From contig JAUJYN010000018.1 of assembly GCA_030737835.1 (NCBI GenBank), positions 3,038,001 to 3,102,000 of the forward strand: a DNA stretch of 64,000 nt, given 5' to 3'. Under the pieces are notes generated by a model, which did not search any database, was not told the DNA's origin, and saw only the letters and a list, made by a program, of their open reading frames with translations. The translations under genes and the position numbers were made by a program. This document shows, piece after piece, positions 1-64,000 of the stretch; position 1 is the stretch's first letter, and each line of letters opens with the position of its first letter. The stretch comes from Acorus gramineus. Its lineage: Eukaryota; Streptophyta; Magnoliopsida; Acorales; Acoraceae.

Positions 1-1382
1 ACTCGCACGCATGCGAGCACGCACGCGAGTCCGAGTGCCCCGACACCTACCCGAACCCTCGGGCAGCCACACGCATGGCCCCCCGCACACGCACGCACGC
101 ACGCGCCCCAGCACCCTCGGCGCACTGCCGCGCGCCTGCCCGCGCGCCCAGACTAGTTGCCGCGCGCGCGCGCACGCTCGTGCGAGCCCGCGCGCACTGC
201 ACGTCCAGCCCGCGCGCCCATGCAGAACCCCGCGCATGCCCCAGCACACGCACGCACGCGCACTGGCCCCCAGCTCCGCGCCCAGGCGCACTGCCCCCCA
301 CGCGCACCCCCGCGCGCACTCCCGCTCGCGCCAGCACCCGCGCGCACCCACGCGCCCACTCTACGGGCACCCGCGCGCTGGAGCGCACGCTCCCGCGCGC
401 GCCTGCTTGCGCACGCGCGCAGACTACCCAACGCGCGCTCAGCCTCTCCCAACCTCATTTTAACCCTCCCCAACCTCTCACACACACCCTAACACATCTA
501 CCCAACATGCATGACCTTCCCAACCATCCCTAAGCCATAAAAACCAAGAAAAGAAGGGGAAAGGCTCACCTTGGGAGGGGAAAAGAAAGGGGGAGGTTCG
601 GGGGCCCCCGACGCACCCGCGACCACCTCAACCGCCACCACCACCTTCAGCCTCTCCTAAGCCTCCTTCTTGACTGCAAATCAGGGGAGGAGGACCATGA
701 AAAGGGAGCTTGATATAGGAGGAGATCAACAACAACACATGAACAACCCTTCTCTTCTTCCTTCACCATCTCCTTCTCTTTGGGGAATTAAAACAAACAC
801 CGGGGGGGGGGGGCTTGAGAGAGAGGAAGAGAGAGCTCAAAAATGTAGACGTGGGAGTGAGAGGGAGAGAGAGAGAGAGAGAAGATATTTTGGGGGCACA
901 TAAATATTTAAAGAGGGATGGAAATGACCTAGTCGTCCTTTGACTAGAAATTCTGCGCATGCTTTACTAAAACAGCCATAACTTCCTCAATATAGCTCCG
1001 AATTGCACAATTCCAAGTCCGTTGGAAATCTAAGAAGATTATCTACAACTTTCATGTTTATGCCAAGATCAAATAATCCCTCCAGCTATTCCGAAATTAG
1101 AGTTAAACATTGAACAGGGCTGCTGCCAGAATTTTCATCCCCGGGGTATACTTGGAAAAATACCCATAACTTTTACTACAGGAATCCAGTTGATCTAATT
1201 CCACTTTTGTACGAAATCTAACTCAAAACTGGACAACTCATAATAAAATCATATTTAAACCTCTTCATCTTGGATTTTAACAAAATCAAATCCAAATACC
1301 AAATTGGAAATACATAACTTCGAGAAAAAAATTATGTAGCCAAATTTTCAATCAGAGTGATCCAAATGACACAGGCACAACA
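1..1382 (-). mobile_element. LTR H, type I (left part outside window)
   Basis: This is a type I LTR read on the minus strand. It enters from the left edge and ends at ACAACA (1382), next to LTR sequence of G that resumes at 1383 (attagactgctctaca). Positions 1-569 are the long leader intron, here an extreme CpG-rich tract of alternating CG/CA steps. The rc donor GTGAGCC lies at 563-569, followed by the GGT/CCA-rich leader exon (570-660), a GA-rich tract (about 830-890) and the conserved block about 960-1380 that also occurs at 45100-45480 and 63240-63500. The left target duplication cannot be checked because that end is outside the window. Confidence 0.8.
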
Positions 1383-1914
1383 ATTAGACTGCTCTACACC
1401 CTTGGTCCACCGGTAGCCCTTTCCCCAGGTAGCCTCTACCTGGTATACACCCACGATCAGTACGCTTCCGAACGCATCGGTGGTACCTACGGATTGGAGC
1501 CCTCTGTCAGGACAGCTTTTCCAACGCTGGGAAGTTCCTACATCGGATCCAACGAAGGGAGAACGATTTCACGCTCGCAATATCATTCGTTAGTCCTCTC
1601 CCGGATAGCCCTTTCCAACTTGAGTCGAGTAGGAAATCACATCTACTTACTCAGTTCGTGCAGAGGGAGAGGGCGAGAGAGATCATCATCTCGTGAAGCA
1701 GATCATAGCTTGCCCCATGCGCAACAACTACACCACGCCCTCGAGTCTTATTGCAAGGGAATATTAGGCAGGTGCCCGTTATTAACCCAGACTTAATCAT
1801 GCTTGATTTTCCAATTAATATGGTGGAAGTAATATTACAATACTACCTAAGGCATGCTTTATTCTATACATCCATACACATTACAGAAATACATGCCCAT
1901 ACTAGAGGGGCGCA

Positions 1915-2140
1915 TTTCTTTCGTGAGTCAACTTCTGTTACATGAGCGGGGGACATTTCCAAACGGGACTCTCTATTGATCTTGATCAGTCCTAGTTTTG
2001 TTTTTAGTTCTCTTTCCCGGACCCGTTTTGAGACCTTCGACATTCCCTAACGGTCGCCTAAGGGAAGTGAGTATGATGTCTCACAAAGAAGTGAATTTTC
2101 TAAACAAAGACTATCGCCTTAAGTTAAGTAATAGATAGTA
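1915..2140. other. Unique insert of about 225 bp in G's 3' LTR
   Basis: The flanking LTR sequence (up to ggggcgcat and again from tacatggatacaatac) is contiguous in the homologous LTR at 11350-11380, where only a few bases separate these words. The intervening DNA matches no other copy in the window and has no long ORF. It contains a gagtcaacttctg to cgcttaagttaag type unique sequence. Its origin is unknown; an organelle or filler DNA origin is possible. Confidence 0.55.
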
Positions 2141-2349
2141 CATGGATACAATACATGCAATATAAGCCTAGCATGCAAGATATCTAACATATTATAGTTT
2201 AAGCATGGCCGTACTACTTATCTACATAAGTAGTATAGCTAGGGTGCCCCATCGATGCGCGACGCACGACTACGCGCGTCGAGCGCATCTCGAGGGGGGG
2301 GATTGGATCAAATGGATACTCGGATCGTCCCGCGTCCGGTCTACAAGAT

Positions 2350-2866
2350 CTGCAAAACACAACCAACGATCCACAATTAAAATATGGAACCTCCTATCAC
2401 ACATATAAGCCTACTTCATGAAGACCCTAACCCCTGATACTTCTATATTATCACCCAAGACACATGCAAACAACTCCTTGACACTCAACCAAGCAAAACT
2501 GCCAAACCTGCTGCAACCAGCCCTACTAATTGATCTCCACAGCACCCAATACACTTCCAAAATTATGAAATAAAACATGCACATTCTCTGATATGCTGGG
2601 ATCATAATCCATGAAGACATTAGAACCTAATTTTGCTTCTACAACCCGAAATAAATTATTTCCAGAAGCAGGTCAATTCCTACCCGAATCTAGACAGGCC
2701 ATGCAAAACAAGTTCTAACTTACACCACAGATATCATAATGACCCCAAATTTCATATATAACAACTAGACACATAGATGATCATATCATATGAAGACATA
2801 ATCCTAGAAATGTGCCTCTAAATACTAGATTCACTGAGATCTTTAAAATGCAGAGTGCAGCCTTAC
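2350..2866 (-). other. Long leader intron (AT-rich form) in G's 3' LTR
   Basis: On the minus strand the donor GTAAGGC starts at 2866 after exon ...CCCCTGTTTTG, and the acceptor TTTTGCAG ends at 2350 before exon ATCTTGTAGACCGG. The length is 517 bp. The same junction words occur in the type I LTRs at 45899/46294 and 15490/11584. Confidence 0.7.
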
Positions 2867-3641
2867 CAAAACAGGGGAGGGAAATGGGGAGATGCGGGGT
2901 GACCACCTTAACCACCACCTCCACTACCACCACCTCATCCACATCTCCTCAAGCCCTTCATGGCAGAAAACAGGGGTGCAAAAAGGGGCATGAGAAGGGG
3001 ATACAGAGAAGAGAAACAACAACAACAACACAAACACACCCTTTCTCACTCTTTCTTGTGCTCCTTCTTCATCTTTTCCTTCAATTGCTTCTTTCTCCTC
3101 CTTCTTCACACACAAAGAGGAGAAAAAAAGACCAAGAGAGGGAGAGAATGTGTTCCACGAAATGGGAGAGAGGGGGAGAGAGAGAGAGGGAAAAAATGTC
3201 ATTTTCATGCCCAAATAGTGTCTAGGGGTGACCATAAGGGGGGGTGAGGTTAGGGTTAGGCTCACCCACTCACATACCAAAAGACCAAAGGTTTCTTCAT
3301 CACTAAGCAAGGTGGGGGTAAGGTTACCAAAGGTCACCACATCCTCAAAATATCTCACACTATTCGACCAACCAGGAACTCTCAAAACCCGGATACGGTT
3401 CAGAACTGCATATTTTTCAAAACGTTACCAGAATTCGATTTCGATGAAATTTTTATGGGTAGTACGAAACAGTACCAGGACCCATAATATGTAGTTAGAT
3501 TTTCAATCAGAGTACTCCAACTCCCGCAGGTAGCTAAAAGCCAAAATTTTAGCGACTCCGATCGAAAAAGAAAAAGGCCCTGAATGACCCAGATGTGACC
3601 AAGGCTTAACCAAAATGGCTCCAAATGACACAGGCATAACA

Positions 3642-3655
3642 TTCTCCCCCACTTA
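3642..3655 (-). other. Polypurine tract of G
   Basis: The plus strand reads ttctcccccacttagg directly after the LTR end. On the element's strand this is a purine tract immediately upstream of the 3' LTR, as in K at 53535. Confidence 0.7.
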
Positions 3656-5827
3656 GGAAATTTAGTCCTCGAAATTTAAGGAAACCCAAAGGGAAGACCG
3701 AATGTAGCAAGTATCACTTATAGACCTTTTGCTTCCAAGTGGTCTATGCACCAGACTGGCGCTACCGACACACTCTAATCAAAGGAACGGTCTTAGCATG
3801 GAGCCACTTCTCATGCTGGTCCTTGACCTCGATCCACTGCTCCACGAACGACAAATCCAGCTTGAGGATGAGGCAGTCGAACGGAATGACATGAGGAGGA
3901 TCGTGGATGTAACACCTCAGCCACGAGACAAGGACGACGTCGTGGGCATGAGCCAGCTGTGGGGGAAAGGCAACATGACAAGCCACCTCCCCAATCCACT
4001 CAAAGATGAGAACCTGTTCGATGAAGGGCCAACTCAGCTTGCCCCAAACGTCGAAACATAGGATGCCCTTAAACTGGGACACCTTCACGAAAACATGGTC
4101 GCCAAACCCGAAGGTAAGCTCCTGGCGATGATGACCTGCGTAGCCCTTCTATCGGTTCTGGGAGGTGCAGATGCACACATGAACCAACCTGGCCACTGCA
4201 AGGTCAAATAAATAACTTGTGGCCCCTCCAACTGGCGCTCCTCAACCGTCCCAACACAAGGGAGGTATAAAACTGCGCCTGTAGAGTGCCTTTTCAGGTC
4301 CATCTGGATGCTCGAATGGCAGTCGTCTTGCAGGCATACCCCAACAAATGGGTGGTGCCTTACCCAACTGCCCTTACCATCGAGTACGCAGGCACTTAGC
4401 ATGTCCTCCAAGGTCAGAATCGTCCTCTTGCTTGGCCATTCGTCGGCGGTGAAACGCTGCACTTAGATGGAGGCTCGCACCAAAGCTTGCCAAGGCTGCG
4501 CCACAACCTCAAAGTAACCCTCGCATCTCAACCTGAAATAGCGCCGACCGGAGTGCCATGAAGACGAACAATTGCGAAGGTGGAAACCCACGTCAAGGCG
4601 TCCAGAGACTCAATCAGTCGGATTAGGGAGGGAAGCACGGACTTAGTCAGTCGGTCATTGATCACCTAGACGGCGTCGCGACTTGAATGTGACTTTAGCG
4701 AGCCTGAAACAATCCTTGATAACCCATTACCACGACCACTGAGGAATCTCGATGGACTGACGCTTTCAACTCAATGATGATTCTCGAACTTTGCCTGAGG
4801 GCATGCCATCCTGGGGAAACAAGGTCACCCATATCACCTTTTCATCGCACCACTAGCAATCTCAATGAAGACTACCTCAAAGTAGTCCATGGAGGCCCAA
4901 TAAAACTTTTGAGATCCACGAAGGCATCCAGCGCATTCGTCAACCCCGACAGCAGTACTTAAAACTCGTAGTGCCCGAAACGGTCACGAAAGGCCATTTA
5001 CAGGATGTCCAACTCCCGAATCCCCAACTTGTGGTACCCTTGTGCGAAGATTGATCTAACAGAAGAAACTCGCTCCCAGAGCTGGTCAAATAGATAATCA
5101 ATTCACAGCAAGGGGTACCTGATCTTCAACCCTCACGGGGAGATCAAAACAATTCTTCAAATGATTAAGTCAACATTATGCTCCTCGAGCATGGCTGGCG
5201 CTCACGATGACACTTACATGCTTGGTAAGCCGCTCAACCGCACTTAATCCACAAGACACGCAATAAGGGGTCGTCGAACATCGACAATGCCTATGTGACG
5301 TCATCTATCTGATAGGGCGGTTGAGTCCCATCACGAACGCTAGCATCGTGTCTCCTCGTTTACGACCCCTGTGGGGGCAAAACGTGACAGTATCGCGAAC
5401 TGTGCTCCACATGCCACCACCGACAGGTCGCCCAACTACAACCATTAGAACTCCAGCATCATGCACTCAATGGGCAGATTCATCACGGGGAGTCCATGCT
5501 CTCGACATCATCCAGTAGCACTCTCACGGCGTGGCCTCTACCTGGTAGCCTCCCAAGCACACTATCTCTGCCATATGGGCGCACCAACAAGCATAGTATT
5601 TGGGAGCACCTCATAGGGCTCTGGCCTCAACCGGGCAGCTACAACGCACAATGATATATCGAAGCAACTCCAGATGCCACTATGGAACCCTATCCACGAG
5701 CGATCGCCCACCAAGCTGCAGTAGGATGCACCCAATCCCGATCGTACACATCACCACTCGCTACATCACCTTCCAAGTGAGAGGAAAATCAATCATCAAA
5801 TAGATGCTTCAAAGGTATTCCTTGACT

Positions 5828-5944
5828 GGGAAAAGAACCCCTTGGGAGGGCACCATGAGGTCCCGATATAGGATATCCCAACAACCAAACAAGGAACACG
5901 GAGTACCCTAGCCCGGGTCTCAACGATGACCCCGCAAGGCCCCT
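5828..5944 (-). mobile_element. MITE-like unit, copy a (in G internal region)
   Basis: The unit runs from GGGAAAAGAACCCC to GCAAGGCCCCT and contains the diagnostic core GAACACGGAGTACCC. Its ends carry the imperfect inverted repeat CCTTGSGAGG. Flanking 9-mers (TCCTTGACT and ATCTTGAGT) agree at only about 6 of 9 positions, so the duplication is weak. It lies outside any LTR, which shows that the unit can occur on its own. Confidence 0.6.
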
Positions 5945-6370
5945 TAATCTTGAGTAGGAAGACTGGAAGAAGACATCACCCTTTAATGAGCAATATGCCA
6001 CATCCTCAAAACTTGAAACTGGCGCCGCACGCGAACTCCATGGTTACCAGCAATACCGATGCACGGGAAAGAAGCTCCATTATCGAGACGCAATCCATAC
6101 CTTAGAAATTTCAACCAATTCATCACTATCATACTACTGGGCTGGAATCTCCTACCCAAGCCTTAATCCCAGAACAAGAAATCCAACAACTGACCCTAAT
6201 CAGTCGACCCAGTCGACAACTTAAGGGTGGGTCCAGGGGGGTCACGTCCACGTCAACGGATGCGAGGAGGCATGTCAGCAACCTAAGATATACTTCTAAA
6301 ACAAGAGTACTCGGATGGCAATCCTACGACTCATCATCTATACGACTAGACTTAGGCTCTAACAGGACCA

Positions 6371-6383
6371 GGCTCTGATACCA
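6371..6383 (-). other. Primer-binding site of G (initiator tRNA-Met type)
   Basis: The reverse complement reads TGGTATCAGAGCC, complementary to the 3' end of plant initiator tRNA-Met, five bases inside the 5' LTR. The same site occurs in K at 58448-58460. Confidence 0.85.
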
Positions 6384-7105
6384 ACTTTTGTCACGACCCA
6401 GGGCGGCCGTCCCCGAGACGCGGCAATATATATAGTATCAGCTATTAATACCTGAGGTCAACAAAGACTCCAACAACAACACACAAGGTGGCAAAGCGAA
6501 GATAAATGATAACTGATTGAAAAGCGGAAGCATAAGATATCAACAATGTCTGTAAACCAAAAACATTATTACAGACTCGAATACACAATCACTATCCTGT
6601 GAGAGCCAAGTCTAGTCCAAATAAAATACAACCTGTGCCACATGCACGATTTACAATACATAAATGACTCTAGGACTGCTGACAGCCTCGTACTCACCAC
6701 CCATCGGAAGAACGCTCCATAGCCCATAAGACCACGCCATAGAGAAGCTCCATCTCCACGCCCAACACTGCCCCTGAAAAGAAACAGTATGCGAGGGGTG
6801 AGCTACAAGCTCAGTGAGTGGCTGGAAACCAATCACAATTACAACAGTTTAATGATAAGGCAATTTCCTTTCAAGGAAAAACATGGGTGGAAACCCAATG
6901 TATAACACGGTCACGCGGCGGCGTGACCAACCTCAACCTCACCCTCACTCCCGGAGGAAGACTCTTGGGACTTTTGGGGACAGACCATACCATCAGTCGA
7001 AGAGACACGGAATTACTGGTCTACACAACACTACTGGATCATCTGCATCGAGATAACTGCCCAACGATGTTTTTGAACGTTGCTAAACAACCAAACCCAA
7101 CAACT

Positions 7106-7810
7106 ATGGGAACGGACGAACAACGAATGGGTCACGCGGCGATGTGTCTTCACCTCATCCTCACCCTCACCCTTTAGAGGTGACATAGGACTTTTGGAAG
7201 AGATTAGACTACTCTACACCCTTGGTCCACTGGTAGCCCTTTCCCCGGGTAGCCCCTACCTGATATACTCCCACGATCAGTACACTTCCGAACGCATCGG
7301 TGGTACCTACGGATGGGAGCCCTCTGTCAGGACAGCTTTTCCAACGTCGAGAAGTTCCTACATCGGATCCAACGAAGGGGAGAACGATTTCACGCTCGCA
7401 ATATCATTCGTTAGCCCTCTTCCGGGTAGCCCCTACCTGGTATACTGCTCTACACCCTAACGGACGAACAACGAATGGTTCATGCAGTGACGTGTCTTTA
7501 CCTCATCCTCACCCTCACCCTTTAGAGGTGACATAGGACTTTTGGAAGAGACTTAGACTACTCTACACCCTTGGTCCACCAGTAGCCCTTTCCCCGGGTA
7601 GCCTCTACCTGGTATACTCCCACGATCAGTACGCTTCTGAACGCATCGGTGGTACCTACGGATGGGAGCCCTCTGTCAGGACAGCTTTTCCAACGCCGGG
7701 AAGTTCCTACACCGGATCCAACGAAAGGCAGAACGATTTCACGCTCGCAATATCATTCGTTAGCCCTCTCCCGGGTAGCCTCTACCTGGTACACTCCCAC
7801 GATCAGTACG
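7106..7810. repeat. Tandem duplication (about 350 bp units) in G's 5' LTR
   Basis: The words ACGGACGAACAACGAATGG, CTCTACACCCTTGGTCCAC, CGATCAGTAC and GATGGGAGCCCTCTGTCAGG recur in the same order at about 7106-7458 and 7459-7810, and a partial third unit runs to 7870. Other type I LTRs hold one or two units (1390-1560, 33121-33400, 47420-47690), so copy number varies within the family. Confidence 0.7.
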
Positions 7811-8060
7811 CTTCCGAACGCATCGGTTGTACCTACGGATGGGAGCCCTCTGTCAGGACAGCTTTAACCCGGCCGCTTCAACACGGACGACATTGGGAGG
7901 AAACACTCCATGTTCGCAAAGTGAACCCAATGGAAAAACAACTACTCTCGTTAATCGCCTACTTAATGCCCAAGCTACCGGTTTAACAAAACCGACACAA
8001 CAAATGAATTCTCCCGAATTCCATTCAAGTGCATCACACGGATGTAGGGGCGATTACATC

Positions 8061-10673
8061 TGTCACGCCCCAGGGCGGCCGTCCCCGGGACGCGGCAATG
8101 GTATATATGATATCAGCAGTCTATACAGGAGGTCAATAACATACCCTAAACAACATCAAAATGACAACACAGACAACAATGAGGCTGACATGATATATAC
8201 ACAAATAGCGGAAGCTAAAAGACTGAATCTGTAATTCAAAGACATATTACAGACTCGATACATAATCAACTGTCCTGTGAGAGCCAATATATACAACGAC
8301 ATCCAAATATAATACAAACGCGTGCTCAAGCACGGAATACAATACATACAAGCAAAGGGGGATGCTAAATGGCCTCTCACACGAAGAACGTGATGCTGCT
8401 CCGCTACTGCTGACGTGCCTCAGGGAGCTCCTCCTGCCGATCTGACTCGGATATCACTGAAGAAAATATATGCGAGGGGTGAGCCACACGCTCAGTGAAT
8501 AGCACAACCCATGCATCACAATTCATATTAACCTCAAATCATTTATAGCCTCTAAGTGGCAATAACTACACAATCCAGTGGGTCGCTCATCGCCAACCCA
8601 CTCGCCTGGTCTACTCCCACGATTCAGCACAGTCCGAAACCAAATCAGGAGGTGCCTACTGATGGGAGCCCTCTGTCAGGACGGCCTGTCTAATGCTGAG
8701 GAGTCCCTACATGGATCCAACGAAGGGAAGAGAAACAGCCTACCCACACGGATACGATCCACTTGGATCCGCCGACACCGATCTCAACTCTACAAATGTC
8801 ATGAATTCTTCAGAATTCCTCCAGGGCGCATAACTAAGATGCGGGGAAGCATATATTATAACCACAAGGTTATAATATTCTCTAAGGCATGCTAATTACA
8901 AAACTCACATTTGATTTAATTAAATTAAACTAAATGGGACGCATGCGTAGGTCGAGGCTTCCCTAGCATGAAAACATGGTATCAGGATGCTTGGGCCTTT
9001 ACACATATCATAAGGGTGCATATCCCTAACATGCAAGGCCTAGGGTGGCATGGATACTACATAATAATCATGCATGCATAGTTTACAATTAATACTATCT
9101 AATATGCAATTATGGTGCCCCAGGGGAGGGCAATGCACGCCTACGTGCATCGAACGCCTCCCAACTGGGTTGGATTGTCCCACTCACCAATATCCGGGTC
9201 ATCGCGTGACCGCTCGTCAAGATCTGCAAGACATGGGTAATCAAAATGGTGAGTAAAATACATAAATACGCAAGAAATACGATAGAAATACCCAACACTC
9301 GGACAAACATGCATAAAGCCCGTACGCACGCGAGTCCGAGTGCCCCGACACATTCCCGCACCGCTGGGCAGCCATGCGCACGGCCACCCGCACGCACACA
9401 CGCACGGGTGCGCACGCACGCACGCACACCCGCGCCCCGGGCGCACTGCCGCTCCCCTGCCCTCGCGCCCAGGCGCGCTGCCGCGCCCCTGCCCGCTCGC
9501 CCAGACAAGCCGCACGATAGTGTGCACGCTCGCGCGTGCACCGCGCGTCCAGCCCTGCGCCTACCCGCACGTACTGCCCCTGCGCAGCACCCCGCGCGCA
9601 CCCCTGCGCGCACCACACGCACTGCGCCCCTGCGCAGCGCTCCGCGCACACGCTCGCGGGCACGCCCATGCGCCCGCGCCTACGCGCGCACTCACCCAGC
9701 GCCCCCGACAGCGCGCCTGCTCTGCGCTGCCTGCACGCGCAGACTAGCGCGCACGCGCGCGGATGACCCCGCACGCGCGCCCGACCCAACCCCACCAATT
9801 CCTCAGCCCTCCCACACCCCCACACACATGCATACCGTGCATACACCCCATGCATACCCTAACATGCATCTAAAACAAGGAAAAAGGGAGGAGGAAAGCT
9901 CACCCAAGGAGAGGAAGGGAAGGAGGGAAAGATCGGGTGCTCTTCGCGCACCGAAACGCCACCACCAAAGCCAACACCACCAAGACCTCATTCAGCCCTA
10001 AAAATGGCTGAAAACAGAGGTAAAAAAAGGTCCATGAGAGGAGGAAAAACAAAGGGAAAAGCGAATCCGAGACCATGGAAAGATAGATCGGGTCCTCACC
10101 TTCCTTTTCTCCTTCTATGGCTTTTCTTTTTAACCACCCTAACTAGATCATAAAGGGGAAATAAAGAGAGGAGATGAGAGAGCTTGAGAGAGAAGATGAT
10201 GAATAGGCATTTACTATGCTTGGGCGTGGACCTTAAGTCCCCACACACACACTTCACACACTCACCACTTACACTTAGAACTAATTAGGTTTAGCTAGGT
10301 TTAGTTAGGTTTAGGTGCACTTTGACCCTAGTCAACCCAACCACACTACCAAACAAAACCAATTGACCAAGTCAAGGGTCAACATTGACCAAGTCAAGTC
10401 TCCCAATGACTTTTCGCTTGGTCAAAACCCGGATACGATTCGAAACTGCGAAATTCTGAAACGTTACCGGAATTCGATGAAATTTTCGTGAGTGGCTTGA
10501 AATGGCACCAGGACACATAATATGCAGTTAGATTTTCAATCGGAGTCCTCAAGCTCAGGATGATAGCTAAAAGTTCAAAATTTTAGCGGTTCCGATCAAA
10601 AAAAGAAAAAGTTGAAAAACTGCCAGAATGCTCCAATGGTGACCAGAAAGATAAAAGTGACACATATATAACA
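8061..10673 (-). mobile_element. Solo LTR, type IIb, 2613 bp
   Basis: It starts TGTCACGCCCCAGGG and ends ACATATATAACA. It is flanked by the exact 5-bp duplication ACATC (8056-8060 and 10674-10678). It is inserted in the 5' LTR of G and lacks the MITE-like unit. It holds the long intron at 9224-9903 and the hairpin block at about 8470-8500. No internal region is present, so it is a solo LTR left by LTR-LTR recombination. Confidence 0.92.
9224..9903 (-). other. Long leader intron (CpG-rich form) of solo LTR 8061-10673
   Basis: On the minus strand the exon ends ...CTCCTTGG and the donor GTGAGCTTTCC starts at 9903. The acceptor CTTGCAG ends at 9224 before exon ATCTTGACGAGCGG. The length is 680 bp. 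The core (about 9320-9790) is almost pure CpG/CpA alternation. Confidence 0.7.
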
Positions 10674-13083
10674 ACATCGCTCGCACACTAACTAATGAGG
10701 TACATCCCAACGATGGGTCGTACCCACGGCTATTTCAGATAGGCCTAATTAGTTTTAACATGTGCGTATATATAACAGGAGAATTATATCTTAGTTATGT
10801 GCATGAACCATATGCACGATCATCTAACAATTGACTATAAGGGTAATCCTTAACATGGATTTATATCATAAACAATAAATCATACAACATACATACAAGG
10901 TATGGCCAACTTAAACATGCATATGTGGCCATTAATCATTTAGGCACACAAGGCATAACTTAAGCATGCGTTGGATATCACCAACTTAAAAGGGAAGGGT
11001 CAAGCGCGATCTCGCGCACTAACAGGTGCATGCCAATATTCGAAACGAACCTGAGTCGAGTAGGAAATCGCATCTACTTACTCAGTTCGTGCAGAGGGAG
11101 AGGGTGAGAGAGATAATCATCTCGTGAAGCTGGTCATAGCTTTGCCCCATTAGCATGGGCGTAACAACTACACCATGCCCTCGAGTCTTATCGCAAGGAA
11201 ATATTAGGCAGGTGCCCGTTATTAATCCAGACTTATTCATGCTGGATATTCCAATTAATATGATGGGAGTAGTATTACAATACTACCTAAGGCATGCCTT
11301 ATTCTATACATCTGTACATATTACAGAAATATATGCCCATACTAGAGGGGCGCATGCGATACAATCATTCATACATGGATACAATACATGCAATATAAGC
11401 CTAGCATTCAAGATATCTAACATATTATAGTTTAAGCATGGCCGTACTACTTATCTACATAAGTAGTATACCTAGGGTCCCCTATCGATGCGCGACGAAC
11501 GACTACGCCCGTCGAGCGCATCTCGAGGGGGGGGGATTGGATCAAACGGATACTCGGATCGTCTCGCGTCCGGTCTACGAGATCTGCAAAACACAACCAA
11601 CGATCCACAATTAAATTAGGGAACCTCCTATCACACATAAGCCTACTTCATGAAGACCCTAACGCATGATACTTTCATATTATCACCCAAGACAAATGCA
11701 AACAACTCCTTGACACTCAACCAAGCAAAACTGCCAAACCTGCTGCAACCAGCCCTACTAATTGATCTCCACAGCACCCAATACACTTCCAAAAATTATG
11801 AAATAAAACATGCACATTCTCTGATATGCTGGGATCATAATCTATGAAGACATTAGAACCTAATTTTGCCTCTACAAGCCCGAAATAAATTATTTCCAAA
11901 AGCAGGTCAATTCCTACGCCAATCTGGACATGCCATGCAAAACAGGTTCTAACTTACACCACAGATATCATAATAACCCAAAATTTCATATATAACTAGA
12001 CAAATAGATGATCATATAATATGAAGACATAATCGTAGAAATGTGTCACGCCCCAGGGCGGCCGTCCCCGGGACGCGGCAAGTGTATATATGATATCAGA
12101 ATCTACACAGGAGGTCAATAATATATCATACACAAACAACCAGAATGACACACAGACAACAAAGGGGCTGACATGATATATACACCAAATGCGGAAGCAA
12201 AAGACTGAATCTGTAAATAAACATACTACAGACTCGATACTCAATCATATGTCCTGTGAGAGCCAATATACACAAATACAACTGAATATATACAAACACG
12301 TGCCAAGCACGGAAATAAAATACATACAGTCAAGAAGGGATGCTGATAGCCTCTGGCACTCGCGGAACGTAGCGCTGCTCCGCTACTGAAGGAATCCCTC
12401 AGAAGGCTCCAACTGCTGCTCCGGCTCCAGCTCAGGCTCAGTGGCAACTGGGGAAAAACATATGCGAGGGGTGAGCCACACGCTCAGTGAACAGCACAAC
12501 CCATGCATCACAGACAATATCGACCACAATTCAGATCTTCATAATCCACAATTCTCTTATTAACAACCACAAAATGGTAACAAATACTCAAACTAGTGGG
12601 TCGCTCACTCGCCAACCCACTACACCCTCACCCTCACCCTTCAATGGGTGACATAGGATTTTGGGACTGATCCAGTGGGTCGCTCACCGCCAACCCACTA
12701 CACCCTCACCCTCACCCTACCATGGGTGACAAAGGATTTTGGCACTGACTAGGCTGTTGGTCACCCTTGATCCACCGGTAGTCTCTCCTCCACTCCGTAG
12801 GCCGCTTGGCTATCACCCACAACTTCAGCACAGTCCGTCACAAATATCGGGAGGCGCCTACTGATGGGGGCCCCCGGAAGGGACGGCCTTTCTAACGCTG
12901 GGGCAGCCTCTACCGGATCCAACGAAGGGGACAGAACAGCCTATCCATACGCATATGATCCACTCGGATTCGCTGACAACGCATCTCTACAACTCTAATG
13001 TCCTGAATTCCTCAGAATTCCTCCAGGGTGCATAACCAAGATGCGGGGAACATACACAATAATTAGCCAGGGTGGAATATTAC

Positions 13084-13204
13084 TGGGGGAAAGGAACTTG
13101 GGAGGGCAGCGTGAGTTCCCGATATAGGACACCCCGACAACCAAACAAGGAACACGGAGTACCCTAGCCCGGGTCTCACCGCTGTCCTCGCAAGGCCCCT
13201 CCCC
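13084..13204 (-). mobile_element. MITE-like unit, copy b (in LTR F)
   Basis: The minus-strand unit has the core GAACACGGAGTACCC and the rc end GGAGGGGCCTTGCGAGG. It is flanked by GGAATATTAC on the left and TATAATATTC on the right, so the AT-rich target word AATATT is present on both sides. Confidence 0.65.
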
Positions 13205-13267
13205 TATAATATTCACTAAATATGCTAATAATCATATAATATGGTATAACATTTCTTATAATATTAT

Positions 13268-13387
13268 TGGGACAAGAAACCTTGGGAGGGCATCGTGAGT
13301 TCCCGATACAGGACACCCCGACAACCAAACAAGGAACACGGAGTACCCTAACCCGGGTCTCAGTGTTGACCTCGCAAGGCTCCTCCC
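13268..13387 (-). mobile_element. MITE-like unit, copy c (in LTR F)
   Basis: It is a second copy 64 bp from copy b, flanked by TATAATATTAT on both sides. It occupies the same LTR position as the copies at 18085, 20558 and 36140, next to CTAAGGCATGC. Confidence 0.7.
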
Positions 13388-13738
13388 TATAATATTATCT
13401 AAGGCATGCAATTTATCATACACTAGCATTTAATTTAATAAATAAACTAGTAGGACGCATGCATAGGCCAAAGCTTCCTAGCATGAGAACAGGGGAACAT
13501 GATGCATGGCTCATACACCTATCCTAAGGGTGCAAGTCCCTAACATGCAAAGTCTAGGGTAGCATGCATTCTACATTTAAATCATGCTCGCATGGAATAC
13601 ACATTACAACAGGTTAATATAAATCCATGGTGCCCCAGGAGAGGTCGGTATACGCCCAAATGCGTGTAGCGCCTCTCTATTGGGTTGGATTGTCCCACTC
13701 ACCAGAAATCGGGTTGTCGCGCGACCGTCCGTCAAGAT

Positions 13739-14843
13739 CTGCAAGACAGGCATTTATACGGTAAGTAAAACCCACAAATACCACAAAATATACCAAAAAT
13801 ACTCAAAACAATACCCAACACTCGGGCAAACGTACATACGATCCGTACGCACGCTAGCCCGAGCACCCCGACACACTCCCGAACCCACGGCAACCACCCG
13901 CACGGCCGTCTGCCCCCCCCCCCCCCGGACGCGCCGCCGCGCCTCAGCCCGCGCACCCAGGCGCACCGCCGGGCCCCTGCCCGCACGCCTGGACCCGCAG
14001 CCGAGCCACCCGGTGCGCCGCGCGCCCACTGCGCCCCGCCGCAGCAGCCCGCGCGCACCCCGCACGCCCCGCGCGCACCACGCGAGCACACCGCCCCGTG
14101 CCTCGCTCCGCGCGCACCACCAGCTCCGCCCCGCGCGCACTCCGCGCGCACCACCAGCCTCTACCCGCGCGCACGCCTGCCTCTACCCAGCGCCCTGCGC
14201 GCATGCACCTCTGCGGTGCCCAGCGCCCCTGCGCCCAGCGCTCAGCACCCTCGCCCAGCACCCCCGGCATCCGCGACCAGCTCCCAGCGCTCAGCGCCCA
14301 GCACCCGGGACCCTCACCCAGCGCCCGCGCAGCACGCGCCCAGCGCGCCTACCAGCCTGCCCGCGCTGCCTGCCTGCGCGCATCGCCGAGTGGCCCGAGC
14401 ACCGCCCACCTGCACGCCTGGGCACTGCCCGCCTGATGCCCGAGCGCCTCCTGCCCAGCTCGCCTGCGCGCCCAGCCTGCCTGCCCGGCCTGCCAGCGCG
14501 CACAGCCCTGCCAACCTACCCGAGCTAACCCTGCCAGCCTACCCAGCGTGCCCAGCACGCCCAACACCCAGCACGCCCAGCGCCATCCCGAGCGCACGCC
14601 CGCGCGCATGCGCGCGCGCGCCCTGCCGCTGCTCTCATGCTGCGCCTGCCTGTGCTGCCTGCTGCCCGGGACTGCAAGCCTCCTTGCCCGAGCTCCTCTA
14701 CCACCCACCACCGGCCACCCCAAGGCCTCCGACCACCACCCACAGCCCTCCGACGGCCACCCACCGCCGCCGACCGCCTCCCAACCTCAAACCCACCTCC
14801 TAACATACATCTATACAAGAAAAGAGAGGAAAAAGAGGCTTAC
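13739..14843 (-). other. Long leader intron (CpG-rich, 1105 bp) of LTR F
   Basis: On the minus strand the donor GTAAGCC starts at 14843 after ...CCCCTTG, and the acceptor CTTGCAG ends at 13739 before ATCTTGACGGACGG. The centre (about 14210-14600) contains imperfect minisatellite units built on CAGCGCYCAGC and GCGCCCAGCAC. Confidence 0.7.
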
Positions 14844-15161
14844 CAAGGGGAGGAAGAGATGTTCGGTTGCTCTCCGCGCACCGAAACCTTTCCCCAAAGG
14901 CTTCCAACGCCCGGATCTCTCTTGGCCCTCGAAATGGCCCAAATCAGGGAAGAAGAGAGGGGGGACGGAGGGGCAAATCTCGCCGAAATCCGGATTTGAA
15001 AGCACCGGGGTGTAGATCGGGACCCGATCTACACTTCCTATGCTTTAGGTTTTTGGGTTTGAGGGCTCTAAGGGCCTCAAATGGGAGAAAAGGAGAGAGG
15101 GGAGAGAGAGGAAGCTCTTGGTAGGGATGATGAATAGTGCTATCAGATTTTTAGATCACCC

Positions 15162-15170
15162 CTTTATATA
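15162..15170 (-). promoter_or_regulatory. TATA box of LTR F
   Basis: The reverse complement reads TATATAAAG. The conserved CACTATTCATCATC word follows about 30 bp downstream (15126-15139 on the plus strand), a typical TATA-to-start spacing. Confidence 0.6.
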
Positions 15171-16807
15171 GTTAGTGACTTAAAAACCTGGATACGCCCC
15201 GGAACTGCAAAATTTCAGAAACGTTACCGGAATTCGATGAAATTTTCATGAGTGGCTTAAAATGGCACCAGGACACATAATATGCAGTTAGATTTTCAAT
15301 CGGAGTCCTCTAGCTCAGGACGATAGCTAACAGTCCAAAAATTAGCGGTTCCGATCGAAAACCGAAAAAAAATGAAAAACTGCCAGAACACTCCAACGGT
15401 TACCAGCAGGCTAAAAGTGACACATATATAAAAATGTGCCTCTAAATACTAGATTCATTGAGATCATTAAAATATAGAGTGCTGCCTTACCAAAACAGGG
15501 GGAGGGAAATGGGGAGATGAGGGGTTCTCGACAAACCCACGACCACCTTAACCACCACCTCCACTACCACCACCTCATCAGCATCTCCTCAATCCCTTCA
15601 TGGCAGAAAACAGGGGTGCAAAGGGGCATGAGAAGGAGATAGAGAGAAGAGAAACAACAACAACAACACATACTCACCCTTTCTCACTCTTTCTTGTGCT
15701 TCTTCTTCATCTTTTCCTTCAATTGCTTCTTCCTCCTCCTTCTTCACACACAAAGAGGAGAAAAAAAGAGACCAAGAGAGGGAGAGAACATGTTCCATGA
15801 AATGGGAGAGAGCGGGAGAGAGAGAGAAGGCAAAATGGTCAATTTCATGCCCAAATAGTGCCTAGGGGTGACCATAAGGGGGTGGTGAGGTTAGGGTTAG
15901 GCTCACCCACTCACAAATCAAATAACCAATGGTTTCTTCATCCCTAAGCAAGGTGGGGGTAAGGTTACCAAAGGTCACCACATCCTCAAAATATCTCACA
16001 CTATTCGACCAACCAAGAACTCTCAAAACCCGGATACGGTTCGGAACTGCATATTTTTTAAAACGTTACCAGAATTCGATAAAATTTTTATGGGTAGTAC
16101 GAAACAGTACCAGAACCCATAATATGCAGTTAGATTTCCAATCAGAGTACTCAACCTCCCGCAGGTGGCTAAAAGCTAAAATTTTAGCGACGCCGATCGA
16201 AAAAGAAAAAGGCCCTGTGTTATATATGTGTCACTTTTCAGCCTTCTAGTAACCATTGGAACATTCTTGCAGTCTTTCAGCTTTTTTCGTTTTTCGATCG
16301 GAACCGCTAAAATTTCAGACTTTTAGCTATCACCTTGAGTTAGAGGGCTCCGATTGAAAATCTAACTGCATATTATGTGTCCTGGTGCCATTTCAAGCCA
16401 CTCACGAAAATTTCATCGAATTCCGGTAACGTTTCAGAATTTCACAGTTCCGAATCGTATCCGGGTTTTGACCAAGCGAGAAGTCATTGGGAGACTTTAC
16501 TTGGTCAATGTGGGCCCATGACTTGGTCAACTCTTTTGGATTTTAGTGTTGTTGGGTTGACTAGGGTCAAATCTCACCTAAGTGCACCTAAACCTAAGCC
16601 TAAACCTAATTAATTAGCCCTAAGTTAAGTGGGTGTGAGAGTGTGTGGTGTGTGTGTGAGCATAAATAAATCCCACGACCAAATAAAGCTCCCCCACTAT
16701 TCGTCATCCCTTCCAACTCTCTCAAGCTCTCTCTCCCTCTCTTTATTTCCCCTTTATGATCTAGTAGAAGGGGTTGAATCAAGAAACCCTAGAAGGAGAA
16801 AAGAAAG

Positions 16808-16898
16808 GTATGGACCCGATCTACCTTTGCATGGTCTCGGATTCGAGTAACCTCTTGTGTGACCCCCTCTCATGGCCCCTTTTCTCCTCAGTTTTCAG
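16808..16898 (+). other. Short leader intron of LTR A (91 bp)
   Basis: The donor AAAG|GTATGG and the acceptor TTTTCAG|CCCC flank a C/T-rich tract. The same intron is 91 bp in LTR B and 90 bp in LTR 39078-41660 and in K. Confidence 0.65.
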
Positions 16899-17001
16899 CC
16901 CCTCTTTGGCTGAGAAGAGGTCTTGGTGGTGGTGGCCTTGGAGGTGGTGTTTCGGTGCGCGAAGAACACCCGATCTCCTCCCCTTCCTTTCCTCTCCTTG
17001 G

Positions 17002-17731
17002 GTGAGTCTTCTTTCCTTCCTTTTCTTGTTAGATGCATATTTAGGAGGTGTTTTGAGTGTTCATGGCTGTTGGGCGGTTGGAGGGGTTAGGGTTGGCTCG
17101 GGTGCTTGCGGGCTCACTAGCAGGCAGGCAGGCGCTGGCTGGCAGGCGCAGGCAGGCGAGCTGCGGTCCAGCGCGCTGGGCGCGTGCTGCCAGGCTCGCT
17201 TGGCGCATGCGGTCGGGCGTGCTGGGCGCAGTGCGCGGCGTGCGCGCGGAGCACTGCGCAGGGGCGCGTTCCGTGCGGTGTGCGCGGCGGGGCGAGCGGG
17301 CGGTGTGCGGGTACTGCACAGGGGGCGCAGTACGCTGGGCGAGCAGGCGGGCGTCCGGGGCACTGTGCTGGGGTGCAGTGCTTGCGGGTGTGCGCGTTGG
17401 GCGCTGTGCTGGGGCGCAGTGCGCGCGGGTGCACCCAGGGCTGGACGTGCGGTGCACGCGGGCGTGCGCGTGCGTGCGCCCGAGCGTGCAGCGTGTCTGG
17501 GTGTGCGGGCGGGGGGCTCGGCAGTGAGTCTGGGGGCGCGGGCTGGGGCGCGGCGGTGCACCTGGGGCGGGTGGCCGTGCGTATGGCTGCCCGGGGGGTT
17601 CGGGTGAGTCGGGGTGCTCGGACTCGCGTGCGTACGGGCCGTATGTACACTTGTCCAAGTGTTGGGTATTTTTAGCATATTTTTGTTGTATTGTGTATTT
17701 TACTCACCGTGTTTAATACCCTGTCTTGCAG
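17002..17731 (+). other. Long leader intron of LTR A (730 bp)
   Basis: The donor TTGG|GTGAGT and the acceptor CTTGCAG|ATCTTGACAG bound the intron. The core (about 17100-17620) is CpG-rich. The stretch before the acceptor is T-rich and contains TTTTACTCACC, shared by all copies. Confidence 0.7.
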
Positions 17732-18084
17732 ATCTTGACAGACGGTCACGCATCGACCCGGGTATTGGTGAGTGGGACAATCCAACCCAGTAGGGAGGCG
17801 CTATATGCACTTGGGCGTATTCCGTCCTCCCCTGGGGCACCATAGTTGATATTAACTTGTATAATATGTAATGTATGCAAGCATGATTAGTATGTAGTAT
17901 GCATGCCACCCTAGACCTTGTATGTTAGGGACTTGCACCCTTGGGATATGTGTAAGAGCCATGCATCCTGACACCATGTTTTTCATGCTAGGAAAGCCCC
18001 GACCTATGCATGTTCCCATTTAGTTTAATTTATCTAAATCAAATGCGAGCATATGATTATTAGCATGCCTTAGAAAATGTTATA

Positions 18085-18203
18085 AGGGGCCTTGCGGGGT
18101 TAGCGTTGAGACCCGGGCTAGGGTACTCCGTGTTCCTTGTTTGGTTGTCGGGATATCCTATATCGGGACCTCACGGTGCCCTCCCAAGGTTTTTTTTCCC
18201 GAT
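18085..18203 (+). mobile_element. MITE-like unit, copy d (in LTR A)
   Basis: The 119-bp unit runs from AGGGGCCTTGCGGGG to TTTTTTCCCGAT. It is flanked by AATGTTATA on the left and AATATTATA on the right (8 of 9 match). Confidence 0.75.
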
Positions 18204-19035
18204 AATATTATAACCTCGTTATTATAATATGTGTCTCCCCGCATCTTAGTTATGCGCCCTGGAGGAATTCTGAAGAATTCATGACATTTATAAGTTGAGA
18301 TCGGTGTCGGCGGATCCGAGTGGATCGTATACGTGTGCATAGGCTGTTTCTGTTCCCTTCGTTGGATCCGTATAGAGACTGCCCCAGTGTTAGACAGACC
18401 GTCCTGACAGAGGGCTCCCATCAGTAGGCACCTCCTGATTTGGTGACGGACTATGCTGAATGTGGGAGTAGACCAGGCGGTCTACGGAGTGGAGGAGAGA
18501 CTATCGGTGGACCAAGGGTGATTAACAGCCTAGTCAGTCCCAATATCCTATGTCACCTATTGAGGGGTGAGGGTGAGGGTGTGGTGTTATATATGTGTCA
18601 CTTTTAACCATCGGGTAACCGTTGGGACATTCTGGTAGTTTTTTGGTTTTTTTCATTTTTCGATCGGAACCGCTAAAATTTCGGGCTTTTAGTTATCATC
18701 CTAAGTTTGAGGACTCCAATTGAAAATCTAACTGCATATTATGTGTCTTGGTGCCATTCCAAGCCACTCACAAAAATTTCATCGAATTCCGGTAACGTTT
18801 CAGAATTTCACAGTTCCGAAGCGTATCCGGGTTTTGACCGAGCGAGAAGTCATTGGGAGACTTGACTTGGTCAAATGTGGGCCCATGACTTGGTCAACCC
18901 CCTTTGTTTTCTAGTGTGGATGGGTTGACCCAAGTCAAAGTGCACTTAGACCCACTTAAACCTCCCTAATCCTAGCTTAACCTAATCTTTTTTTTCACTA
19001 ATTGAGGGTGTGAGTGTGTGTGGTGTGGGTGTGGG

Positions 19036-19042
19036 TATAAAG
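19036..19042 (+). promoter_or_regulatory. TATA box of LTR B
   Basis: TATAAAG lies about 30 bp upstream of the conserved word CACTATTCATCATC (19067-19080), the probable transcription start. This puts U3 at about 470 bp and leaves more than 2.5 kb of LTR as transcribed leader. Confidence 0.65.
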
Positions 19043-19181
19043 AAATTCCACGAAAACATAACCCCCCACTATTCATCATCTCTTCCAAATTTCTCAAGCT
19101 CTCTCTCCCTCTCTTTAAATCCCATTTATGACCTAGTTCTAAGGTGGTGGAAATCAAAAACGCTAAGGAGAGAAAAGATAG

Positions 19182-19272
19182 GTGAGCTCCCGATCTACCT
19201 TCCGGTGGTCTCGGATTCGAATTCCCACATGTGTGACCCCCTCTCTTACCCTCTTTTCTCCTCTGATTTCAG
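19182..19272 (+). other. Short leader intron of LTR B (91 bp)
   Basis: The donor ATAG|GTGAGC and the acceptor GATTTCAG|CCCTC bound the intron. It lies about 115 bp downstream of the probable start site. Confidence 0.65.
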
Positions 19273-19376
19273 CCCTCTTAGGCTGAGTTGGAGATCTTGG
19301 TGGTGGGGGCCTTGGAGGTGGTGTTTCGGTGCGCGAAGAGCACCCGTTCTTCCTCCCCTTCTCTTTCGCTCCTAGG

Positions 19377-20204
19377 GTAAGCTTCCTTTCCTTTCATTCT
19401 TGTTTAGATGCTTGAGTAGGATGTGTTTTTGGGTGTGAATGGTGTGCTTGGTGGTTTGGGGGATGTTGGGTGGCTGTTGGTGGCCATTGGTGGCCGTTGG
19501 GAAGTGGTAGGGTTGGGCAGGCAGCGCGGGCAGGCAGGCTGGCAGGGAACGCGCTCGCGCGCGTGGGTGCTGCGCGTTGGGCGCAGTGCCGGGCGTGCGC
19601 GCGGGCACGCGTGCGGGTGCTGCGCGCTTGGAGCCGCGCGGGTGCTGCGCGCTGGGCGCCGTGCGGGGGCATGCGCGCAGAGCGCTGCGCAGGGGGCGCA
19701 GTGTGTACCGTGCGTGTGGAGAGGCGAGTGGGGGCTGTGCGGGTGCTGTGCAGGGGGCGCAGTGCGCGCAGGGCGAGCGGGGAGTGTGTGCGGGGCACTG
19801 CGCTGGGGCGCAGTGCGGGCGAGTGTGCGCGCGAGGCGCTGCGCTGGGTCGCGGTGCGCGCGGGTGCACCCGGGGGGGGGGCTGATCGCGCGGTGCGCGC
19901 GGGCGTGCGCTTGCGTGCGTCCGAGCGTGCGGCGTGTCCGGGCGTGCAGGCAGGGGCTCGGCCACATGTCTGGGAATGCGGGCAGGGGGCTCGGCAGTGC
20001 GTCTGGGCGCGCGGGCTGGGGCGCGGCTGTGCGCCCGGGGCGGGTGGCCGTGCGTACGGCTGCCCGAGGGTTCGGGTGAGTCGGGGTGCTCGGACTCGCG
20101 TGCGTACGGGCCGTATGTACGCTTGTCCGAGTGTTGGGTATTTTTAGTGTATTTTTGTATGTATTATGTATTTTACTCACCAAGTTGATTACCCTGTCTT
20201 GCAG
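19377..20204 (+). other. Long leader intron of LTR B (828 bp)
   Basis: The donor CTAGG|GTAAGC and the acceptor CTTGCAG|ATCTTGACGG bound a CpG-rich core (about 19540-20080). Confidence 0.7.
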
Positions 20205-20557
20205 ATCTTGACGGACGGTCGCGCGACGACCCGGTTATTGGTGAGTGGGACAACCCAACCCAGTAGGGAGGCGCTATATGCACTTGGGCGTGTACCGTCC
20301 TCCCCTGGGGCACCGTAGTTTAATATTAACCTGTTTAATATGTAATCTATGCAAGCATGATTAATATGTAGTATGCATGCTACCCTAGACCGTGTATGTT
20401 AGGGACTTGCACCCTTAGGATATGTGTAAGAGCCATGCATCCTGTCACCATGTTCTCATGCTAGGAAGCCTCGACCTATGCATGTGTCCTACTAGTTTAA
20501 TTTATTAAATTAAATGTGAACTTATAGTATTTTAAGCATGCCTTAGGGAATATTATA

Positions 20558-20676
20558 AGGGGCCTTGCGAGGTCAACATTGAGACCCGGGCTAGGGTACT
20601 CCGTGTTCCTTGTTTGGTTGTCGGGATGTCCTATATCGGGACCTCATGGTGCCCTCCCAAGGTTTCTTTTCCCGAT
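20558..20676 (+). mobile_element. MITE-like unit, copy e (in LTR B)
   Basis: This is the best-preserved copy: 119 bp, from AGGGGCCTTGCGAGG to TTTTCCCGAT, flanked by a perfect 9-bp duplication AATATTATA (20549-20557 and 20677-20685). The ends share imperfect inverted repeats (CCTTGCGAGG versus CCTTGGGAGG). The empty site is seen in LTR 39078-41660 at about 40750. A 9-bp duplication suggests a Mutator-like origin (inference). Confidence 0.8.
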
Positions 20677-20784
20677 AATATTATAACCTCGTTGTTATAA
20701 TATATATGTTTCCCCGCATCTTAGTTATGCGCCCTGGAGGAATTCTGAAGAATTCATGACATCCGTAGAGTCTCCCTTCTCTGG

Positions 20785-20908
20785 ATTAAAGGGCCTTGCG
20801 AAGTCAGCGTTGAGACCCGGGCTAGGGTACTTCGTGTTCCTTGTTTGGTTGTCGGGATATCCTATATCGGGACCTCATGGTGCCCTCCCAAGGTTTCTTT
20901 TTCCAGTT
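20785..20908 (+). mobile_element. MITE-like unit, copy f (second copy in LTR B)
   Basis: It has the same core (TGTTCCTTGTTTGGTTG) as copy e but sits about 110 bp downstream, replacing part of the normal LTR sequence. No clear 9-bp duplication is visible, so it may be a local duplication rather than a transposition. Confidence 0.55.
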
Positions 20909-22509
20909 AAGGGAATTCCGCGGATCCGAGTGGATCGTATGCGTATGGATAGGCTGTTTTTGTTCCTTTCGTTGGATCTGTATAGAGACTGCCCCAGCGT
21001 TAGAAAGGCCGTCCCGTTAGAGGGCTCCCATCAGTAGGTACCTCCTGATTTTGGATTCGGACTGTGCTGAAGTGTTGGAGGAGGCCAAGCGGCCTACGGA
21101 GTGGAGGAGAGACTATTGGTGGACCAAGGGTGATTAACAGCCTAGTCAGTCCCAATATCCTATGTCACCTATTGAGGGGTGAGGGTGAGGGTGTAGTGGG
21201 TTGGCGATGAGCGACCCACTGGTTTGTATAGTTGGTGCCATTCACGGTGTGGTGGGTCGGCGATGTAGCGATCCACTGGATTGTGTAGTTCCTGCCACTT
21301 TGAGGCTAGAATAATTAATTGTGGTTAATATAAATTGTGATGCATGGGTTGTGCTATTCACTGAGCGTGTGGCTCACCCCTCGCATATATTTTCTCCGGT
21401 GTTATGTAAGTTGGTTCAGGAGGAGGAGCTCCCCGACGGACCTCAGCAGTAGCGGTGCAGCGCCACATTTCCGCGAGTGTTAGAGGCTATCAGCATCCCT
21501 TTTTATTTGTATGTATTGTATTCTGTGCTTGGGCACACGTTTGTATTATATTTGGATGTCATTATATATATTGGCTCTCACAGGACAGTTGATTATGTAT
21601 CGAGTCTGTAATATGTCTTTGAGTTACAGATTCAGTCTTTTAGCTTCCGCTATTTGTGTATATATCATGTCAGCCCCTTTGTTGTCTGTGTTGCCATTTT
21701 GGATGTTGTTAGAGTATGTGATTGACTTCCTGTATTGACTGCCGATATCATATATACACTTGCTGTGTCCCGGGGACGGTCGCCCTAGGGCGTGACAGTG
21801 TGGTGGGTCGACGATGAAGTGACACACTAAATTGTGTAGTTCCTGCCACTTTGAGGCTTTGAATAATTAATTGTGGTTAATATAAATTGTGATGCATGGG
21901 TTGTGCTATTCACTGAGCGTGTGGCTCACCCCTCGCACATATTTTTCTCCATTGTTATCTGAGTCGGATCAGTAGGAGGAGCTCCCCGAGGGACTTCAGC
22001 AGTAGCGGAGCAGCGCCACATTCCGCGAGTGTTAGAGGCTATCAGCATCCCTTTTTGATTGTATGTATTGTATTCTGTGCCTGGGCACACGTTTGTATTA
22101 TATTTGGATGTCGTTGTATATATTGGCTCTCACAGGACAGTTGATTATGTATCGAGTCTGTAATATGTCTTTGAATTACAGATTCAGTCTTTTAGCTTCC
22201 GCTATTTGTGTATATATCATGTCAGCCTCATTGTTGTCTGTGTTGTTATTGTTGATGTTGTTTAGGGTATATTATTGATCTCCTGTTTAGACTGCTGATA
22301 TCATATATACACTTGCCGCGTCCCGGGGACGGCCGCCCTGGGGCGTGACACCCTGAATGACCCAAATGTGACCAAGGCTATTCCAACTTCCGTAGGTGGC
22401 GAAAAGCTAAAATTTTAGCGACTCCGATCGAAAAAAAAATAAGGCTCCAAATGACACAAGCATAACACTCACCGCAATCCGGGACCTCGCGCATCCCATC
22501 CGACGAGAT

Positions 22510-23000
22510 CTGTAAGGTAAGGGCATCAAATTTGGTGAGTAAAAACACATTATAACACTTATAAATTACTAGAAATACCAAAGACTTAGACATGCACGCA
22601 TACGAGCTCGCACGCATGCAAGCAAGCACGTACGCACGCATGCCCGAGTGCCCCAGCACCTACCCGAGCCCATGGACAGCCACACGTATGGCCCCGCACG
22701 CGTACGCACACGCGCAGGCCCCCCCCCCTAAGCCCGCTGGCATCCTGCAGCGTGCCTAGACGCGGTGCCCCGCGCGCACTACCCTCGCGCACGCGTATAC
22801 GCCCACCTGTGCACCCGCCTGTGCCACTCTATGCACGCGCCCATGCGCGCACGCTCGCGGACAGACTCGCGTGCGCCTTCAGCCAACTTTAACCCCTCCC
22901 CAGCCCCCCTCACACACCCTAAGCCAACTACCTAGCATGCATGACTCCCCAACAACCCCTAAAGCCATAAAAATCAAAGAAAAGAAGCGGGAGATCTCAC
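22510..23000 (-). other. Long leader intron of LTR D (491 bp)
   Basis: On the minus strand the donor GTGAGATCTC starts at 23000 and the acceptor CCTTACAG ends at 22510 before ATCTCGTCGGATGG. Its core (22590-22880) is CpG-rich, so a type I LTR can also hold the GC-rich intron form. Confidence 0.65.
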
Positions 23001-23682
23001 CAAGTGCCACGCCCCAGGGCGGCCGTCCCCGAGACACGGCAATATATAAAGTATCAGCTATCAATACCTAAGGTCAACAAAGACTCCAACAACAACAACA
23101 CACAAGGTGGCAAAGCAAAGATAAATGATAACTGACTGAAAAGAGGAAGCATAAGATATCAACAATGTCTGTAAACCAAAAATATCATTACAGACTCGAA
23201 TACACAATCAATGTCCTGTGAGAGCCAAGTCTAGTCCAAATAAAATACAACATGTGCCACATGCACGATTTACAATACATACAATGACCCTAGGACTGCT
23301 GACAGCCTCGCACTCACCACCTGCCAGATAGAACGATCCACGCACACAAGACCACGCCACAGGGAAGCTCCAGCTCCACGCCCAACACTGCCCCTGAAAA
23401 GAAACAGTATGCGAGGGGTGAGCTACAAGCTCAGTGAGTGGCTGGAAACCAATCACCATTACAACAGTTTAATGTTAAGGCAATTTCCTTTCAAGGAAAA
23501 CATGGGTGGAAACCCAATGGATAACAAGGTCACGCGGCAGCGCGACCAACCTCACCCTCACCCTCACTCCCGGAGGGAGACTCTTGGGACTCTTGGGGAG
23601 AGACCATACCGTTGGTCGAAGAGACGCAGAATTACTGGTCTACATGACACTACAAGATCATCTATATCGAGATAACTGCCCA

Positions 23683-25428
23683 ACCCCGATAATCTCAATT
23701 CCTGCTCGGGGACGGAAGCAAAGCAGTCTTACTTCATGTCCAATAGAGCACTCGTCGTGAAGGAGCGTACGTAAGGCTAAGGAAGGCGCATTTCCACCCC
23801 ATGCGTACTAAGGTAAGTCTAATGAGTAGGCCCGTAAACCTCTCGTAAGCTCGGAGAGTATGGCATGGAAGATTTAACACTGATTAAGCGGAAGCTAAAT
23901 TGTGTTTTTTTTCCATTGTTAAAAGAAACATACTTTGGGTGAGCGGCAGTGGTAAACAAAGTTGATAGTCGTATCGAATGAATATAAGAAAGGATAAAAA
24001 GTGATCCCCGTTACTCGTGCATCATTTAGGGCGAAAGGAATTGATTACTTTTTTACCATCAGCATACCCAGATACTCTCCGAGCTTAACAGAGAGGTTCA
24101 TGCATAACTAATAAAAAAAAGGCAACAAAACAACAAAAAAACTCTAACAAAAAGCAACAAAAAAACAACTCAAACTCAAGCAACAAAACAACAACGGGAA
24201 TGTCGTAGATATCGTCGGCGCCGAACACCGCAACCTGTACTTAGAAAAGGGTACCTTGTCAAGTTGCGGTACAAGAAGGCGGCGCCCTTATCTGCTCATA
24301 AATAGGCTTCCGAGTTATCCGTTATCGCACTCCTCTAGGGACGTCTAACATCAATGCTCGGATCAAAGTTTATTACCTCTCCTTTTAAAACCGGCTCGAA
24401 GGTTTATGCTTTAGTCGCTTCTTTCTCTAACTGGGCGAGCTTGCTTTGTTTCCGTATCTGCAACTCATGGAAGTTCATTCTATGCTGGATCCACTATTTC
24501 TGCTGCTGAAAGGTGGTGAAATGACGCGAGCGAAGGAAAAGTTTTTATTATGCTTTTTCGTATGATGGTGCTGCATCACTGGCTTCTGAACTTAGCTCGC
24601 CTGATCCTTCTCTACACTTTCTCAGTTTTATTACCCATCGAGTATGAGGTATGATATTTTCATTAAAAAGTTTTATTTAATAGGGATTCAAATTTTAAAG
24701 ATTTATTGATTTTCTTTGAAACAAGATTTCAATTTATCAGTTTGATTTTATAGTTTATTTTACCATTAAAAAATAAGCCAATTTGAAAGTTTTTAAGTGT
24801 TCTTTTGTGTATCTAATTATCTGCCCCTCAGGCCGAAATACAGTATAAATTACTCTCTAATCTCTTTCTCAGTTTTATCACTTAATATCCGTTTTCTTTT
24901 TAAAGATTTAGAAATGCCTAAAAACAAGAAAATAATTTCAATTTAAAAGTTTGATTTTATCGTTGATTTTCTTACCAACAAAGTAAAAAGAGACTATACT
25001 TTTACCATTCCTTGATCATTGAAAAGATAGAAAGGAAGGAGCGGGGTTCAGACCAGCCCTAGTCATCGATGTATTCAATCCAACCTCATTATTAAAACTC
25101 CCATTCCTGTTTCCCCTACTGATTCAACCAACGTTTTTTACACTGCTTTTCTAAAATCTCCTATAGCAGTTTAAGCGACACCATCTCGCCTTCCGGGGTA
25201 CGTGTAAGCTCTTGCCAAAGTTCCTCCGTATACTGACCTTGTTCCAGGTCGTGGCCGAATGAATCCGTCGTCTCTACGCTTCTTCTCGTCCTCGTCTACG
25301 TCCGTTCATCACCTCAGAAGCGAATTCGCGTGTAGGAAGCGCTGTCTGTCTACCGTTTACTCTATCTATTGATCCGACTTACCTCTCCATTCATTAAGAA
25401 ATAAGAGATTGACCAATACTCATTTGTC
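23683..25428. other. Unique AT-rich insert (about 1.75 kb) in LTR C
   Basis: The LTR sequence breaks after GATAACTGCCCAAC and resumes at about CTCTGAACATCGATACG; the two parts are contiguous at 33600-33655 (rc). The insert matches nothing else in the window and has no ORF of 60 residues or more. It holds a CAACAAAA-rich low-complexity tract (24110-24195) and an inverted repeat (23837-23863 with 24072-24102). No TG..CA or TC..CTRR ends or clear target duplication are visible. An organelle-derived or captured host segment is possible; I do not recognise it. Confidence 0.6.
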
Positions 25429-26429
25429 GTCTGGTGTCTCTGAACATCGATACGTAACCGGACTCAACAACTATGGGAACGGACGAAAAACGAATGGGTC
25501 ACGTGGCGATGTGACTTCACCTCATCTTCACCCTCACCCTCACCCTTAAGGGTGACACAAGACTGTTGGAAGAAAACCTTTTGTTCTACACCCTTCGTCA
25601 TCCGGTAGCCCTCTCCCGACCAGCCTCTACTTGGTATACTCCCATGATCAGTACATCTGCCGAATGCATCGGTAGTACCTATAGGTGGGAGCCCTCTATC
25701 AGGACAGCTTTAACGTCGGGTAGCTTCAATACGGATCTGAAGAAGGGGAGAACAATTCCACGCTCGCAAAATCATCCAGTAGCCCTTTCCCGCGTAGCCT
25801 CTACCTGTCAGCTTTACACAATCGGTACATCAGCCAGATGCGTACCGCGATACACATCAGTAGAAACTACAAGTGGTAGCACCCAAACATGACAGCTTCG
25901 ACGCTGGGGTGTTCGATGCACGACAATGTCGGGAGGAAACACCCCGCGTTCGCAAAGCGAACCCTATGGGAAAGTCAACTATGCCAGATAATCACATATT
26001 GATGATATTAAATACTCTTGTAGTCCCACACGGTTGCATCGCTCAGACACAAGGGGTTGCCTCTGCTCTCATGCAGAAATAAGCCCAAGGCACATAACCA
26101 ACAGGCGGTTTATACACATGCCTAGCACGGGTAGGCTTAGCTTAATGCCATAACTACCGGCTTAACAAAACCGATAAGATAATGAATTCTCCTGAATTCC
26201 AAATGAGTGCATCGCTCGGATGCACGGGGGCGATTACATCGCTAGCGCTCTAACTAATAAGGTACAACCCGACAACGGGTAATACTCATGCCTATTTTAG
26301 ATTGGCCTAATCAGTTTTAACATGCACATATATATCCATGAGAATTATATCTTAGTTATGTACATGAACTACATGCACGATAACATATCAAATAATTATA
26401 GGGATACTCCCTAACATGGATAAACAATA

Positions 26430-26540
26430 TATATACCATGCATGGGCTAAATAATATGCATACAAGCCTACAAGCATACCTCATGTAAGCATACAAGCAT
26501 GCTTCATACAAGCATACTAGCATTCAAGCATATACCCTAA
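26430..26540. repeat. AAGCATAC-type minisatellite in LTR C
   Basis: Imperfect tandem units of the form acaagcata(c/t)(c/t)tcat repeat about five times. The same motif is expanded in LTR J at 62380-62505, at the equivalent LTR position. Confidence 0.6.
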
Positions 26541-27214
26541 AATGCGTTGGATATCACCAACTTAAAAGGGAAGGGTCAAGCGCGATCTCGCGCACTTACA
26601 GGTGCATGCCAATATTCCCAAACGAACCTGAGTCGAGTAGGAAATCGCATCTACTTACTCAGTTCCCGCAAAGAGGGAGGGCGAGAGAGAGGGAAAGTCT
26701 CATCCTCTTCGAAAGCTGGTCATAGCTTTGCCCCAACAAGATGGGTGCAACAACCATACCATGTCCTCCAGTCTTATGACCAGGGAATATTAAGTATGCA
26801 CCCGGTTATTAACCCAGGTTTAATCATGCTAGATATTACTAACATAGGGAGGTAGTACTATAAATAGAGACTACCTAAGGCATGCATATTCTATACATTC
26901 ATATTAACACACATCACGCATGCCCATGCACGAAGGGCGCATGCAAACATAATAATTCACACATGAATATGATACATAGACAAGTATATGGTAGAAATAG
27001 GGGGTTCTACACAATATACGAGCTATACTAACCTAGCATGCAAATACCTAGCATATTATGGGTTAGACATGACCATACTACTTATCTAAATAAGTAGTAT
27101 AGTCAAGGTGCCCAACGGATGCGCGACGCACGACTACGTGCATCCAACGCTTCCCGAAGGGTTGGATCGAACCACTCACCGATACCCAGATCGCCGTGCG
27201 TCCGGTCTATGAGA

Positions 27215-27216
27215 TG
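27215..27216 (-). other. Exon-exon junction (intron absent) in LTR C
   Basis: The rc sequence on the exon 2 side starts ATCTCATAGACCGGACGC, and the leader-exon side ends CCCTCCCCTTGTTTTC. In other type I LTRs exactly these two words are separated by GTAAGGC to TTTGCAG (for example 45899-46294 and 2350-2866). Only the last leader-exon base differs. Confidence 0.75.
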
Positions 27217-28644
27217 AAAACAAGGGGAGGGAAAATGGGGAGATTCGGGGTTCTCGACACACCCACGACCACCTCAACCACCACCACCACTACCACCACC
27301 TCATCAGCATCTCCTCAAGCCCTTAATCATCTTCTTTGCACCCCCTTTTGTGCTTCTTCTTCTCCTTCAGTTGCTGATTTTTTTCTTTTTAAAACTCACT
27401 AGAGAAAGCCTAAAAGGGAGAGAAAAGAGAGGGACGTTGGAGGGAGAGGGAGAGAGAGAGTTCTCACTCTCAAAGGGTGTTTAATGCCCAAAAAGTGGGT
27501 GGTTGGGGGGGGTTTGACCTTGTCAACCCAACCAAGGAAATAAACAAAACCCATTGGCTTGAAAAAGTCAACTTTGACTGGTCAAAGTCTCCATTTGACA
27601 ATCCAGTATCGACCAAAACCAGAATACGATTCGGAACTACATAATTTCCTAAAACGTAACCAAAACTCGAATGAAATTTTTATGAGTAGTACAACACAGT
27701 ACCAGGACCCATAATATACGGTTACATTTTCAATCAGAGTACTCCAACTCCTGTAGGTGGCTCCGAAATTTTAGCGACTCCGATCGAAAAAATAAGGCTC
27801 CAAATGACACAGGCATAACCCCAAGGGAGGGGGGATGAAAGGGGGAGATTTGGGGGTCCTCGATGCACCCACGACCACCTCAACCACCACCACCACTACC
27901 ACCACCTCCACAGCCTCTCCTCATCTTTCTTTGGCTGAAAAACAGGGGGGAAAGACATGAGAGGGAGCTTGAGAGAAGAGAAACCACAACAATAACAACA
28001 CTTACAAACAAACACACCTTTTTGCACTTCCTTCTTCACCTTCTCCTTCAATTGCTTCTGTTATGCCTGTGTCATTTGGAGCTATTTTGGTTAAGCCTTG
28101 GTCGCATCTGGGTCATTCAGGGCCTTTTTCTTTTTCGATCGGAGTCGCTAAAATTTTGTCTTTTAGCCACCTGCGGGAGTTGGAGTACTCTGATTGGAAA
28201 TCTAATTGCATATTATGGGTCCTGGTACTGTTTCATACTATCCATAAAAATTTCATCGAATTCCGGTAACGTTTTGAAAAATATGCAGTTCTGAACCGTA
28301 TCCGGGTTTTGAGAGTTCTTGGTTGGTCGAATAGTGTGAGATATTTTGGGGATGTGGTGACCTTTGGTAACCTTACCCCCACCTTGCTTAGGGATGAAGA
28401 AACCATTGGTTATTTGATTTGTGAGTGGGTGAGCCTAACCCTAACCTCACCACCCCCTTATGGTCACCCCTAGGCACTATTTGGGCATGAAAATGACCAT
28501 TTTGCCCTCTCTCTCTCTCCCCCTCTCTCCCATTTCGTGGAACATGTTCTCTCCCTCTCTTGGCCTCTTTTTTTTTCCCTCTTTGTGTGTGGAGAAGGAG
28601 GAGGAAGAATCAAATGAAGGAGAAGAAGAAGGAAGCACAAGAAG

Positions 28645-28727
28645 GTGAGTTTTGTGCATGTGTGGTTGTTGTGGTAGTTTCTCCTCTAGCAAGCTCCCTC
28701 TTATGTCTTTCCCCCCCTGTTTTGCAG
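28645..28727 (+). other. Short leader intron of LTR L (83 bp)
   Basis: The donor GAAG|GTGAGT, a pyrimidine tract and the acceptor TTTTGCAG|CCAAAG bound the intron. This is the clearest short intron among type I copies. Confidence 0.65.
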
Positions 28728-31081
28728 CCAAAGAAGGCTGAGGAGGGCTGTGGAGGTGGTGGTAGTGGTGGTGGTGGTTGAGGTGGTCGCGGGTGCATCG
28801 AGGGCCCCCGAATCTCCCCCTTTCATTCCCCCTCCCTAGGTGAGCTCTTCCCCTTCTTTTCTTTGGTTTTCATGGCTTTAGGGGTTGTTGGGAAGTCATG
28901 CATGCTAGGTAGTTGGTTTAGGGTGAGTGAGAAGTGTGGAGGAGGGGTTAAAAGTGGTTAAAAGGGGTTAAGAATGGCTGGGCATGCGCGCGGGTCTGTC
29001 CGCGCGCGTGCGCACATAGAAGCGCGCGCAGAGGGGCGCTGGCAGGCGCAGGCGGGGGCACAGGCGGGCGTGTGCGAGTGCGCGCGGGCGTTGGTAGCGC
29101 GCGCGGTGCGCGCAGGACGTCAGCGCGAGTGTGCGCGCGCGCGGGGCAGTGGGTCTGGGCGTGCGCCTGGGCATGCGGCAAGGTGCCAGTGCGCCCGCGC
29201 GCGTGTGCGTGCGAGTGCTAGGGCATGCGCGGGGCTGCCCAGGGGTTCGGGTAGGTGCTGGGGCACTCGTGCATGCGTGCGTACGCGCGTGCTCACATGC
29301 ATGCGAGCCCGTATGCGTGCATGTCTAAGTCTGTAACGTCTCTATATTTTTAGCCTTATATATTTATTTTAAATATATAATAGAATTTTTAAATTGAAAT
29401 TTAATTATTTCATTTTTCAGATTTGGCGGTGGGCCCAAATGGGTCTAATTTGATTTATAATTTTGATAATTATAAATTGATGTTGAAATATTTATTTTAT
29501 ATTTTTCTGGAGATCTTTATAGTCTCAAGATATTTTGGTTGAAATTTGGTGAGATTCGGAGTTCAGGAAATTAGGTTTTTAGGATTTTGTGTTAAGTTAT
29601 TGGGCCCAGGGATCTAGTTGCGAATCCAGAATATCTTTTAATAGGATTCAGGGATCTGTTTGTAACTCGGATAGGGATCTGTCTGTAAATCGGATAAGGA
29701 CCTAGTTGTAAACCCGTAATACTTGAGGGGTCGTTTTGTAATTTGGTAAAAACCCCTTTTATATAACACGTTTTGGGTTAGGGTTTGCATCAGAATTCTC
29801 ATGAGACATGAAGGGTGTGGATGACCTAACTCTACCCGTCGAGCACCACAAGGTGATAATTCTTTCTCTATTGATTTTGTTATTTAGTATTTCAATTTAT
29901 TTTTGGTTAGGAGATGATTGTGTCAATCGATTTTTTGGGGAAGAAGGTTGATGGATTAGGGTTAGGGTTAGGGTTTGATTGATTTTAAATAGATGATGTT
30001 TTTATTAGATTTCAATGGATCTCGAAGGATTTCTTAAGATCAAACTAGATTTATTGGTTTTGGGATTTAAGGGTTATTTTCGGGTTGATTGTATACCTGA
30101 TCATTTAAATCGTGTTTTTGACTATGATAGAGTAGTTTCTGGGAAAATTGTATGTCACAAACAAAAATAGGTTTTGCAAATATCTTTCCAACAAATCATG
30201 AATCGTCCAATTCGGAGTTACAGGTAGAAAGTTATGATTTTTCAAAGATTTCTGTGCAGTTTCTTAGAATTCAAATATTTAGCTTCATGACCAAGTTTGA
30301 TGAATTTTAGAGATTAAAGGGATCCCAAATGGATGTTTAATGAGTATAATTTGATTTATGGGTTTTGATGATTTTATTGATCTGGTGACTCAAATTGGAT
30401 CTTAAATCGATAATTTGGTTTAGTGGGATCAATGAATATTAATTGGATATTATTGTTATTTGGATATAAATTGATTGGATTGAGTTATTTGGATCATTGG
30501 AGTTGTAGTGAAGCCTTAGTGGATCATTGGAGTTGTAGTGGATTATTTGTCTAAATATTTTATTCGAGGATTGATCGATTATGTGGGCTTTATGAAATAA
30601 ATGGATATTGATTATCGGATCATTGTGAGATATGAATATTTTAATTTTTATTCGGAGTTGGGATTTTTGTTAGGCCTTTAAGGTGAGTTGCGGATTGTAG
30701 GTCTATTTGGTACGGGCTCTTGGGATTATTGGGCCGAGTGTTGTTGTCAGTTGTTTGTCATGATTGAATGATTTTCTTATTTATTGATTGTATAATTGTT
30801 ATGCTAGATTATCCACGTGCGAGTGTGTAGCGTTCATGCACGTGCATCGGTTTGTATTGCGTGGACTGGAGGTGAGTGGATGTCTCTATATTATTTGAAA
30901 AGCATCATGTTATTTTATGATTATGAAATCTATCTTGTATGAACCATATGAGCATGTTATCATCATATAGGTTGATATTTTGGATATATTGTATGCATTG
31001 GAAATTATGGGATTTATGAAAATTGTCGCATGCTGTATACTTGAAAGAATAAGTAGTTTTGATTGTGCATGCATTAAATCG

Positions 31082-31160
31082 TCTAGGTGGCTCAGTCTAG
31101 GTGGCTGCGGTCTAAATTTGACCCAAGTCTAGGTGGCTATGTCTATGTGGCCCGATTTCT
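31082..31160 (+). repeat. TCTAGGTGGC tandem repeat
   Basis: Four to five imperfect copies of (g)tctaggtggc(t) occur within the third-family LTR, spaced 15-35 bp apart. Confidence 0.6.
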
Positions 31161-31716
31161 AAAGTGAAATCCCTACGGCTAGGTGTCGTGGAAAGCGGGC
31201 ATGCGTGTCCGTTGCATTCATATACATCATGTAGTTGAAATCATGAGAAGATTTTTATGACATCATATTTTATTCGAAAGAGAAATGTTATTATATCCTT
31301 GAATGTTTTAAATGGCTTCTTTATTATAAGCTTTGCTTTATATATTACAACAATTGTTCCATAAGCACTTTATAACTGATTATTTTAAAGTATAATATAT
31401 TATTGGGACACTTGGGTCCATTCATTGAGCGCGTGGTAGCTCATCCCTCTCTTTTCCCAACCTTTCAGATTAGCTGTTGGTGGTTGTCGATCTCGTTAAG
31501 GCGTTGGAGGTTGAAGCTCGTATTTTATTTCCGGAGCACTAGACTTGTGTAAAAGGTGTTGGTCATTTCTTTGGCATGTAGAGGACCCATATGTATGATA
31601 GTGTGGACATATAAATTTAGTTGTTCCCGATGTATATTGAATTTGTGTTGGATTTTAGCCTTGACAATATATGTATAATTATGGGATGTATTCGTATGTT
31701 CTCTAGATGAAGAAAA

Positions 31717-31718
<2 letters not shown>

Positions 31719-31750
<32 letters not shown>
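31719..31750. repeat. TA microsatellite
   Basis: An uninterrupted run of TA dinucleotides lies near the 3' end of the third-family LTR. Confidence 0.9.
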
Positions 31751-31753
<3 letters not shown>

Positions 31754-34653
31754 CTCTGAGATTTGAGGAATTTAGTTAACGCAACCGGATTTCACGCTTC
31801 AAAATGGAGCCGTGGATCCGGGGGCGTTACAAAGTCTTTTGTATTTCTAGTAATTTCTAAGTGTTGTAATGTGATTTTACTCACCAAATTGAATGCCCTT
31901 ACTTTGCAGATCTCGTCAGATGGGATGCGCGAGGTCCCGGGTTGCGGTGAGTGGTTTGATCCAACCCCCCCCCCCCCCCCGCTTCGAGATGCGCTTGACG
32001 CGCGTAGTCGTGCGTCGTGCATCGATGGGGCATCCTAGCTATACTACTTGTGTAGATAAGTAGTATGGCCATGCTTAAACTATAATATGTTAGATATCTT
32101 GCATGCTAGGCTTATATGGCATGTATTGTATCCATGTATGAATGATTGTGTTGCATGTGCCCCTCTTGTATGGGCGTGTATTTATGTAATGTGTACGGAT
32201 GTATAGAATATGGCATGCCTTAGGTAGTATTGTAATACTACTCCCACCATATTAATTGGAATATCCAACATGATTAAGTCTGGGTTAATAACGGGCATCT
32301 GCCTAATATTCCCTTGCGATAAGACTCGAGGGCGTGGTGTAGTTGTTGCGCCCATGCTAATGGGGTAAAGCTATAACCAACTTCATGAGATGATGATCTC
32401 TCTCGCCCTCTCCCTCTGCACGAACTGAGTAAGTAGATGCGATTTTCTACTCGACTCAGGTTCGTTTGGAATATTGGCATGCACCTGTTAGTGCGCGAGA
32501 TTTGCGCTTGACCCTTACCTTTTAAGTTGGTGATATCCAACGCATGCTTAAGTTAGGCCTTGTGCGCTTATGTGATTAATGGCCATGTATGCATGTTGTA
32601 TGATTTATTATGATGTAAATCCATGTTAGGGAGTATCTCTATAATTATTTGATAGGTTATCGTGCATGTAGTTCATGTACATAACTAAGATATAATTCTT
32701 TTGGATATATATGCGCATGTTAAAACTGATTAGGCCTATCTGAAATAGGCGTGGGTATGACCCGTTGTCGGGTTGTACCTTATTAGTTAGAGCGCTAGCG
32801 ATGTAATCGCCCCAGTGCATCCGAGCGATGCACTCATTTGGAATTCAGGAGAATTCATTATCTTATCAGTTTTGTTAAGCCGGTAGTTGTGGCATTAAGC
32901 TAGGCCTATCCGTGCGAGGCGTGTATATGAACCGCCTGTTAAGTTATGTGCCTTGGGATTATTTCTGCGTGAGAGCAGAGGCAACCCCCTTGTGTTCGAG
33001 CGACGCAACCGTGTGGGAGTACAATAGTATTTGATATCATCGATATGTGATTATCGAGAGTAGTTGTTTTTCCATTGGGTTCGCTTTGCGAACATGGAAT
33101 GTTTACTCCCAATGTCGTCCGTGTTGAAGAGGCCCGGGTTGTAGCTGTCCTGACAGAGGGCTCCCATCCGTAGGTACCACCGATGCGTTCGGGAGCGTAC
33201 TGATCGTGGGAGTGTACCAGGTAGAGGCTACCCGGGAGAGGGCTAACGAATGATATTGCAAGTGTGGAATCGTTCTCCCCTTCGTTGGATCCGATGTAGG
33301 AACTTCCCGGTGTTGGAAAAGCTGTCCTGACAGAGGGCTCCCATCCGTAGGTACCACCGATGCGTTCGGAAGCGTACTGATCGTGGGAGTATACCAGGTA
33401 GTGACTACCCGGGGAAAGGGCTACCGGTGGACCAAGGGTGTAGAGGAGTCTAATCTCTCCAAAAGTCCTATGTCACCTCTAAAGGGTGTAGAGGAGTCTT
33501 ATCTCTCCAAAGGTCCTATGTCACCTCTAAAGGGTGAGGGCGAGGATGAGGTGAAGACACGTCGCCGCGAGACCCATTCGTTGTTCGTCCGTTCCCATAG
33601 TTGTTGGGTCCGGTTGCGTATCGATGTTCAAAGACATCGTTGGGCAGTTATCTCGATGTAGATGATCCAGTAGCGTTGTGTAGACCAGTAATTTCGGGTC
33701 TCTTCGACCAACGGTATGGTCTCTCCCCAAGAGACCCAAGAGTCTCCCTCCGGGAGTGAGGGTGAGGTTGGTGATTCAGTAGTGTTGTGTGGACCAGTAA
33801 TTCCGCGTCTCTTTGACCAACGGTATGGTCTCTCCCCAAAAGTCCCAAGAGTCTTCCTCCGGGAGTGAGGGTGAGGGTGAGGTTGGTCGCGTCGCCGCGT
33901 GACCTTGTTATCCATTGGGTTTCTGTTATATAGGTGTCACTTTTAACCTTCTGGTAACCGTTGGGACATTCTGGCAGTTTTTCAGTTTTTTTCGTTTTTC
34001 GATCGGAACCGCTAAAATTTCAGGTTGTTAGCTATCGCCTTGAGATAGAGGGCTCTGATTAAAAATCTAACTGCATATTACGTGTCCTGGTGCCATTCCA
34101 AGCCTCTCACGAAAATTTCATCGAATTCCGGTAACGTTTCTGAAATTTCATAGTTCCGGGGCGTATCCGGGTTTTGACCGAGCGAGAAGTCATTGGGAGA
34201 GTTGACTCGGTCAAAGTGGGCCCATGACTTGGTCAACCCTTTTTGTTTTTTTTGTGTGGTTGGGTTGACCCAAGTCAAAGCCACTTAAACTCTTTAATCA
34301 AGCTTAAAACCCTAATTAACCTTGATTACCCTAATCTAAGGGTGGTTTGACTTATTTAAGTGAGCTAAAAAGGTTGCCCACCACTATTCATCATCTTCTC
34401 AAATTGATTTCTCTCTCTCCCCTCTCTCTTTTTCAAGCTTTTGAGCCCCCTAGAGTCCTCAAAGCTTAAAACCTAAAACATAGGAAGTGCGGTGTTTTCA
34501 AATCCGGATTCCGGCGTGTCTAGCCTTTCCTTCCCCCCTCTTTTCTCCCCTGATTTGGACCATTTCGAGGGCCAAGGGAGATCCCGGCGTTGGAGGCCTT
34601 TGGGGAGAGGTTTCGGTGCGCGAAGAGCAACCGAGCATCCTTGCTTCCCCTTG

Positions 34654-35790
34654 GTAAGCCCTTTTTCCTCTCTTTCATTGCATAGATGTTTGTTAGGATG
34701 ATGGTTTTGGGGTTGGGAGGCGGTCGGTGGCTGTGGGTGGCTGTCGGAGGTGGTTTTGGGCGGTCGGAGGCCATGGGTGGCCGGTGGTTGGTGGTGGAGG
34801 TGCTCGGGCAAGGTGTTAGGCAATCCCGGGCAGGATGCCAGGGCTGGCAGGGCTGTTCTGGGCGGGTAGCAGGGCTGGCAGCGGGCGCAGCAGGCAGGCG
34901 CACCAGTTTGCCGGGCGCGCGAGCGCGTGCGCGCGGGCGCGCACGCGGGCGTGCGCTAGGGGGGTGCAGGGGGAGGCGTGCTGGGTAGGAGGTGCTCGGG
35001 CATCAGGCGGGCAGTGCTCGGGCGTGCAGGCGAGCGGTGCTCGGGCCACTCGGCGATGCGCGCAGGCAAGCAGCGCGGGCAAGCAGCGCGGGGCGAGGCG
35101 CTGGGCGCGTGTTGCGCGGGCTTGCGCGTGGGCGCTGGGTGAGGGTCCCGGGTGCTGGGCGCTGGGCGCTGGGTGAGGGTCCTGAGTGCTGGGCGCTGGG
35201 TCACGGATGCTGGGTGAGCTGGGCAGAGGCGCAGGCGTGCGCGCGGTGAGGTGAGCAGTGGGTGCGAGCGGGCGGGTGCGCGTGCGGGGCGCTGCGCTGG
35301 GGCGCAGTGCGCACGGGTGCACCCGGGGCTAGGCGAGCTGCTGGTCGAGTGGGTGGTGAGCGCGGGGTGCGCGCGGAGCGAGGCAAGGGCAGCGGAGGTG
35401 CGCGCGGGGTGCGCGCGGGGCGAGGCGCTGGGCGCGCGGGGCATGCGGTGTGTGCGTGGGCCAGCGCGGGGCGTGCGGGGTGCGCGCGGGCTGCTGCGGT
35501 GGGGCGCAGCGGGCGCGCGGTGCACCCGGGTGGCTCGGCTGCATGTCCAGGCGTGCGGGCAGGGGCCCGGCGGTGCGCCTGGGTGCGCGGGCTGAGGCGC
35601 GGCGGTGCATCCGGGGACGGGTGGCCGTGCGGGTGGTTGCCGGGAGTGCGGGAATGAGTCGGGATGCTCGGGCTAACGTGCGTACGGGTCGTATGTACGT
35701 TTGCCCGAGCGTTGGGTGCTTTTTAGAGTGTTTTGTGTATTTTTGTAGTAATTGTGGATTTTACTCACCAGTTAATACCCTGTCTTGCAG
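34654..35790 (+). other. Long leader intron (1137 bp) of LTR 33924-37310
   Basis: The donor CCTTG|GTAAGC and the acceptor CTTGCAG|ATCTTGACGG bound the intron. It includes a GGGCGCTGGGTGAGGGT minisatellite (about 35125-35225) and a long CpG-rich core. It is the longest intron copy in the window. Confidence 0.7.
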
Positions 35791-36139
35791 ATCTTGACGG
35801 ACGGTCGCGCGACGACCCGACTTCCGGTGAGTGGGACGATCCAACCCAGTAGGGAGGCGTTACATGCACTTGGGCGTGTACCGTCCTCCCCTGGGGCATC
35901 GTAGTGAATATTAACCTGTTTAATGTGAAAACTATGTAAGCATGATAATCTGTAGTATGCATGCCACCCTAGATTGTATGCTAGGGACTTATACCCTTAG
36001 GACCCGTATAAGAACCATGCACCCTGTTATCATGTTTCCATGCTAGGAAAGCCCCGACCGATGCATGTTCCCATTTAGTTTAATTTGTTTAAATAAAATG
36101 CGAGCATGTGATTATTAGCCTGTATTAGTGAATATTATA

Positions 36140-36262
36140 GGGGAGGGGCCTCGCGAGGACAGTGGTGAGACCCGGGCTAGGGTACTCCGTGTTCCTTGTT
36201 TGGTTGTCGGGATGTCCTATATCGGGACCTCACGCTGCCCTCCCAAGGATTCTTTCCCCGTT
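36140..36262 (+). mobile_element. MITE-like unit, copy g
   Basis: The unit has the same core as the others and is flanked by AATATTATA on the left and AATATTCCA on the right (7 of 9). It has a few extra G bases at its left end. Confidence 0.7.
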
Positions 36263-38503
36263 AATATTCCAACCTCTTTATTATTGTAATGCATGTTTCC
36301 CCGCATCCTGGTTATGCGCCCTGTTGGAATTCTGAAGAATTCAAGGCATTAGAGTTGTAGAGATGTGTGGTCGGCGGATCCGAGTGGATCATATGCGTAT
36401 GGATAGGCTGTTCTGTTTCCCTTCGTTGGATCCGTGTAGAGACTGCCCCAGCGTTGGAAAGGCCGTCCCTTCTGAGGGCTCCCATCAGTAGGCGCCTCCC
36501 GATATTTGTGACGGACTGTGCTGAAGTTGTGGGTGAAGGCCAAGCGCCCTACGGAGTGGAGGAGAGACTATCGGTGGACCAAGGGTGACCAACAGCCTAG
36601 TCAGTCCCAATATCCTATGTCACCCATAGAAGGGTGAGGGTGAGGGTGTGGTGGGTCAGCAATGGGGTGACCCACTGGTTTGTGGAATTGTGGTCTAAGG
36701 ATGATTATTAGACTAGTATGTCCCAACATCCTATGTCACCCATTGAGGGTGAGGGTGAGGGTGTGGTGGTTCGGCGTTGTACGAACCACTGGATTTATGA
36801 TGTTATGCCACTTTGAGGCTGGTTGTTAATTAATTGTGGTTAATATAGCTGTGATGCATGGGTTGTGCTGTTCACTGAGCGTGTGGCTCACCCCTCGCAT
36901 ATTTGTTTTCTCCAGTTGCCACTGAGCCGGATCAGCAGGAGGAGCCTTCCGAGGGATTCCTTCAGTAGCGGAGCAGCGCTACGTCCCGCGAGTGTTAGAG
37001 GCTATCAGCATCCCTTTTTGGCTGTATGTATTTTATTTCCGTGCTTGAGCACGCGTTTGTATATATTCAGTTGTATATTGTGTATATTGGCTCTCACAGG
37101 ACAGATGATTGTGTATCGAGTCTGTAGTATGTTTTATTTACAGATTCAGTCTTTCGCTTCCGCATTTGGTGTATATATCATGTCAGCCTCCTTGTTGTCT
37201 GTGTGTCATTCTAGTTGCTTGTTTATGGTATATTATTGAACTCCTGTGTGTTACTGATATCATATATACACTTGCTGCGTCCCGGGGTCGGCCGGCCCTT
37301 GGGCGTGACATTTCTACCCATGTTTTTCATTGAGAGGAAATTGCTTTAGTATTGAACTGTTGTATGGTGATTGGTTTCCAACCACTCACTGAGCTTGTAG
37401 TTAACCCCTCGCATACTGTTTCTTTTCAGGGGCAGTGTTGGGCGTGGAGCTGGAGCTTCCCTGTGGCGTGGTCTTATGGGCGTGGTGCGTTCTTCCAGCG
37501 GGTGGCGAGTGCGAGGCTGTCAGCAGTCCTAGAGTCATTTTATGTATTGTAAATCGTGCATGTGGCACAGGTTGTATTTTATTTGGACTAGACTTGGCTC
37601 TCATAGGACAGTGATTGTGTATTCGAGTCTGTAATAATGTTTTTGGTTTACAGACATTGTTGATATCTTATGCTTATGCTTTTTAGTCAGTTATCATTAT
37701 CTTTGCTTTGCCACCTTGTGTGTTGTTGTTGGAGTCTTTGTTGACCTCAGTTATTGATAGCTGCTATTTCATTGTTGCCACGTCTCGGGGACGGCCGCCC
37801 TGGGGCGTGACAGCTTCTTCCTCCTCCTTCTTCACACACAAAGAGGGGAAAAAGAGACCAAGAGAGGGAGAGAAAGAGAGATCCACGAAATGGGAGAGAG
37901 GGGGAGAGAGAGAGAGGGCAAAAATGTCTTTTTCAAGCCCAAATAGTGTCTAGGGGTGACCATAAGGGGGTGGTGAGGTTAGGGTTAGGCTCACCCTCAC
38001 TCAACCACTCATTTTTGCTTTATTGGGAAGCGTGCGGAGAAGCACCACACACTCAAAAATATCTCACCCACTGAAACCCAGTAACGGCCAAATCTGGATA
38101 CGGTTCGGAACTGCATATTTTTCAAAACGTTACCGGAATTCGATGAAATTTTTATAGGTAGTACAAAACGGTACCAGGACCCATAATATATAGTTAGATT
38201 TCTAATCAGAGTACTCCAACTCCCGCAGGTAGCTAAAAGCCAAAATTTTAGCGACTCCGATCGAAAAAAATAAGGCTCCGAATGACACAGGCATAACAAC
38301 TTAAGGGTGGTGTTCAGGAATGATAGTGCACGGTGAGTCCTCTGTGGAGGCTCAATTGAAGGATCTTCAGGGAGATGATACATGAATTATCTGATGTAAG
38401 TGTATTGATAATCCTCTATCTTGAAGCGCGTTTGATGCCTTCTCAACCACTGTTGCTCAGCATCTGTTTTAACAGCATCCATCAGAATATCAAAGCCTAA
38501 ATG

Positions 38504-39077
38504 TCATTGAAAGCGCAAGTGGCGCTTGATCTGTTGTGGAGTTTTAGCAGGGAAAGACTCTTTCCTCAAAGGAGGTTCAGTCAATAAAGATGTGGATATG
38601 GAAGAGCAAGTCGTAGGGACGACTACTGATTGAATATTTGCAAGGGTGCACAAATCCACCTTATGTTGATGCCCTAATAGTGGTGAGAGTGAAGACTCAT
38701 CAGTTGGAGCAATCAAGGTTTTATGGATCAGATCTGGAGTGATTGATTTGGATATGGTGGGGGAATCCGGAGGGAGCTCCTTACACAGATGGGATGGCAA
38801 GTCGAGTGGATCTGGAAATTGGAATGGCTCGACTGCTCCCTCAAATTGTACATTTTTAAATATGAGTGGTTCCAATTTTAGATCATGTACAATTGGTTGT
38901 AATAGATCTGTGTCAATCTCAGAATCTGATGAATCATAAAGTGAGTTATCTGAGATGATCAAGATAGGTTTGATGGGTATTGATATGATTTGATCTTCAG
39001 TAGGTAGAGACAATGGGGATTCAGTCAATTGTAGGTTTTGGATGGTGGATTCATGTTGTATTCGAGTAGGGTAAAAG
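38504..39077 (-). pseudogene. Downstream coding fossil of element N
   Basis: An open stretch of about 174 codons is rich in Ser, Pro, Leu and acidic residues. I recognise no domain in it. It is separated from the gag fossil only by the inserted LTR 39078-41660, so it most likely belongs to the same element. It could be an unrelated captured or extra ORF. Confidence 0.4.
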
Positions 39078-39654
39078 TGTTATATATGTGTCACTTTTAG
39101 CGTTCTGGTCACCTTTGGGACATTTCTAGCAGTTTTTCAACTTTTTCTTTTTTCGATCAGAACCGCTAAAATTTTGGACTTTTAGCTATCATCCTGAGCT
39201 TGAGAACTCCGATTGAAAATCTAACTGCACATTATGTGTCCTGGTGCCATTTCAAGCCACTCCCAAAAATTTCATCGAATTCCGGTGACGTTTCAGAATT
39301 TCGCAGTTCCAATCGTATCCGGGTTTTGACCGAGTGGAAAGGTCATTGGGAGACTTGACCAAGTCAAAGATGACTTTGACCAAGTCAAGTTTGACCATTG
39401 ACTTGGTCAAATCATTTTGTTTGTTAGTGTGGTTAGGTTGACCCAAAGTCAATCTCACCAAAAACCCTAAATACCCTAAGTGTGTGAGTGTGTGTGTGTG
39501 TGTGTGCAACCACTTAGACGTCCACCTCTTCATCTTCTCTTCTCTTCTTCTCTCTCTCACACACAAAAATCCATATCTCTCCCTCTTGTTATTTTCTTCC
39601 TTTAGAGCTAGTAGAAGAGGTTGAAATGGAAAGCCATTGAAGGGGAAAAGATAG

Positions 39655-39744
39655 GTAAGCTTGTGATCTATCTTTCTATGGTCTTGGATTTGTTTTCCCC
39701 TTTGTTGACCTCCCTCTCATGGCTTCTCATAACCCTTGTTTCAG
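39655..39744 (+). other. Short leader intron of LTR 39078-41660 (90 bp)
   Basis: The donor ATAG|GTAAGC and the acceptor TTGTTTCAG|CCATT bound the intron. Confidence 0.65.
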
Positions 39745-39848
39745 CCATTTTTAGGGCTGAGAAGAGGCTGTGGTGGTGGTGGTCTTGGTGGTGGCATTTC
39801 GGTGCGCGAAGGGCACCGAGCTTCCTCCCTTTGTTCTCCTCTCCTTGG

Positions 39849-40420
39849 GTAAGTCATTCTTCTCCCCTAGCTAGGTTAGATGCTTGTAAAGGGTGTGTGT
39901 TTGGGTATGCATGGTTGCATGGGCGTTAGGGGGGTTAGGGTGGGCTGAGGAGGGGGTGGGAAGGGCTCGACCGCGCGTGCGGGGTCATCCGCGCACGTGC
40001 GCGTGAGTCTGCGCGCACATGCAGGCGCTGGCGCGCGCGCTTATGCGCAGACGCGCTAGCGTGCGCGCGGGCGTGCGCGCGGAGTGCTGCATAGGGGCAC
40101 AGTACGCGCCGGTACGCGCGGTGCGGGCTGCAGCGTGTCTGGGCGCGCGGGCAGGGGCGCGGCAGCGTGTCTGGGCGCGCGGGCTGGGGCGCGAGGGTGC
40201 AGTGCGTGCGTGTGCCTTCGTGCGTGCGCGTGCGGGTGGCCGTGCGTATGGCTGCCCGTGGGTTCGGGAGGGTGTCGGGGCACTCGGACTCGCGTGCGTA
40301 CACGCGTGCTCGCGTGCGTGCGGGCCCGTATGCATGCTTGTCCAAGTATTGGGTATTTCTAGTAAATTTCTTATGTAATTGTGTGGTTTACTCACCGTTT
40401 TGACTGCCTATGTCTTCCAG
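39849..40420 (+). other. Long leader intron of LTR 39078-41660 (572 bp)
   Basis: The donor CTTGG|GTAAGT and the acceptor GTCTTCCAG|ATCTTGACGG bound a CpG-rich core (39970-40330). Confidence 0.7.
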
Positions 40421-41660
40421 ATCTTGACGGACAGTCACGCAACGACCCGGGCTTCTATGAGTGGGACAATCCAACCCAGTAGGGAGGCGTTCGATGCACG
40501 TAGGCGTGCATTGCCCTCCCCTGGGGCACCATAGTTGCATATTAACTAGTATTAAATGTAAACTATGCATGCATGATTAATATGATATATCCATGCCACC
40601 TTAGACTTTGTATGCTAGGGATATGCACCCTTATATCATATATAGCGGCTATGCATGCCTAGACACCTTGCCCTGAACTATGCATGTTCCCATCTAGTTT
40701 AATTTAATTAAATCAAATGTGAGCATATAGTTACAAGCATGCCTTAGAGAATATTATAACCTTGTTGTTATAATATATGTCTCCCCGCATCTTAGTTATG
40801 CGCCCTGGAGGAATTCTTGAGAATTCATGACATTAGTAGAGTTATAGTCGGTGTCGACGGATCCATGAGGATCGTATCCGTGTGAGTAGGCTGTCTTCTC
40901 CTTTTGGTTGGATCCGATGTAGGAACTCCCCGGCGTTGGCTGTGCCTGACAGAGGGCTCGTCCGTAGGTACCTTCGATGCATCGACTGTACTGATAGCGG
41001 GAGTATACCAGGTGGAGGCCCGTGGGTGGGAGAGGCTACCGGGTGGACCAGGGGTGGAGAGTGGTCTAGTATGCCCCAAGAGGCCCATGTCACCCCCCGG
41101 AAAGGGTGAGGGTGAGGGGGGAGGTGGGTTGGCGATGAAACGACCCATTAGAATGTGTTGTTGCTCCCGTGTTAGGGGCTATAAATTATATAAGGTTGAT
41201 ATGAATTGTGATGCATGGGTTGTGCTATTCACTGAGCGTGTGGCTCACCCCTCGCATATATTTTTCTCCAGTGATATCTGAGTCGGATCTAAAGGAGGAG
41301 CTCCCCGAGGCACATCAACAGTAGTGGAGCAGCGTCACGTTCTGCGAGTGAGAGGCCATCAGCATCCCCTTCTTGATTGTATGTATTGTATTCCGTGCTT
41401 GGGTACATACTTGTATTTGGATGTCGTTGTATATATTGGCTCTCACAGGACATTTGATTATGTATCGGGTCTGTAATATGTCTTTGAATTACAGACTCAA
41501 TCGTTTGAGCTTCCGCTATTTGTATATATTATGTCAGCTACCTTATTGTCTGTGTTGTCATTTTTGATGTTGTTTAGAGTACGTTATTGATCTCCTGTAT
41601 AGACTGCTGATATTATATATACTTGCCACGTCTCGGGGACGGCCGCCCTGGGGCGTGACA

Positions 41661-43222
41661 AAAAGAGTTCAGATAATTCTCCATTTAAAAACTCTTGATC
41701 ATTGTCAAAGTCCTGCTTGGGACATTCTATAGGTTCTATAATTTCAGGTATTGGAGAGTCATATGTCAATGGGGGTGGAATAGTAGTGTATTTCCTTTGG
41801 GGTGGTTGCTGAGGAACAAAGGCTTGTGTCCTCGGTGAAGCAAGGGGACAAGCAGGAGGAACTATGGCTCTATTGCTATAGGCCTGACTAAGTTGTGCCT
41901 TGGAGAAATAGCTCAATGTTCGGATGGGACCTCCCTTCATGGGATGAACTAGGATGAGCTCGGGTACTTCTCCCGTGTATGAGGGGAGGGGCCTAATTGG
42001 GCTTTGGATTATAGGGTGTTGTTGTAACAGCACGGAAGTGGGTACTGATCGGGGAGTAAAGTTTTGATTGGTTTGCCGAGGCAGCATATTTTTGGATGAA
42101 CCGGGTGTATATTGTCTTGGAGCTGGTCCTTGATCAGGGACTCGCGCTCCATTTAGGTAGAGTGCCGAGACTTGTGTGATCCCCTCTACTATGGGGGTTT
42201 GCGCCTTTCGTGGCGATTGTCCAACCCTATGGCTGATAGGTGGGGACTGGGCTTGGACTGCTGGGGCTGCACAATGGGAAATCCTTTTGTGGCAGTCAAT
42301 TAGAAGCTGGTACGTGGTGCAGTCTCCGTATGAAAGACTCATACGAAGTTCTGGACTCAGGCTCTGTAACATCATGTCAATTTCTTGACATTCCATTAGT
42401 CGTAGGCCAGTTCTGTGGACTAGGGTGCGCCACCTAGACACGCACTATTCAAATTCCTCCCTAGGCCTCATCCTCTCTACTGTTATGTCTGCGATAAAGG
42501 GGGTTCTAATCCTCTGGTAACCTTAACGGCCAAAAAATTTCTTGCTTACAGCCGAGAAATTTGACAAATAGTCTACAGGGAGTGTGGAGAACCATTGTAG
42601 TGCTTCTCCTTTTAATGATTTCTAGAAGAGAAATACTAACAAAGGTTGATTATCTAGAAAAGGTCGGGCATCTAGATAAAAAAGCAGTTAAATGAATGTC
42701 TGGGTCTCCACGACTGTTATACCAGCAAAATTTTGGGATTTTAAATCCCTCTGGTAGGCTGACTGACAGGATTTGTCTCATGTTGTGTAGAGACATGTGT
42801 TTGGGAGTGGAAGGGCTAGTCTCGGAGAGGATCCTCCGAATGGTTTTGTCCAGTGTTTCCGCTTTGGGTGGGTAATTTAGTGGTCTAGGGTTGGACATGG
42901 CCTGGTAAGGGCTGGGGGTAGAAGCTGCTGGAAATATTGGATTCACGAGGGAAGGTAGGGCAAATGAAAAGGGACTCGGATTGACCGAGAAGCTGGGTAT
43001 TGGTGGGATTTTGGGGGTAGAGCAAGCCTTGGGGGTTTTGACAGGGGTTTCCTGCTTCAAGGTCTTGGCCTGGTGGTAGTCGGTGAGGTCATTGAACATG
43101 TCCTCTACTGATTGGTATCCTAAGGTGGCCATCTTTCCCTCTAGGTGGCTAAGGAATTGGGCAGTTTGGTCTCCTTGGTCAGCTTTCTCCTCTAATGTTC
43201 CCTCATGGAGGTGGGTGTCCAT
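41661..43222 (-). pseudogene. gag fossil of element N (Tat/Ogre-like)
   Basis: The minus-strand coding remains start at about 43222. The N-terminal part has a Pro/Ser-rich stretch followed by the gag motif LPEGFKIPKF and a G-D-P..HL signature, then a GEALQWF-like helix typical of retrotransposon gag. The downstream part (about 42440-41670) is Pro/Gln-rich. There is no zinc knuckle that I can see. It is broken in a few places and interrupted by no other element until 41660. Confidence 0.55.
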
Positions 43223-43243
43223 AGTGTGGATGAATGCAAGTGT

Positions 43244-43490
43244 AAAGCAGTAAATAAAGCGGCAAAGGGGTGCGTAGCTGTATGCGGCTTAAAGCGGTAA
43301 AGGGTGCGCAACTGTGTGCGGCTTAAAGCAGTAAAGGGGTGTGATTAAAGTAGTAGAGGGTGCATAGCTGTGTGAGGCTTAAATCAGTAAAGGGTGTGCA
43401 GCTGTATGCGTCTTTAAAGAAGTAAAAGGGTGTGATTAAAGCAGTAAAGGGTGCGCAGCTGTGTGCGGATTAAAGCAGTAAAGGGATGTT
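43244..43490. repeat. Tandem repeat upstream of N gag
   Basis: About six imperfect units of roughly 35 bp are built on GCAGTAAAGGGTGCGCAGCT and GTGTGCGGCTTAAA, with a shorter GGGGTGTGATTAAA spacer unit. It lies in the untranslated leader between the primer-like site and gag. Confidence 0.8.
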
Positions 43491-43643
43491 GTAATGCAAA
43501 GTAGAGGAGGGTCTAACTTGAGGGGTGGGAAATTTTAGCTTTCCTAAAGGGGTGATGGCATTCTAGTCAAGTTATGGAAGGAAGCAGAAGAGGATTACAT
43601 TTCGTTGTCTTTCACGAGGGAGGTCCCACCGTGATCGCCTGGC

Positions 43644-44660
43644 TGTCGGAATTGGATTCCGGAGGGGGGGGACTCTCAAGAGAGAGAGAGAGATAGGGGG
43701 CCTCCTTTTCCTCCTCCTTGTGCAGCGTGGGTGTGCGGCGTGTGTGGGGGTTCTTCAGGGCTTCGGATCCTGCGCATGTCTTGGCAGGCTCGGTTGGATC
43801 GTCTCTCGGAAGGGGGAAGGGGGTGTTTAGTTCCTGGCTGAGGTGGTCGACAGGTCCTCAGGAGGATTCAGGGGTTGTTGTGATAGCCATCTGCCTTCTC
43901 AAAAAGCAGGGAAAATTGGAGTGGATTTGATCGCCTTCGTGGGGGAGTTTGTGGGGTCTCCACTCTGAGATACGGGCATGCTATACACAGAGGTGAAAAC
44001 AAGGATTCTCTTCTGATTTCGTGAACTTCGTTGGAGGAGGTTTTGGGAAATCAGGGTGTAGGTGAGGGTCGGCTAGTTGTTTTTAGCCTCCTAGTGGGGG
44101 ACGGCTAATTAGGAGTAGCCGCCTGGTGCCTGGCTATATTTGGGCAGAGCCTGGGTGTCGATATTGGATTTTTGAAGGGGGGTGGTTGGGGGGTGCTCTG
44201 GAAAGCCTTCCTCCCTCTCTTCCTGGTCCTTTCCGGGTTTGCGTGTGTGGGGGTTCTTCAGAGGCTCGGATCCGGAGGGATGCGCCTTGGCAGGCCCGGT
44301 CGGATATTCTCTCGGAAGGGGTGGTGGGTTTTTTGTTCCTGGCTGAGGCGGTCGACGGGTCCTCAGGAGGATTCAGGGGTGGTTGTGATCGTCACCTGCA
44401 TTTCTAAAAAAAGTAGGAAAAGTTGGGGCAGATTTGATCGCCTTCGGGTGGAGTTTGTGGGGTCTCCGCTCTGAGACACGGATATACCGTACAAAGAGGT
44501 GAAGACAGGGATCCTTTTCTGCTTTGAGAACTTGACTAAAGGAGAATTGGGACTGAGGTGGGCTAGAGAAGGGCCAGTGAGTTGTATTTAGCCGCTTAGT
44601 AGGGGGCGGCTAGTTGGGAGTAGCCGCCTGGTGTCTGGTTCAATTTGGGCAGAACCTGGG
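43644..44660 (-). repeat. Duplicated block of about 0.5 kb in the putative N LTR
   Basis: The words TCTCTCGGAAGGG, GGTCCTCAGGAGGATTCAGG, GATTTGATCGCCTTCG and GAGTAGCCGCCTGG occur in the same order in 43644-44130 and again in 44160-44660. It is a tandem duplication with clear divergence. Confidence 0.75.
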
Positions 44661-44904
44661 CAGGGTTTGATTTGGGTGTTCGGCAGAGGTTAAGCTAGGT
44701 TTAACCTTGGTTTTGAAGAGTAGATTTGGAGAGTGATTCGATGTAGGAAATGGGTTTCTCTCTCACTTTCTCTCTCAAGAGTTTTTGAAATGGTGGTGTT
44801 GGCAGTGAATGGGCTTGTATGTGTTGTTGATGATTGGAAATGTGGATTGTTGTGGATTATTGATTATGCTTGGGAATGAATTGATGATGAATGAATACTT
44901 AGTA

Positions 44905-44913
44905 TTTATAGTA
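44905..44913 (-). promoter_or_regulatory. TATA box candidate of element N
   Basis: The reverse complement reads CTATAAATA in the minus-strand direction, about 1.25 kb upstream of the putative LTR end at 43644. This fits a U3/R boundary with a long R-U5. Confidence 0.4.
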
Positions 44914-45695
44914 AAAGAGGGGAGTGTCCACTAGACAATAGATCAAAATGGGTAATAAGGTGCTTGATTTGACCTCCCATTAGATCTTTGTTCTCTGACT
45001 GTTATGCCTGTGTCATTTGGAGCCTTATTTTTCGATTGGAGTCGCTAAAATTTTGGCTTTTAGCCATCTGCAGGAGTCGGAGCGCTCTGATTGAAAATTT
45101 GGCTACATAATTTTTCTCCTAGAAGTTATGTATTTCCGATTTGGTATTTGGATTTAATTTTGTTAAAATCCAAGATGAAGAGGTTTAAATATGATTTTAT
45201 CATGAGATGCTCAGTTTTGAGTTAGCTTTCGTACAAAAGTTGAATTAGATCAACTGGATTCATGTAGTAAAAGTTATGGGTATTTTTCCAAGTATACCCC
45301 AGGGATGAAAAATTCTGGCAGCAGCCCTGTTCAATGTTTAGCTCTCATTTCGGAATAGCTGGAGGGATTATTTGATCTTGACATAAACATGAAAGTTGTA
45401 GATAATCTTCTTGGCTTTCCAAAGGATTTTGAATTGTGTAATTCGGAGCTATATCGTGGAAGTTATGGCTGTTCTAGTGAAGCCCGTCCAGAATTTCTGG
45501 TCAGGGACGATTTGGTCTTGTCCCCCCCCACCAACTCACTTTATCTCCATTTAAAACCCCCCTTTTGTGGAAACCTCTCACTCCCTCTCACTCTCGTCTC
45601 CCTCTCCCTCTCTGTTTTTTTGGTTGTGTGTGTGTTGTTAATGGAGGAAAGGATGAAGAAGAAGCTCATGAAAGAGTGAGAAAGGGTGAGAAAAG

Positions 45696-45704
45696 GTGAG
45701 CATG

Positions 45705-45736
<32 letters not shown>

Positions 45737-45787
45737 CTCTTCTCTCAATCCCCTTCTCATGCCCTTGCACCCCTGTTTTCTGCCAAG
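45696..45787 (+). other. Short leader intron of LTR 45000-48669 (about 92 bp)
   Basis: The donor AAAAG|GTGAGC lies before a TTG repeat and a pyrimidine-rich stretch. The acceptor is uncertain (GCCAAG|AAGG) because the usual TTTTCAG is altered. Confidence 0.45.
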
Positions 45788-45898
45788 AAGGGCTGGTGGA
45801 GAGGCTGAAGAGATGGTGGTAGTGGTGGTGGTGGTGGTTGAGGTGGTCGTGGGTGTGTCGATAACCCCGCATCTCCCCATTTCCCTCCCCCTGTTTCG

Positions 45899-46294
45899 GT
45901 AAGGCAGCTCACTGTCTTTTAAAGATCTCAGTGAATCTAGTATTTAGATGCATAATTTTAGGATTATGTCTTCTTATGATTTGATCAGCTATGTGTCTAG
46001 ATGTTATATATGAAATTTGGGGTCATTATGATATCTGTGGTGTAAGTTAGAACCAATTTTGCATGACCTGTCCAGATTCGCGTAGGAATTGACCTGCTTC
46101 GGGAAATGATTTGTTTCGTAGGGCTGGTTGCAGCAAGTTTAGCCGTTTTGCTTGCTTGAGTGTCAAGGAGTTGGTTGCATGTGTCTTGGGTGATAATATG
46201 GAAGTATCAGGGGTTAGGGTCTTCATGAAGTAAGCTTATATGTGTGATAGGAGGTTCCATAATTTAATTATGGATCATTGGTTGTGTTTTGCAG
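45899..46294 (+). other. Long leader intron of LTR 45000-48669 (396 bp, AT-rich)
   Basis: The donor TTTCG|GTAAGG and the acceptor TGTTTTGCAG|ATCTCGTAGACC bound the intron. It is homologous to the AT-rich introns at 2350-2866 and 61180 onward, and unlike the CpG-rich form. Confidence 0.7.
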
Positions 46295-49200
46295 ATCTCG
46301 TAGACCGGACGCGCAATGATCCGGGTATCTGTGAGTGGTTTGATCCAATCCCCCCCCCCTCCCTCTCGGGATGCGCTCGACGCGCGTCGCGCATCGATGG
46401 GGCCCCTAGCTATACTACTTGTGTAGATAAGTAGTATGGCCATGCTTAAGCTATAATATGTAGATATCTTGCATGCTAGGCTTATATACATGTATTGTAT
46501 TCATGTATGAATGATTGTGTTGCATGAGCCCCTCTAGTATGGGCATGTATTTTTGGTAATGTGTATGGATGTATAGAATATGGCATGCCTTAGGTAGTAT
46601 TGTAATAATACTCCCACCATATTAATTGGAATATCCAGCATGAATAAGTCTGGGTTAATAACGAGCACATGCCTAATATTCCCTTGCGATAAGACTCAAG
46701 GGCGTGGTGTAGTTGTTGCGCCCATGCTAATGGGGCAAAGCTATGACCAGCTCCATGAGATGATGATCTCTCCCGCCCTCTCCCTCTGAACGAACTGAGT
46801 AAGTAGATGCGAATTCCTACTCGACTCAGGTTCGTTTGGAATATTGGCATGCACCTGTTAGTGCGCGAGATCGCGCTTGACCCTTTCTTTTAAGTTGGTG
46901 ATATCCAATGCATGTTTAAGTTAGGCCTTGTGTGCTTATGTGATTAATGACCATGTATGCATGTTGTACGATTTATTATGATGTAAATCCATGTTAGGGA
47001 GTGTCCCTATAATTATTAGATGATTGTGCATATGGTTCATGCACATAGCTAGATATAAAATTCTCCTGGATATATTTATATGCGCATGTTAAAAACTGAT
47101 AGGCCTATCTGGGATAGGCGTGGGTATGACCCGCTGTCGGGTTGTAACTTATTAGTTAGAGCGCTAGCGATGTAATCGCCCCGTGCATCCGAGCGATACA
47201 CTCATTTGGAATTCAGGAGAATTCATTATCTTATCGGATTGTTAAGCCGGTAGTTGGGGCGTGACACCCCCCCCCCCACTGTGTCCAAGCGACGCAACGG
47301 TGTGGGAGTACAGTAGTATTCGATATCTCGATAAGTGATTATCGAGAGTAGTTGTTTTTCCATTGGGTTCGCTTTGCGAACATGGAATGTTTACTCCCAA
47401 TGTCGTCCGTGTCGAAGAGGGCCGGGTTGTAGCTGTCCTGATAGAGGGCTCCCATCCGTAGGTACCACCGATGCGTTCGGGAGCGTACTGATTGTGGGAG
47501 TGTACCAGGTAGAGGCTACCCGGGAGAGGGTTAACGAATGATATTGCGAGCGTGGAATCGTTCTCCCCTTCGTTGGATCCGATGTAGGAACTTCCCGCGT
47601 TGGAAAAGCTGTCCTGACAGAGGGCTCCCATCCGTAGGTACCACCGAGGCATTCGGAAGCGTACTGATCGTGGGAGTATACCAGGTAGTGACTACCCGGG
47701 GAAAGGGCTACCGGTGGACCAAGGGTGTAGAGCAGTCTAAGTCTCTTCCAAAAGTCCCAAGAGTCTCCCTCCGGGAGTGAGGGTGAGGATGAGATGAAGA
47801 CACGTCGCCTCGTGACCCATTCGTTGTTCGTCCGTTCCCATAGTTGTTGGGTCCGGTCTCGTATCGATGTTTAAAGACATCGTTGGGCAGTTATCTCGAT
47901 GTAGATGATCCAATAGTGTTGCGTAGACCAGTAATCCCGGGTCTCCTCGATCAACGGTATGGTCTCTCCCCAAAAGTCCCAAGAGTCTCCCTCCGGGAGT
48001 GAGGGTGAGGGTGAGGTTGGTGATCCAGTAGTGTTGTGTGGACCAGTAATCCCAAGTCTCCTCAACCAACGGTATGGTCTCTCCCCAAAAAGTCCCAAGA
48101 GTCTCCCTCCGGGAGTGAGGGTGAGGGTGAGGTTGGTCGCGCCGCCGCGTGACCCTGTTATCCAGGGGTTTCCACCCATGTTTACCTTGAAAGGAAATTG
48201 TTTATGTATTGAACTGTTGTATGGTGATTGGTTTCCAGCCACTCACTGAGCTTGTAGCTCACCCCTCGCATACTGTTTCTTTTCAAGGGCAGTGTTGGGC
48301 GTGGAGCTGGAGCTTTCCTGTGGCGTGGTCTTATGGGCGTGGAGCGTTCTTCCAGCGGGTGGCGAGTGCGAGGCTGTCAGCAGTCCTAGAGTCATTGTAT
48401 GTATTGTAAATCGTGCATGTGGCACAGGTTGTATTTTCTTTGGTCTAGACTTTGCTCTCACAGGACAGTGATTGTGTATTCGAGTCTGTAATAATATTTT
48501 TGGTTTACAGACATTGTTTATGTATTATGCTTCTGCTTTTCAGTCAGTTATCATTATCCTTGCTTTGCCACCTTGCGTGTTGTTGTTGGAGTCTTTATTG
48601 ACCTCAGGTATTGATAGCTGATATTTTATTATTGCCACGTCTCGGGGACGGCCGCCCTGGGGCGTGACACTGACAATGTCCAAGTGAGGGGCGGCTAGTT
48701 GGAACTAGCCGCCCCCATCATAACCTGCCAAACGTCCCATCTCTGACAAGCGGTGGCTTGGGTCGGTTACTAAGGTTGAACCGGCTGAGATGGGGCGGCT
48801 AAAAGGGACAATCTGCCGCAATCATGCTTGCTTTATGTCCCATCCAGGAAGGCGGTTTGGGGTCGGTTTGGGGGGCGGCTAGTTGAAACTAGCCGCCTGG
48901 TATGGGGCGGCTACTCTCAAGTAGCCGCCTATGTCCATGTTCTTAGATTTTTCTAAGTGTTTGGACTTAGGGTTTCCGGTCTTGGTTTCTAAGCGAGTTT
49001 TCTATTAGATGTCCAAATGTGGTTGTTTCCAATATTACTTGAAGTAAATTTCTTTTCTTTGGACGGTCAAAATTAGGGTATCTACAATTGTCCCTCATCG
49101 GACGAAGTCTTTGTGTGAAATAGAAAGACTTCGATCGATAATAAGGAAAGAGACCCTTATTTTGGTCGACCCAACCTTCAAGAAGTTTAGGACATACGAC

Positions 49201-50877
49201 CAAATACTATTCAGGGAGTTAATTTAGGTCATCAGAGGCTGGGTTTTGACTAGAATGGTTATCTAAAGACTGATCCAGGTGGAAGAGTGAGTAAAAGTAA
49301 GGAAGTGAGTGGACCAACCCTCGGACGGGGTTCTTAGCCATCGTGCACGAAGCAGCCCGGCGTTAGTTTCCTTGTGCCTACCATACCCGTGCTTGGGTAG
49401 CTCAGCAAATCAAGGGGACATTGCAGACAGAAAGTAATATAAAGTGTGTTTGAATTGGTGAATTGGATCATTCGAAAGACAAAGATTCCAGAAAAGAACC
49501 ATAACTGAAGAAATTTGAACTGGATGGTACTGGTAATTGTGGTAAAACTTCAAAAAAGTTGTGTTTGATCAAGTAAGACTTGGAAATAAACCAATACATG
49601 GCTGTTTGGTTTAGAAAACTCAGAAATAAATGTATTTGAGAAGCTGGCAGGGGGCAACTAGTGGTATTTAGCTGGCAAAGAGGGGCAGCTAGTGGTATTT
49701 AGCCGTCGGGCAGGGGGCGGTTACTCGCGAGTAGCCGTCGAGCAGGGGGAGGTTACTCGCGAGTAGCCGCCGGCTGACTGGGTCCCTTATAACCGAAAAG
49801 GAATGGGTTATGGTATTGTTTGGTCCTACCCATAAAAATTTCATCAAGTTCCGGTTACGTTTTGGGAAATTATGTAGTTCCAAATCGTATCCGGGTTTTG
49901 GTCGATACTGTCACACCCCAGGGCGGCCGTCCCCGAGACGTGGCAATATATAAAGTATCAGCAATCAAGTCAAGAGGTCAACAATGACTCCAATAAATAA
50001 CACAAAAGTTGGCAAAGCAATGATAACTGATAACTCAACTAAAAAGCGGAAGCATAAAAACATCAATAAGTCAGTAAACCAAAAATATCATTACAGACTC
50101 GAATACACAATCAATGTCCTGTAAGAGCCAAGTCTAGTCCAAATAAAATATAACTTGTGCCACATGCACGATATACAATACATAAAATGACTTTAGGACT
50201 GCTGACATGTTATGCCTGTGTCATTTGGAGCCTTATTTTTTTTATCGGAGTCGCTAAAATTTTGGCCTTTAGCTACCTACGGGAGTTGGAGGACTCTGAT
50301 TGAAAATCTGACTGCATATTATGGGTCCCAGTACCGTTTTCTACTGCCCATAAAAATTTCATCGAATTCTGATATCGTTTGGAAAAAATATGCGGTTCTG
50401 AATTATATCCGGGGTTGGTCATTACTGATTTGGATGGTTGTGAGAAAATGCACACGTCTAAGTGGGTTTCATTGACCAAGTCATGGCATGTAATTTTGTT
50501 TGGTAGTGTGGTTGGGTTGACTTGTCAACCCACCACCAACCCCCTTTAAGCCCATTGAATACCCCCATTTTTAGTGTGTGTGTGTCTCTCTCTCTCCCCT
50601 TCTCAAGCAAAAGCCATCCGAGGCTATTTGTTTTGCTCCTCTCCCTCTCTCTTGTGATTAATAGTAATGAAGGAGAAGAAGATGAAGGATGAGGTGCATG
50701 AAGAGGAAATCAATGAAGGGTTAGTGTGTGTGCATGAGTGTGTTGTTGTTGTGGTTGTTGTTGATTCCCTTCTCTCTATCTCCCTCTCACGCCCTCCCCT
50801 CCCCCCCTGTTTTCAGCCAAGAAGGCTTGAGGAGCAGCAAAGGAGCTGGTGGTAGTGATGGTGATGGTCGAGGTGGC

Positions 50878-53534
50878 TATCACGCCCCAGGGCGGCCGTC
50901 CCCGAGACGTGGCAAGTATATATAATATCAGCAGTCTATACAGGAGATCAATAAAATACTCTAAACAACATCAAAATGACAATGCAGACAATAAGGTGGC
51001 TGACATAATATATACAAATAGCGGAAGCTCAAACGACTGAGTCTGTAATTCAAAGACATTTTACAGACCCGATACATAATCAACTGTCCTGTGAGAGCCA
51101 ATATAATACAATGACATCCAAACATAAGTATGTGCCCAAGCACGGAATACAATACATACAATCAAGAAGGGGATGCTGATGGCCTCTCACTCGCAGAACG
51201 TGACGCTGCTCCACCACTGCTGATGTGCCTCGGGGAGCTCCTCCTTCAGATCCGACTCAGATATCACTGGGGGAAAAGAATATGCGAGGGGTGAGCCACA
51301 CGCTCAGTGAATAGCACAACCCATGCATCACAATTCATATTAACCTTAAATAATTTATAGTCCCTAAAACGGGAGCAACAACACATTCTAGTGGGTCGTT
51401 TCATCGCCAACCCACCTCCCCCCTCACCCTCACCCTTTACTGGGGGTGACATGGGCTTCTTGGGGCATACTAGACCGCTCTCCACCCCTGGTCCACCCGG
51501 TAGCCTCTCCCACCCTCGTAGCCTCCACCTGGTATACTCCCACTATCAGTACAGTCCGACGCATCGGAGGTACCTACGGACGGGAGCCCTCTGTCAGGCC
51601 AGCTAACGCCGGGGAGTTCCTACATCAGATCCAACCAAAAGGAGAAGACAGCCTACTCACACGGATACGATCCTCTTGGATCCGTCGACACCGATTTGTA
51701 ACTCTACTAATGTCATGAATTCTCCAAAATTCCTCCAGGGCGCATAACTAAGATGCGGGGAGACATATATTATAACAACAAGGTTATAATATCCTCTAAG
51801 GCATGCTTGTAACTATATGCTCACATTTTGATTTAATTAGATTAAACTAGATGGGAACATGCATAGTTCGGGGCTTGGTATCTGGGCATGCATTGGCCTC
51901 TATACATGATGTATGGGTGCATATCCCTAACATACAAGTCTAAGGTGGCATGGATACATCATATTAATCATGCATAGCATAGTTTTTACATTATCACATG
52001 TTAATATGCAATTATGGTGCCCCAGGGGAGGGCAATGCACGCCTACGTGCATCGAACGCCTCCCTACTGGGTTGGATTGTCCCACTCACCGAAACCCGGG
52101 TCGCTACGTGACTGTCCGTCAAGATCTGCAAGACAGGGGCATTCAATATGGTGAGTAAACTACACAAATACATAAGAAATTTACTAGGAATACCCAATAC
52201 TCGGACAAGCATGCATAAGGCCTGCACGCACGCGAGCACGCGCGTACGCAAGCGAGTCCGAGTGCCTCGACACCCTCCCGAACCCACGGGCAGCCATACG
52301 CACGGCCACCCGCACGCGCACGCACGAAGGCGCACGCACGCACGTGCCCCTGCGCCCCGGGCGCACTGCCGCGCCCTTGCCCGCGCGCCCAGACACGCTA
52401 TTGCGCCCTTGCCCGCGCGCCCAGACACGCTGTCGCGCGCGTGAGCACGCTCGCGCGGGCCCGGGCGCACCGCGCGTCCAGCCTTGGCGTACTCGCGCCC
52501 ACTGCGCCCCCGCACAGCACACCGTGCGCACGCCCGCGCGCACGCGCACGCCCACGCGCACTCCCACGCGTCTGCGCGTATGCGCGCGCGCTAGCCAGCG
52601 CGCCCGTCTGCGAGCGCCAGCGCCTGCCTACGCGCGCAGACTCGCACGCACGCCGAGCCCCTTCCACCCCCTCCTCAGCCCTCCCACACCCCCTAACACC
52701 CATGCATAGCATGCATACCCAAATTCACACTCTAAACTAGCATCTAAACAAGAATAGGGAGGAGGAAAGCTTACCCAAAGAGAGGAAAGGAAAGGGAGGA
52801 AGCTCGGGTGCCCTTCGCGCACCAAATCGCCGCCACCAAGACCACCAACACCTCAGCCACTTCTCAGCCCTAGAATGGCTGAAAACAGGGGTTATGAGAA
52901 GCCATGAGAGGAGGTAAACAAAGGGGAAAAACAAACAAAGACCATGGAGAGGTAGATCCAAGCCTCACCTTTCTTTTCCCTTCTATGGCTTTCTATTTCA
53001 ACCTCTTCTACTAGCTCTAATGGGGAATAAAGAAGAGGGAGTGAGTGATTTTGTGTGTGAGAGAGAGAGGAAGAGAAGGGAAGGGAAGAAGAAGAAGTGG
53101 GCGCCCACTTTAGGGCACACACACACACTCACACACTCACACACACACACTTTTGGTGTTTGACTTTGGGTCAACCTAACCACACAAACAAACAAAATGA
53201 TTTGACCAAGTCAATGGTCAAACTTGACTTGGTCAAAGTCATCTTTGACTTGGTCAAGTCTCCCTTTGACATTCCCGCTCGGTCAAAACCCGGATACGAT
53301 TCGGAACTGCCAAATTCTGAACGTTACCGGAATTCGATGAAATTTTTGTGAGTGGTTTGAAATGGCACCAGGACACATAATGTGCAGTTAGATTTTCAAT
53401 CGGAGTTCTCAAGCTCAGGATGATAGCTAAAAGTCCAAAATTTTAGCGGTTCCGATCGAAAAAAGAAAAAGTTGAAAAACTGTCAGAAATGTCCCAAAGG
53501 TGTCCGGAAGGCTAAAAGTGACACATATATAACA
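50878..53534 (-). mobile_element. 3' LTR of element K
   Basis: The 2657-bp LTR runs from TATCACGCCCC to ACATATATAACA. It has the long intron 52126-52774 (donor CTTTGG|GTAAGC, acceptor CTTGCAG|ATCTTGACGG on the minus strand). The MITE-like unit is absent (empty site at about 51765-51790). Confidence 0.93.
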
Positions 53535-53547
53535 TTCTTCCCCCCTT
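53535..53547 (-). other. Polypurine tract of K
   Basis: The reverse complement reads AAGGGGGGAAGAA immediately upstream of the 3' LTR. It is the expected plus-strand primer for reverse transcription. Confidence 0.85.
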
Positions 53548-53589
53548 AGGAAATTTTGTCCTCAAAATAATACAAAAACATCTAGGAAG

Positions 53590-53750
53590 GGAAAAGATGC
53601 GGATATGCGCCACGCATGGCGTCCTCGCGCTCCCAAGTGGCCTCGGCACCAGAACGGTGCTGCCATCGCACCTTAACCAGCTGGACGGTCTTGGTGCGGA
53701 GCCTCTTCTCGCGTCGGTCCAGGATCTCGATCGGCTGCTCCACGAATGAC
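53590..53750 (-). pseudogene. Chromodomain of K pol (C-terminal)
   Basis: The C-terminal sequence carries a chromodomain-like stretch with [16 protein letters not shown] and an aromatic-rich YPHLF end. In chromoviruses this domain follows integrase and directs insertion toward heterochromatin (family knowledge). Confidence 0.8.
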
Positions 53751-53799
53751 AAGTCTGGCTCGAAGACGAGCGGCTCGAACGGAATAACGTGAGCAGGAT

Positions 53800-54900
53800 C
53801 GTGGACGTAACGCCTCAGCTGCGAGACATGGAAGACGTCATGGGCCTGAGCCAACTGTGGGGGCAGGGCTATGCGATAGGCCACCTCTCCAACCCGCTCG
53901 AGGATGAGAAACGGCCCAATGAAACGCGGACTCAGCTTGCCCCGCACACCGAAACGGAAGATGCCCTTCATCGGGGACACCTTCAGGAAGACATGGTCAC
54001 CAACCTCGAAGGCGAGCTCACGGCGACGACGATCGGCGTAGCTCTTCTGACGGCTCTGAGCGACTCGGATACGCTCGCGAATCGTCTTGACCATCTCTGA
54101 GGTCTGGTGGATGATCTCTGGTCCCTCCAACTGGCGCTCCTCGTCCCAACACAAGGGGGACCTGCAGCTGCGGCCATAGAGCGCCTCATATGGTGCCATC
54201 CGGATACTCGAGTGGTAGCTGTTGTTGTAGGCAAACTCCACCAACGGAAGATGCCTCTCCCAACTGCCCCCAAAGTCGAGAACGCAAGCCCGCAGCATGT
54301 CCTCCAGGGTCTGAATCGTCCTCTCCGACTGGCCGTCCGTCTGCGGATGAAACGTTGTACTGAAGTGGAGGTTCGTACCAAGGGCGTGCTAGAGGCTACG
54401 CCAGAACCTCGAAGTAAATCTCGCGTCTCTATCAGAAATGATGCTGACGGGAGTGCCATGGAGACGAACAATCTCGGAGACAAACAACTGCGCCAGGGTG
54501 TCCAGAGAATCGGTGAGTCGAATGGGGAGGAAATGAGCGGACTTAGTCAGTCGGTCGACGATTACCCAGATGGCATCGCGACCCGAACGTGACCTCGGCA
54601 AGCCCGAAACGAAGTCCATGGTGATCTGCTCCCACTTCCACTGAGGAATCTCAATGGACTGCAGCTTCCCCGCAGGACGCTGATGCTCCGACTTCACCTG
54701 CTGGCATACCAAGCAACGGGCAACGAAACAGCCAATATCCGTCTTCATCCCGCGCCACCAGTAGCCACGACGAAGGCCCCTGTACATCTTCGTGCCACCA
54801 GGATGCACTGTGTACCTCGAACGATGGGCCTCGTCCAAGATCTTCTGCTTCAGCTCTGCGTCGTCAGGAATGCATACTCGACCTCTGAACCGCAGGATCC
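53800..54900 (-). pseudogene. Integrase of K
   Basis: The HHCC zinc domain (H..H then CLVCQQ) is visible at about 54830-54690. The catalytic core has [22 protein letters not shown] and SDRDARFTS. The GPY/F module ([11 protein letters not shown]) lies further downstream. The fossil is broken. Confidence 0.85.
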
Positions 54901-55149
54901 CGTCCTCGTGAATCTGGTAGTCCGGACGCTCGCCCCGGGCGACGCCTTCAGAGAGGACTAGAAAGTGAGGATCCTGCCCCTGAGCCGTGCGGATCTCGTC
55001 GAGAAGAACGGGCTGCACCACTAGCCTGGCCAAAAAGCCACCCGCAGGAGTCTCTCGAACGCTGATCCAGCAAGCGGCCTCCTCCAGAAGCCTCCAACGA
55101 CGTACAGCCAAGTGGGCGGCCATGCCCAAGGGCTGCCTGCTGAGAGCAT

Positions 55150-55520
55150 CGGCCACGACATTCGCCTTACCCGGATGGTAAGCGATGTCACAATCATAGT
55201 CCTTCAGGAACTCGACCCAACGTCTCTGACGCATGTTGAGCTCCGGCTGGGACTGCAAGTAAGTCAAGCTCTTGTGATCAGTGAAGAGCTCGAACTCCTC
55301 GCCATAGAGGTAGTGCCTCCACATCTTCAGCGCAAAGATGATCGCTGCTAACTCTAAGTCGTGGGTGGGGTAATTCTGCTCATGGGGCTTCAACTGACGC
55401 GACGCGTAAGCCACAACCTTACCGTACTGCATCAGGACGCAACCCACACCCAGCCGCGATGCATCGGAGTAAACTGCGAATCCACCACTCCCAGACGGAA
55501 TGGTAAGAACTGGCGCTGAG
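55150..55520 (-). pseudogene. RNase H of K
   Basis: Recognisable motifs are [43 protein letters not shown] and [10 protein letters not shown], typical of gypsy RNase H with acidic catalytic residues. Confidence 0.85.
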
Positions 55521-55599
55521 GTGAGCCTTCGCTTCAACTCCAGGAAGCTCTCCTCGCAAGCTGGGGACCACTCGAACCGGACATCCTTCCGAGTGAGGC

Positions 55600-56420
55600 G
55601 GGTCAGAGGAACAGCTATCTTCGAGAAACCCTCGACAAACCTCCGATAATAACCCGCAACCCAGGAAGCTCCGAATCTCTGTGGGGTTCGACGGTCGACG
55701 CCAATTCAGCACGGCGAGCGTCTTGTCCGGGTCCACAGATATGCCCTCGCCGGAAATCACGTGGCCTAGAAAGGCCATACGCTCCAACCAAAACTCGCAC
55801 TTACTGAACTTGGCGAACAACTGATGTCGGGCCAAAGTCTCCAAGACAGTGCAGAGATGGTGAGCGTGCTCCTCAAGACTCCTCGAGTACACCAGAATAT
55901 CATCGATGAAGACTACTACGAAGGAGTCGAGGAAAGGCCGAAACACCCGGTTCATCAGATCCATGAAGGCTGCCGGCGCATTCGTCAACCCAAACGGCAG
56001 TACTCGGAACTCGTAGTGCCCATAACGAGTACGAAAGGCCGTCTTTGGAATATCTGACTCTCGGATCTTCAGCTGATAGTAGCCCGAACGGAGATCGATC
56101 TTAGAAAAGACACGCGCTCCCTGGAGCTGGTCAAACAGATCGTCAATCTGTGGCAAGGGGTACTTGTTCTTCACGGTCCGCTTGTTCAGCTGCCTGTAAT
56201 CAATACAAAGCCGCAGCGAACCGTCCTTCCGCACGAACAAAACAGGGGCTCCCCACGGAGAAACACTCGGACGTGCGAAGCCCTTCTCAAGCAACTCCTC
56301 CAACTGCTCCTTGAGCACCTTCAGCTCTGCTGGGGCCATCCGGTACGGAGCTCTCAAAATCGGCTCGGTCCCCGGAATTAGATTAATCTCAAACTCGATC
56401 GCGCGATCCGGCGGTAATCC
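55600..56420 (-). pseudogene. Reverse transcriptase of K
   Basis: It contains [64 protein letters not shown] and the catalytic FIDDILVYS box. The order and spacing are those of Ty3/gypsy RT. Confidence 0.9.
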
Positions 56421-56589
56421 TAGAAGATCATCGGGGAAAACCTCTGGATATTCCACCACGATCGGAGTCTGACTGATATCTGCCCGCAGTGGTGCGTCCT
56501 CCTCAGCAATATACGCCAGAAAGCCCTCACATCCTCCCTGAAGGAGTCTCCACGCCTGGATAGATGACACGAACCCCAAAGGGGCTATG

Positions 56590-57060
56590 TCACGATCGCC
56601 CACGAACTGGAAAGACCTCTGACCCGGAAGGTGGAAAGACACCGACTTCGCAAAACAGTCGATGCTGGCGTGACTAGCTGAGAGCCAATCCATTCCAGGA
56701 TGGCATCGAAGTCCGTCATGGCGAGCTCTACCAACTCCACTGGAAACTCATGCTCCGCAATCACCATGGTACACCCTCGGTATACAGAACGGAGGAGAAT
56801 ACGGTCTCCGATGGGCAATGATATCTCCAGCATAACATCAAGAGGGGCGGACGCCACGCCCATCCGTCTCGCAAAAATGGGAGACACGAACGAGTGCGTG
56901 GCTCCGGAATCAAATAACACATATGCAGGGAGCTGGGAGATCAAAACAATACCTCGGACCACGCTACCCGAAGCCTGCGCCTCCTCGGCTGAAAGTGCTG
57001 CAACTCGGCCCTGAACAAACTGCGGCTGAGGAGCAGGGGCACGCCTCGCAGGCTGCACTG
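56590..57060 (-). pseudogene. Protease of K
   Basis: An aspartic protease with the active-site motif LFDSGATHSFVS lies between the gag zinc knuckle and RT. Confidence 0.85.
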
Positions 57061-58350
57061 GCTGCCTCCTCTGGTCAACTCGGCCACCCTATGGCTGCTG
57101 CTGCTGATGCTGTGGCTGCTGCTGCTGGCGTGGCTGCTGCTGCTGGTACGGCTGCTGCTGCTGCGGGGCAGCACACGGGGTCGGCCAGCATCAGGGCAAT
57201 TATATAAAATATGCCCGACGCGCTGACAATGGAAACAGCGCCGCTTCTCCGGTTGCCTGGCCTGGACTGGTACTGCCGCAATGGGTGCTGGACCTCGCGC
57301 TGGCACCACATCGACTGGAGTAGTGGCGGCCGCTGACTGATCAAAGCGGGGCCGCTTCTTCTTGCGCTGTCCCTGGTCCTGGCTCCTGGGGGGTCTCTGG
57401 TCTGCAGAAGGGGTTGGAACCCCCAAAGGGACCCCAAGGTCTCGCTCGACTGTCTTCGCCCGAGACACCAAGTCCGAGTACCTCGTGAACGCCTGAGAAG
57501 TGACATGCACCCGGATGGTGCTAATGAGACCCATCTCGAAACGACGGCACCGCGTCTCCTCATCCATCACCAAGGCGGGGGCGAACCTGGAAAGCCTCGT
57601 GAAGCGTGTGGAGTAGTCAGCGACTGACATGGAGCCCTGCGTCAGCTGCTCGAACTCTCGCATCACGATCTGGCGTGTCAAAAATGGGAAGTACTCCTCC
57701 AGGAAGTATCTCCGGAACCCCGCCCATAGAAGTCGCTCCACTCCCTCAGGGATGTCCACCGATCGGGTAGCCCACCAGTCGGCGGCGCTACCCTTCAGCA
57801 TGAAGGTGGCCAGGGAGACACGCTGGCGGTCGGTGCAGTGCATGGTCGAGAAGATCTTGTCCACCTCCATCAACCAACGCTCAGGGGCAAGGGGATCCGC
57901 CGTCTGGCCATGGAACTCGGGAGGGTGGAGCTTCAGAAAGGCAGTGAGGCCACTCTGATGCACCCGTGCTGCAGCCTCTAGCTCCACCTCCCTCTCCAGG
58001 GGATCCTGAACTCCCACCACTGGAATCACCACGGGAACAGGGGGTACGTCGGGCACCACCGGTGGATCTGCCACCAAGGGGACCTGTGGAACTGCCTCGT
58101 GGGCCGCCCTCAGCTCCTGGATCTCTCGTGCCTGCTCAGCTAACGCCCTAGTCTGGGCCTCCAGTGCCCTAGTCTGAGTCTCCACCAGATCTGCTATACG
58201 AGCGTAAGCACGCTCCCATGCAGGAGGCTCCTGCGCCAGTCCTGGCCCCATAGCCGAGGACTCTCCAGTAGCATCCTCGCCTCTGGTAGGTCTGGGAACC
58301 TCCAAAGGCCGAGAGGGACCACGCCCACGCATTCCTCTGCGAGGAGGCAT
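56941..58350 (-). pseudogene. gag of K
   Basis: The frame starts MPPRRGMRGRG, followed by a coiled-coil-like ETQTRALEAQTRALAEQ stretch. The retrotransposon gag domain (FHGQTADPLAPERWL to GSAADWW) follows, then a basic region and one CCHC zinc knuckle (CFHCQRVGHILYNC). The start is about 115 bp inside the 5' LTR, after the primer site. Confidence 0.88.
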
Positions 58351-58447
58351 ATCAGCAACCTAAGAAAACCAGACACTAGGATCAGAATACTCATATAGAA
58401 ATCCTAGGACTCATCTCTAAGAAAAACAATTGGCTCTGACAGGACCA

Positions 58448-58460
58448 GGCTCTGATACCA
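58448..58460 (-). other. Primer-binding site of K (initiator tRNA-Met type)
   Basis: The reverse complement TGGTATCAGAGCC lies five bases inside the 5' LTR, matching plant initiator tRNA-Met. Confidence 0.9.
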
Positions 58461-59709
58461 ACTTTTGTCACGCCCCAGGGCGGCCGTCCCCGAGACGTGG
58501 CAAGTATATATAATATCAGCAGTCTATACAGGAGATCAATAAAATACTCTAAACAACATCGAAATGACAACACAGACAATAAGGTGGCTGACATAATATA
58601 TACAAATAGCGGAAGCTCAAACGACTGAGTCTGTAATTCAAAGACATATTACAGACCCGATACATAATCAACTATCCTGTGAGAGCCAATATATACAATG
58701 ACATCCAAATACAAGTATGTGCCCAAGCACAGAATACAATACATACAATCAAGAAGGGGATGCTGATGGCCTCTCACTCGCAGAACGTGACGCTGCTCCA
58801 CTACTGCTGATGTGCCTCAGGGAGCTCCTCCTTCAGATCCGACTCAGATATCACTGGAGAAAAGAATATGCAAGGGGTGAGCCACACGCTCAGTGAATAG
58901 CACAACCCATGCATCACAATTCATATTAACCTCAAATAATTTATAGTCCCTAAAACGGGAGCAACAACACATTCTAGTGGGTCGTTTCATCGCCAACCCA
59001 CCTCCCCCCTCACCCTCACCCTTTACTGGGGGTGACATGGGCCTCTTGGGGCATACTAGACCGCTCTCCACCCCTGGTCCACCCGGTAGCCTCTCCCACC
59101 CTCGTAGCCTCCACCTGGTATACTCCCACTATCAGTACAGTCCGACGCATCGGAGGTACCTACGGACGGGAGCCCTCTGTCAGGCCAGCTAACGCCGGGG
59201 AGTTCCTACATCGGATCCAACCAAAAGGAGAAGACAGCCTACTCACACGGATACGATCCTCTTGGATCCGTCGACACCGATTTGTAACTCTACTAATGTC
59301 ATGAATTCTCAAGAATTCCTCCAGGGCGCATAACTAAGATGCGAGGAGACATATATTATAACAACAAGGTTATAATATCCTCTAAGGCATCCTTGTAACT
59401 ATATGCTCACATTTTGATTTAATTAGATTAAACTAGATGGGAACATGCATAGTTCGGGGCTTGGTATCTAGGCATGCATAGGCCTCTATATATGACATAA
59501 GGGTGCATATCCCTAGCATACAAGTCTAAGGTGGCATGGATATATCATATTAATCATGCATGCACAGTTTTACATTATCACAAGTTAATATACAATTATG
59601 GTGCCCCAGGGGAGGGCAATGCACGCCTACGTGCATCGAACGCCTCCCTACTAGGTTGGATTGTCCCACTCACCGAAACCCGGGTCGCTACGTGACTGTC
59701 CGTCAAGAT

Positions 59710-60370
59710 CTGCAAGAGATGGGCATTCGATATGGTGAGTAACTACACAAATACATAAGAAATTTACTAGAAATACCCAATACTCAGACAAGCATGCATA
59801 CGAGCCCGCACGCACGCGCGTACGCACGCGAGTCCGAGTGCCCCAACACCCTCCCAAACCCACGGGCAATCATACGCACGGCCACCCGCACGCGCACGCA
59901 CGAAGGCGCACGCACGCACGCGCCCCTGCGCCCCGGGCACACTGCCGCGCCCTTGCCCGCGCACCCAGATGCGCTGCTGCGCCCCTGCCCGCGCGCCCAG
60001 ACACGCTGCCGCGCGCATGCGCACGCTCGCGCTGGCCCGCACGCACCTCGCGTCCAGCCCTGGCGTACTCGCGCGCACTGCGCCCCGTGCAGCACACCGC
60101 GCGCACGCCCACGCACACTGCGCCCCCGCGCAGCACTCCCCGCGCACGCGCACGGCCACGCACCCGCCCGCCTGTCTGCGCGTATGCGCGCGCGCCAGCC
60201 AGCGCGCCCGTCTGCGCGCGCCAACGCCTGCCTGCACGCGCAGACTCGCGCGCTCGCCCGAGCCCCTTCCACCCCCTCCTCAGCCCTCCCACACCCCCTA
60301 ACACCCATGCATACCCAATTTCACGCCCTAAACAAGCATCTAAACAAGAATAGGGAGGAGGAAAGCTTAC
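59710..60370 (-). other. Long leader intron in K's 5' LTR (661 bp)
   Basis: On the minus strand the donor CTTTGG|GTAAGC starts at 60370 and the acceptor CTTGCAG|ATCTTGACGG ends at 59710. It lies upstream of gag, so a spliced transcript would have a shorter leader. Confidence 0.7.
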
Positions 60371-60474
60371 CCAAAGAGAGAAAGGAAAGGGAGGAAACTC
60401 GGGTGCCCTTCGCGCACCAAACCACCGCCACCGAGACCACCACCACCCTCAGCCACTTCTCAGCCCTAGAATGG

Positions 60475-60564
60475 CTGAAAACAGGGGTTATGAGAAGCCA
60501 TGAGAGGAGGTAAACAAAGGGGAAAACCAAACAAAGACCATGGAGAGGTAGATCCAAGCCTCAC
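60475..60564 (-). other. Short leader intron in K's 5' LTR (90 bp)
   Basis: The donor AGAAAG|GTGAGG and the acceptor CCTGTTTTCAG|CCATT lie on the minus strand. Confidence 0.65.
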
Positions 60565-62379
60565 CTTTCTTTTTCCCTTCTAGGGCTTTCTATTTCAACC
60601 TCTTCTACTAGCTCTAATGGAGGAATAAAGAATAGGGACTGAGTGATTTTGTGTGTGAGAGAGAGAGAGAGGAAGAGAAGAGAAGGGAAGAAGAAGAAGT
60701 GGGCGCCCACTTTAGGGCACACACACTCACACACACACACTTTTGGTGTTTGACTTTAGGTCAACCCAACCACACAAACAAACAAAATGATTTGACCAAG
60801 TCAATGGTCAAACTTGACTTGGTCAAAGTCATCTTTGACTTGGTCAAGTCTCCCTTTGACATTCCCGCTCGGTCAAAACCCGGATACGACTCGTAACTGC
60901 CAAATTCTGAACATTATCGGAATTCGATGAAATTTTCGTGGGTGGCTTGAAATGGCACCAGGACACATAATGTGCAGTTAGATTTTCAATCGGAGTTCTC
61001 AAGCTCAGGATGATTGCTAAAAGTCCAAAATTTTAGCGGTTCCGATCGAAAAAAGAAAAAGTTGAAAAACTGCCAGAAATGTCCCAAAGGTGCCCGGAAG
61101 GCTAAAAGTGACACATATATAACAGTGGCCGTGGGTGTGTCGAGAGCCCCGCATCTCCCCATTTCCCTCCCCTATTTTGGTAAGGTAGCTCTCTGTCTTA
61201 TAAAGATCTCAATGAATCTTGTATTTAGAGGCACATTTGTAGGATTATGTCTTCATATGATATGATCATCTATGTGTCTAGTTGCTATATATGAAATTTG
61301 GTATCATTATGAAATCTTTGTTGTAAGTTATAACCTGATTTGTAAGGCCTGTCAAGATTTGAGTGGGAATTGACCAGTTTCTGGAAATATTTTAGTCCGG
61401 GCTGGTAGAGGAAAAATTAGGTTCTAATGTCTTCATGGATTATGATCCTAGCATATCCGAGAATGTGCATGATTTATTTCATAATTTTTGGATGTGTATT
61501 GGGTGCCGTGGAGATCAAGTAGTGAGCTACAAGCCTCTACCTGGTATACTCCCATGATCAGTACATCTGCCGAACGCATCGGTAGTACCTACAGGTGGAA
61601 GCCCTCTATCAAGACAGCTTTAACATCGGGTAGCTTCAACGAGGATCCGAAGAACGGGAGAACGTTTCCACGCTTGCAATATCATCTGGTAGCCCTCTCC
61701 CGTGTAGACTCTACCTGTCGGCCTTCCACGATCGATACATCAGCCAGATGTGTACTGCGATATGCATTAGTAGCACCTACAAGTGGGGGAACCCAAATAA
61801 GACAGCTTTGACGCTGGGGTGTTTTGACGCACGACGATGTCGGAAGGAAGCACCCCACGTTCGCAAAGCGGACCCTATGGAAAGTCAACTACGCTCGATA
61901 ATCACAAATCGATGATATCGAATACTCTTGTAGTCCCACACGGGTGCGTCGCTCGGACGCGAGGGGTTACCTCTGCTCTCACGCAGAAATAAGCCCAAGG
62001 CATATAACCAAATAGGCGGTTCATATACGCGCCTAGCACGGGTAGGCCGAACTTAATGCCATGGCCGCCGGTTTAACAAAAGCGATACAACAAATGAATT
62101 CTCCTGAATTCCATCCAAGTGCATCACACGGATGCACGCTCGTGCACCAACTAATGAGGTACATCCCGACAGCGGGTCGTACCCATGCCTATTTCAGATA
62201 GGCCTAATTAGTTTTAACATGCACATATATTTTACAAGAGAATTATATCTTAGTTACGTACATGGATTACATGCACGATAACTTATCAACTAATTATAGG
62301 GATACTCCCTAACATGGATAGAAAGCATAAACAATATATATATACAACATACATATCATGCATGACTAAATAATATGCA

Positions 62380-62505
62380 TACAAGCGTGCAAGCATATAA
62401 GCATATCTTATACAAGCATACTAGCATACAAGCATACCTCATACAAGCATATAAGCATACAAGCATACCTCATACAAGCATATAAGCATACAAGGTATGC
62501 ATTGG
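62380..62505. repeat. AAGCATAC minisatellite in LTR J
   Basis: Two long units of about 48 bp (ATACAAGCATACCTCATACA followed by AGCATATAAGC) plus shorter partial units. The equivalent region in other type I LTRs has few or no copies. Confidence 0.7.
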
Positions 62506-64000
62506 ATATCACCAACTTAAAAGGGAAGGGTCAAGCGCGATCTCGCGCACTAACAGGTGCATGCCAATATTCCAAACGAACCTGAGTTGAGTAGAAAATC
62601 GCATCTACTTACTCAGTAGGCAGGGCAGCAGGCAGGGCATGTTGGGCACAGCCGTTGGGCATGAGTGTTGGTCTGTTGCCCTGGCAGGGCAGCAGACAAG
62701 GCATGCTGGGCACAGGCAGCACACACAGGGCAGCATGCACACGGGCACGCCGACACCCCTACACCCAAACAACCAAGCACACAGAAACCAAAACACAAAT
62801 ACTTAGCATGCACCACCTCCCAACACACCCAAAGCAGAAAAAAAAACAGAAAAAGAAGAGGGGAAAGCTTACCAAGAGAAGGGGGAGGGAAGGGGGAGAT
62901 GTGGAAGCTCGCAAGCACGCCCATGACCACCTCGACCACCACCACCACCACTTTAGCCTTCATTTCTCTTCTTCTTGCTGAACCAGAGGGGAGGGGATGA
63001 TCCATGGATAACATGAGGGGGGGGGGGTGGGAGCTAGAGGAGGAGGAGAGGGAAGAGACAACAACAATGGCACACACCTTCCCTTCTTTGCTCTTCCTAG
63101 CACTTCTCCATCATCTTCCCCCTTCTAAAACTCCACCAAACATACTCAAGAGGGCTGGACCAAAGAGAGAAGAGATATTTGGGCATTTCATAGCCAAAAG
63201 AGGGGTCCAAACGACCAAATAGTCCCTGACCCAAAATTCTGTACAGGCTTCACTAGAGCAGCCATAACTTCCACAATATATCTCAGAATTACACAATTCA
63301 AAATCCATTGGAAAACCAAGAAGATTATCTACAACTTTCATGTTTATTCCCAGATCAAATAACCCCTCCAGATATTTCAAAATGTGAGCTAAACATCGAA
63401 CAGGGCTGCTGCCAGGACTTTCTCATCCCCGGGGTATACTTAGAAAAATACCCATAACTTTTACTACATGAATCCAGTTGATCCAATTTCACTTTTGTTT
63501 GAAAGCTAACTCAAAACTGAGCATCTCATGCTAAACTCATATTTAAACCTCTTCATCTTGGATATTAACAAAATTAATACCAATCGGAATGCATAACTTT
63601 ATCAAAGACGTCAGAATGCGACTTAAATTTACAGGTAGGCCAATGCCAATACCAGGAGAACAATTATGCAGACAGATTTTCAATCAGAGCACTCCAACTC
63701 CTGCAGATGGTTAAAATCTAAAATTTTAGCGACTCCGATCGGAAAAAAAAAAAATAAAGCTCCAAATGACACAGACATAACAGATACTGGATTGTCAATG
63801 GGGGGAGAATTTGACCAAGTCAAAGTTGACCATTGACTGGTCAACCACTTTTGCTTGGTAGTTTGGCTAGGTTGACCAAGGTCAAACCTCCACCAAACCC
63901 ATTTTTCGGCATTCATGGCCTCTCTCTCTCTCTCTTTTTCTCTCCTTCTCTCTCCCTCCCTTTGAGAAAATCCATCCGACCCTCTCATTTCTCACCCTCT

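What the first reader, a model, noticed from the sequence alone, without database searches (positions are those of the whole stretch)
23005..27820. LTR C looks like a copy made from spliced RNA
In C the word before the donor and the word after the acceptor of the long intron are directly adjacent at 27215/27216, and the short intron is missing within about ten bases of its predicted sites near 27340. Two independent absences at splice sites in one copy fit reverse transcription of a spliced transcript better than random deletion. It also supports the view that the introns are real and lie in R/U5.
Basis: partly seen in the sequence, partly recalled or inferred. Interest (0 to 1): 0.82.

Follow-up and report, generated by a model that had tools for sequence, protein, structure and literature searches.

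The report
Retrotransposon LTR copied from spliced RNA
One long terminal repeat of a plant-type retrotransposon lacks, to the base, an intron-like segment that the comparable copies nearby still carry, which is what a copy made from spliced RNA would look like and suggests that these repeats carry introns the element usually avoids losing.

Summary
C (27820-23005, minus) is a solo LTR with TSD CTTGG. At 27216|27215 its exon-like flanks abut: against B and E the missing piece has exactly the intron length (517, 396 nt), and the exact splice cut is among the best-fitting joins for A, B and E. The 12 other spanning copies in the splice table keep the segment with GT..AG; a thirteenth (H) does by reading. 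Between subfamilies the flanking exons are homologous but the intron bodies are not. None of 22 other gaps of 40 nt or more among A, B, E and F coincides with an intron. Reverse transcription of a spliced RNA is the best explanation for the long intron; a deletion between TGTTTTG repeats needs one extra 3-nt loss. The short intron is absent too, but its edges fit only within about 1-9 nt of the sites in A, B and E, which have lost its AG acceptor. C keeps a third conserved splice-like pair, so its RNA was at most partly spliced. Location in R or U5 was not shown. No genome is held, so other intronless copies could not be sought.

The parts
23005..27820 (-). LTR C, solo LTR with TSD CTTGG, lacking introns 1 and 2
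27215..27216 (-). C exon 2 | exon 3 junction; the long intron (intron 2) is absent exactly
27326..27345 (-). C exon 1 / exon 2 join; the short intron (intron 1) is absent, edges uncertain by several nt
27180..27215 (-). C exon 3 (36 nt), followed by the conserved donor GGTGAGTGG
23394..27179 (-). putative intron 3, retained in C, with an internal insert at 23685-25434
45000..48669 (+). LTR E, solo, TSD CTGAC; intron 1 45696-45782, intron 2 45899-46294
2350..2866 (-). intron 2 of LTR A (517 nt); A is a 3' LTR starting at 3641
11584..15490 (-). intron 2 of LTR B (517 nt after leaving out the nested LTR 15433-12044)
28059..37812 (+). LTR F, solo, TSD GCTTC; intron 1 28645-28727, intron 2 28840-31909 containing a nested solo LTR 29332-31831 of a third family (TSD AAGTC)
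27821..28058 (-). piece of LTR H whose intron-2 donor was hit by the insertion of C; H continues at 23004-22468
50878..61124 (-). related full element (family 2) with gag, RT, RNase H and integrase matches and a sub-threshold chromodomain match; both LTRs carry introns 1 and 2
49803..49908 (+). C-like U3 of copy N (continues 63783-64000); leaves the window before exon 2, so it cannot be tested

Best explanation
The LTRs of these Ty3/gypsy-type elements carry GT-AG introns on the element's sense strand: a short one (74-100 nt), then an exon of about 105 nt, then a long one (396-1137 nt). C descends from a copy made when an element RNA from which at least the long intron, and probably the short one, had been spliced was reverse transcribed and integrated; the 5' end of the RNA supplies R and U5 of both new LTRs, so the intronless state becomes fixed in the LTR. 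C is now a solo LTR. Shown: the exact absence of intron 2 in C; its presence with splice signals in the other spanning copies; non-homologous intron bodies between homologous flanks; C's TSD. Inferred: that the segments are spliced in vivo, that the intermediate was RNA, and where R and U5 lie.
For: Intron 2 donor is GT in 15 of 15 copies and acceptor AG in 12 of 12 that reach it (boundaries were placed by eye at homologous positions, so these counts are descriptive); H agrees by reading. Exon 2 and the 300 nt after the acceptor are homologous between intron types (E-F and B-F: 0 of 200 shuffles reach the score) while intron bodies are not (E-F: 35 of 200 reach it; B-F: 19 of 200); in both pairs the alignments stop 6 nt before the donor and resume 6 nt before exon 3. 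The missing piece in C equals the intron length in B and E and the exact splice cut is in the best set for A, B and E. Exon 2 of C is closest to B, E and A (83.5-86.7%), all intron-bearing. 0 of 22 control gaps coincide with intron ends. C has a TSD and both LTR ends. Copying of spliced retroelement RNA into DNA is known elsewhere (abstracts: PMC5860796 for L1, PMC1868081 for HIV-1, PMC2925334 for MLV SDARE).
Against: One intronless copy only, and A, B and E are not independent of each other. The base before the junction is C where the 15 tabulated copies have G, so one substitution must be assumed. Intron 1 fits only approximately, and A, B and E have TG at its acceptor. C keeps the third splice-like pair, so splicing would have been partial. 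Type I introns (F and family 2) are G-rich, with T 18-24% in 5 copies measured, unlike typical plant introns. C's nearest relative changes along the LTR (exon 2: B 86.7%; LTR end: B 94.1%; after exon 3: F 81.0%; U3 to exon 1: none above 67.2%) and tree supports are modest, so its intron-bearing progenitor is not identified. No RNA data.
Confidence: 0.7

Rival explanations
1. Ordinary DNA deletion by slippage or end joining at short repeats: TGTTTTG occurs at the end of exon 2 and again just before the acceptor CAG in A and B, so a deletion between the repeats would remove almost the whole intron; a further loss of CAG would then leave C's sequence. Intron 1 would be a second deletion.
For: The repeat is present in A and B (E has TGTTTCG at the first site). 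Intron-1 edges in C are not exact. Copy G, as read, shows that large deletions occur in these LTRs (from inside intron 2 to inside intron 3).
Against: The predicted product keeps CAG: 29, 30 and 29 ungapped matches of 44 against 33, 36 and 35 for the exact splice cut in A, B and E. That scoring penalises an insertion heavily; with gaps allowed the product loses by the cost of one 3-nt gap in 9 of 9 comparisons. So it needs one extra event, not an impossible one. 0 of 22 other gaps fall on intron ends.
Confidence: 0.18
2. Intron loss by gene conversion: an already inserted C was converted by a cDNA of spliced element RNA, rather than C being a fresh insertion from spliced RNA.
For: Gives the same exact junction. 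The copies look mosaic: U3 type and intron type are incongruent among A, B, E, F, G and J, and C's nearest relative changes along the LTR.
Against: Needs an extra recombination step; conversion tract edges were not searched for. It shares the spliced-RNA step and differs only in how the cDNA entered.
Confidence: 0.08
3. The intronless state is ancestral and the introns were gained later.
For: Two unrelated intron bodies sit at the same position, as if something had been gained or replaced there.
Against: Introns 1 and 2 sit at the same places in both LTR families, and type I intron bodies are alike in F and family 2 (score 175 against a maximum of 40 in 200 shuffles; shuffles keep base composition only, and both are G-rich), so the intron appears older than the family split.
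Confidence: 0.04

Closest known systems
SpIREs, spliced integrated retrotransposed elements of human L1 (PMC5860796; abstract and outline seen)
   Same: A retroelement RNA spliced within its 5' regulatory region is copied back into the genome, leaving a copy that lacks the intron.
   Different: L1 is a non-LTR element; there the splice lies in the 5' UTR or 5' UTR/ORF1. Here it is inside an LTR, so reverse transcription would put the loss in both LTRs.
MLV SDARE and reverse-transcribed spliced HIV-1 RNA (PMC2925334, PMC1868081; abstracts and outlines seen)
   Same: Spliced RNA of an LTR-bearing retroelement serves as a reverse transcription template; SDARE exists integrated.
   Different: Those introns are not wholly inside the LTR (recalled, from no call).
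Introns of plant LTR retrotransposons: Ogre, BARE1, EVADE, Bagy2, CRR (passages of PMC12786077, PMC3735527, PMC6317226)
   Same: Plant LTR elements with partly spliced transcripts, discussed as a way to separate RNAs for translation from RNAs for replication.
   Different: As described in those passages the splicing concerns gag, pol or env, or the space between them, not introns inside the LTR.
Splice donors in LTR R/U5 (foamy viruses, HTLV-1; recalled, from no call)
   Same: A splice site inside the LTR.
   Different: There, as recalled, only the donor is in the LTR; here donor and acceptor both are.

Membership tests
Ty3/gypsy LTR retrotransposon | pol order reverse transcriptase - RNase H - integrase | tested here: met
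   Family 2 element only: Retrotrans_gag, RVT_1, RT_RNaseH, Integrase_H2C2, SH3_Tf2-1 in that order on the minus strand. For the family 1 element (B to A) only SH3_Tf2-1, in 1 of 8 pieces scanned out of 11 minus-strand open frames listed.
Ty3/gypsy chromovirus | Chromodomain at the end of pol | tested here: inconclusive
   Chromo match E 0.00024, 21.4 bits, below Pfam's cut-off of 25.1.
LTR retrotransposon | LTR ends TG..CA, target-site duplication, tRNA primer site and purine tract | tested here: met
   Of 12 LTRs or elements checked, 9 show a 5-nt TSD, X18585 6 nt, R 4 nt and Q 3 nt. TGGTATCAGA follows 58466 and 6389, GTGGGGGAGAA precedes 3641; its assignment to initiator tRNA-Met is recalled. 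The TG start is mutated in C and Q.
Spliceosomal (GT-AG) intron | Conserved GT donor and AG acceptor, exons conserved beyond the intron body | tested here: met
   Intron 2: GT 15 of 15, AG 12 of 12; exon homology without intron homology. Intron 1 is weaker: GT 12 of 15, AG 10 of 15.
Spliceosomal (GT-AG) intron | T-rich body typical of plant introns | tested here: inconclusive
   8 copies measured: type II intron 2 38-39% T, intron 1 34-51% T, type I intron 2 only 18-24% T.
Spliceosomal (GT-AG) intron | Excised in RNA | not testable with these tools
   No transcript data held.
Spliced retrocopy (SpIRE-like) | Exact exon-exon junction together with hallmarks of integration | tested here: met
   Exact for intron 2 with TSD; one copy only.
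Spliced retrocopy (SpIRE-like) | All introns of the transcript lost together | tested here: not met
   Intron 1 absent but not exact; putative intron 3 retained. So C is not filed as a fully spliced retrocopy.

The most novel reading that the evidence does not exclude
Each LTR is an intron-bearing transcription unit with three sense-strand introns. Splicing of the 5' LTR part separates mRNA from genomic RNA; only unspliced RNA is normally reverse transcribed, which keeps the introns. LTR intron presence or absence is then a heritable record of which RNA pool was copied, and C is a rare leak from a partly spliced pool (introns 1 and 2 out, intron 3 in).
Probability: 0.35. Interest if true: 0.8.

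Novelty: new variant of a known kind. Interest (0 to 1): 0.6.

Why it matters
An intron inside an LTR should be erased whenever a spliced RNA is copied, so its persistence in two LTR families would mean that replication mostly uses unspliced RNA. Intronless copies such as C would let anyone with a genome assembly count how often spliced RNA is copied instead, which bears on the open question of how retrotransposons divide their RNA between translation and replication.

Tried and rejected
Direct-repeat deletion as the source of the long-intron loss fits worse by one 3-nt gap and is kept as the main rival; because the first scoring was ungapped and so biased against it, my odds were moved from 0.74/0.14 in the draft to 0.70/0.18. 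Intron gain is unlikely because both families share intron positions. A protein encoded across the LTR exons was examined in five family 2 copies: exons 3-4 share an open frame in 4 of 5 (Y differs and has a stop), of which 3 end at the same TAG and Z2 reads past it; exon 2 has stops in this frame in X39078 and P8061, the open stretch of Z1 holds no Met, and F (family 1) has a 37-nt exon 3 instead of 36. Left as a side observation. Intron replacement was set aside in favour of old divergence plus recombination between subfamilies, which was not tested further. Searches for relatives outside the window found none: viral contigs and genome contigs of bacteria and archaea. For introns inside LTRs I recognised no paper in the titles and abstract starts listed (15 of 28 listed; no hits); all but a few were seen as listings only, among them PMC5542766, which holds the phrase 'intron in the LTR' once about an HIV-1 vector. 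The Ogre splicing paper PMC2596294 was not held.
Full report
Setting. The window is a stack of nested Ty3/gypsy-type LTRs; no genome is held for it. A full element at 50878-61124 (minus strand) has gag, reverse transcriptase, RNase H and integrase matches and a sub-threshold chromodomain match, with 2.66-kb LTRs (family 2). C belongs to a second LTR family (family 1), of which copies A, B, E, F, G/M, H, J, K and N lie in the window in whole or part. Of 12 LTRs or elements checked for target-site duplications, 9 show 5 nt (C, F, E, G/M, Y, X39078, P, the family 2 element, and a solo LTR of a third family), X18585 6 nt, R 4 nt and Q 3 nt.

What C is. C is a solo LTR, 27820 to 23005 on the minus strand, with TSD CTTGG. 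It lies inside another LTR, H, at H's own long-intron donor (read).

The segments are intron-like. Fifteen copies were tabulated, with boundaries placed by eye at homologous positions. For intron 2 the donor is GT in 15 of 15; the acceptor is AG in all 12 that reach it. J, K and G end or are rearranged before the acceptor; H, interrupted by C, agrees by reading and is not among the 15. For intron 1 the donor is GT in 12 of 15 (not J, Q, R) and the acceptor AG in 10 of 15 (not A, B, E, Q, R). The strongest argument is homology: between E or B (type II intron) and F (type I) exon 2 and the sequence after the acceptor are related, but the intron bodies are not, and in both pairs the alignments stop 6 nt before the donor and restart 6 nt before exon 3. 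Type I bodies are alike in F and family 2 (score 175, maximum of 200 shuffles 40), so the intron appears older than the split of the two families; those shuffles keep base composition only. A weakness is that type I introns are G-rich rather than T-rich.

The long intron is missing from C exactly. Against B the gap is 517 nt, the intron length, in 4 of 4 alignment settings; against E it is 396 nt, the intron length, in 3 of 4. Against A the placement varies, and against F, Z1 and P it is unstable. When every cut within 40 nt of both sites is scored without gaps, the exact splice cut is in the best set for A (33 of 44 positions, 5 tied cuts), B (36, 2 tied) and E (35, 3 tied). The product of recombination between the TGTTTTG repeats scores 29, 30 and 29. 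That scoring is hard on an inserted CAG; with gaps allowed the product still loses, by the cost of one 3-nt gap, in 9 of 9 comparisons. So the rival needs one more event. A blemish of the splice reading is the last exon base, C where the 15 tabulated copies have G. As a control, pairwise alignments among A, B, E and F in one setting hold 22 gaps of at least 40 nt, none with both edges within 5 nt of an intron's ends; C's alignments to the same four hold 14, of which 4 do: intron 2 against B and E, intron 1 against A and F. Against A and F the intron-2 gap, and against B and E the intron-1 gap, miss that limit. The pairs are not independent.

The short intron. It is missing too, but the exact cut is not best in any of 8 references. 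The best cuts are +1 to +4 and -1 to +2 nt off against A and B, with a further tie at +7/+5 for A, 6-9 nt off on the donor side against E, +6/+6 against F, and up to 23 nt off against the more divergent copies. A, B and E, C's nearest relatives in exon 2 (83.5-86.7%), have TG in place of AG at this acceptor. The loss fits splicing in a progenitor with an intact acceptor but does not prove it.

Ancestry of C. In exon 2 C falls with A, B and E, but its nearest relative changes along the LTR (LTR end B 94.1%, after exon 3 F 81.0%, U3 to exon 1 none above 67.2%) and tree supports are modest. Its intron-bearing progenitor is therefore not identified. That it had the intron is inferred from the presence of the intron in both families.

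A third splice-like pair. GGTGAGTGG occurs 10 times in the window against 0.53 expected; by position nine are at the end of exon 3 of tabulated LTRs or C, and the tenth (30871) is in the third-family LTR. E and X39078 have a one-base or two-base variant, A and B lack it. A conserved block followed by a pyrimidine tract and usually an AG lies about 390 nt from the LTR end (12 matches, none expected); of 11 copies tabulated, X18585 and Y have lost the AG and E has it shifted by one. C keeps both sites. If intron 3 is real, C came from a partly spliced RNA. Since sequence just after this donor is also conserved between families, its conservation could have another cause.

Mechanism. In LTR-element replication the 5' end of the RNA supplies R and U5 of both new LTRs (established knowledge). 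An RNA spliced in that stretch therefore yields intronless LTRs. That introns persist in two families implies that the RNA normally copied is unspliced.

Comparison. SpIREs of human L1, MLV SDARE and reverse-transcribed spliced HIV-1 RNA (abstracts of PMC5860796, PMC2925334, PMC1868081) show that spliced retroelement RNA can be copied. Plant elements with introns (Ogre, BARE1, EVADE, Bagy2, CRR; passages of PMC12786077, PMC3735527, PMC6317226) are described as splicing RNA of the coding region. I recognised no paper on complete introns inside plant LTRs in the listings, most of which I did not open.

Verdict. It rests on one copy.

Noticed in passing
9180, 13695, 17767, 20240, 27172, 30871, 31946, 35826, 52082, 59666: Donor-like GGTGAGTGG occurs 10 times against 0.53 expected, nine at the end of exon 3 of the LTRs and one in an LTR of a third family; with a conserved acceptor block near the LTR end it suggests a third LTR intron.
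   Followed up: partly
family 2 LTRs 58466-61124, 50878-53534, 39078-41660, 8061-10673: Joined exons 3-4 share an open frame in 4 of 5 copies translated, 3 of the 4 ending at the same stop; possible small LTR-encoded protein, no start codon found in the open stretch of the first.
   Followed up: partly
LTR copies A, B, E, F, G, J: U3 type and intron-2 type are incongruent (A and B share U3 type with F but not intron type; E shares U3 type with J and G but not intron type, intron types by reading), pointing to recombination between subfamilies.
   Followed up: partly
27821-28058 and 22468-23004: C inserted into LTR H right at H's long-intron donor; the TSD CTTGG overlaps the splice site.
   Followed up: yes
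23685-25434: 1.75-kb insert in C's putative intron 3 with no relative in the window at the settings; no TSD recognised by eye.
   Followed up: no
62617 and 61526-61529: LTR G/M, as read, carries a deletion joining the inside of intron 2 to the inside of intron 3, and a truncated junction with LTR K.
   Followed up: partly
49803-49908 and 63783-64000: Copy N has a C-like U3 but leaves the window before exon 2; a candidate for a second intronless copy.
   Followed up: no
34484-34557 (R33924) and 14940-15037 (Q12044): Two family 2 LTRs have lost both intron-1 splice sites (GA donor, no AG) while keeping the intron-like sequence.
   Followed up: no
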